From Branchiostoma lanceolatum (Eukaryota > Chordata > Leptocardii > Amphioxiformes > Branchiostomatidae): a DNA stretch of 64,000 bases. The stretch's first letter is position 1; the number at the start of each line of letters is the position of its first letter. The notes beneath the pieces were generated by a model, which was given only the letters and a program-made list of their open reading frames with translations, did no database searches and was not told the origin of the DNA. The stretch lies in NCBI RefSeq assembly GCF_035083965.1, contig NC_089725.1:30079925-30143924 (forward strand). Direction: 5' to 3'. The position numbers and the translations under genes were made by a program. Below are positions 1 through 64,000 of this stretch, in pieces.

Positions 1-2448
1 CTTCTCTGGCCGACCAACTCCGTTATTCACCCTATTCTACAATACACACGGCCTCATCCACTCTCCCTACCAGCTTTTCCGCTTTAACGGCCTCTGCGTA
101 CACCAGGCCGCCTGATGTCCACCATGTTTGCTGGTGCCGCTTTTATGCACGATCGGTGCGTCACAAAACAGTATAACAACATATTCACATCAGAAAAGAA
201 AGAAATGATGAAGAGAATTAGCTCTTGAACCTTCCTGTCTTATTTGATCATCCAAGTATACATGTATGTGAATGAATGAACATATTCTTTTGATGTGCCA
301 ATTATGTCTCATCACATTACCGGCCTATTTGCTAATTCGATCATTGCCTATTCAGCGCCTCTCTGACCTATTCATTGACTATTAGACTGTTACTATTTAT
401 TCAGTATATGCTGTTTTGTTCTAAATTGTATTCGCTGTCTTGCATTTAGCATTGTATTGCCTATTATGTTTGGTGATGTACTGTGCACAATTCCTGTATC
501 TGCTGCCTGGTGCTCCACATTGCAATGTCTTGTTGCAAATTCAATCAAAGTCAAAGCGCCCGTTGTGATGGCCATAAAGAGTTCTAGAACCATAATGTCC
601 CACCTGGACCACAGAACATCATACCTAAAATGATCGAGAAACATCATTTTATGGTAGTGGACTAATTATATACAGAGTGTGCTACGGGACGATTTTATAT
701 TCTGGTTCTCTGTAAGCTCCGTCTGCCTCCTACACATGACTAGGACACAGCGCTTGTAAAGGCCGTTGATAGATGGTAGTGGACTGAAAGTTCACGCTTA
801 TTAATAGTTCGTGGTCATGATATCTGGGCAGGTTTGCCGTAATAAATCGGCGACCAGGTCGTAAAACAGAAGGCACTCTGGCTTGTCCACCTCCCCGCCA
901 GCCGTACTGACCCCCATCGCCGTAAACCGGGCCGGGGTTCGCGGTAAACTGGTGGGAGGACATCTCGCAGTGTTTAATACCATGCACAAGAAACGCTTCT
1001 TGCAATGCAGTGTCCACCACCTTTTTGTTTACTATTTTACATCAAACTTACGCCACAATTTGACACCAAGTAACAATTCTTCTGTAAACAAAAAACTTTT
1101 TGGAAGAGATGTATTTACAGTAGTCAGTAACTTTCTTTTTCCGTCGCCTAACAGCGGCTTGAATAATACAGGAGGATCCGCCCCTCTATGCGCCTAATAA
1201 CGCACCGTGTGTGATTAATGTAGCGACGCGGCTGCTACGGGAGGGCCGGCAGGCGACATTAGCCTCCACCAGGCCCTCCTACGGGCGTATGGATCGTAGA
1301 ATTTGGCAGAAAAGGGAATAATTAGCCAGTAGAGTCAGTCCACGATGAAGATCACATTTCGCCCGCGTAGTGGTATAACGGAGCCTGCAAATGAAACTCT
1401 GGCAAATATTCTCCCTATAGCCGGTGTAGTTTGTCTAGTAGAGACTACGGCGACGTTGCCGCGATGTATTCGGTGAAAGCAATTATGTTGCTCGCCGGAG
1501 CGAATTAAAGGGGCGGTGCCGACGCTTGTCGCTGATGATGGCTTTAATAACGTGTGACGCCAGCGTCTGACAGACGACAATATATCCTGTCGTCCAGGGA
1601 AACGGGAAAGAAACGAGGTCGCCCCCGCTTCCTTTTTACTTCGTTACTACTTGATAGTTAACTAAGGATGTTCATGTGTAATAATTGACTGTTCTACGCA
1701 TTGTGTATGTTCCCAATCAATAGTACAGGCACGACTGCAGGTAATACCTACATTAAGGGTGATCTAGAATTTACGAAAGCAGACCTACTTAAAGTAAGTA
1801 CATTAGGAAAGCTTAAGGCTGCTTCCTTCACGATAGGAATTCACAATGAATGACAGCTACAAGACTATAACTTCGTGTACCAACGAAGCTGTTCTGTTCC
1901 ATCGAAATACGGCTATGCCGGTTACGGACAAATACATAAAGATGTAGGAAAATACAGATACAGATACGTGTACAGGCATATACAGATACAGGTCTGTTGA
2001 CGGCGGTGCATCAACAAATTCCGGAAAGCAAATTCCAGGAGACACTACGTCAGATTATTACAGCCCATCTTTTCATCTCGAAATCCCACGAGATTAACGC
2101 AGCATGTAGCGTGTCTTCACCAAAACATCACAAGCAGATTCTGTGTTTGTAATCTCCTGGCTTTGAAGATCTAGAATTTGTCTTCCACACTAAAACTCTC
2201 CGTGTCCCGATCGTTTGCTAAAAGACAGCATCGCAATGAGTGGATGCATATCTGTCTGAATCATAATGAAGTGTGCGGTTTGTGTAGATCGTAAAATCGC
2301 TATATATGATCATTTTATGCAGCATCATAATCCCATTTAGACGTCCAATAACACGGGACGGTAATGAAATCCCCGTCGATAATGCGTCCTTTATGAGATC
2401 CCCGTGCGTAAAATCACATTTAACCGGGACGAGACAGCAACAAGCCTA

Positions 2449-3225
2449 TGGAGTTCATACACATATTTGGTTAAATACCATATTTTTGGAAGGCTGGATT
2501 TCTGTTTTGTTTTTCATTTGTCCATCTATAGTACGTGGTAGGGTCAGTATGTCCTGAACATTTCATCAGTCTGCAACATCGGGAAGGTAAAAAAATGAAA
2601 CATGCTTCCCAGATAATGTTTGTCCCATAGTTAAGCATCGAATAAGCTGGCATTGTCAAGTCGAGCTGAGCTGTCTGTCCGCGCTGAATTTAGCTTCTGG
2701 CACTCCCGAAGCTAACATAATAAATGTATTCTGTCATATCTGAAGCAACACATCAGCGTCTATGTCATCACAACTGACAGCATTATTATGCAGAATCGCT
2801 GAGAGATAATCTCAACACAGTAATGACGATCCCCTGACACGATGGAGGCTCATACACATACCATTTTTGAACGGATGGATTTTTGTTTTGTTTTTGACAT
2901 GCATTTGTCCTTCTGTCGTACGTGGTAGGGTCAATATCTGCTGAAAATTCTAGTCTGCAACATCGAGAAGGCAGAAAATTTAGTCCTCAAACATGCTTTT
3001 CAGATTTCCCCCCCATAGTTAAGCATTAGATAAGTTGGCATTGTTAAGCTGAGATCTCTCTGCGCATTTTGCTTCTGGCACCTCCCAACTCCAACACAAT
3101 AAATGTATTCTGTCATATCTGAAGCAGCACATCAGCGTCTATGTCATCACAACTGACAGCATGTTTATGCAGAGTCGCTCACAGATAATCTCAACACAGT
3201 AATGGGGATCCCCCGACACGACGGA
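2449..3225. repeat. Two-copy tandem duplication, about 395 bp unit
   Basis: Positions 2449-2843 and 2844-3225 are collinear copies. Both begin with a GGAG..CATACACAT block and share TACGTGGTAGGGTCA, CATAGTTAAGCAT and a long matched stretch around TGTATTCTGTCATATCTGAAGCA. Both end in an AACACAGTAATG..GATCCCC block. Small indels and substitutions separate them, so the duplication is not very recent. No coding content was recognised. Confidence 0.85.
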
Positions 3226-3561
3226 CCGATCAAAACAAGTCGGCACGAGCGGGTCTGGAGTACGTTCGGACGGTCTGGCAAATGTTCCCGCGGCGTTTTT
3301 ACCGGTCTGCGGGTTGGGTGACGAGTGAAAGGCAATGTTTTGTGACTCTTGCGGATTTTGCTTACAGAGACGATTTCTAGTTCAATTAATATTCATATTC
3401 CACAAAACATAATGGGAATACCTTTCCCCAGCCCTACCGATAGACAGCGCTAACAATATACACTGATGCTTTTGTGACCGGGTAAAATGGTCCTGGTATG
3501 GTAAGCCTTAGTACCCCATGTATGCTGACCTTTATGTCAACAAGCCGCGAATAAAAATCAA

Positions 3562-3595
3562 GCAAACAAACAAACAAACAAACAAACAAACAAGA
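3562..3595. repeat. (CAAA)n microsatellite
   Basis: A run of about eight CAAA units. Similar short CAAA runs occur near 32855-32890 and 25920-25955. Confidence 0.9.
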
Positions 3596-4437
3596 AGTAA
3601 ACAACAGTATAAAATTAAGGCGAGAGCTGGCCAAACAGGAAAAAAAGTGTTCAAAGCTTTATCTAATTCCAAATGATGGTTACCAAACGTTTTGGAAGCA
3701 AACTTACAAAATTAAGGCTAACTTCGCCTTTTCTGACCTATACACAGAATGATTCAAAGTAAATGAGACTGTAGCCTTAAGTTGTCAGGAATGTGGTTCA
3801 TGCGAGCCCACCTTTAACCCAACCGTGTCGATCCCAGTTCCGCCTGGTCTTCAACAAGCAGGTAAGACAAATGTCCCCATCCGAAAGGTTAAACGTGTTC
3901 CGCCGCCCCTGTCCTACCTGTTGTAGCAGGGGTCAATCCTGCCCGATCAGCCGCCGCATCAATCTTTTCAGGCCGGCGGCACGTGCGGCGTGTCGGCCCG
4001 CCGGGATCGCCGATAAATCACGGTCCAGTCTGTTTCCTAACCTGTCACTGTTAGACACATACATATGTAATAATTTACAGACGGTGAAACTAATTCGCAT
4101 ACTTGTATCATCACATTTAATCATCGAGTTCCACATACGTTCCTTATCCGTCATTGAATCACCGACTAACTTTCCAACATTTTTAACCAATAAAAACAAA
4201 AGGCTACTTGCAATCTATATAAAAAGTGCCAGGTGACGCTTTTCAACGACATCATATTCTTTTATAACATTGAATGCAATTCTCCGTATTGAATGCGGCC
4301 AAGGCTTCCCAAGTACTACTATATATCCACAGACCATTTCGATGGGAAAGACTTTAAATCAAAACAGGTATGGTTTAAACTTTGACCAGCTCACGCCGTG
4401 GCTGACATCTAGCAGATTTTTGTATGACTCGGGTTCT

Positions 4438-4662
4438 TTAACGTGATTTTGGAGGTGTGGCTCTCCTCAAACACGGAACCTCTGACTTTACGCCCCTTCC
4501 GTGAGGACGTACCTAACCTAAGCTAGGTTCTCAGTTTCACCCTAGTCGAGTGAGTTTAATGTGTATTTTCTGGAAAAAGGGCACAACATTGGGACCTACC
4601 AGGGATTCGAACCCAGAACCTCCAGATTCGAAGTCTAACCACAAGACTACCTCGCTACGTTC
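4438..4662 (-). mobile_element. tRNA-derived SINE, minus orientation (degenerate)
   Basis: Read on the minus strand, a tRNA-like head near 4660 carries a B-box-like GGTTCGAATCC core (plus strand GGGATTCGAACCC at about 4601-4613). It is followed by a body containing the reverse complement of GGAGGTGTGGCTCTCCTCAA. The same body follows the head in the better-preserved copy at 32060-32455. Substitutions make this an old insertion. Confidence 0.7.
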
Positions 4663-5424
4663 AAATGAAAATTCAGTGTAGAGACACACGAAGTAGAAGC
4701 GCGAGATAGACTTTTAAATGAAAACGGATATGTTTTAAACTGCTCACACTAAAGGGGACCCCCTAATCTTATCAATAAGTGTGGTTGGCTCTCATCAAAC
4801 CAGACTTTCACGTTTAATAGCCTCAGTAAAACAGGATCCTTACATCTACTTTCATATTATACCAAACGGCTTTCTGCAGCTCTCATGATCACGTGTAATA
4901 CGGTTTCTCTATCAGACTTCTTGGTGGACCTAAAGAATGTAACAATTGGATAAAATAGTCAGAGGATTTGGCCGGTCAGTGGAGAACAGATTTTTCCACA
5001 GAAGATGATAAAGTATGGCCGGCTGGCCCCTCGCAATTTTCTACTATCTTTCAAGCAACTCGCGGAGTCTGGTAGAGACTACCAATGTTTACAAAAGAGG
5101 AGTCCCACAGGGCGTACGAAGGAGAAACGTGAGATGGATGGGGAACTAACAAATATCAGCAACGTTTCCATTCGTTAGGATCACGGGGTCTCATCTTTTA
5201 CCGCTAATTACCTGTTTTGTTTTCTAAAGGCTTATCCCTTAATACTTTAATCCCTTCCAAGAGGGAACGGCGTCGAAGCGATAAATCATCATACTGGATT
5301 GGTCCACAGTAAGTAAATTCTATGGTTGCCGTGCTTTACAGACTACATATCTAATGCGACAGTGCGAATAGCATGATGGGCAAAAAAACAAGATGCTCAA
5401 ATTTTCAATCTAGGGACATCAAAC

Positions 5425-5504
5425 GTAGCCTGGAGTCTAGCCTTGTTAGCTTTGGCTCGCTCCCAACGCCGCTAGCCGCCAACAAGGCTGGACTCCAGGC
5501 TACC
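5425..5504. mobile_element. Snap-back inverted repeat (short MITE-like)
   Basis: The left arm GTAGCCTGGAGTCTAGCCTT pairs with the right arm ending CCAGGCTAC across about 80 bp. The arms are about 23 nt with one or two mismatches and a GC-rich loop. The TAGCCT terminus resembles those of the elements at 34823-34951 and 45089-45222. I could not identify a clean target-site duplication here. Confidence 0.65.
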
Positions 5505-8500
5505 ATATAAACGTTGTAACAAAAATTGAAGCGACAAAACGTGGTATAACAGACAATGCGTCCTTCATTTCTGTATTCAAGAAGTACAGAATGTGAATGT
5601 GTGGTAGTATAGTGTCACTAAAGCTACACTCAAGGCTACCAAATATGTGTTACTTTTACAACTTCATTCATGTTCACAATCGCAGAAAGGACACAAAAGT
5701 TCATGGTTTTGTCTGCTAAAAATCAATGCGCGCGCGGATGTCAACCATGAAATCTACTTGCTGTAGCCTTCCAGTGTTTGATTTAATAAGATGCATCCAA
5801 GGAGAGGAATCAGAACGGACAGGTAACTTGGCATGGGAAATTAAGAAACCTCAATTTTCAGTGCGGCACTTACGTGCGTTAGCCTTGATTATAATTATTT
5901 CATTAATTTTCATTAGATCGATGGCAAATAAGTTACGCATGACAGGTCTCTTTCCCTTCAAATACAAACGATTCCATTTGAATCCTCTGGAGCTATCAAA
6001 GCAAGAAAGAGGCAATAGCAAAGTTCTCCTATGTATTAAGTAACGAATCTACTGTCAAGATGAATATCCAAGCAGAAAAGTGGTTGAAAATCGTAACGTT
6101 TTCTGACCCACCCCCATTGAAAGCACCCCCAACTCTTTGCCGTCAGACAAGCCCCGCAATCACAAGACGTTGCGTCGAGGTAATTCCGAAATCACAAACG
6201 ACTAGTCTTATAGTCTCAGCAACGAAAAATAAAACCTTTGTTGCCTTTGGACAATACTATTTCTACCGTGACTACCGCCAGCACAACGTGAATTAAGAGT
6301 GAATGCACAAAACATGGGCAACAAAACAAGACTGGGGAGCAACTTCCATCAGAGTCCGAGACTTGTCCTGATTTGTTCAATGTGCTGAACTGTCCGACAT
6401 TCTTCTAGCCTTCCGATAGGTATTTCAAATTATTCAAGATCTATACCACCAAAAATAAGGAACGATCAAATCAAAGATTAGACGAGTGTCTTTTGGTCCT
6501 TACTTCATGATACCGAAACTGTAATCATGTCTACTGTGCTGAACGCTTATACAGTTATCCCTTAACACTTGGGACGATCATAAAAAAGGACAATAATCGG
6601 ATGGTCCTACCTGCCCAAACCTTTCGGAGTAGCCTTGTCGCTACCAGACTATACAGGACAACATCGCTGGAACTGGCATTACATTTGGGGCTGTCACTCA
6701 ATCCCATGAAGAGATTCTGTATGCAAATCACAATGATTCTAATTTGATTAATTCCGTAAGCCCGTTTCTCATTACAGTATGCAAAGCAGCACATTGTTCT
6801 TAGGTGGGAAAAAGAAAGATGCCTTAAAGAGCACTAGTGTTTACAGTGCAGGTAGTTTATTTTTTTCCGGCAGATGAAAACCGCCGATTTCCAGACGTAT
6901 AGCTAGGGGCGTACGGATACGAGTAGATCCGCCATAACGGAGCACAAGATAACAGTCGAGTCCCCCGGCGATATCGATGAAGAAGGTTTGATCTACTTTC
7001 TGGACGAATTAACTAATTAGGTAACTAAAATAACTCATGTAACGTAATTTGAATTGGCATGATGGCAGAGCTAACTTCCACGCTCTAAAACAATTGACAT
7101 AGTCCTATACCACCCTATATACTCCTTATTCCTACATCTTAACAAAGTAGTGTGATGGGCTTCACTTATCTCTTGATTAGGTTTTAAGGTATACTTTAGA
7201 CGATAAGAGTGATCACAAGCGCACATTCGGCGAATGGTAGTCTTCTTCATTCAATTCTAGGGCTAAACATAATAATATCCCCTTACGTTTTGAAACAGTG
7301 AAACCTGAGCGAAAGGGCTGTTCAAACAAAAAGTCGGAAATTGAAACATTTATCCTATTAACCCCATTTTAAACCCAATCAAAAGAGAGCAACGTACAAC
7401 CGCGGTCCTCTGAAATGAATGACACAGTAGGACATAGTAGAAATACAAGAGATATCACAAACTAATTAGTAGGTCTCCTCTGAAAACACGTGTCTTGGAT
7501 TACAACAGACTCTACATCCTTATCTCTTTGCTTGTTCTCGCGTTTGACTTTGAGTCTGACATTCATTATCCCGATTTAAGAGCACTTACCCGCTCGTCGC
7601 GCACTTGATAATGTCCTTGCCTTCTCTGATGGATGGGTCCCCTGCGTCGCAACAATCACATCCGAAAAAGAGTTCTCCTGTCAAAACATGATCGATTCCC
7701 ACCGCCGGCAAACCCTGCCGGACTAGGAGGTAATTGTGGACCAAACCTGCATTCTTTTTGATAACACAAAACGTTCTCTATTGGGGCCTTCCGGCATCGG
7801 CCGATTGAAACAAAGGTCCGTGGTTGTAAGGGAATGGAACGGTGTATGGGAAGACAGCTTGTATTGTTGTTAAGCACATGTTTTGTCATTCCTTCCACTT
7901 TGTGGTGCCTTCTAGTAAACATAACCGTTCGTCCAATGAAGCAACCAAGGTGGAAGAGGAGAGAGGTGTTTGTTGGAAAGGAGAAGAAATAGAAATGTGA
8001 TGTTAATTCTGCGATAAAGAAGCAATAAAGGAAGCAGGCGGCACGGATTGAACCTGCACACTTTCAGCACCGTGGACAGTGCATGGTACTAGTAGTAGTC
8101 ATATCTGCAGAATCAGAGAAGAAAAATCGAAGTCGAGGGACTACTTTTTTCACTTATTCTTTTGTTCTACGCCAAGTGTAAAGACATACAGTTGACAGCA
8201 GTGATGAGGGCTCCCCAACCTTGATACCAATGGATAAGCCGCTGTGCTCATGTATGATGTCCCATGTATGAAATCTGTAAAAGGCCTCACAAACAGTGAA
8301 AAAATATCATACTGAAAAAGCCACTCTGAAGTGAGCGACAAGACAATAATCCGATAAGTATAATACAAAGGTTATCAGTCGATGATTAGTTGAATTATGT
8401 TACTAATGGGAAAATTGATAAGAATCTACATAACTGGATGATAAATCTCCCTAAGATGAAGTGTCCACGGTTCGTAATTCCGGGCTGCGCGCACGCGACA

Positions 8501-9317
8501 TTGCGCGCTGGTCCCTAACCACCGCTGCCGCGAGGTATTCACTATACTGCATATGGGGACCTATTCTTCGATTGGTTTCGACCAAAGGGCTAGGAGTGTC
8601 CGGGAGTTTTAACGCTGCGAAGGGATGGATACGTTGATGAAGGTTAGACATCCAGACAATAAGATTTGCAAAGTAACAGTTACTAAAGCAACTGGATAGA
8701 ATTTGTCGGTGTTCCATCGTGTGTCTACCAGTACCTGTTTATTCAGCCTGTTATTCTCTGGCGGTCAGTCACTGAAGAAAGACAGGGGATGCTACCTGAA
8801 ACGTCTAGAAGTTTCTAAATCTTATCCTTGCGCATCTGATAGATGATTTATGTTTCCATCTGAGCGAACAATGCCATTCGACATATAAAGGGAAAACTGT
8901 AGGGAATTGATATCAGTGTTGATGTAGTTTCCTTTGGTGCCAACCGAGGGTAATAAATCTGGCAACACGTCTTTATCTTGTCCAGAAATGGACACTTCGT
9001 GTAAATTATGACATCCCTGTAGGCTATACTAGCAGATGTTACAGGTAGACACAAGACGGTACAAGACGTTGTGATAAGAGGAAGGTTGAAATATGATAGG
9101 TGTTATTTAACATTCTTGAGCAAATATGTGTCAAGTGGTAGGACAGTCTAAAACATCATCAGCCAAAGTATGTATCTAGGAACGGTATCAAGTTATGAAA
9201 TAACGACTAGCGTACGATTTAGGTTATCTGGCTATTGGATCACCTGACTATTGGATCCCCTAAACAGATATATCATTAAGATCCATGACTTCTAGAGTTA
9301 TGCGGCTCACAAACACA

Positions 9318-9343
9318 CATCCACACACACACACACACACACG
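9318..9343. repeat. (CA)n microsatellite
   Basis: A short uninterrupted CA run just upstream of a GC-richer segment. Confidence 0.9.
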
Positions 9344-9867
9344 CACAGACCTCAAAATATCAAACTTCTTGGCAAAGGTAACCTTTTTGGCGAAGGTACA
9401 CATTCTTGAAAATAGTCAGTTCGGATCTACATAGCGTGGAGTGTCCCTGCCGTCCGGTATCTCGTGGGAGGGGGGCGCTCCCACCGGACCCTCCATTAGC
9501 CTTGAGATCGGTCCTAATCTTTCTATCAATCAGATATGAAAACATAAATCCACAGATCGCAGGACAGGAATGGATGTTCTCCGCTGCAGCTTTTCCTCCT
9601 GAACGGTGGAGAAATTGTTTCGTTTCGTGACAGGCTGTGTTTCGGTGTCGCCAGTGTGCCTGAGGGACGCATCGGGAGATCACGGCACTGTTGAACACCA
9701 TTTATCAACTTTGATGTTTGCTTGCATCTTGAAAGTTCATCTGGGTCAGTAGTAGCCTTTACCAGTCTCCGCGGGTCGCTGGGAAAATAGTAGAATTGGC
9801 CAAATAGAGTGAACTGTATGAAGGGAGTCGGCTACGGAGATAGGGTCCAATACCCTCGATGGCCAAA

Positions 9868-9925
9868 GTCTCCCGGCAAATATTCTCCATATAGCCGGCG
9901 CGGTTAGTCTGGTAGAGACTAGGCC
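9868..9925. repeat. Dispersed motif ending TAGTCTGGTAGAGACTA
   Basis: A block of the form GGCAAATATTCTCC, then about 15 nt, then TTAGTCTGGTAGAGACTA recurs at about 1385-1445, 5035-5090 (tail only), 9868-9925 and 62905-62955. Its tail is semi-palindromic (TAGTCT..AGACTA). It is probably the end of a transposable element. The family is not known to me. Confidence 0.6.
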
Positions 9926-10980
9926 AGTAGCTTCGTTATAAAGAACGGTAGTGGGGAGGGGGGCATTATGGTCGAACAGCTTGGCGGCACATTGTGTACG
10001 AACGTTTGGCTTGACGGTATGACTACATTAAAATCAACGTCATCACCAGAAACATTTTTCGCTCCGCGAAGTACAGTCTCGTGAAAACCAAACTTAACCT
10101 TGGCCTGAACATGTTACTGTTTAAAAAATGCCGCCAAAATGCTCACTGCTATGATTGTCGTCTGATTGGGTGTGCTTCCTTTTGCGTTCGCATAGACAAA
10201 CATGTCGAAGCCCGTTCTCATTCGAGTTTAGATTTAAATATAGGCTTTGTTATCATTACGTTCTACTGTCTTATACGACGTTACTTTGCCTTAAGTATGC
10301 TCAATTTCTGACAAAGCAGTCAAACAAGTGAAGCAGAGAAGGTAACGTTAGTTGGTCACTGTGGCATCAAGTTAATGCACCCTTAACTGCAAGGATGTTT
10401 TTGATATTTCATTAACAGACTAACTAGATGGATATTGAATGGATTTTTTGTTGTTTTAAGTAGACAATACTATATCTAGGGAATAACTTACCCTGGAAGT
10501 GGTTTCAATGGGATTAATAAGCTACCCTAGAACTGGATTAAGTGGGATTGAGATTTATCTATTTTTATTAACTTTTATAAACACCAACTTTGAGCAGAGG
10601 ACTCAACTCAACATTACAAGATATAGTATTGCAAAAGTTTGTTCTTTTTCCATTTCAATAAATTATAGAATTCAAAAACATCCATAGCTAGATATTCATA
10701 CAGAATTATCACTTATCACAAACAGTAGCAGCACAAACTTCTCAAACCTTCATCATATCCATAAACCTTATTACCACAAAAAATAGAATCTCTGGAAAAT
10801 TTCTGTCAGAGGATATGGAACACAGTCTGACTTTGCTCATGCTACATGTAATTCCTTAAAGTTTGATTGTCAAAAGGCCTATGGGAAAAATAGCATCAAT
10901 ACTGCTAAAACGAATCCATGAGTATACCTCTTTCTGACTGCCGACAGGCTATATATGTAATGTAATCTAACTTTATAGTT

Positions 10981-11190
10981 ATCAATAGCAACCTCTATTA
11001 ACACTAATCCGCCTGGTTACATAAATCTGCCACTTTGAAATACAGTGTGTTTGAGAGATCTCTAGTGCAGCACCCCCAGGTATGCACAGTTTGAATATAC
11101 AGGATTGCATTATACTGGGGGACATCGGGTTGGAGATCTGTTTCAATGCATTTTATCAGAGATGTAGAATTATGTACCCCGGTAGGATTA
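10981..11190. mobile_element. Dispersed repeat, uninterrupted copy
   Basis: About 210 bp matching 44905-45088 plus 45223-45250. Shared blocks include GCAGCACCCCCAGGTATGC and GGAGATCTGTTT / GTAGATCTGTTT. In this copy the sequence around GAATTATGTACC (11167-11178) is continuous, whereas the 45-kb copy is split there by an inserted MITE. No open frame is visible. Confidence 0.8.
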
Positions 11191-11275
11191 GATGTTAGTA
11201 GATGCTACGCCAAAAAAAAGGTACTCAAGCAACTGGATATGATTTTGAAACATCTATGATTTAGTAGATGTTAGT

Positions 11276-11828
11276 TGTTCTAGGGAACAAAGCCTGACTT
11301 AATCTGTGCAAGTTTTTCAAAGTCTGGCTTGTAGAGTTTGTTGAGCAGCTAAGGCAGCTCTATGACGCAGCCCCTGTCTTCGCCTGAACCTAACCCTAAC
11401 ATACATGTACATGTAGGAGCATTAGACCATAGGGCATCGGACATACCTTAGGGCAGACGCCATGGAGTCAGGTTATGCTAGGGAACATAGCCTGACTTAA
11501 TCTGTGCCAGTTTTTCAAAGTCCGGCTTGTAGAGTTTGTTGAGAAGCTAAGCTCTATGACGCAGCCCCTGTCTTCCCCTAACCCTAACATAGGAGCATCA
11601 GACCATAGAGGCATCGGGCAAAGGGCAGACCCCACGGAATTAAGATGTGCTAGGGAACATAGCCTGACTTAATATTTGCAAGCTTTTCAAAATGCGGCTT
11701 GAGTTTATTGAGCAGCTGGGGTAGTTCTAGGATGCAGCCCCTGTCTTTCCCTAAACCTAACCCTAACATAGGAGCATTAGACCATATGGGCATCGGGCAA
11801 AGGGCAGACCCCACGGAATTAAGATGTG
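11276..11828. repeat. Three tandem partial copies of the JmjC last exon
   Basis: Three units of about 175-195 bp (starting near 11276, 11474 and 11648) directly abut the genuine last exon at 11829. Each contains about 95 bp homologous to the 3' end of that exon, including its stop region (AGCCTGACTTAATCTGTG... to CAGCCCCTGTC). Beyond that point the exon homology stops and each unit continues with a (CCCTAA)2-like telomere-type motif and an AGACCATAGGGCATCGG block. The copies have substitutions and small deletions, and none continues the full exon reading frame. Confidence 0.85.
11704..11709 (-). terminator. Candidate poly(A) signal AATAAA for the JmjC gene
   Basis: Plus-strand TTTATT reads AATAAA on the minus strand, about 120 nt past the JmjC stop codon. 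It lies inside the third decayed copy of the last exon. There the genuine exon has GTTTGTTGAG and the copy has GTTTATTGAG, so a point difference in the copy creates the hexamer. Confidence 0.45.
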
Positions 11829-14800
11829 CTAGGGAACATAGCCTGACTTAATCTGTGACAGTTCTTCAAAGTCCGGCTTGTAGAGTTTGTTGAGAAGCTG
11901 GGGCAGTTCTATGACACAGCCCCTGTCCTCGTAGTCCAGGCAGTAGTCCAGGATGTAGCGGACACACGGCGGTGTCGCGTCGTCCTCCTGGCAGGGGTCG
12001 TAGAAACACGGGCACTTCGGGTTCTCACTATCGAACACACACCTTTCTTCATCCTACAGTGAGAATAAAATAAAATGTATTGTGGTACCTTAAACAGTTC
12101 GTCACTATCTCAAGCCTGTATCATATGACTCAAGAGACCGTGTGTTTAAATGTTTAATTTGCCAGGTAACAGTTACTCGAGGAACCTAGTGTGTAGATCT
12201 TGGAAACGGTCAGAAATTTCAGGTAGCAACCACAATCTTTCGTCACTGGCTGAGCAAGATGTGTTTTGCTGCCGAGAGAGTTCCGCCTCCCCAATGCCTC
12301 TCCTTTTGTTGGAGAGGTGGAACTCCCTCTGCCAACATTAATCAGCACCACTGCCGCTCCAAGAAGTCTGCAAAAGAGGCTGATACTACAACTATTTAGT
12401 TCCCATACACAAGTAGCCAAACCAACAGTTACCCAATAGTCTGGTCCATTGAACTCCTCCAGGTCCTCCTTCATGGTCTCGAAGCTGTAGAGACTCATGG
12501 GGCTGTTCTGGTGGCTGCAGGTCAGCCTGGGGCTGGAGCTGCTCACGTTCTGGACCCACAGTTCGTACGCAGCAAGCCACTGGCCGTAGGAGTACTTTCT
12601 TTCTGGTTTTCCTGAACATAAAAACACCAAACATCATAAACTTGTCATGTTCTGGACAGCCAGCCACTGTCTGTTGGAATACTTAATCTCTGATTTTACT
12701 GTTCATAAAATACCAAAAACATCATAACTTTGTAATATACACATACACAGCCAGCCTATGCCCATAGGAATACCTTCCCTCTGGTTTTCCTTAGCATAAA
12801 TTCACAAACATCACAAACATGTGACGTTGTGGACCCAAAACGCAACTGGAGATGCTCATGCACCTGGAAGCTGGTGGCTAAAGGACAACCCAATCCAGTT
12901 TTCCTGCTGAAAAAGTGTGTTGATAACCTCATGATGCTTTACTGACCTGCAGTTTTGAGTTCCTGGGACAGTGGAGTCTGCTCCTGTTCCTGTTTGCTCT
13001 GCTCCCGTTCCTGTTTGCTCTGCTCCCGTTCCTGTTTGTCGGCAGGTTTAGAGCTCCACCTGATGACCAGAGCCTGCTGGCTGCTGGGGTCTGCCCGGAC
13101 CTGGCGCCACCACATCTGCGGGACGTACAGCAGGTCTCCTCCCTCTAGCACTGCCTTCTGGTACTGCACATCAGCCACTCTGGTAACACACAGATTTACA
13201 GATTTACCATATTTGTGGATTGACTTAACAAGTACTAGTTAGCCTAGAATCCAAACCAATTATAGCTCTTGAGCCTCTTCTGTCCTGAAAATATGCCTGT
13301 GATTGGCAAAAACCCTCAGCATAACTGCATCATCAAAATTTTGATATTGGGTTACACCCCTATGCTCCAACACCGCTATGTTCCGACACCGCTATGTTCC
13401 GACACCGCTATGTTCCGACACTGCTATGTTCCAACACCCCCCTAACCCTAACGTAGGGGTATCGGACCATAGGAGTGTTGGAACAAAGGGGTGTCGGAAC
13501 AAAGGGGCGTCAAAACAAAAGGTATGTCGACTGATATGATATGCATAGTTAATAGAAAAACCATCAAGGCATGGCTATGTGTTTACAAGAAAGTATGACT
13601 CCAATCTGACCTTGGATACTTCTCCATGTCTACAGAGTCGACGTCCACAGGAGAAACTCCAAGTACTGTGGCCTCGTCTGCATAAACATCGTTGGAATGA
13701 AGCGGCGACACCAGAAGTACCGTCTGAGACCCACGCAGGACTGCAAATAGGCTCTGTAAGATATCAAAGAAAGTAAAGCAAAACATAAACATCAATATCA
13801 TTGGAATGAAGCAGACACCAGAAGTACTGCCTGAGGCCCACAAAGGATGGTTAACAGGCTCTACATGTGTGTACCAACAAATTTCATCATCACGAGGGAA
13901 TAATATGCATTTCAGCACCAAGGACAGCTTCCTCTACTAAAACACTACTGTGAACCTTGAAATGTTTGTGGCGGTTTACTTTTGCGTTTTTCGCAGTAAC
14001 TCTGATACAACAAATTGTGTCACCAATGCGCTACTATTGTATTGCAGAAACTGTTAACTTTAAATGCCTTAAACTTTATACTGCCCATGTCTAATTCCAC
14101 TGTCTTGTCTTTGTCAGCAGGGCTAGCCCTTTGTAATAGCCACAGGCTAGTTGGGAAGCCCTGGCTGTGCATGCTGAGCAGCCAAACCAATGGCTCCTAC
14201 CTCCTGTGTGTCTATGTGTAGTTTGGAGCCAGCCTCCCCGCTGCCAGTGTGGAGCTGAGTTGTGAAGGACTGGGAGTACATCTCCTCACAGCGCAGACAC
14301 GTGGGCAGGATCACGTCCTCTGTGGCAGGGACGAAACAATAAGGATCATCAGGGAAAACAGCAAAATTTCTTTTATGACAACTTGTCTCGCTTTGATTTT
14401 GTTGTTAGTTAGTTAAAATCCTTCCCACACCTTTGGTGTATACTAGAGGGGAGGTGCCAATCTTTGCTTCTATAGCCCTTAGGCCTGGAGTGTGTTCAAC
14501 TCCCATAATCTTTCTCACAAGCGCAGAGAAAGCAATATGAACCATTTGTCAAGACTTTTTCAAGTATGACCTGGACGGAGTTTAACCTGCAACCTTTCCA
14601 CTGCAAGGCGAACACTCTACCCCCAGGCCATTGTGCTGGTCAGTTGTGTCGTAGGCTTGTAGCCCTGTGTAATGCTGACCTCTAGCAGTTTATGAGAAAA
14701 CTGCAACAACTTCATCAACCAGAGAGATAAACATCTTGACATCACCTACTCTTCATGTCAGTATGCAGCTCTTTGACCAGGTTGTGGTTTCCATCCTGTT

Positions 14801-16030
14801 CTGTGCCAAAATGTTGCTTCAGATACTCTTCATCCCACAGAGTGTAGGCAGGCCAGTGTTTTGCCCCTCCTAGAACATGTTGCACAAAGTATAACAACAC
14901 AGATTTCAGTTGAAAATCTTTATGACAACAAGAACAAGTGAATTTTAAGTTTTTGTCTAATCCCTAGGTTACAATGACCCATTTCTTCAAGTTACCTTCC
15001 AGAGATGTGGCATTGGTAATGCAGGTCAACCCAAACTAGACACGCTGAATTCTCAGCAAGCACAAACCTTTGCAAAGGTTAATATCTACAAGCAGATGTA
15101 AGGACCAGGCTCAGTGTTTCATGCCTTGTTTTGCACCATTTTAGTACTGTTTTCTGTACTACACTTTTTAACAGTTTGCTGACAATGAGTAGGGTCCTTA
15201 CATCTACTTGGTGATTATGCCAAGGTAGCATGAGTGTATGTAATTTGCACCTGTAATTTGTACTTTGAAAGAAAGCTGCAGTTTGACTAGTCAGATTCCA
15301 AAGAGGATTGTCCACAAAGCTATTCAATGGTTTCTAAAGTGCATGAAGAATGTGTCATCCAAAAATCAGAGAAATTCCTTTGGAATATCCTGGACAAAAT
15401 CCCCCTGCCATGAATAGCAACTTTCCGATAATCAAAACAATCGAAACCCTTAATTAAATGTTGTGAATACCTAATACTAATAATTGAAGACTAAGTGTCC
15501 TCCTTGTTTGCACCAACTATCTAAGTTGAACTGTAACAAGATAACCCCCACTTGATAAGACAACACATGTAAGTGTATTGAACTTTGTTATACTGATGAT
15601 TTTACTGTTTTTGTAGTCTTGGCCCCATTGAAAATCAATTCTGTCAAACCACGCTGCATGCAATATACAGTATATCAAAGCAGTAAATTGTCCCTATCAT
15701 AGTTTCGGTCGCACCTTTAAACAGCAGCGGCCTGTGTTTGGCCACGAAGTGTTGGTGGAAGTCTTCGGGGGAGATCATGTACGGAAGCACCGCGACGTCT
15801 CCGGCGGGCTGGCGGTGGGACCCGAACGGCTGCCCGTGTCCCCTGCGCCGCTCTGACGTTCCTTCTTCGCCCGACACTGCGCTTCCTTGAGAACAGTCTC
15901 CCCTCGTGCAGAATCCCGCACCTTCTTCTGATGACGGCGAACTCGGAGAGCTCTCATCGCCAAACGCCTTCAAGTCCAGTAGAACTAGAAGTATACTTAG
16001 GACTATTGACAGGAAATATCTTGGAAACAT
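11829..16030 (-). CDS. Secretory JmjC/cupin-8 domain protein, 7 exons, 444 aa
   Basis: Exons (minus strand): 16030-15715, 14869-14750, 14319-14201, 13753-13611, 13179-12947, 12611-12433, 12053-11829; phases agree throughout. Residues 1-23 form a signal peptide (MFPRYFLSIVLSILLVLL), followed by a low-complexity linker and the cupin-8 entry LLFKGGAKHWPAYTLWDEEYL. JmjC enzymes are Fe(II)/2-oxoglutarate oxygenases using an HxD...H triad. H180-I-D182 is present in SKLHIDTQE, but in the GDLLYVPQMWWRQV block R258 stands where family members carry the second histidine, about 80 residues downstream. The protein may therefore be a pseudo-oxygenase. Exon 5 carries a 7-residue KQEREQS-type repeat, and the C-terminal tail (about 370-444) is Cys-rich, fitting a lumenal or secreted protein. 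No KDEL is present. I cannot assign an orthologue. It shares a divergent promoter region with the coiled-coil gene. Confidence 0.85.
12640..12840. repeat. Two decayed copies of the JmjC exon 6 acceptor region
   Basis: Upstream (gene sense) of exon 6 acceptor at 12611, the segments about 12645-12725 and 12755-12835 repeat the exon edge. Both contain GTTCTGGAC / GTTGTGGACCC, a CAGCCAG/AGCCA block, the GGTTTTCCT acceptor neighbourhood and an ACACCAAACATCATAA-like intron tract. Coding potential is lost. Confidence 0.7.
13360..13510. repeat. Short tandem repeat with inverted counterpart
   Basis: Four units built on CGCTATGTTCCGACAC (13360-13435) are followed by CCCTAACCCTAACG. The next block, TGTTGGAACAAAGGGGTGTC, is complementary to the first half, giving a potential hairpin. 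The CCCTAACCCTAAC..GGACCATAGG segment matches the non-exon half of the units at 11276-11828. Located in JmjC intron 4. Confidence 0.75.
13776..13870. repeat. Decayed copy of JmjC exon 4 acceptor-side sequence
   Basis: The segment CATAAACATCAATATCATTGG... to GGTTAACAGGCTCTAC repeats the genuine exon 4 5' half (13682-13753, same plus-strand blocks CATAAACATCGTTGG, ACACCAGAAGTAC, AGGCTCT). Its reading frame is interrupted. Confidence 0.75.
14405..14645 (-). mobile_element. SINE, second family, minus orientation
   Basis: It starts (plus sense) with ATCCTTCCCACACCTTT.GTGTAT and ends with a tRNA-like region. That region contains TTTAACCTGCAACCTTTCC, which is a degenerate B box on the minus strand. 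The same arrangement occurs at 39330-39570. Lies in JmjC intron 2. Confidence 0.6.
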
Positions 16031-16085
16031 CGTCTTGTCGTGCAGCTGTGTTCTATTCTGACCTAATAATGATGGCCCGTTGTCC

Positions 16086-16094
16086 TATATAAAG
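16086..16094 (+). promoter_or_regulatory. TATA box
   Basis: TATATAAAG is a full TATA-box match in plus orientation. It would place transcription start near 16115-16125, leaving about 165 nt of 5' UTR before the start at 16287. The reverse complement (CTTTATATA) is a poorer TATA box for the JmjC gene. Confidence 0.5.
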
Positions 16095-16230
16095 TTGCCG
16101 AACCAGTTTTACAACAGACGCCTGTTCTGTGTCACATCTTGAGAAGCCAACAGGAAGTAAAAAGCTGTGGTGCGAATCTGCGGCCGGGCGAACCTCGCGC
16201 TATGTTCAGTCCCGGGTGTTGTCAATAAAC

Positions 16231-16247
16231 AAGATGGCGGACGGTTG
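16231..16247 (+). promoter_or_regulatory. YY1-type motif overlapping a 4-codon uORF
   Basis: AAGATGGCGG matches the YY1 downstream-promoter motif seen in animal promoters. Its ATG also opens a tiny upstream frame, ATGGCGGACGGTTGA, ending 39 nt before the main start. This could tune translation of the coiled-coil gene. Confidence 0.5.
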
Positions 16248-16286
16248 AGTGATTTTGCGGAGTTTTGTCGGCGTTCGGGCGAGAAA

Positions 16287-19200
16287 ATGGCGCTTTTCCA
16301 GGGGATGAAGGTCAGCAGGGTGGACCAGAAAGATGACGAAGGCGAAGGGAAGTCCCTGTTTTCGTTTATAACCTCTAACGCCTCAGGTAAAGGAGTTAAT
16401 ACTGTTATAAATTATGGCACGGATGCCAGTACTGGGGTGGGGGCGGGGGCCAACTTTGGCGGGTGTGGTCTCGTATAAAAACAGTTTAAAAACTTCGAAA
16501 CCCTTATTTTTAGGGACAGTAAGGGGACAGAAGGTTATACCTCCCATCCTCGTTGGAATGTTTAAGTTATGCATGCTTCAACGTGTTTCATTTTGCAGGG
16601 TGTCATTTTGTATCCGCCTCGATGTGTGCTAAATATAAACAATTTGTTTATGTGCAAATATTTACGACTGTTTGATGGAACCTCCTTGCTTGCTTAGACG
16701 AAAACAAATAAGTCATGTCTAGCCTGAGGCTATTGACAGGATGATCCTGTCAGCAGTGCAGTTATTCTACTGCTGACAGTGTGATCCTGTCAACAGTGCC
16801 ACTTCCATAAGTCATTTCATTTCATTGTAGATGGATGGATTCCGATGTTTTGTAGCAAACCATATCATAAATCAAATTGTTGTTTTTCTTGTTTCTATTT
16901 GTGTAGAATTTGAAATCATAGACTGAAAAGTATGTCAAACAGATTCATTGTCATTGTAGTAAGATGTCATAATCTTTTCACAAACACAGCTCCTCCAGTT
17001 GACCAGTTCAGTGAAAGCAGCATCATGATCACAGAGACAACAACAACAACAACAACAACAACAAGCAGTGTGGTTTCCTCATCTGACAGCGTCATCAGTG
17101 CCATCTCTAAAGTCCCGGTCACTTCTCCTCCATACACCTTCCCTTCTGGGCTGTCAGTCAGCGGGACTACCTCAGGTGTGTTTGTTTGTTTGTTTCGCAT
17201 GACTGGCTTTTACCGGTAACGACTGCCTTTAGGCATAGCACACCAGTTTTGAATGTACTGTAGTACGTACTAGTACTAGTAGGTACAAACTGCATAAGAC
17301 TGGACTGTAAGGTTTAATCATGATCACTCCAGGATGGACAACACCTATATATAACTTTTTGTGAAGTGTGGTGGGAGTTTAAACATACTCGAGATGTGAC
17401 ATCTCCTCAAACATGGCACCTCTTGCTTTACGTTCCATCTGTGAGAATGTCCCTAAGCAAAATTTAGGTACTCATTTTTACCTGAGTGGAGTGAGGAAAT
17501 AGGTGTTAGGTGTTATTTACTGTTAAGTGCCTTTCACAAAGGCACAGAATTTTGGGCCTGCTAATATAAGGGCTTCCAACCCAGAACCTTTAGATTCTTA
17601 GTCAACAACTCTAACCACAAGACACCTTCCTACCTTACAGGTTACAGTAGTGAGTCTTCCAGCACTGCGTCATCCCCTCGTGCTCTCACCTTTCCTGCCA
17701 GGACAGGTGACGCTTTGGCCAGCAGTGCATCTGTCGTGAAACTTGCTGCGTCAGCTACAAAAAGCACCAGGAAGAAAAGACACGGTTCCCTTATTCGGCC
17801 TGGATATGCAAGACAAGACGTGTCCACAGAAGGGCCAACGACTGATCTTGATGCTCAGAACTCACCAGTGTTGAAGTCAACCCTAAGAGAAGAACCAGAA
17901 GAAAGTACTAACGACCTGGACAAATCTGCTAGCGTAGACAGGACTTCCCTGGAAAACTCTAAAGTACCATGCCAAAAATTGTCTACAGAAGAAAGAAGTG
18001 ATGCCTTGAGACCTGACAGTAAAACTTCAAGCTCAAGTGATCTTCCAAAAGACTGCCACGCTTTAACTATTTCAAGACAAGACACAGCCATTTTGAACAA
18101 TCAAACTCAAACAGAAGAAAATCTTAAAGAGGAGAAGTCATCTTCCACCAATCCCTTCGAATCCCTAACCCTTGACGTTGCAGAGAGTGAACATGTCGGA
18201 GAAAAAACTGCTGTGTCCGGGCTGGAGTCACTCAGTCTTGATCTCAGCTTTGACTTGGATTTTGACCTGGACCTGGACATTGCCGTGCCAGACAGTGCCG
18301 GTCCAGATAACCTACCGTGCAATAGTGACACAGAGGCAGGACTGTTGGATGGTTTAGAGCTAGACTCTTTAGATCTAAAGGCTGAACTTCTCACAGATGG
18401 GGATACAATTAAAACAGTAGCTGACAGCGAGGAATCTAATAGTGTGCAAAATACAACAGCAGTTAAATCATCTTTTACATTTTTACAACCATCTGATGTT
18501 ATGAACAAATCTGCAAATGATAATGATGATGCTGGGTTCGAGTTAGAGTCATGTACAGAGAAAGTAGAATCTAGTGATGACCAACCTGCAGGAAAGTCAG
18601 AAGCCATGAAAGCTGAAAAGGCAGCAGTAGTAGATGGCTTACCTGAAGAAACTGATACAAGAGATTTACAGGTAGTCGATCTAGGCAGTGGTGATGGTGA
18701 GAGCAGCTCATCAGACGTAACTTCAAGAAAAGATGAGGACCTTGTAACGACAGATTCCAGTATAGAAGATGCCAAAGAGAGCAGCAGACTGGATAAAGTC
18801 AGGTAGGACTGGTTTATTCACACATATATTGGAAACATTACCAGGTGGCTAGATATGTTGTTAAGAAGTATGCAATCTTGCAAACTGATAACATACCCCT
18901 GGAGGTTTTATCTGTACCCACGAAACCTTCACAACAAGATGATGAGATGATGATGATACCCTACATAACTAGACTTCTTTTAAGATCAACCTTGTTGATT
19001 GAAACCTTTTGGCACCAAAAAGATCATGAATTGGAAATTACATCTCTTCATGATCATAGTGCTTGTAGTGAGAGATTATACTTTTTAATAAGATCTGTCT
19101 GTGTATTCCCCATGGCAGGGAGAGGTTTTCTAGTCTTCAGGAGCGGCACCAGAGTCTACTACAGAAAAGTGTCAGGCTGTGCTGCAGGCAGGTCAAGGTA

Positions 19201-22200
19201 CCTGGAAAGTTTTAATGTTATTCTGTTAACCGTTTTCCAAAGTTTCTTTCATACACCACACTGACCTTATTTCTTAATCGTATTAATACCTTATAATTAT
19301 CTCCTCTTTACTCTACAGAAAAGACAAGAACTCAGCAGAATAAAGACAGAACAGGATCTGGCTGTGAAGAATGAAGACTATGACAAAGGTAAGAGTAGAT
19401 TGGTTGTTTGTTGACTGCTAGAATGTACACTAGAGTGGCCAGCATGGTTGTAACAGGTGGTGGGTTACAATGCTACAGAACAGTTTACACAATGTAGCTC
19501 ATCAATCACACACAGTAGCCTTTTCAATGACTATGCTTCGTAACACAATATGTGGCAGTTTGTACGCTTTGTGATACCTTACAGCTTATGGCAACATTAT
19601 GCTCATATGTTCACACAAAAAGTACATGAAAATATCACAGATATTTGGTACTACTCCTAACATAGATTAGAAGCTATGTCATCACATCAGTGACAGTTGA
19701 GAATCAGGGATACAGGAAGGATGTTGAGTACTGTCTGAAATATTTGTCAGAAAGCGTCAGTTATTATTGGGTGGGCTGACCCTCTCTCATTGCAGCCAGG
19801 GACTGAATCGCAAGGATCTTACATGGGGATTCAAACCCAGGACCTCTAGGTTTTGGGCCAAACACCCTATCTTTACGTTACCGATGTACACTTTTTATTC
19901 ATTGGGAGAGATTTGCTAGTGGAAAAAATATTTTCATCCATATTTTCTGTTTACCATCCGCAGCGGAAGCCTTCAACAGACAACTGCAGTCTCTCACAGC
20001 CGACCTGCATGTCATGACCTTTGACCTGCCCTCCTCGGAGCCCTCCTTAGCATCGCTGCTGGAGGAGATGAGGCATGCGATGGAGGAGGAGGTTGCCATG
20101 GCAACAGAAGAGGCAGAGAGGTACACTGCCATGAAAACCAGGCAGGATCTGTGCTTGAAAGAGCTGAAGATGACAAAACAGGTGGAATTGAACAGGTATG
20201 TGGAATGTCATGAAGAATGTCATGTAGTGGCGTCGTGTGGCGCAATCGGTAGCTAGGGTGTTTCGCCTAGAACCGAGAGGTCCCGGGTTCGAAACCACTG
20301 CCATGCCCCCATGTTGTGCCCTTGGGAAAGGCACTTTACACGATTTTCCTCACTCCACCCAGGTGTGAATGGGTACCTGACTTTGGTTGGGGAAGGTCGT
20401 ATTGAGGTCACCTGGTGGCGCTGAATGGCAACCGACCAGACCCTTGCGACAGTTCCACAAAGTGCAAGTGTGGAGCAAATATGTATCTGTTGTGTATTAT
20501 GTGATTGTATGCCCTGCAGCAATTCAGCACTGGCTGCCATTGCATGGGTAATTTCTGACCAATAAACCATTATTATTATGTAGTAAAATCTATTTTTGAA
20601 ATTGAGTATGCAATGTTTACTGTTATAAATTGCGATTATTGTCATGTCTTACATTATATCCAGTGATGACTTTATTTACACTTTTTACTCAGGGAGAAGC
20701 AAAAACTTACAACACTTCAGGATCAACTTGCCATGGCAGCAAGGTACAGACTTAAGAATTGTTTTCTTGTCATGCAGATTTATTTTGGCAAGATTAAAAA
20801 AGAATAGTCAATGGTTGCTCTTACTTTGATATACTGAATACATAATGTTTTTTAGCTACAGCATTGATTCAAAGCTGTTTTCAAAGTCTGTTAGTGAACA
20901 TATCGTCTTGTGACTGTTAGTCTTGTCAGTTGATTTGGGCGGAAATTAGATACTGTTCAACCACTTGATAAGCTTGTAATAAACTTAAATCTGCCTCCTC
21001 GAGTCCCCACCCACCCGCATTTATGATCATTCCTGTCCCAGCCACCTGTCCCTTGACCGCGAGCACCTGCAGAAGTCGAAGGCGCAGCTGTCGAGCCAGG
21101 TGGAGGAGCGGACAGCTGAGTTCCACTCTGCCAGGGAACAGCTGGTGGAGAGGAGACAGGACATCCAGGTCTGGAAAATGTTATCAGGGATGTTTAAACT
21201 TTTCCCTGCTGCCTAACTCTGTAACCAAACGGCCACTTCAGAGTGCTAAAGGTTAATATGTAGCTCCTGATACCAAGCCTCTATATGTTTAGTCTGCAAT
21301 TTGCAAATTGTAGGACCTGATGTGCATTTTGGCCCCAGTACAATATAGAAAAGAACTCTAGCTGTTGTGGTTAGATATTCTGCTTCTATGTCAGAAGGTC
21401 ATGTTAAGATTTCTGTACTGTGAGTCGAAGAGTCGAGTTGAAACATTAAGCATGTTAAAGAACCCACCACACTTATTGATAAGAGAAAGGGGATACCTCG
21501 GTTTGAGTGAATGAAATCAATCTGTCCAGTTTTCCACACCTTGTTCTTGCTGAACCACAGATCTAGTGTGAAACACCCTGATGCAGCAACCAGTTATGCA
21601 ATACAAATAAGCCAAAAGTAAAAATTGGGTCTCTATAATCTAAAAGTAGCTCAAGATATTGTAAATCTTTAAATGTTCGTGATGGTTATCTTTGGTTTGT
21701 GACCTCTCCACCACAAAATCATGACACTGCGAATATGCATTTCTATCTGTTACTACTGTACTGCAGAGCTGTTTCAACCCAAAACATCTAATCTCTTCCC
21801 CTCCTACTGCAAAATTAAATCCCCCCAAAGATAACTGAATTTACCGTACATCCCTTTATCCTTAGGAGGAGATCTCTGCCCTTGAGGAGAAGCTGCGGGT
21901 TCTGCGTCAGCAGGAGGAGGCGGTCTCCGCGGAGATCCAGCTGCAGGAGGACGGCATCAGCAGGGTCGAGCAGCAGTTCTCCGCGGAGAGGGCACAGCTG
22001 GAGGAGGAGCGCAGGACCATCGACAGGAAGCAGGGGGAGCTGGAGGAACAGGCGAGGGAGGCAACACGGGAGGAGCACTCTCTCAGGGACAGGGAGATGG
22101 AGCTACAGGGGGAGGAGGAGAGGTAAGGACAGGAAAATGATTTTGTGATTTGTGATTTATTGAAATTGCAAACGATACAATACACGTGGGCCACAGGCAG

Positions 22201-25200
22201 CTGTTGCTGGTGTCGTGGCCCACACACAAGACAATACAAAGCACATAGACTACAAATAAATAAACATAGACTACAAATAAATAAAAAATGTCATATTGAG
22301 AAGGCTCTTATATCAATCAGGAAGATTATGTTTTCAGCAGTATTGCAAAAATGCGGAAACAGCTGAGCTGAAGTCATATTGAACAGAGAGACATTGGTTA
22401 CAATTATGTTATTGAACAACATGAAACATTGTCTATGAATGACCCAGATAGCATCAGAAGTACGACATTGTTGCTTGTGCTATAGACTACAGGACAGCCT
22501 CCAGTCCATCCAGGAGAGAGTGTCCCACATGACGTGTCAGGCGCAGGAGCTGAGCACCAGAGCAGGGGACATGGCGGCTCTACCAGTGTACACAGGAGTC
22601 ATCACCACTGACAACCAACAACTCACGAGGTTTGTCTGTATTCTTCTTCTTCTTCTACATGTATGTATTACATATCGGGTAAACTGCCTCATGGCGTAAC
22701 TGCACACATTTACACCAGATTTGTACTGGTGCATATCTGGGCAGATTTATTACAGATTATCCACCTGGTTGGCAGGAAAACTGAAGGAGTCAAGTTCATG
22801 ATATATAATCTAAAGTATCTATTAGAAGCATCCTTTAAGGTTGGAATTGCTGTACATGTAGGGTTCAAATTGATTTTTTTTATTAAGTTCACAGTTGATA
22901 TAATTGTGTAGCACAGCCAAGCGCATTATCATTACATCTACCTATGATGGAAATGTATAGAAACACCAGGAACATTTTTTCACATACTATTATGTTTTCA
23001 CTACAGATTGAAGAAACAACAGCAGGAAAGACAGAGAGAGGTGCAAGAACTGACCACACAGGTATAAGATATAGTCTGTCTCAATATCCTGTATGTAATT
23101 TCACCTACTAGAAGATAGCTGAAACGGTTCTTACTATTCAAAATATCTTTATATGTTTTCATTTGTTGCATATATCTTATGTATTGATTATCTGTATAAT
23201 TGATATCATAAGTATGTCAGTTCTTTCATAGTGACCTTCCAACCCATTGCTCCTTTCACAGGTCCTAAGGTATCAGACCAGAGTTACAGATTTGAACAAA
23301 CAGCTGGGTGAGACTACAGCCCAGGTGCCAGTACTGCAAGAGGCTAAGCAGCTGGCTGTGGCAGGTTAGTATAGCCCTGAATATCCATGCACTCCTTGTA
23401 TTACACGCATAAAAATTGAGATATTGTTTGGTGTGTATCTATGTGTGTGTTGGTCTCTGTGTTTGTGTGTGGTGTATTTCTGTTTCTGGATATTTGTCAG
23501 TGTAACTTCAGAAGCTCTGGATGGATTGTGATCATGATATTTGGTAATGCTGCGTAGGTCCTGGGAAGACGTAGGTCAATGTCGATTTTGGACAATCAGG
23601 CAGCTTTCCTTCGTAACTGTAGTAGGATCTCCAGTTTTTGTAACGTAATGTCAAAAGATGCATGCTTTTTGAGTCTACTTACCTACCTACATAGTCCCTT
23701 GACCTCCAGGTTGTTGGGGGGACAAGGTGGACATGTCTGAAGATTGAGAGCTGTGTCGAGGCATGTCTGTCTCTTGCTGTAGATAGCTTTTTGAACTTTT
23801 TTTGTAAGACCATTTTCCCTCCATTGCTTCACAGGTTATAATTTTTCTGAAGCCAAACGTCTTGCCGATGAGATCAAAGCCTTGGAGGACAGGAGGGTCT
23901 CTAAGGAGGAGGAGTTGGTGAAGGCTCAAGGGGACGTCAAGCAGCTGACACAGGACCTGGAGACGTCTCAGAAAGTGTTGAAGGAAGTCCAGAAGGAGCT
24001 GAAGCAAAAGGAGGAAGAACATGGTATGTTGTTTTCAGTTTTGTGCAAATGAGGATAATTTTGCAAAAATGATACGGGCCTTGAAATGCAATTCACCTAG
24101 TACCTACAAAACCTATTGTCTATAAGGAAATCCCTTTGCCATATTCTATATGCATAAAGTGATTTAAGAGCTCTTAGATTATTAGATTGTGCTAATGCTT
24201 TCCTTGTCAACTTTACAGATACTGCCAGAAAAGATGAAGCCTATCGACTTTACCAGGAACTGCAGCTGCAGTTAGAAAGGTCTTTGTTTCAACTGAAATA
24301 TCTTTATATAGATGTCTTGTTGAGGCACAACATTTACTATTTTACCAAGATTAGCTTCGAGACCGGACTGTAAGGAGTTGAACCGCTAACCGGGAAGAAC
24401 CCCTCATTGTTTTGATTACTGTCAGTGGTGGGTTCTTTAACCTACTCAAGGTGTAGCCCATAATAGAAGACATCACTGACCGAAGCTACCCATTTGAAGT
24501 GAAGTATTGGTGTTAAGTGCCTTTCCCAAGGACATAACATAGGAGTTTGTTGCTAGGTCTCAAACCCAGAACTTTAAAGTTTACAACCCTAACCACAACA
24601 CCACCTTGCCACCTAACTTAGCTGATGTTTGTTATGTTTTCCCCCCAGGTGTACGAATGACGTCATAAGAAGTGTGCTCCAGGCTGACATGATGGCCTGC
24701 CAGCTCTGGATCCAGGACATCTGTGAGAAGCACCACCTACCTCTGCCTCAGGAACTGCAGGCCCTGGATCTGCACAGCATCTTGGGGGAAGACGATGACA
24801 TCATGGTTACCATGGATACCTCTTGTGCTGGAGAAAACGGAACATCGAAGGTTGCAAGCTCAGAGAAGGAGGAGGTATTTTTAGAAACATTGAAGTGTAA
24901 ATTTCATATTGTTTCAATGGAAGCGATGTAATTCTTATTTAATACTCAGCAGTTGATGTTTTGGACCCAGATTTCCAGGTAGGGGTTGGCGTAAAAATAA
25001 CACTGTCAGGTCCATGTTTAAGGATAGCCACACCAAACACAAACTTTTGTTAAGAACTTACCAAACTTACAAACAAACACTGCCCCATCTGGCCCTCATT
25101 TCTCAACCCATATACAGACAAGCCCTTACTAAACCCCTTTAGCTTGTGTGTACAGTCTTGGCAGCATGTTAGCCTGACTAAATTACACTTCTAGCGGCCG

Positions 25201-26147
25201 GCCTCACACTTACCAGCTCACTAGAGAGAGGGGGCAAATTAAGCCCAACTAGGCAGCATGTTATCCGAAGCAAGAAAATAAAATCACTTTTCCTACTGTG
25301 GTACAGACCCCTACAGGTGCATTAGGTGGCAGTTGTACAGCTGAAGACTATGTGCAGGCCTGTGAGGCTTCTGGTGGCAGCTGCCCTGCTGAAGACTATG
25401 TGCAGGCCTGTGAGGCCATCAGCATGTGTCTGCTGGATTGAGAATCATTTTCCTTCCCATTCCAGGCCCCTACAGGTGCACCAGGTGCATTAGGTGGCAG
25501 CTGTACAGGTGAAGACTGCATGCAGGCCTGTGAGGCTGCTGGTGGTACATGCCCTGCTGAAGACTATGTGCAGGCCTGTGAGGCCATCAGCATGCGTCTG
25601 CTGGAGTTGGAGGACCGGCTGCAGGAGGCTGTGGGACAGGAGGACTACGACGCAGCCCATATCCTTTCAGGAGTGAGGGATGAGTGAATGTATGAATAAA
25701 CGGATTATTCAATGTACTAGTCTACTGTGTTTCTCCCATAACCCATCCACGTAGGGAAGAAGGACTAACACAGCTTATATCCCTTCACACTTAGAGATTA
25801 AAGAAGTGAAGGAAGGAAGGAAGGAATGATGGATGGATGGATGAGCTAGTGATTTAGTGAGTGAATGGCTGGAAGGATGAATGGAAGATTGAGACTGAAT
25901 GAATGAACAAAAGCACATATGAGCGAACAAATGAACAAACAAATGAACAAACAAATGAACATTATCAGACCACATCCCCAGTTATAATTAATTACATGTA
26001 GTTTCTCTTACAATATGATGATGTCATCTGTTCCTAAGCAACTGTCACTGCCTTGACAACAGAACACAGACCCTTCATGAGGAGATCCAGACACTGAAAC
26101 ACCAGCTCCAGAACATGTTAGTATCTCTGCAGCAGCACGACCTTTAA
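16287..26147 (+). CDS. Coiled-coil protein with repeated UVR-like motifs, 17 exons, 1,104 aa
   Basis: Exons: 16287-16386, 16990-17175, 17641-18802, 19119-19197, 19319-19388, 19964-20195, 20693-20743, 21042-21168, 21866-22122, 22486-22629, 23007-23061, 23262-23364, 23835-24023, 24219-24279, 24649-24874, 25466-25658, 26068-26147; all phases agree. Residues 1-95 include a poly-Thr tract from an ACA repeat. Residues 96-482 (one large exon) are Ser/Asp/Glu-rich and disordered, with an alternating Leu/Phe-Asp stretch (SFDLDFDLDLDIAV) near 295. From about 483 onward it is mostly coiled coil. EDYDKAEAFNRQL (528-540), NFSEAKRLADEI (858-869), AEDYVQACEAISMRL (1045-1059) and QEDYDAAQTLHEEI (1072-1085) share an EDYxxAxxLxxxI-type pattern like the UVR motif. 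I cannot name the family. It is probably a cytosolic scaffold or trafficking protein, by inference only. Confidence 0.8.
16735..16797. repeat. Short palindromic cluster
   Basis: GACAGGATGATCCTGTC is a perfect palindrome, followed by AGCAGTGCAGTTATTCTACTGCT and a second TGATCCTGTC. The cluster can fold as nested hairpins. It lies in the first intron of the coiled-coil gene. Confidence 0.6.
17330..17638 (-). mobile_element. tRNA-derived SINE in intron 2
   Basis: Same family as 32060-32455, read on the minus strand. The plus strand shows CTCCTCAAACATGGCACCTC, then TACTCATTTTTACCTGAGTGGAGTGAGG (split here by one-base changes), AAGTGCCTTTCACAAAGGCA and a degenerate B-box region ending just before the exon 3 acceptor at 17640. 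Confidence 0.75.
19780..19885 (-). mobile_element. Degenerate SINE head
   Basis: GGGGATTCAAACCCAGGACC and the adjoining TTTGGGCCAAACACCCT are the minus-strand tRNA-like head of the SINE family. The body is not preserved. In intron 5 of the coiled-coil gene. Confidence 0.5.
20226..20580 (+). mobile_element. tRNA-derived SINE, well preserved
   Basis: The head has an A-box-like TGGCGCAATCGG (about 20237) and a B-box-like GGTTCGAAACC (about 20285), spaced as in a tRNA-derived RNA polymerase III promoter. The body includes GTGCCCTTGGGAAAGGCAC and CTGGTGGCGCTGAATGGCAA, and the 3' end is AT-rich, finishing in ATTATTATTATG. It sits in plus orientation in intron 6 of the coiled-coil gene. Its head closely matches the minus-strand copy at 32455. 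Confidence 0.85.
21360..21530 (+). mobile_element. Degenerate SINE body fragment
   Basis: GTTAAAGAACCCACCACACT followed by TATTGATAAG matches the body of the 32-kb SINE read on the minus strand. The preceding tRNA-like region is heavily mutated. In intron 8 of the coiled-coil gene. Confidence 0.45.
22145..22345. mobile_element. Possible retroelement tail
   Basis: Starts with a TTTATTGAAATTGCAAACGA tract and contains GGGCCACAGGCAGCTG and a direct repeat ACATAGACTACAAATAAATA (twice). This is typical of an inverted retroelement 3' end, but I cannot identify the family. In intron 9 of the coiled-coil gene. Confidence 0.35.
24355..24615 (-). mobile_element. tRNA-derived SINE in intron 14, minus orientation
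   Basis: Plus strand: GTGGGTTCTTTAACCTACTC, then AAGTGCCTTTCCCAAGGACA, then TCTCAAACCCAGAACTTTAA near the tRNA-like head. This is the order expected for a minus-strand copy. It ends about 35 nt before the exon 15 acceptor. Confidence 0.65.
25307..25441 (+). CDS. Duplicated exon 16 copy usable as an alternative last exon
   Basis: This copy of exon 16 follows an intact acceptor (TACAG before 25307) and is in phase 0 with exon 15, exactly like the genuine exon at 25466. It encodes a TPTGALGGSC..AEDYVQACEA-type segment and reaches an in-frame TGA at 25439-25441. Inclusion would give a shorter protein ending ...AISMCLLD, without the last UVR-like motif. Each copy also contains an internal repeat of the GEDxxQACEA unit. 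Whether it is spliced in vivo is unknown, and a dead exon copy is the alternative. Confidence 0.5.
   Translation, partial: TPTGALGGSCTAEDYVQACEASGGSCPAEDYVQACEAISMCLLD
25659..26067 (+). other. Likely U12-type AT-AC intron
   Basis: The intron begins ATATCCTTT, the U12-dependent AT-AC 5' splice-site consensus, directly after exon 16 (25658). It ends in AC (26066-26067). An upstream TGCCTTGAC (26049-26057) matches the U12 branch-site consensus TTCCTTRAC at 8 of 9 positions, with the branch A 12 nt before the exon. Joining the two exons is phase-correct and restores a regular EDYDAAQTLHEEI helix. A standard GT-AG alternative also exists (see findings). Confidence 0.7.
25805..25970. repeat. Simple-repeat tract (GGAA, GGAT, GAAT, AAAC units)
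   Basis: Adjacent short runs of GAAG, GATG, GAAT and GAACAAACAAAT-like units lie inside the AT-AC intron. Confidence 0.8.
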
Positions 26148-27830
26148 CCTCTTCAAAAGCACGACCTTTAACCTATAGTGCCTGGTTTTGTTTGGACAGT
26201 TGTGTTTTAACAGAAGATGTACTGTGTTGTTTTGTTTTAGTTTGTTCCACCTTTTTCACAGTTGTTTTGTTTTGTTTTATTTTGTTTGTGTAAGATGTGT
26301 GCTAGCTGGCTGGCCGCAATGTCAAATCCTCAAAAACAAAACAGCAGCTTGAAAAGTTTTACATTACTTACTTAAGACGGAAAATGTACCAAAAGAGTCC
26401 TGCACTCTAATGAGAAAAATGTACTTTTGAGCACACTTCAGAAGTTAGACTGTGTACAAAATAATGGTAAAAAATGTACATGTAATTAGCTACCTTTGTT
26501 TTCTAGTGCAGCATAAACGCTCTTGATGAAATGTTGACTTCTGAATAAGTTTTGAAACTTATAAGCAATGGTTATAAATATGCAATATGTTGTATATATA
26601 TCCGTAAGTTAATAACATTATTGATATGTTAAAATTTATGTTCTCACTTATTTTATGCAGTAATAACTTAATATTCTCAGTTATTCTCAAAAACTCATTT
26701 GTTACATCAAAAGGGTCCAAAGCTTTATTGTATCACTTAACGGTATTTAAAGTCATGTGTGTAAGATGAAATTTGACTAAGGCTGAAATATTCCATAAGT
26801 TGTCAAGGCCTGCAGCACACAGACTATTGCTGTTTATTCATAATCAACTTATTTATTTTCCAGCACAAAATATGTGCACCTAAGTTATTCTAAAGCACCT
26901 TGTTGCACATTCCAATTTATTTATCTTTTATATAATTATACCTCAATATTGACAGAATATTATATTTCCTGAATATTTTTATGTTTTCTATTTTATTTGT
27001 TTTATTTCAAAAATCTATGTTCTCATGATCTTCTCTACTATGTGATTTGTATGGGCTGGTCCATTTTGAAATGTAAAGGGGGGTTACAGTCTGAAACAGT
27101 TTTTTTTACCCTTTCATATCATTGCTTTTATATCAACAAGCCAAAAGGAGACCATTCTTGTTCAGTGTACAGCTGTTTCAACCATTCCTACCCTGCTAAC
27201 AGGGCAAACAAGGTAAGGTGCAATGGTCAGAGCAAACTTGAGTTGGACAAGGATGGATCTTAAGCTATCAATTTTGGCAGTATGTATTAAGTTATTCCAA
27301 ACCTGTTTGTTTCATTTTGACTGCGCTCCCCAGCACATTTAGAATGGACCAGCCCCCACATTGTACTTGATTTTATTTTCTGTGCCTGTTTGCTTGGATC
27401 AGTTTGCGATGATGTGATTTTGCTGTGATTTGTGGTGATTTGGAGCAGTGTAGTGCCGACTGTTCTGTTGTGAGGTGGCCTCACGGTGCACGACTCAGGC
27501 TGAGTACACCTGCATGACCCCTGACCCTTGTCTGGAGTGCCTGAGTATTCTTTCTTAGCAATTTTACTGAATAGTGTGCAATTTTACTAGCAGGTGTAGA
27601 AATATTATTATTACTATAATCATTATTATCATTAGCATTTTTACCTCACTAGCAAGATTTTAAAGTTTATTTGTACATTGCTAAGCATTCTACTAGTAAA
27701 AAGATTGTCAAGTATACTAAATAATGAAATTGAACAGTATTAAGTAAGAATTATAAAAGTAATATTGCGTTGTATTTGGTGAAATTGCTAAGAAGACCTA
27801 GGCACCCCTGCTTGCGTAGCCTCTGTAATG

Positions 27831-27898
27831 TGCTGTTTTCTAATGGCTTCTAATTTCTAGAACACTTGGCTGCCAGCCATGTCAATTAGAAAACAGCA
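27831..27898. repeat. Perfect 14-bp inverted repeat
   Basis: TGCTGTTTTCTAAT and ATTAGAAAACAGCA are exact complements separated by 40 nt. This is either a small snap-back element or an RNA hairpin in the probable 3' UTR. Confidence 0.7.
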
Positions 27899-28267
27899 TA
27901 TATTCAGGCAAATAATGATGATACCAAAGCATAAAGGATAGAGTAAAAGCACTGGAGAAGTCACAACAACGGTGGCAGGTACAAGTGTGGTCATGAGGGC
28001 TTCCTTGGGGTTTAAGTAGCACCTGGTGTTGTCTCACGCCTCTGCACTCTGCATGGGGGTTACTGCATGCTCGAAAAGCATCTTGTGGATTGATGAGATT
28101 TTTTTCCGATGAAGAGGACTTGATCACCTGATATGTTTTCTATTGTTTTATAAAAAAATTCATGTAATGTATTTGTTGTCTTTTCTTGTACACTTTGTTG
28201 TTGTTGCATTGCTTATTTCAAGCTCCACATGTACATGTATTATCGAGTCTCTCTTTGCACTCCACAG

Positions 28268-28319
28268 CAAGACCGATCAGCCGGGAGGAGCCAGTTGCCA
28301 TGGGAACAGTATGGGATAA
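28268..28319 (+). CDS. Possible alternative last exon of the coiled-coil gene
   Basis: A donor AACAT|GTTAGT inside exon 17 (exon end 26116) is phase-compatible with an acceptor CCACAG at 28267. Joining them gives ...LQNIKTDQPGGASC-type sequence, ending in TAA at 28317-28319. Phase agreement alone has a one-in-three chance, so this is a weak call. Confidence 0.3.
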
Positions 28320-30762
28320 AACAGCTTGAAATTCTGCGTCTTAGTCGTTGGTAGAAGTAACTACTGTAATTTCTTCAGGCCATTCTTGTAAACCTAGGAG
28401 ATAAAGGCTCGGTAAGGGCTGTAGGATGAATATTATGTACTTGAGTACTTGAATAGTACTTGAATATTATGAACATGTTGTTGCTAGCTATTTTCACCGT
28501 ACTTGAGTTCATACTTCTTATTCACATGATATACATGTAAGTGTAGTATAGTGTCACGTAAAATGCAATTTCCAAAGAGCTTCTGGCAGTGATGAAATAG
28601 AACAGAATTGTGAATTCCAAAATCACAACAAAGCATAAGTCTGAGTGGCTACTTGAGGAATTTAATGTGGAAATGATGTCATCCTTGTCACTTGTAATAA
28701 TTTCTGGTAACTACCACTGGCTGGGAGATACAATATTTAGCAATTAAAACGGAAGAGAGCAAAGTTGTACAGAAACAACCAGTGCCAGGAATCAGTGACG
28801 GTCCATTATAGCAATAACTGTTCTTGTCCTACTGTAAACAACCAGTTGTTAATAATGTTATAAGGAACAATTGATCCTGTCTACAGGAATTGAATGTGAA
28901 AATATGTAAGATAGATGTGAATATTAAACTATTGTGATATACATGTGCAATGTACTGTGTTCCCGTTTTCCCTAGCCCCTAGGAGATCACTGAAATTTAC
29001 AGGCATTCACTATTATGGCAAACCATTATTTTTCACAGTGACCTCTGTGAAACTGAAACTACCTGTGAAACTGAAACTACCTGTGGAATCATGACATTGC
29101 AAATTGTTTGAAACAAAAATTAAAAGACAGCAAAATCCTTCTTCCTCCTTTAGATTGAATTTTACTGTATCATCTATAACAATATGTCATTATTAATGGT
29201 ATGTAAATGTTTTTAGTAATTTATGGTTGGTAAATAGTATTCATGATTTTTGTGGGTGGGAAACCTACAAGGGAGTACCATAAAACTGAATAAAGAAATT
29301 CAAAATTAGCCCAACCTCTGTTAGGAGAGTAAAAAAAAAAAAGGAGGCAAACACTTCTTTCAATATCATGCATCCTGTTTATTATATATTAGATATGGCA
29401 CACATTCAGTTTGGTATTTCTATACAGTGGCCAGAAGCTAGTCAACGCATCAACACACGCTCAATGCAAAAATCCCTAACGAAAGGTACAATAAGTAATT
29501 TGCTATTCATTTTTATCAGAAAGCTGTCCCCTCCCAATTTTTCTGTGCAAGAGTTCATCCCCTTGATATTCTAAATTACCTGCTGACATTTTTGTTAGAT
29601 CCACATTGAATTATCACTATATTATACCATGCATTTGTGTTAACAGCAGAAATATATATGACACCTGTGAAATGTTTCACAAGGTTGGTAGATATGACTG
29701 TCACCTTTCTCAGTTGTTATTGTCCGTGCTTTATGTCTATTTCACCGCTAGACATGGGCTCAAGGTGCTGTACTCTGCTTGGTACTTAGAGAACAGTCTC
29801 TGTTCACTCACTGGTGCTTTAATGATCGTCTGATGCTCTGCCCATGCGTGCTTTGAAAGTGTTTTTCTTTAATATTACTTCTTGTCAAATCTTGTTGCGG
29901 CCAGTCTACTTATTTGGAGAAAGCCTTGTACGTCACCTCATTAATTCTATCCCCCAGGCACTCCCTTGACATTCCTGCCAATGTTTCCAAGTCAACTGTC
30001 CTTGTTTCTAGTTCGGTGTGCTGCATGTTCGGTGTATGCTGCCGTTTTAGAGCTGTTGTCTTTCCCTTTCGTATGTTGCACACTTGTAAATGTTCTGTAC
30101 TTTCTCTTCATCCACATGTTGTGCAGTCTGTTGTGCAGTCCGGGGGCACTGCAGGGCCAATCCAGTTTCAGTAGGCGTTCAAGTCTGTGTGGCCGCTAAC
30201 AAATTGATTTATTGAGATCTGTGCATGTCTTCTCATACCAATGCTCATTATTTGCATGTGCCCACTTGTAGGTTGTATCTCATTTCTTCTGTTCATCTTT
30301 GTTCTGCTAGTTTCTCAGTGATTACATAAAATCTGTATTTTTTCTGAACAACACAGGTTTCTTTAGTCCTTATACAGATTTCCGTCTAATATCATAGAAT
30401 AAAATCACCAGCACTGCACAAGCTACATAATAAAATCAACTTCTATCTCTTTCCATTTTCATTCAAGAAAACAGTAAACTACAATGATAGAGAAACTGTC
30501 ACACCCTTTGCAATCAATCCGAACACATGTTGCTGCTGATACACGAAGCTGATTGTCTCCTTGCTTTCTTCAAATCAAAACTACTTGTAAACATGTTGTT
30601 AATACCTTTAGTCATTATAATGAAAGATCTAAGACAATAAAATGGACAAGCAACTGAACTAAAACAAACTAAAAAAAATTTCCAGTGTCACAGAAGATGG
30701 TAACGTTTCTATACAAATGTATAAAATGCATGCCTATTGTGTTGTCGGTACAGTATCCTCAC

Positions 30763-31632
30763 TTATTGTCGGGTGCTTGTTGGCGTTGCTCTAGCTTCTT
30801 CAGTCGACTTGCCGGATTTTACGTCAGATTCCTCGTTGTCGTCTTCGTCGTTGCTCTCTTCTCTCTCATCTTGGATGTCAAGCTTTTTAAGTAGGGCGGT
30901 TATCTCTTCATCCGACATTTTGTTGACGTTCAAGATACGCTTCAGTAGCTGGAAGTGAGGGAAATCATCTTCCGTTTTTCCTTCTGGCAAGTCGAGTACT
31001 GTAGAGGTGATGCGTACCACGTTTGGGTTGCGGCAGTCATATTGCTCCAGGCTCGGATCGGCCGGACCTGGTCCGATGTACTTGGCCCTCACCGTTGCAT
31101 TTATTTGGTGGAGCTTGACGATTGCACCGCCCTGCAGCTCCACGATCACCATCATTCCTGGGATGTAGGCATCCCTCCCACGTCCCGCTTCTTCCAGCTC
31201 GTTCTCTATGTGGAAATGCGGGTACAGACGGTCAAAGCTGGCGCTTATCTCCTTGGCTTGGACCGCGTTGTCAACGAGTCGCAGCTGGTCCAAGGGCACG
31301 CCTTGTGGCCTCTTGCGGAAGTAGCCAGCCCTAGCTCGATTTAGATTAGGAGCCTTTCCGTCGAAATTTGGGTCATGTAGGTGTTCTAGATAGGTGGACC
31401 TTAACAGGAAGGCTCTGAGGGTACTTCCCAGCGTGCGCGAGAACCCATTAGAACCACCAAACAATTCGTTCTTCCGGGTTGCGCTTCGCAGGCCGCTGTT
31501 CCCAACCCTCACGGTGCAAACATGCTGAAGACGTTCGCCGTTATGCAATTCGCTTATCGCATTCATGACGACTTGAAATGAAGGATCCACATCAAGGAAG
31601 CACACCATTGTAGGTGCAGTCGCCGCCGCCAT
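30763..31632 (-). CDS. Intronless orphan protein, 289 aa
   Basis: A single uninterrupted frame with a strong start context (CACCATGG, A at -3 and G at +4), unusual in a window where every other gene has 7-17 exons. The product opens MAAATAPTMVCFLDVDPSF and has a basic middle segment (GYFRKRPQGV). A predicted alpha/beta region follows, with GMMVIVELQGGAIVKLHQIN near residues 167-186. It ends in a highly acidic tail (ESNDEDDNEESDVK, about 258-271). I see no signal peptide, membrane segment, zinc finger, nuclease or polymerase motif. It could be a lineage-specific gene, a retrogene with a distant parent, or a domesticated mobile-element protein. I do not recognise the family. Confidence 0.65.
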   Translation of the reverse strand: MAAATAPTMVCFLDVDPSFQVVMNAISELHNGERLQHVCTVRVGNSGLRSATRKNELFGGSNGFSRTLGSTLRAFLLRSTYLEHLHDPNFDGKAPNLNRARAGYFRKRPQGVPLDQLRLVDNAVQAKEISASFDRLYPHFHIENELEEAGRGRDAYIPGMMVIVELQGGAIVKLHQINATVRAKYIGPGPADPSLEQYDCRNPNVVRITSTVLDLPEGKTEDDFPHFQLLKRILNVNKMSDEEITALLKKLDIQDEREESNDEDDNEESDVKSGKSTEEARATPTSTRQ

Positions 31633-32059
31633 GGTGCCTCAGTACCTGTCGGGTTGTGCAGAGACTCGCAAGACGCGGCGTGCCCACGCCAAGTCCGACC
31701 AATCAGCGATTGGCAAATGACTTGAACAGGTAAACACTGCAACGGTCGGTTAACGTCGGCGTATGTAACCTATGAATGCAGGTATTGTGGACATCGCCTT
31801 GACTACGTTGTCACAGAAGCTCATCCTTGGCCCCCTTTGTCACAACAGAAAGGCGCTGTGCTTAAAAAGAAAAAAAGCCTGTACCTTTGGATGGTTATCA
31901 AATTATCTTAAAACATTTGTCCCGTAGAAAATATCAACGATGCGGGAAATCGTTTGTTCAAGAGTAAGGTCTTTTCCAAAGATCATTATTGACTACGTGA
32001 TGGGTCAAAATAACTTTGAACCTAAGATTGAGTTGACAACTAAGGACTAAGGTCTGACT

Positions 32060-32455
32060 ATTTATGTTTTTATTTATTGGTTAAGCATGTACATGCCAGG
32101 GTTACCCAACTAGCCGGAGGCTATTACTGAGGGCGAACGCATGTGTGGTCATGGGACTGTAGGTTTTGGACCATTGCACACCGGGACATGCCCCTACCTA
32201 CTCTTTTCGATAAGTGCGGTGGGTTCTTTTACGTGCTAGAGGTGTGGCTCTCCTCAAACACGGGACCTCCATTTAGCGTTCTATCCGAGGGACGTCTCTA
32301 ACCGAAGCTAGGTACTCATTTACACCTGAGTGAAGTGAGGAAAGTCGTGTGAAGTGCCTTTCCCAAGGGCACAGCATCGGAGCATATCGGTGGTTTCGAA
32401 CCCGGGACCTCTCGGTTGTGGGCGAAACACCCTACTGATTGCGCCACGCGGTCTT
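32060..32455 (-). mobile_element. tRNA-derived SINE, near full length
   Basis: On the minus strand it starts near 32453 with GCGTGGCGCAATCAGTAGGG (A-box-like) and GGGTTCGAAACCACC (B-box-like). It continues through a GTGCCCTTGGGAAAGGCACT body and ends near 32062 in an AT-rich CCAATAAATAAAAAC tail. It is the best reference copy for the family in this window. Confidence 0.85.
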
Positions 32456-33509
32456 CAATTGTTCGATTTCTCAAGCTACCCACGTTCTCGATCTACATTA
32501 GTTAGCTTTTGATTATGGTTCACTCGAAAATAGTGACCCTCTATGTTTTAGCCACATCACTAACCTGATGTACCATCCATGGGTATGCAAGGTATCACTA
32601 ACTAGAGAACACATACGTAGACATATTTGTAATTCTTCCACATTTCCCGACATAAAAGCTATCTCACAAAACAAAGACAACAGCATGCCCAGGACAAAAT
32701 GTAGTGCCACTGCAATTCCAGGGAAAGACGCAAGGACGCCCATTTTCGACCTTGAACGTCGTCCCAACACCTACCCACGTACCAAGTTCCATCACAATCC
32801 ATCAGAGCTTCTTAATCTATTGCTGGACAAAATATGCGGAAACACAAACAAGCAAACAGACACAAAGAGAAACAAACAAACAAACAAACAGACGCACTGA
32901 AAAAATACTCCCATTTTCGATTTCACAGAGGTAACAACTCACTCGTTCACTCTATCATCATCAAAAACAAAATTACTAATGCTCCAGCAGGGAATGCCGG
33001 TTGTCAGTTTCAGTGCTAGAGGCAGGTGAGAATGTATCGAGAACGACAGTGGTTTTGTGTTTGTCTTTAACGTCATGCAGTGTCTTTGTTGGTTGGTTAC
33101 AGTCATAGTTTCACTACAATAACGCAATACGTGTATACAGAGTTCTTTCTTTCAGCACACTGACACATACACTGACACCCAAAATGACGAGAGGACTGCC
33201 TTTTACCACGACACCAGTGTAACTCAAGGTTTCGCCGATCAGACCATAACATAATACTATATATACATATACAGGCCTGGTAAAAATGAGGTACCACACA
33301 GAAGCATGGTTCCAAAGCGTCACCTAGCGGTTTTTTCATGACTCGGTGAGCTGAGCATTTGTGAAGCATATTCAGCAAAGAGAGCGAGAAATTTATCCAT
33401 GCCAATCTGAAATACCTGACCATCCTTCTCCTGTATCTCCGACAGTTTTCTTTACAAATCAGACGAATCAAGGTGAAGGTCTGAAACTTGTAAGCATTTC
33501 TACCAAATA

Positions 33510-33839
33510 TGCAGTTGCGTACTACAGAAGCAACACACGCACACATACACATACACACACGCACACACACACACATACACACGCGCACACACAGTTACGT
33601 ACTACAGAATCAACACGCACACACACACATACACACACACACACGCACACACACATGCACACAGTTACGTACTACAGAATCAACACGCACACACACACAT
33701 ACACACACACACACGCACACACACATGCACACAGTTACGTACTACAGAAGCAACACGCACACACACACACACTCACACACACGCACACACACACATGCAC
33801 ACGCACACACACACGCACATCACACACACACACATACAT

Positions 33840-33874
<35 letters not shown>

Positions 33875-33875
33875 A
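33510..33875. repeat. Minisatellite of 70-bp units embedded in (CA)n
   Basis: GTTACGTACTACAGAA begins units at 33593, 33663 and 33733, exactly 70 bp apart, with a diverged earlier unit near 33511. The rest of each unit is ACAC/GCAC/ATAC dinucleotide repeat. The array runs on into pure CA repeats to about 33875. Long Thr-His frames across it are artefacts of the dinucleotide repeat. Confidence 0.9.
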
Positions 33876-34558
33876 ATGTTAAGGCTAAAATAATAGGGAT
33901 AAGCGTAATGTACTACATGTGTTGTCATTTTTCTCGGGAGGGCACTGAACTGTTACTTAGTATTGTCTATAAACAGTACGTCATTACACATTTCTTTGAC
34001 AAGGGCGTTGAAGTGTTTTTCGCCAATTAGGTCAATCATCGCCGTTAGTTTAGCTTTTTGTGCTTTGCACTTTTTGTGGAGCACCACCACCACCGGCCGC
34101 CTTAGGCGTGCACCCTGGGCGTGATACCCAGACCGGGTCTTGCCCAGTAATATAGATACGATAAAAAAGAATAATGATGCGGTTTTCATGATTTCTGTGG
34201 ATGGGAAATTTACAAGACAGCAACATTAAACTTGTGGGAAAAATCAACATGAGCAACTTTGTATGATGCCGGCATCATTCGAACAAGTTTTATTTGTGAC
34301 TTTAAAACAACATCAATACTTTACAAAGTTTGAACAGCAATCTTGCTCATAAGACACCTTAAACAATACCAAAGTATTTATTTATTTATTTACCAAAGTA
34401 TTTAAAGAAATGATATAAAAAAAACAAAAGTAGCTATATCTTTAAGAATGTGTCTATACGGTACACTGAAAACTTGGATAAGCCTTGCAGACAGTCTTTG
34501 GTATTGAATTCCTATCCAAACAAAAATCTCACATGGCTTGGATCTTTTCATGAGGTTA

Positions 34559-34802
34559 AAGCCCCCTCTCACCGGACCCGCGGCACGCTGGCGGCATCGC
34601 TGCGGCCGATCGAATTGACAAAGCACTCAACGAATTTCATCGACAAAGAGCGAATCTTTTTAAGCTTTGTGTGTTTTGTTGTCTTTTTGGTCATACTTGT
34701 ACGTTTTGAATAATATTCCATTAGAAAGTCAAGGGTAACACAAATCCAATTTAGGACGCAGCGACGCCGCCAGCGCGCCGCGGGTCCAGTGTGAGGGGGG
34801 GC
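34559..34802. mobile_element. MITE with GC-rich TIRs and TTA duplication
   Basis: The left terminus (AAGCCCCCTCTCACCGGACC, then CGCGGCACGCTGGCGGC) and the inverse of the right terminus (GCCCCCCCTCACACTGGACC, then CGCGGCGCGCTGGCGGC) form imperfect inverted repeats of about 38 bp. A TTA trinucleotide flanks both ends (34556-34558 and 34803-34805), the target duplication typical of PIF/Harbinger elements. There is no coding capacity. Confidence 0.8.
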
Positions 34803-34822
34803 TTATGAAAGCAGCCCAGTAC

Positions 34823-34951
34823 TAATCTCCAAGCAGATCTATAGGTTGCGAAGACCGTATCCAACTGGTAGAAGAAGTATGTTTTGCAATACAAGCTCCT
34901 TCTTCCAGTTCGATACGGTCTTTGCAATCCATTGGGTCTGCTTGGAGGCTA
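34823..34951. mobile_element. Mutator-like MITE with exact 9-bp target duplication
   Basis: The element starts TAATCTCCAAGCAGA and ends with the complementary TCTGCTTGGAGGCTA. It forms a long snap-back through GAAGACCGTATCcaactg / ccagttcGATACGGTCTTtgc arms. It is flanked by identical GCCCAGTAC at 34814-34822 and 34952-34960. A 9-bp target duplication is characteristic of Mutator-like insertion. Confidence 0.85.
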
Positions 34952-35672
34952 GCCCAGTACGTTCCACATTACAGCGACAATGGCTGGATTTACAAATGCG
35001 TTTTTGGAGTTGTCTCCAAGTCGCGCAGTTAACTGCAAGTCAATCAAAAAAGCCCAGCCATGCATTGTCGAAGCATTGCACATAGTTAGTTAACACGACT
35101 CTCAGTCCTTTGCACGAGTCCCGATGATAGTAGTCTTTTGTGGTGGAAGGTGCAATATAACGTGCGATGATCGCTAGTATGGAGATGTGCTCTCAAAATA
35201 CTGATTACAAAAGGACACTTTATCCAACAATTCGAGGTTTTGCCTACATTCTCCGGGCGAGATGACGTTCTTTTCACTGTATATTGTATCAAATCACCAA
35301 CTAGTTTTGCATCAATGAATCGCTTAGCAGCTCACGTCTGAAAGACTTTGAATTGGTTGATCTAAAACTTCATTTTCCACTTCTCCGATTGTTGATGGTA
35401 ACACCTCTCTCCGCACACGTTTTGAAGTCTTGGAATTAGATCAGTGCTGGTAACGGCTTCATAGTTTTGCTGTGTCGTTTGCCATCCTGGCTTTTTGCGG
35501 CAGTTTTCCAACTGGAAATCGCAATGTTCCCGTTGATCGCCAGAATGACGGGTATGATGACACGGAAACCTCACGTTCAATTCCACGCATTCTCTCAGAT
35601 TTCACGTCGTAGCTCCATGGTGACAGTGTCTATGCACTTTTTTTCCACACATATAAATGTATTTTTCCAAAC

Positions 35673-44252
<8,580 letters not shown>

Positions 44253-44282
44253 TGACCTCTGACCTGGCAGGTTCAGAGGTCA
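44253..44282 (+). promoter_or_regulatory. Back-to-back pair of DR1 nuclear-receptor elements
   Basis: TGACCT-C-TGACCT (44253-44265) is a perfect DR1 on the minus strand. GGTTCA-G-AGGTCA (44270-44282) is a DR1 on the plus strand, with 4 nt between them. DR1 is the binding site for RXR heterodimers with PPAR, and for HNF4. The pair lies 136 bp upstream of the acyl-CoA synthetase start codon. Fatty-acid activation genes are classical PPAR/HNF4 targets, so lipid-responsive control is a reasonable inference. Confidence 0.65.
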
Positions 44283-44417
44283 GTCGTGCGGCGCGAAGCG
44301 AACTTTGACCGGACACCGGGCCGACACAACAACATGACAACCGGACCGGGACGCTAGTGTCAAAAAAATCAATTTTCACCGAAATCTTGTGCCTTCTTGA
44401 GTCGTCCGTGTCCCAAG

Positions 44418-47400
44418 ATGTTTTCCCTTCGCCTCGTGATTGCATCAGCCTGCTCCCGGGGTCCAAGGAAGCTCGTGCATTCTTCAAGACACTTCAGCAA
44501 GTCTTATCTTTTGAAGACTACCCCGATAACGTTATGGCGGTCCCAGCCGATTCTGGGGCAACTGGCATCGGTCAAAAGGTCAGGTAACGCTAGATGATGA
44601 CATCACAACAAGTTGATTAATTGACAGCACACAAAAAATATCAAGTCATTGGATGAGCAGCGATTTGCAACCGTTCTAAGCACACTTTTGGAAAAGAATA
44701 CACATAAAATCTATTCATTTTGTAGAGGGGGCGTGGTTGTAATGGTAGTGTATGCATTGTGCACAGTGAAACAGCAAATTCTAAATTTGATGTGTGCCAG
44801 CACTCGGTGATTTCTAAGGCATTCCTTACAAGCGTTACACTCTCACATTGTAATGGATTGTATTTTTGTTTGTTCCCAGGGCTTAGTCTGCAAAAGTACT
44901 TTGATAGTAACCTCCATTAACCCACCAGGCTACATAAATCCGCCACTTTAAAAAGCAGTGGGTTTGAGATCTCTCTAGTGCAGCACCCCCAGGTATGCAC
45001 AGTTTAGATATACAGGTGTGCACTGAACTAGGAGACGTTGGGTTGTAGATCTGTTTAGATGTATCTTTTCAGTGTGGCGGAGTTATGTTAGCCTCTATCA
45101 GGCTTCCGTCCTATCGTTGGGAAAATAGTAGAAATCAGCCGAGGTACTCCGCTATACAGGGTAGGTCAGCTATACAGTGAAGTTCCATTTCGATCAATAG
45201 GACGGAAGCCTGGAAGAGGCTGGAGCTATGTACCCTGGTTGAATTACTAGTATGTTAGCCCTTTTCACGCCTGTCTTACCTGTGCAGGTGTTTGCAGAGG
45301 TGTCACCTGTCTGCCCGAGGTCTGTCAGGTGAGGCCACAGGCCACGTCGTCAGCAGCAGCTACCCTGACGTACATATCCCCGAAGACCAGCACCTGGCAG
45401 AGTTTGTGCTCCAAGACTTCGACAAATATGGGCACAATGTTGCACTAGTACGTATATTTGTAGAAGAAACAAAATATATCAAACAGCTTCCGTTAATGCC
45501 CCTATCTTTCACCATTTGAATAGCTTACAAAAATCCATATCACTACTAAAATCAACAAACTCACTTACGATACAAAACGTGGGTCTCTTCATTTTCCACT
45601 GCCTTCAAAAAAGAAGTCAAACCCAACCACAACCATAGTCAACCTTAGTTAACTTAGAACTTTCACAGTAGACTAGATAGCTATTTTTGATTCCTATGTA
45701 TTTCCACGTACTTGTTTTTCTGCAATTAGCCTTCGGGCATGAACTTGCAATAAAGTTATGTTATAGAACCGCATTGTCATTGGTCAATGCTAAATAGGAC
45801 GGAAGAATGATTATATTTACAGTGCCTATATGTTTATTGTTTATTTTAAGATAAAACTATATGCCAAGGAGGTTACATTTCATCTTGCAGTTCCTTGTGT
45901 ACTGTGAGGACAGCCCACATTAGTTTCTGGGGGTAATGTCTGCCAATACAATTTTGCCTGGTACTCAAACAAGAATCAAGGCCTTCTCAAGAATGTCTCG
46001 GATGAGCTGACAAACACCTGGATTACTGATGTTGGATTACCCGTTACTCTTTAAATCCTGACATTTTGTGTGACACTGTAATGTAACTCTAAAGGTTCTG
46101 GGTTGAAAGCCCTAGTAGGCCCCAGTGTTGTGCACTTTGGGAAAGACACTAAGTCTTAATACACTATGCAAAACAAATGTGAAAGTGCTATCTTCCTTTT
46201 CCCTTTTTTTTTCTTTAATTAATTCATTGCATTTCAAGTATAATACAGTACATGTAGTAGGAAAACAAAGGTATACATAAAATGTAGACAGTGTAAAGAC
46301 AAAAACCTAAATAATATTCCAGAACAGTTTTTTTTCCCCTTTTTGCCTACTAGGTTGACGGACCCACTGGCCGATCCTACACCTTCTCTGAACTCAAGGA
46401 CCTCATCCGGCGTCTCAGTAGCGCCCTCACGCGGCTGGGCTTCAAACAGCAGGACGTGCTTGCCCTGTACGCCCCCAACCTGCCCGAGTATGCCATCGTC
46501 CTGTTTGCTGTTACAGCCATCGGCGGGATCATGACCACTGTGAATCCGCTGTATACCGTTGGTAAGAGGGCATAGGATATAGAAACATAATATTACTTTT
46601 GCACACATGATGCAGGCATATCTAGGCTGAAATGGTAAGATATGATATCATATGATATCAACAATTCACAGTGTTGTATTCAATAAGCTAGGTAACGGTA
46701 TGAAGTGTATGTGTAGTGTGATGCAGGGTAGTACCGGTATGTAAAGTTGAAGGCCCTTGGTCATTCTTTCTGTATTGCCAATGGCGTTCAACTTTACCGT
46801 GTTACCCACGATACATCACACTGCACACTTTTGTTGATATCGTATCTTATCATTTCAGCCTGGATATGCCTGCATGTGTGCAAAAACAATGAACCAGCTT
46901 ATTTTTGACATTTACAATGACTAAATCACAGAATTATTAGAACTTGGAATAGAATGACCCTGCCACCCTGCCACTCTTTTGTGAGTAAATAAAAACTATT
47001 ATTATAACTTGGTAACTGGTGAAAGATATTGATGGAAATAGCTTGATAGGATTTCTGTAGTGATGCCAGTGGTCTTTGACTTTAACATATTACACTGCAT
47101 CATACTGCACATGCGCACTTCAAACAATGAACTATCTTATTATTTTTGACATTTGCAATCTCAAATCACAGCCTGATTAGAACTTGGAATAGAATGACCC
47201 TGTCACTCTGTCACTCCTTTGTGAGTAATAAATCATTATGGCAACTAAAACTGATAAAAGATCAAAACAAGTGATGGAAAAAACTTAATATAAGATTCCT
47301 GTAATGATTGTTCTCAGGTGAACTGACCAACCAACTAACACACTCCAGAGCCCAGTACATCGTCACCATCGCTGACTTCGCAGAGAATGCCAGGAAAGCA

Positions 47401-50400
47401 AAGTCCAACTGTCCTGACGTCAAGGTAGGTTTTCCTAAATAAATCATACTCCAGCTAGTCTTATGATTTAGGATTTCTGGTGCAGTTTAGCTATGTTTTA
47501 TTTTTAAATTTTTGAGGGGGAGGCTGTATAATTCTTATTTGCTTGTTTATCATTGTGTTTATCACACAAACATCTGCACCACAATTTCATTTATAAGGTT
47601 GCTATAATATTTTGAAGACAGCCATATATATCTATTTGTTTGTTTATTATTTTCATTGTTGTTTATTTTGTTGCTTGTCATGTTCCGTTGCACAATTTTT
47701 GAAAGACCTATATAATCTAGAGTACAGCTGAGTGCTCCCAGACCTCCATAGTTATTCAATTATTTATTTTATTGTTTTATTTATTGTCTGTTTGGTCGTT
47801 TGCCATGTTCAGTTGCACATTTGAAGGAGGCCAATATAATCAAGGGTACAGCAAAAGGCACTCCGACCTCCTTAGTTATTCATTTGTTTGTTTCTTTGGT
47901 TGATTGTTTTAGTTCTTGTTTATTTGGTCGTTTGCTATGTTCTGTTGCACATGTGAAGGACATCTACATAATCGGTGGTACAGCGGAGGGCTGTAAGCCT
48001 CTCTCAGACCTGCTGGCGGACGACGGGTCGGCAATGCCGACGGACGTGAAGATCGACCCGCTAGAGGACATCGCGATCTTGCCCTACTCAAGCGGGACCA
48101 CGGGGCTGCCGAAGGGAGTCATGCTTACACACTACAACATTGTCGCCAACCTCTGTCAGAATAGGTGGGCTGAAGCAGTGACAAGTTTCACAGAGAAGAA
48201 TTCTCTGGCTAAACAGCTTTAAAACAGTCCTAGCCTCTACCATGCTCATGCACTATAATATCATCTCCAACCTGTGCCAAAATGTGACAAGTTTCACAGA
48301 GAAAAATACACTAAGTCTTACAGCTTTGTAATAGTGCAAACCTATGTTATGCTAACGCACAACAACATCTTCACCAACCTGTGCCAGAATAGGTGTGCCA
48401 GGTGGAGTCAAACACACTGTCTTGGTCTAGCTAAACAGCTTTGAAAGAGTCCTAGCCTCTGCTATGCTATAGTACTATAACATCATTGCCAACCTCTGCC
48501 AGAATTGCCAAATAACAACTCAAATCAACTTTGAAAATATTTTAAAATTACACTGTACTACATTTAATTTTTGCAAAAAACAAATCTACAAGGGGACTGA
48601 CTCATACGAGTGATGAATTTAAGGTATGAATTTAACTTTGTCAACTGTTGAAATTTCTTCCTCATCTCTCCCCATGTAGGGTGGAGGGGATCATGCTGCT
48701 GGATTGGCGGGAGGAGTGTCTGATCGGACAGCTGCCGTTCTTCCACATCTACGGGCTGGTGGTGATTCTGTTCAACTGCCTCCTGCAGGGCGTCAGGCTG
48801 GTCACGGTGCCGCGCTTCGAGCCGGAGTCGTTCCTCGGGTGTGTACAAAACTACAAGGTGGGTGAGAGAGGATTTGGGTATTAGCACACACAGACACACA
48901 TGTGCATGCATACTCAGATACACACTTTCATGGCATACTCAGATAAATACACAGTGAAGTGACTGAAAAAGTCAAACTTAATCTATTTAATAGGCAATTT
49001 CAATGACCGTTAGGTTCATGTATATTGTATGGGCGGGGCATTATGTTGTGAATGTGTAATGTTTATATTTAAGTTTCACTCACAGCTTTAGAGTATGTTC
49101 AGTTCGGCTGGTCACATATAGGTATTCCTCAGCTATATATATTTGTTGAACATTGAGCGCACTTACCGGTAACTACGTAAACTATACCTTTCTCATTAGT
49201 TTCTCCAGGTGAGCAGGTTCCTGTCACTTCTCTCTGTGGCCGTGTTCCTTGCCAGTATGCTAAACATGTACCCCATACTAGACAGCTACATGTAAAACCT
49301 CTTAAGCACAAGCCTGACAATAAACCAGTCTATCTCTGTAACAGTAACTACATCTTCCTATTTGTCCAGGTGACGAGGATCTTGACTGTTCCCCCCGTTG
49401 CTGTGTTCCTGGCTAAACACCCCATCGTGGACAGCTAAAGGCTCTCAAGCACAAGCCTGGCAATTTAGCTGTTTTCAGAGAACAAAGGAAACCAGTCTAC
49501 AACAGTAACTACATCTTCCTGTTTCCCCAGGTGACCAGGATCCTGACTGTTCCCCCCGTTGCTGTGTTCCTCGCTAAACACCCCATAGTGGACAGCTACG
49601 ACCTCTCGCTGATCAAGGAGGTGTTCTGTGGTGCCGCTCCCATGGGAACAGAAATCACCATGGCGCTAATGGACAGACTCAAGATACCCAATCACAGGCA
49701 AGGTCAGCATGCCAGTAGCTTTCAGTTGTCATGGCAACACCAATCACACGCAATGTTGGTATGCAAATAGCTTTCAGTTGTCATGGCAACACACAATCAC
49801 AGGCAAGGTCACCATGCAAAGAGTTTTTCGTTGTCATGGCAACACCCAATCACAGCCAGGTGAGAAGGCAAAGAGCTTTCATCTGCAGAAAATAACTGCA
49901 ACTCAGACCGAACTGAATCAGCTTAGTAAACAGATTAATGTATTATGTGGCAGAGAGTGTCGACATGTAATTCTCATATAGCAGTCATAGCCAATGCTGT
50001 AGGGTTGCTGTGAATTAGGGTTTTACCATGGGCAATATTGACCAATGGAGGCCATATATGGTATTGGAGCCTTTAAGTCAACTGCATTTCTAATTGATGT
50101 CTTTGCTAGTATTAAACAACTGCTTGTGATTGCTCCAGGTTATGGCCTGACAGAGACAAGCCCGATCGTTACCATTGGAAGAGAAGGAGTCTTTGTCCCG
50201 GGGTCCTTCGGAATTCTTGTTCCCAACACCAAGGCCAAGGTAATGAGTCATTACTGAGACACACACTTTCAAACAGCACAGAGACATTCCTTTCTTTTTA
50301 TTCAGTCGACGTATGACACTTTTTCGTTAGCGCTTAGTAGTGCAATGCAGCTTTGGCTATGGCTCACATTTCTAGCCAAGCACACAGAATCACCCCAACT

Positions 50401-53400
50401 CTTCTTGACAAGTGTGTTGGGTTCTTTAATGTGCAGAGGTTTGATTCTTGCGGCTAACGCCTGAAGCTCCCTCATACATAGGGCTGCTGGCTCTATGACT
50501 AATGCAATTCCTTACAGCAAGTAACCGAACTGGTATAGACATGGGCGGACCCAAACATGACTGAGTTTGTACTCCCCAATACAACATACAGATACATCAT
50601 AGTTCATGACTAGAGTAAGTTTTTTTAGCACTGTACATGTTCACTATTTCAACCATTCTATATTTACTGTCCATGACAGGTGATTGACACAGAGACAGGA
50701 GAAGCGGTGGGACCCGGGGACGACGGAGAACTGTGCGTCCTCGGGCCGCAGGTCATGAAGGGCTACCTCAACAACCCCGAGGCCACGGCCAGCACTATAA
50801 CCCCAGAAGGGTGGCTCCTCACAGGTGCGTGGAGAAATAAGTTGTTCCTGAACTTTGCTTCTTGGTTTTAACCTACTCCCTGCTGCCTAATCCCCAAACC
50901 CAGAGGCCACTATCATCATATACTACACAGAATACTACCATCGTCATCATTACATTGCAGGGCTCGAAATAGTGGGTGCATGTGCACCCAGTGCACCCAA
51001 AATTGGAGCTGTGCACCTAATTTTTGACTGTGGGTGCACTGGTGCACCTATATATTTTTGTAGCCTATAGGGTTAAGGTACTATTGTACACTAGTATACA
51101 GAATATTCTTGAGATGTAAGTATAAAAAACAGCATGATAACTTTTTGCTGTACTTTATTTAATGTATTATTTGTTTGAAATTTTAAAGTTAGCTATAGAA
51201 TTACAGATTGAAGTTCTTAAGAGAGGCAGCAGCGTTAAACTTTGTAATTATGTTCTGAAGAACATTCAACTTTATTTTATCTGGTGCACCCAAAATTCTT
51301 TCTGTGCACCCAATTTTTTGACTTGGGTGCACCAGTGTACCTATTCCCAAAGATGAATTTTGAGCCCTGCATTGTATACTGTTTAGCTATTAGAATGCAC
51401 ATTATTAGATTGATTGTTATTCATGTTATAGATAAGTTCTTTGAAATTGTTAGATATTAGAAATAGTCGATTGTTATGTATCTACAAATTGCCATACATT
51501 GTACCTGTTATAATTGTTGCACACTAAAGTTCTTCCTCTTCTATCAAGAATTAAGGTTAAACTTGTAATTTGCCAAAGCACTTGATGACTGATATGTCAT
51601 GATTTCTCCTTGACAATTGTAGAAAGTAAAAAAAGAAAGTAAAGCACTTTTTAGAACAATCATTGTTGACTTCCTCAGCAACATTTTTTGCTTTCAGCTG
51701 CCTTCATCAGAGTAAATGATGAAAGCAGCTGGAAACAACGGATTCAAAAACACAGCTTGAAGAAGATTGAATATGTCATTGACACTGTCTTGGAATGTGA
51801 CTGTTGTGATATGATTACATGTCCTTGTTACTTCAGTCAAGGACGGGATGTTTTTACCTGAGCACTTGTTTGCTTGCCTCTTTGTAAATCAGGATAGAAG
51901 AAAAAAAATGATATCAATAGGTTCTTATTTGGCTCAGAAATAAATGTATGAATGGTAGGCACGTCATTTCAGTGCAAATAAAGATGATGAAAAGATTGAT
52001 TGATTGATTGATTGGTGATCAAACTTTTCTTTTCAAGTATGTTCCAAATTATTGATTTTAGAGGGAATTTGTCACCATTGAATGTTGAGGCCAATTTCAA
52101 TATCATGTTATCTTCAAGCTGATAGTAACAGTATTTTACATTGTAATCTTTTGTGAAAGTGGGGCTTGTTAGTTTTCAGGTTGAATTGACTTACGTTTTG
52201 CTTGCACAACTCAGGTGACATTGTTCGTTATGACGAAGACGGGAACTTCTACGCCGTTGACAGGGTGAAGGAACTCATAAAGTACAAGGGTTTCCAGGTA
52301 AGACACAGCATGTAGATTTTGTGGATGATAACCTCTGTAGATTCCAAAATCTATTGTGAGAGCACAAAGAAAAGCAAGAAGAGCAAGAAACAAGATGCCC
52401 TTCAAAATAAATTTCAAGATTATTAATAAAGAAAATAGATGGATGAAAATAAATAAGAATTGAAGTGACAAAACATGGGACAAAACATGGTATCACAGTG
52501 AACACGTCTTTTATTCCTGTATTCAAGAAGTGCAGAAAGTTACACCTATAGCTTAAGTATCACTTTAACTATACTCAAGGCTACCATACTGTGTTACTTA
52601 AGTGTCACTCTTACAACTACACTCAAGGCTGCAAAACAACATATTTTGCCATTTTCGGTATTTTCGGTCATGTTTATCTTATCCGGAGGGGAACGAAATT
52701 TCACAAAATCAGTCAAAAAATTTATGCATGCTTCAAAAATTGTCATCCATCAAATTAACTTCCTGCAGCCTAAGACTCTGTGTGTGTCTCCCACATGGCT
52801 AAGCCCAGGTGCAGTCTGGAGGACAGGAGATACCACATAACCTTCATGGGGATGTTCCTACGCTCGGGAATTTCTGAATCGTGTGTTACGTGTGATAGTA
52901 TATTTGGGTGATAGCTTCAAGGCATTTCAGGCCAATGTCAGTTTAGAGTCATTTTTGCACAACTTTATGCATGTTTTAGAAGACAAATCACGAACAGCTT
53001 ATTCATTAATATTTCATCTCAAGACATCTGGGTTGCCATTTCAAATTAAGAAAGCTGATTTCAAAGAGGGCATACAGAACAAGACACATCCAGTCTGGTG
53101 ATGAGAGCCGTGGACTACAATTAGTGTTTTTAAAGTTACACAAATGTAAAGTTATGTGTTGTATAAACTGCTATAGATCTACATGTGACAATAAGTTTAA
53201 GATGAAGTTGTATATGGATACAGATACAGGAGCTGGCGTGTTATGCTGAAGGCTAGTTATACCGGCTATACAGATACAGAAGCTGGTGTGTTGTGCCAAA
53301 GGGTGGTTATACCGGCTGTACAGATACAGAGGCTGGTGTGTTATGCCAAAGGGCGGTTATACTGGCTGTACAGATACAGAAGCTGGCGTGTTACGCCGAA

Positions 53401-54386
53401 GGGCGCTTATACCGGCTGTACAGATACAGAGGCTAGTGTGTTATGCTGAAGGGCAGTTATACCGGCTATACAGATACAGATACAGAAGCTGGTGTGTTAC
53501 GCCAAAGGGCGATAATACCGGCTATACAGATACAGAAGCTCATTTCCTCCTAGATAGATTAATGGCCCTCCCATCCACAGGTGGCGCCAGCTGAGCTGGA
53601 GTCCGTGCTGCTCGGCCACCCCGGTGTCCAGGACGCGGCCGTCATCGGTCTCCCAGACGAGGTGGCGGGGGAGCTCCCCAAAGCCTACGTTGTGAAGAAG
53701 GCCGACGATGTCACAGAAACGGACATTGTGGACTTCGTTGCAGGTAATTTTGATCATTTCTTGGCATTTCTTGACAGTTCTAACAGCAAAATTATTTTCA
53801 GAAAAAGTTATTAAGTATTGAACACGAAAACCCCGCTGTATACATTTACACAAGAAATATCAAGGACAGACTAAAGGTTGGTAACTTGTCTCTATTTACT
53901 AGAGGCTCCAAATTTGCTGTACATTTGTAGCTATAAACGGCAACAGTATTGGTGACATATTATATTGCTAGCTAAGAAGAAGACTGAAAAAGATAGCCAG
54001 TTTAGATTGCTCCCTTGGGGTTGTTGGACACCACCTGATCTGAGGCTGGCATCTGATTACTGTAAATCCATTTACTTTTGCCGTAGTTTTAATTCACGGT
54101 AGCAGAAGTGTTTTAAAGTTGCAGTTAAAAGATTCTGCTGTACAGAAGTGATACAAGGGAAACGCATTTTTCTGCTGTCATAGATTTGCAATGGAGAGGT
54201 CACTGCAAAAACTATGAATATAATAAATCCTGCATAAAATATCAAAAATAGTTACTACTTTGTTCTCACACAGAGAAAGTGGCCCCCTACAAGAAGCTGC
54301 GGGGTGGAGTGGCGTTCGTCGGGGAGATTCCAAAGACGCCGAGCGGCAAGATCCTGCGCAGACTGCTGAAGGACATGAAGGCATAG
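44418..54386 (+). CDS. 4-coumarate-CoA-ligase-like acyl-CoA synthetase, 12 exons, 598 aa
   Basis: Exons: 44418-44578, 45288-45447, 46354-46561, 47318-47424, 47959-48164, 48680-48857, 49531-49702, 50139-50239, 50680-50824, 52215-52297, 53581-53743, 54274-54386; phases agree. ANL-superfamily enzymes activate a carboxylic acid as acyl-AMP and transfer it to CoA. The P-loop [12 protein letters not shown] is at 254-265, YGLTETSP at 399-406, the GWLLTGDI core spans exons 9/10, the hinge region [13 protein letters not shown] follows, and the catalytic lysine is K587 in PKTPSGK. The first 68 residues contain no Asp or Glu and about twelve Arg/Lys, as in a mitochondrial presequence. The C-terminus (...KDMKA) lacks the SKL-type signal common in peroxisomal 4CL-like enzymes. 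The acyl substrate cannot be read from sequence. A poly(A) candidate ATTAAA lies at 54423. Confidence 0.9.
44905..45250. mobile_element. Dispersed repeat split by a nested MITE
   Basis: 44905-45088 and 45223-45250 together match the continuous repeat at 10981-11190 (shared GCAGCACCCCCAGGTATGC and flanking blocks). The interruption is the MITE at 45089-45222. Lies in intron 1 of the synthetase gene. Confidence 0.8.
45089..45222. mobile_element. Mutator-like MITE with 9-bp duplication, nested
   Basis: The termini TAGCCTCTATCAGGCTTCCG and the inverse CAGCCTCTTCCAGGCTTCCG extend as inverted repeats through TCCTAT. Flanks are GAGTTATGT (45080-45088) and GAGCTATGT (45223-45231), a 9-bp duplication with one difference. 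The unoccupied site is preserved in the related repeat as GAATTATGT at 11167-11175. Confidence 0.85.
46597..46885. mobile_element. MITE with inverted repeats of about 50 bp
   Basis: GCACACATGATGCAGGCATA, TCTAGGCTGAAATGGTAAGA and TATCAACAA on the left are mirrored by TTGTTGATATCGTATCTTAT, CATTTCAGCCTGGATATGCC and TGCATGTGTGC on the right. The interior also carries GTGATGCAGGGTAG facing CATCACACTGCAC. Located in intron 3 of the synthetase gene. Confidence 0.8.
46885..47315. repeat. Direct tandem duplication, 240-bp offset
   Basis: AACTTGGAATAGAATGACCC at 46941 recurs at 47181, with collinear flanks (TTATTTTTGACATTT, TTTGTGAGTAA, GATGGAAA, TTTCTGTA/TTCCTGTA). The second copy runs to the exon 4 acceptor at 47317. 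Confidence 0.8.
48165..48515 (+). repeat. Three decayed copies of the synthetase exon 5 donor end
   Basis: The exon 5 end encoding [15 protein letters not shown], with its following intron bases, recurs three times in intron 5: near 48242 (CACTATAATATCATCTCCAA), 48353 (ACGCACAACAACATCTTCAC) and 48470 (AGTACTATAACATCATTGCC). The intervening sequence (GTGACAAGTTTCACAGAGAA, GCTAAACAGCTTT) is repeated as well. The second new copy keeps CAGAATAGGTGTG, so a donor-like site survives. Confidence 0.85.
49195..49437 (+). repeat. Two extra copies of synthetase exon 7 start in intron 6
   Basis: 49371-49437 repeats the exon 7 acceptor and first 19 codons ([18 protein letters not shown]..) almost perfectly, then hits TAA (49436-49438 region) where the real exon reads TACGAC. 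An older copy at about 49207-49300 has lost the frame. Each is followed by the same CAAGCCTG..CAATTTAG/AATAAACCAGTCTA spacer and an AACAGTAACTACATCTTCCT pyrimidine tract, so the acceptor is duplicated too. The 49371 copy could act as a premature-stop exon. Confidence 0.85.
49690..49865 (+). repeat. Tandem copies of the exon 7 donor junction, about 55 bp
   Basis: The exon end CCCAATCACAGGCAAGGTCA is followed by repeats of TTTCAGTTGTCATGGCAACA joined to CCAATCACA blocks at about 49740, 49790 and 49845. The third unit again reads CAATCACAGGCAAGGTCACC, so an additional donor-like CAAGGTC exists downstream of the true one (49702). Confidence 0.8.
50380..50510. repeat. Dispersed repeat shared with 56010-56190
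   Basis: TGTGCAGAGGTTTGATTCTT, GAAGCTCCCTCATACATAGG and GACTAATGCAATTC correspond to TGTGCAGAGGTTTGACACCT, GAAGATCCTCCATTTACAGG and GACGAATGCAACTC at 56073-56170. Probably SINE bodies. In intron 8 of the synthetase gene. Confidence 0.6.
50957..51370. mobile_element. Non-autonomous DNA transposon, 414 bp, GCAGGGCTC termini
   Basis: It begins GCAGGGCTCGAAAT and ends ATTTTGAGCCCTGC, inverted termini of the kind found on hAT-type elements. Subterminal GTGGGTGCACTGGTGCACCT-like palindromes occur at both ends in inverted arrangement. I did not find a convincing 8-bp target duplication, so the superfamily is tentative. No transposase frame is present. Confidence 0.7.
53221..53545 (+). repeat. Minisatellite, exact 50-bp period
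   Basis: AGCTGG(C/T)GTGTT(A/G)(T/C)GCC units start at 53231, 53281, 53331, 53381, 53431 and (after a 6-bp insertion) 53487. Each contains GGTTATACCGGCT and TACAGATACAG. The array ends about 35 nt before the exon 11 acceptor. Read-through frames here are repeat artefacts. Confidence 0.9.
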
Positions 54387-54419
54387 AAGGGGTCTGGATT
54401 TGGGGGGATGGGGGTAGTG

Positions 54420-55040
54420 CAAATTAAATCAAATTACTGTTGAACGTGTACAAGTGATTACCTCTACACAAGGGCCACCTGGCCATTGATCTACAGTCAA
54501 ACCTGAACTAGTGACCTCTACATAAGGACTATGTGACCATTGATATATTGATATTAAGTCAAACCTGTACAAGTGACCATCTTTACATAAGGACCACCCG
54601 GCCATTGATCTACAGTCAAACCTGTACAAAAGACCACCTCTAAGGACCACCTGGCCATTGATTTACAGTCAAACCTGTACTAGTGACCACCTCTACATAA
54701 GGACCACCTGGCCATTGGTATAAAGTCAAACCTGTGCAAGTGACCACCTCTTCACAAGGATCACCTGGCCATTGATTTACAGTCAAACCTGTACAAGTGC
54801 ATGACCACCTCTACATAAGGATCACCTGGCCATTGATATACAGTCAAACCTGTACTAGTGACCACCTCTACATAAGGGCTATGTGACCATTGATATAAAG
54901 TCAAACCTGTACTAGTGACCACCTCTACATAAGGACCACCTGGCCATTGATATACTGTCAAACCTGCACTAGTGACCACCTCTAGATAAGGACTACCTGG
55001 CCATTGATATACTGTGAAACCTGTACTAGTGATCACCTCT
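54420..55040 (-). repeat. Minisatellite of about 60 bp, about ten units
   Basis: Units of the form GGCCATTGATxTACAGTCAA then ACCTGTACxAGTGACCACCT and CTACATAAGGA repeat with length variation. The array starts about 40 nt after the synthetase stop codon, so much of it may be transcribed in the 3' UTR if the poly(A) signal at 54423 is bypassed. Confidence 0.9.
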
Positions 55041-56009
55041 ACACGTGGTCCTTGATAGGGTTTGGAGGGGCCAGCAAATTACCAGCACATTATTCTCCGT
55101 ACTCGTAAGTGCCTTTAGAAATCCCAGGGTTTTAGCCTTATGTGGAACAGAAGAACCTTTTGCGACATCAAATAGTTTTTATGCAGTTAAAGGTGATTGC
55201 ATCCCAAACCAATGTTTCTATAGGACCGTATACACTTTATATTTGAATCACAACCTTTCTGTGACTTTGCAAATAGCTGACAATCCTGACTTTGGGCAGC
55301 AAAATTATGATATGCCAATAACATTGTGTTGCTAACATGGCTAAAGGCTGTTGCTAGGCTGTTCTGAAGGTATATCAAATATACAATATTTTAATGAATG
55401 AATTATCCTTGCTCAAGATTTTGCTGCTGTTCGGAATTAAATTTTTCTAGATACCAACAATTGATGTTGTTATGCATGCTGTTTTGATAATGGAGAATGG
55501 ATAGTAGCAGCAGAATCTAGCTGATGCCAATGGACAGACTAACGTTATTACTATAGTTCTTCCGTACTTGTTTGTCCCATCGTTTACCCCAGAAGGAGGG
55601 CAAACCAGGTGTTTTTCCTTGTCCCTGGTATGTTTATTTTTACCCTTGTCAGTGTAACCCAGGGATTCTGTCTCACGGAATTGCCAGTAGACCAACGGGA
55701 AGAGCCAACTGCAGCTGCCTGGACAGACGTTGGTGGTTTGATGGTTGTCGCTCGTGGTCTTACGAGATGGGCGAGTAAAGGTGATCATTGCTTGGAACTC
55801 TCGGGAAAAAAAAGTTTTATGTTGATACGCTACATTTTTCTACCCTTTTGCTTGCGATTTAAGTCAGCAACTTACATATCTTGAAAAAAACATGGTGACA
55901 GATTACACAAAGGTGAAGTCAGGGCAGTCATCTTCAACTGAGGTGAAGCATGGTGCAATTTCATCTTGCTAGTCGTAGATGTGGCTTCCATACATATCGC
56001 GTCTTCAGC

Positions 56010-56190
56010 CAGGAACACCGGGTCACCCCCCCCCCCCCCATTATTATGGATAAGTCTGTAAAGCTGTTCTATGTGCAGAGGTTTGACACCTGGGGCTATC
56101 ACTTGAAGATCCTCCATTTACAGGGCCGCCGGCTTTACGTTGTCATCTGAAATGACGAATGCAACTCTTCACACCACGCACGAGAGCAAA
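56010..56190. repeat. Dispersed repeat upstream of the P450
   Basis: Second copy of the element noted at 50380-50510, with a poly-C run (about 56026-56039) at its left side. It ends shortly before the P450 core promoter region and may contribute to it. Confidence 0.55.
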
Positions 56191-56225
56191 GGACCTTGCA
56201 ACGACACGTTTCTGCTGATGAAGGC

Positions 56226-56256
56226 CACGTGCCGGGAAGATAGCGTTACTATAAAA
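56226..56256 (+). promoter_or_regulatory. P450 core promoter: CACGTG E-box and TATA box
   Basis: CACGTG (56226-56231) lies 18 nt upstream of TATAAAA (56250-56256), which is 113-119 nt before the P450 start codon at 56369. The spacing is suitable for a focused promoter with a 5' UTR of about 85-90 nt. CACGTG is bound by several bHLH factors; which one cannot be told. Confidence 0.55.
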
Positions 56257-56368
56257 ACACATCTTGTCCTTCAGACCGTCTATAAAACACAGGACACATC
56301 TCTTCTTGAGGTAGAGCCTCTATTGAACATACAGCTGAAAGGTACAGTGTCTGAGCAGATCTGAAAAG

Positions 56369-59300
56369 ATGGCTTCGTATGTACCGTTCGACTGGCAGGG
56401 GCTCGGCGCTGTCCTCACGTTCGTCAGCTCAGTCAGCTCTCTGGCTGCCGACACGTTCTTCGGGAAAGGCAAGAAGAAGACGAAGCTGCCGGCGGGGCCT
56501 CCTGGCTACCCGCTGATCGGCAACCTCACAAGTCTGGGCGCGAGTCCGCACCTGAAGCTCACGGAGTGGCGGAGAGACTACGGCGACATCTACCGGATAC
56601 GTATGGGGCTGCAGGACGCGGTGGTCATCAACGGGTACGACGCCATCCGAGAGGCGCTCGTGAAGAAGGGAGACAGGCTGTCCGACCGGCCGTACATGTA
56701 CGTTCTTCATGAGCTAAGCTGTGGCGGGAAAGGTAAGTACCTGGAACTGCTGTAGACTTCTAAGAGTGCTCTGAGAATCGAGTTTTTATGGGACTTGACA
56801 TGCTTTATTTTCTGATAGCATACAAATTGACCTGCATTCGGTTTCTTTTGGCCGCGCCCTGTAGAGCTGATATGCTGATATGCATGTCAATTTGGTCCGT
56901 CAGTAGAGCTGATATGCCACCAGGGAGAGAAAATATTGTAAGACAAACATAAGGAGCCCAACTTGTAGAGCCTGCTAAGGAGGCTAACATTGCTGCTAAT
57001 CTCTTCATGATTATCAATGGACATTCTTTCCACATCGTTCACACCAATGCCATTTCTGCCGTATCTCATGAACCACATACCGTCTCACAGGCATTGGATT
57101 CGCCAGCTACAATGACGAGTACAAGAACAGGCGGAAGGCCATGGTGTCGATCCTCAGGCGGTTCGGAATGGGGAAAGGATTCATGGAGGAACAGATTCAC
57201 GGTAAGATTCTGGTAGAAACAAATCACGATTCTTTACGGCAATCGTTATTCAAAAGAAGCGTCGGATTGTTATCTGTTTCGTTGTTTCGCTACCTCGTTA
57301 TGATTTCCGTTATGTTGCTATGCGTCGAACACTGGTGCTAGCTGCATACTTCATCGTTATCTTGAAATTCCTCACATTTCTCAAGGCAGCTTTTGTCATT
57401 TTCTCCTTGTCAATGAAGTTGCCTGAACTATACCCGATAAGTTAAGGCAGCTGTAAGACCTCCAAGAGTCACCTTCAACGTGCGTATTTTATCAGCCCGT
57501 ATGTGTATGACATGTTCAACTACGAAAGCCTAGGTAATTTTTCAGTTATTTACTCCAGAGGTATCTCCAGATCTGTGACATATTTTCAGTGCCACGTACA
57601 GTAAACAGATTACTTAAACTCGGCTACTCAATGATGACGCATGATGTGAATTCCACATTTCTTAAAGTTTATAGATGTAGTTTTAGCATTGCCATCCGTT
57701 TCGTAATTCCTTTTATCATATGGCTTTTAACCCTTTGTAGATATAATTGTATCAGTCATCAATGTATTCAACTGTAAATCTCGGCGCAATTCATGATCAG
57801 CTTTTGCTGCAAGGCCGATTTGTATTGTTTCCTCGAATAAAGCCATACAGAAACACGGTGTAATCATCGAACGTATATGATTGATAACGCGGAACTAGCT
57901 ATCGTGGCATTTTTGCAACCTTGCTTGAGCGCAATCGTCACAGCGCTAAAGCTACCAATAACGGCTTGCATCCAATCAGTTACTATATGAACATTCCCAA
58001 ATGATGGCCCATTGTTATAAAATGAATTGGTCTTACTTTGCATGCTGTGTCAGTTTTTACTTCTCACAAGCGTATCGCTAACTCTGACATTTTGCGTCTG
58101 TTTTTTTTTTTTGCGTGGGCTCCTTCGCACGGACACATCACACTTTTTTCACGATTTTAACACCCCTTACTACCTTTCTTAGTGGTGGTTCGTTGTGCAA
58201 CAAGCTTAGATGTAATCCAGCCTCTGGCTGCAAGTTTCTTGTTTGTTTTCAATGAATTCAATGCGCTCCGTTCTGTCGATAGATTCAATTACATACTAGG
58301 AGGTGATAACCCCTACTGTGTACAGATAGGTATATACATCAAAGAATGTTTGGACATTAGAACACGTAATGTATAAGTATATTACATGTGATATTTCGAT
58401 ATGTTGTTCTATCCCATATGATTGTGTGTAATCAAACTCATTTGTATGCACTTATTCGTTTGTATGTTGTATGTATGTAGTAGACCTTACGAAAGTCGCT
58501 GTGCTTTTGTTGTGTCAATAAAGATCTTCTTCTGTTTTAAAAACAATTTTGATTGATAGATCGAATGATTGATTGATTGACTATTCAGAGGAAGTGCTGG
58601 AACTGAAAAAGAACTTCGCAGAGCATGCGGCCAGCGGAGAAGCGTTCGACCCGTCGCCTCTGCTGGGCTGCTCGGTGCTGAACGTGATCTGCTCCATGAT
58701 CCTCGGCGCGCGGTTCGAGCAGGACGATCCGCTGTTCCACCGCCTGGTGGCGCTCATGGACCGAACCGTGGCCGCCATGGGACCCAGTCAGGTATCTGTA
58801 TTCGTATCTGTATCAGTATCAGTATCAGTATCAGTATCTGTATCTGTACGGACGGTATAGCCACCCTTAAGCGCAAAACACAAGCTTCTGTATCTGTATC
58901 TGTATAGCCGGTATAACCGCCTTTCGGCACAAAACACCAGCTTCTGTATCTGTATCTGTATAGCCGGTATAACCGCCTTTCGGCACAAAACACCAGCTTC
59001 TGTATCTGTATCTGTATAGCCGGTATCAGTAACCTCTTCGGCGTAACACCCCGGCTTCGCATGGACCGAACCATGGCCGCCATGGGAGCAAGTCAGGTAC
59101 ACACGGCGACTTGACCAGTCCTCAACTGGAAATATAATGCCACTCAAGGTTACGCTCGAGACATTTAAATATTGCCTTAATGCTTGCCAGCGGTACTCGG
59201 TAATCGACACCATTATGATGTTCTTTTCATATCTATGTTATTGATATTGTTCATTTATCTATGTTATGATATTCTTTTTGTTGTAGTGTATAGTGTACGA

Positions 59301-62198
59301 CGATTATTGCTGCTATTGTTTTAGTGGTTGCACCCAGGAATACCTTAAAAAACAGCTCAAAATGCCAGAAATTGTCCTGGTGAAACAATTAAAGTGAAAG
59401 TAAGTAGGCATATATCGGAATAACAGCTCATCTGTGTTTGTAGGTAACTTTAACTTCTCGACATTCTCTCTTTAACTCTCCTCTCTCTCCCTCTGAAACG
59501 TACCGTCTGCAATAGTTTTATTGACCATCAGTTGAATCTTTTTACTACGTCATGTAGATCCTGAACGTGTTTCCATGGCTACGGTTCGTTCCTGGCCTGG
59601 GCCAGACCGGAAGTGACGTCATCGGGTGCGCTGAGGAGATCCGGGAGTTCCTGTCCGGAGTAATCCGTGAGCAGAGGAGCCAGCTCAACAACAACGATGA
59701 CGTCAGCTTCGTGCAGAGTCTGGAGGCGGCTCTGAAGGACGACGACCAGGTCACCATGATTATGCAAGGTGCGCACGCCGTGTAAAAATATCAGACACTT
59801 CAATAGTGAGCTTTCAATGAGCTGGATGGTAATGGTCAGATAGATGGTTCTCATAATTGAAAGGAAATCTCTAGAGTCAAGGTATGCAGATGAAGAACCA
59901 GAAAGTGTTGAATCTTATAAAGTTTTCAACCATCTTTGATGCACACCTTCGGGCCAATGAACATGAAGTAAACGTATCCTGAAAGTAATTGCAAGGGACT
60001 AAACATCTTTGCAGAAAGCTCATCGTATGTACATACGATATTGTTTCACTATAAGATCCAGACATTGCAGGCAGAAGCCGGCGACTTGTATACAGCAAAG
60101 TTTAGCAATGGTCCGTAAGAAGTATCGGAAAAAATATCATTTCTTTTACTAAAAGAGAGATATTTTCAGATCTGTTCATAGGCGGCGCTGAGACAACCAC
60201 CACCACGCTGCGCTGGGCCCTGCTGTACCTCGCCCTCCACCCCGAGGTTTGTTTGTTTATTTCATTTAGATCTCCATAAGTGTATACAATCCTGCACTAT
60301 ATATTCTCCCTGGAGTCCGTCTAAAATACAATTAAATCAAATACAAAACTTACACAATTGGTACATAGTAAATTAAACATAATCAAATATGATAAACTCA
60401 ATTGTAAGTGAGGGAGGTCAGAGGTCAACTGAAATAACGGAAACATAATTTTGGATATTGTGTGCAAAACAGAAGTGATAGCGATTGACTGAGCATAAGC
60501 GTATACATAAGAAGTGTAGTGATAACAAAACGTCATCTAATAACTTAAGGTGCAGGAGAACATGCAGACCGAGCTGGACCGGGAGGTCGGGCGGGAGAGG
60601 AGGCCGTCCCTCACCGACAAGCCGCGCCTGCCCTACACGGAGGCCGCCATCCTGGAGATCCAGCGGGTCCGCACCATCGCGCCCCTCAGCATCCCGCACG
60701 CCGCCTCGCAGGACGTGGAGCTCCGCGGGTACCACATTCCCGCAGGCACACAGGTGGGCAGAGAAAATACTTGCACACGTATTAACGCGACGTCATTGGT
60801 GCATCTGTTGCCATGCTGCCGTCCGTGTGTATCAGTATTTTAGTGAATCGTAGCTGAAGCGTGAACAGAGTCTTTTAGATATTTAAGGACTAGGGATTAG
60901 CATCTAATCATAAGGATCCCTAAATGCATGAAAGACGCTCATTAGACAATGTCTATCAGACACCGCTTTACCTTTTTCACAGTCACCGTTACGTATGTGA
61001 AACCTATGACTGTTGAGGAATCCATGAGATCGTCAGTAAGGCCTAGGGTCGTCGTAGAATAGCTTTGCTACTGCGAATTGAAGACAATAATGCGACATCG
61101 TTGATGTGCCGTGCAAACTTTCGTTGTCTTGAGACGGGAAAGGTTGTCGAAGATCCTTGTTGACGGTCGAATCTGTTGTGGCGTCGCTGAAAATCCTGCG
61201 ACAAAGCGCGGACTGATGCCGTCTTGTGTTCTCAGGTGCTGGTGAACCTGTGGTCCGTCCACATGGACCCGGCACACTGGACCGACCCGGACAGGTTCGA
61301 CCCCACCAGGTTCCTGAACGAACAGGGGAAGGTAATCAGACCCGAGCAGTTCCTCCCCTTCTCCATTGGTGCGTATGCAGGAAGTGTGAACCTCCGGCAT
61401 TCTAGTATGGTACATTAGTAGTCCCCTGTGTTCTGCTACTACAGTGATCTGGATACTTTGCAGCTGCAATCAGTCTTTCTTCAACTATTTTAACTGCAGC
61501 CCCAGGGCGGTCTAACCATAGTCAAGTCAAGTCAAAGTTTATTGCACACGATTGTAACAGGTATAATGTAAGGCAAAAATAAGATACTACTGGCTACTTC
61601 TATCAAACTACTAAAAGCTATAGGTAGGCTCTATGCTATACAATGGTTAGGTTCTAGGCTGCACAATGCTCCATTTCAAACTACATGAAGGCACAATCTA
61701 ATAGTATATAATATTGTCAAAGGTAGATGATATCAACAGGAGATACAATAGGGAGTCGTATATGTCAATTATACAATTGCATGATGAGGAGGTGAATGTC
61801 TTATACAATCGATTCGCTATTTCACATATAATATCGGTTGGACCAAAGAAAAAGTATGACCCCCAAAGCATGTTCAGTTAAACTATTTACCAGTGTCGAA
61901 GCCGTAAAGCACCTTTTACTATAACGCTTTTGTCGCATGTTGCTATTTGCAGTTAAGAGATGTCTTAACCAAGAAAACTGCTCTGTTGTAATACGTTTGT
62001 TGCATGTCGTCATCTCCAGGTCGTCGACAGTGCCCAGGAGAGCAACTGGCCAAAACCGAGCTGTTTCTCTTCCTCACCACTCTACTGCAGCACTTCACGT
62101 TCGAGCTGCCAGGGGGCGCACCGCCCAGCACCGAAGGCGTCATGGGCATATCCCTATCGCCGTCGTCCTACAAAATCCGTGTTCGCCCACGTGAATAG
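56369..62198 (+). CDS. CYP2-clan microsomal cytochrome P450, 8 exons, 493 aa
   Basis: Exons: 56369-56732, 57091-57201, 58589-58791, 59558-59768, 60170-60246, 60550-60753, 61236-61368, 62020-62198; phases agree, and the length is normal for a P450. P450s are heme mono-oxygenases; CYP2-clan members oxidise steroids, fatty acids or xenobiotics at the ER with P450 reductase. A short hydrophobic N-terminus and basic KGKKKTK are followed by the proline hinge LPAGPPGYPLIGN. GGAETTTTTLRWA (301-313) is the I-helix oxygen-binding motif, ExxR is E358-IQ-R361, DRFDPTRF is the PERF-like segment, and FSIGRRQCPG places the heme-ligand cysteine at C439 across the last intron. All hallmarks are intact, so it should be functional. 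It resembles CYP2U/CYP17-like proteins, but I cannot assign a subfamily or substrate. Confidence 0.92.
58790..59095 (-). repeat. Minisatellite plus duplicated exon 3 donor in P450 intron 3
   Basis: Units CTTCTGTATCTGTATCTGTA then TAGCCGGTATAACCGCCTTT and CGGCACAAAACACCAG start at 58884, 58941 and 58997 (56-57 bp apart). They are the reverse complement of the 53-kb minisatellite. Preceding hexamer repeats (TGTATC/AGTATC) begin at the exon 3 donor. At 59059-59095 a second copy of the exon 3 end (MDRTMAAMGASQ with a following GTACAC donor) closes the array. Confidence 0.88.
61515..61800. mobile_element. Possible retroelement tail in P450 intron 7
   Basis: Begins with AGTCAAGTCAAGTCAAAGTT then TATTGCACACGATTGTAACA, resembling inverted 3' ends of retroelements. 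The remainder is AT-rich without frame. Family not identified. Confidence 0.35.
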
Positions 62199-63724
62199 CT
62201 GTGAGGCGATGTTACAAACCTGACGTTGATTTATAAATTCGTCTGCGAGTGTTCTTTTGTTTTATTTTTTTTCGACGCCCCTAGTTCCGGCAGTGTCTTG
62301 CTGTTGGAAGAGTACGTGAACTTTTTCCCTGTTGTGTATCATATCGACATTGTGCTAAAGGTGGAGACTTTAATCCCATGTACACTATAGCTAAAGCCCA
62401 GGAAATCTGTTGTGTTTCCAGGAACGGTAATGAAAAAGTTAGGGTCGATAGGTGGGGTTCTCAGTGTTTAGATTTGGGCCTAAGTGATCCAACAAATACA
62501 GTTTAACTATGTGAAAAAAGAAACGCTCCAGGGCAATGGACAAGACGTTAATTTGCCGTAAAGATCAAGATATGTATCCAAAATAATTTGTCTGCCAGTA
62601 AGTGTTGTTTTTGATAAATTTCTGTCTCGATGCTCAAGATTTCAGTGTCGTACTTGAACTGTCTGCCTGTTGTGTATCATATCGATATCATGCTAAAGAT
62701 TGAAACTGTAATCTCGTGTACAATATGATTACCTATATGAATGTCGGATATACATTTCCATACGTGGTGAAATGGTTTATTGAAAGTCATTGAATACAAG
62801 GTACAGAACTATTTTTCTCTTCATTTCAATCGCCATCATAGTAAGAACGTACAAGTCTGTGCCTACACCATGTCAAATGCAGATAATTCCTGGTAATACT
62901 TAAACTTTCCTAGTAAATATTCTCCAAAGAACCAGCGTAGTTAGTCTGGTAGAAACTACCACAAAATCCACAATGTACGTTACAAAATCATCATACTACA
63001 AATTGCCTGAAAATGCATATGAAAGACTTAAGTCTAACACGATTCACGAGATTCCTGGGGAGTGCGTCCCACACAAACGCAACCCACAGACCTTCAAAAC
63101 AAATGCACACCACTGTCTCCTTACCTATTCAACTAAGTTCAGTTCCTGGTAGTGGCCAACACCTAGTAATACCGTTAAAAAGCCAGACATCAATTCAGTT
63201 CACTGAATGATAGTAGACATGAATGTGAAAAATACTTTACAGCTATTTTGGTTATACTTTCAACTATGTTGACTTGAATTCCACATACTACATGTCTATA
63301 ATCTGATATCGAAACGTTTTTCATATAAATTTCCGCCACAGAAATCTATCCAAGTGCAAACGTACATGAGCAGGTGAAAATCACCCTGAATTCCAGAGGT
63401 TGCTTACAATTCAAAAATGAAGAAATAACGAAAATACACATCACTTTAATTCATATCAAAAGTACAATACTTATTGAGGTGAGGAGGCCACAAACGCGGC
63501 TTAACTTAATGACAGCCCTAGGCCTATGTAGAAACGACTGCTTCAGCCGTTTCGTGCTTGCCATGGGAACACTCACGGTCTGGCTGTTCCTTATCTTCCT
63601 GCCAGTTGCAGTTGATCTTTAGCTTTATGTCTAGGTTTTCGGACATTTGGAAGCAAAATTCAGCAACAGGTCAAGACGGAAACACATGGCCGGGAGGAAA
63701 CCGTGTTACCTTGACTATCTTGTA
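62199..63724. other. Non-coding 3' flank of the P450
   Basis: No exon was recognised. It contains a direct repeat (about 62230-62400 and 62590-62735, offset about 338 bp, sharing CCTGTTGTGTATCATATCGA) and a copy of the dispersed TAGTCTGGTAGAAACTA motif near 62905-62955. No canonical AATAAA was found close to the stop codon. Confidence 0.5.
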
Positions 63725-64000
63725 ACGGCCTCTGTGCAAAAAAATTATCCAGTAAGCCGTCAAATCAAACTAAAGTGAGTTAATCATCTGCGAGCTTCAT
63801 CATCTCAATATTATGAGAGATTGGTGATTATGCGTTCCACGCTAGGAGGTCTCTGTGCCAAAATCATCCAGTAAGCCGTCAAATCAAACTAAAGTGAGTT
63901 GATTATCTGCGGTCTTTATCAGCTCGATATTGTGAGTGATTGGTGCTGATGCGTTCTACGCTAGGAGGGAACGGCCTCTGTGCCAAAAAATCATCCAGTA
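63725..64000. repeat. Tandem repeat of about 123 bp, truncated by the window end
   Basis: Two full units (from about 63727 and 63850) and the start of a third (about 63973) share CCTCTGTGC, ATCCAGTAAGCCGTCAAATC, AAACTAAAGTGAGTT and TGCGTTC(C/T)ACGCTAGGAGG. The array continues beyond 64000, so its length is unknown. Confidence 0.9.

Follow-up and report, generated by a model that had tools for sequence, protein, structure and literature searches.

We propose that intron 16 of a lancelet DISC1 orthologue is very probably a minor-class, U12-type AT-AC intron, located at 25659-26067 of the window, as we call the whole stretch of 64,000 nucleotides analysed. The gene, which had gone unnamed in the earlier note, is by its homology an orthologue of DISC1, related to the human gene that has been linked to schizophrenia. 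The splice signals, the reading frame, the similarity to DISC1 and the poor performance of competing GT-AG introns can be read directly from the DNA. A U12-type AT-AC intron had already been suggested here by the earlier note, and we prefer this reading as the best model because of splice-site strength, the spacing of its branch site and, more weakly, its UVR profile score. The features of the intron are the following.

25659-26067, plus strand: predicted U12-type AT-AC intron 16, 409 nt, phase 1, identified by donor, branch site, end and frame
25659-25667, plus strand: predicted U12-type 5' splice site, ATATCCTTT
26049-26057, plus strand: predicted U12-type branch-point sequence, TGCCTTGAC, with its A (26056) 11 nt before the last intron base
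26066-26067, plus strand: AC 3' terminus; of five AC ends close by, no other leaves the frame open to its natural end

The gene model lies on the plus strand, with an ATG at 16287 and a stop codon ending at 26147. Its parts are listed below.

16287-26147, plus strand: DISC1 orthologue, modelled with 17 coding exons and 1104 aa (exon ends chosen by eye, then verified with a script; C-terminal homology by phmmer)
19319-20195, plus strand: UVR-like repeat 1 (NEDYDKAEAFNRQLQSL), exons 5-6, split by a phase-1 GT-AG intron at 19389-19963 (Pfam UVR 17.3 bits, below cut-off; aligned to mouse DISC1, i-E 0.17 for this stretch alone)
23835-24023, plus strand: UVR-like repeat 2 (YNFSEAKRLADEIKAL), exon 13, aligned to mouse FSTAKELTEEIWAL in the best stretch (i-E 7e-11), with no Pfam UVR match
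25466-25658, plus strand: exon 16, encoding the first helix of UVR-like repeat 3 together with its loop (CEAISMRLLELEDRLQEAVGQEDYDAA), in a gap-free alignment to the mouse DISC1 C-terminus
26068-26147, plus strand: exon 17, encoding the second helix of the same repeat 3 (QTLHEEIQTLKHQLQNM...) and ending with the stop codon, from the model and the mouse DISC1 alignment

Introns 1-15 of the model are of the GT-AG type, partly by construction, since their ends were chosen by eye as GT...AG; 13 of the acceptors read CAG and two TAG. The homology evidence covers the C-terminal 606 aa, and the N-terminal part, with exons 1-4, is putative. The C-terminal part of the model is supported by its long open frame together with its match to DISC1. 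In phmmer searches, this 606-aa part matched mouse DISC1 (PDB 9rux) with an E-value of 1.5e-14, and the same query matched the C-terminal constructs 5yi4 (E 8e-5) and 6irr (E 1.3e-4). The similarity thus extends over the DISC1 core and the C-terminal module. The alignment to the mouse protein includes UVR-like repeats 1 and 2, and on this evidence as a whole we assign the gene as a DISC1 orthologue. This identity came only via PDB sequences, because Pfam gave nothing above cut-off: the full 1104-aa product had a single match below the cut-off of its family, and the read-through frames of 16200-26191 had one match far below its own. An Rfam scan of the window at gathering thresholds returned 0 matches.

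DISC1 has three UVR-like repeats, of which 5YI4 represents the third, according to the consulted passages of PMC8527833. Those of PMC13273187 describe repeats 1 and 2 as forming the tetrameric core, and NDE1 as binding a C-terminal module apart from it. Three UVR-like repeats are likewise present in the core and C-terminus of the modelled protein. All of them align to mouse DISC1, repeat 1 weakly (NEDYDKAEAF against mouse DGDYDTAETL) and repeat 2 as FSEAKRLADEIKAL against FSTAKELTEEIWAL. We term them UVR-like because their scores fall below the Pfam UVR (PF02151) gathering cut-off of 21.5 bits, with 17.3 bits for repeat 1 and 16.3 bits for repeat 3. The C-terminal form with repeat 3 scores similarly with the coiled-coil family BST2 (17.1 bits, also below the cut-off of that family), and the full-length 1104-aa protein gave no Pfam UVR match. 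The intron 16 junction, which the earlier note had placed within a UVR-like motif, falls inside what corresponds to the third UVR-like repeat of DISC1 (PMC8527833, same passages), the module that binds NDE1/NDEL1 and ATF4.

Repeats 1 and 3 are each split by a phase-1 intron (19388/19964 and 25658/26068, respectively), a GT-AG intron in repeat 1 and the AT-AC intron in repeat 3. In a gap-free alignment of the two motifs, these positions lie one codon apart. The near match may be due to chance or to common ancestry followed by sliding.

Exon 16 ends at 25658 with ...GACGCAGCCC and is followed directly by ATATCCTTT, just where an AT-AC U12 donor had been noticed before; the ninth base of this site, T, is that of the U12 donor consensus. 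The likewise noticed branch-like site close to the AC acceptor, TGCCTTGAC, agrees in 8 of 9 positions with TTCCTTRAC, the U12 branch consensus. In the consulted passages of PMC2831892, the donor consensus is given as ATATCCTT, to which bases 25659-25666 are identical (8/8), and the branch consensus is quoted as TCCTTAAC, with which TGCCTTGAC shares 6 of 8 positions. The 11-nt spacing between the branch site and the intron end falls within the optimum of 11-13 nt stated in the consulted part of PMC3584512, where a weak pyrimidine tract is also expected of U12-type introns. In line with this, intron 16 has no distinct polypyrimidine tract, and the pyrimidine fraction of its acceptor region is 0.47, compared with 0.59-0.88 among the model's 15 GT-AG introns. 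The donor matches TATCCTT in 7/7 positions in intron 16 and in at most 5/7 in the other 15 introns of the gene model, none of which has a U12 donor. Five AC ends lie between 26055 and 26079, and the frame stays open to its natural end only with the one at 26067, where the intron closes with ...GAACAC. The AC terminus therefore comes with a coding join that is in frame. As previously reported, exons 16 and 17 are joined in phase; the phase is 1 and the junction reads QEDYDAAQTLHEEIQTL. Separately, ATATCCCTT occurs at 25777-25785, 118 nt inside the intron, and differs by one base from the U12 donor.

The peptide produced by the AT-AC join aligns without gaps to mouse DISC1 6irr (32.4 bits, E 9.7e-7, phmmer). 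For a wider comparison, 14,850 joins, with the last exon base at 25600-25689 and the first exon base at 25950-26114, were scored against mouse DISC1 by the Smith-Waterman method. The AT-AC join reaches 105, a score shared by at least 10 pairs. Two joins without accepted termini reach 108, and homology thus determines the length of the product more firmly than the position of the junction. Joins shifted by -3 to +1 nt from the AT-AC join encode an identical peptide, and accepted terminal dinucleotides occur among them only in the register 25659-26067. Of the joins compared, 178 have GT-AG, GC-AG or AT-AC ends, and two of these lead with a score of 105, the AT-AC join and a single GT-AG pair, 25673-26081. 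Next comes GC-AG 25652-26069 (97). GT-AG 25673-26069 scores 92 and the GT-AG pair named in the earlier note, 25684-26062, scores 86; a read-through of exon 16 scores 59.

The first alternative to consider is therefore an ordinary U2-type GT-AG intron at 25673-26081, with both ends 14 nt downstream of those of the AT-AC intron, which would give DAAHILSGEIQTL. Such an intron would be in phase 0 without a stop codon, would keep the helix register and would yield a protein of the same length as the AT-AC product. Its homology is nearly indistinguishable from that of the AT-AC join: 31.8 bits (E 1.5e-6) against 6irr, 30.9 bits compared with 30.7 for the AT-AC join against 5yi4, and the same identities to mouse on the two sides of the junction (12/30 and 11/22). 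The earlier note had counted frame and a regular helix in favour of the AT-AC join. The AT-AC join indeed has both, but frame, length and mouse similarity are equally preserved by 25673-26081.

The splice signals separate the two. With matrices built from the model's own 15 GT-AG introns, a small sample with ends picked by eye in which each intron was left out in turn, donors score 5.4-11.3 and acceptors 3.5-12.3. The donor of 25673-26081, GGA|GTGAGG, scores only -0.67, and 52% of the plus-strand GTs in the window do equally well; its acceptor, ATGAG, scores -0.93, matched by 38% of AGs. The gap between these scores and those of the 15 model introns is wide. The acceptor furthermore has a G at -3, which is seen in 0/15 model acceptors, and two AGs (26062 and 26069) lie between the branch-like site and this acceptor. 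When seven C-terminal forms were compared with Pfam, the AT-AC form had the highest UVR score (16.3 bits), 25673-26081 reached 13.1 bits, and the other five gave no match; both scores are below the cut-off. Finally, the U12 donor and branch site would have to be a coincidence if this GT-AG pair were used. We consider it very unlikely.

Still less probable, even when taken together, are the remaining accepted pairs, GT-AG 25684-26062, GT-AG 25673-26069 and GC-AG 25652-26069. All three keep the frame, the acceptor at 26062 scores 3.34 and so comes near the weakest model acceptor (3.5), and GC-AG 25652-26069 ranks third of the 178 pairs by mouse similarity. However, none of them gives a UVR match. 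The GC-AG pair deletes three residues and its acceptor at 26069 scores -1.3. GT-AG 25673-26069 inserts four residues into the helix, with a phmmer result of 25.2 bits (E 1.8e-4, compared with 9.7e-7 for the AT-AC join). GT-AG 25684-26062 falls to 21.7 bits (E 0.002 against the same 9.7e-7), and its donor scores -4.03, a value that 87% of the GTs in the window equal. The earlier note was right that this last pair is in frame and adds residues to the helix, but its donor is at 25684 rather than near 25682, and the insertion comprises 10 residues (1114 versus 1104 aa), not nine. Two further rivals, the GT-AG pair of identical length, 25673-26081, and the read-through to a stop codon, were missed in the note.

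This read-through would make exon 16 the last exon, without any intron, and end at the following stop.

25685-25687, plus strand: in-frame TGA that would be reached if intron 16 is retained; the product, by translation of the model, ends with ...DAAHILSGVRDE

The frame is indeed open up to this TGA. Yet the read-through discards the second helix in exon 17, which matches DISC1 with 11/22 identities to mouse, and its Smith-Waterman score is 59 compared with 105 for the AT-AC join. As the sole structure of the gene it is extremely improbable, though the same form may exist as an intron-retention product. Taken by itself, sequence homology disfavours GT-AG 25684-26062 and the read-through, yet not GT-AG 25673-26081.

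We return to the U12-type AT-AC reading and the question whether its signals could arise by chance. Over 64 kb the motifs alone are not rare, because RTATCCTT occurs twice on the two strands of the window, below the mean of 3.87 in shuffled sequences. Of 200 shuffles of the complete window, 60 contained a donor, branch site and end of either subtype, and 12 contained such a set that included ATATCCTTT. The window contains a second ATATCCTT (39339), for which the rules applied to these shuffles gave no fitting branch site and end up to 2 kb away. When intron 16 itself was shuffled 20,000 times, the 8-base donor appeared exactly at the junction in two cases, a branch site of equal quality 10-13 nt from the end in 10, and both together in 0. 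The combination of signals at the required coding junction is thus rare. A branch-like 9-mer with 8/9 matches, TTCCTTGTC, which lacks the branch A, also lies near the end of one of the other 15 introns (intron 13). An origin of intron 16 by local duplication was also considered, comparing the intron start CCTTTCAGGAGTGAG with the exon 17 start CCCTTCATGAG-GAG, and rejected, as 22% of 2000 shuffled pairs score equally.

We infer that the minor spliceosome uses the 25658/26068 junction in vivo. U11/U12 would recognise ATATCCTTT and the branch site TGCCTTGAC, and the U4atac/U6atac/U5 spliceosome would then join the C at 25658 to the A at 26068. This join would restore a CAG codon as well as the helical hairpin that UVR-like repeat 3 forms at the end of the protein, where NDE1/NDEL1 and ATF4 bind. 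Since all but the first residues of the second helix of repeat 3 come from exon 17, the partner-binding module needs the removal of intron 16 to be complete. If the intron is retained, translation would stop at the TGA at 25685 and produce a protein with the tetramer-forming core and half of the repeat 3 module. Under the general exon-junction rule, with the stop now in the last exon, the message would escape the decay that needs a downstream exon junction. One may speculate that the terminal U12-type intron acts as a regulatory switch, in which slow minor splicing yields DISC1 without the second helix of the NDE1/ATF4-binding repeat, but we regard this as improbable. If it were true, the activity of the minor spliceosome would set the coupling of DISC1 to its dynein partners, perhaps in vertebrates too.

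Intron 16 resembles known U12-type AT-AC introns in its ATATCCTT donor, its CCTTRAC-type branch site near the end, its AC terminus, its weak pyrimidine tract and a phase other than 0 (consensus, spacing and phase traits as given in the consulted parts of PMC2831892, PMC3584512 and PMC10639083). Nothing sets it apart from them in sequence. With mouse DISC1 (9rux, 5yi4, 6irr), the modelled protein shares a coiled-coil core with two UVR-like repeats and a third, C-terminal one. In contrast to vertebrate DISC1, the modelled gene has a long N-terminal half and a repeat-rich exon 16, and the loop of repeat 3 reads QEDYDAAQ rather than SHDEALFQ as in mouse. By impression, the lancelet loop looks the more UVR-like of the two.

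Human DISC1 is included in Table 2 of the preprint PMC12637451 among U12-intron-containing genes with altered splicing. This is supporting but not decisive for the U12 reading of intron 16, because the parts of the preprint seen leave the source of the U12 gene assignment unstated and the DISC1 event is exon skipping. The listing thus attributes to the human gene a U12-type intron, the class proposed here for lancelet intron 16, and gives the gene, not the intron position. Among the matches listed in the literature search, no paper says which intron of human DISC1 is of the U12 type, and none deals with a lancelet DISC1 intron. PMC11876696 holds both terms, 'DISC1' and 'U12', in unrelated passages of the text seen, and was set aside; the examined passages of PMC7367187 make no mention of Branchiostoma. 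This kind of intron is known, and intron 16 adds a further case to it; the human counterpart of the gene already appears in a list of U12-intron-containing genes.

The finding adds a clear AT-AC U12 intron to what looks like an invertebrate DISC1, inside the partner-binding module. The intron defines the 3' end of the gene, where an annotation limited to GT-AG introns would mis-join or truncate it. Should human DISC1 carry its U12-type intron in the corresponding position, that intron would be older than the separation of this lineage from vertebrates. The DISC1 C-terminus would then depend on the minor spliceosome, linking minor-spliceosome disease to a neurodevelopmental scaffold.

Several other features were observed in the window. 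Intron 15 contains, at 25314-25437, a 124-nt tandem copy, 92% identical, of the first part of exon 16 (25482-25605). The copy in intron 15 has its own AG at 25306, which scores 4.94 compared with 15.17 for the exon 16 acceptor; if used in phase, it would meet a stop after ...AISMCLLD. A 24-nt tandem duplication at 26125-26174 spans the DISC1 stop codon. Upstream, on the minus strand, pieces of a Cupin_8/JmjC-like gene were found at about 13.0-13.8 kb (best E 4.1e-5, below the family cut-off). Judged by eye, this gene (about 13000-16040) may run the opposite way to DISC1, with some 250 bp between the two starts, and a shared promoter of the two genes is possible. Downstream, on the minus strand at 28002-37991, Pfam recognises portions of the catalytic domain of an alpha-amylase (PF00128, E 1.9e-26).
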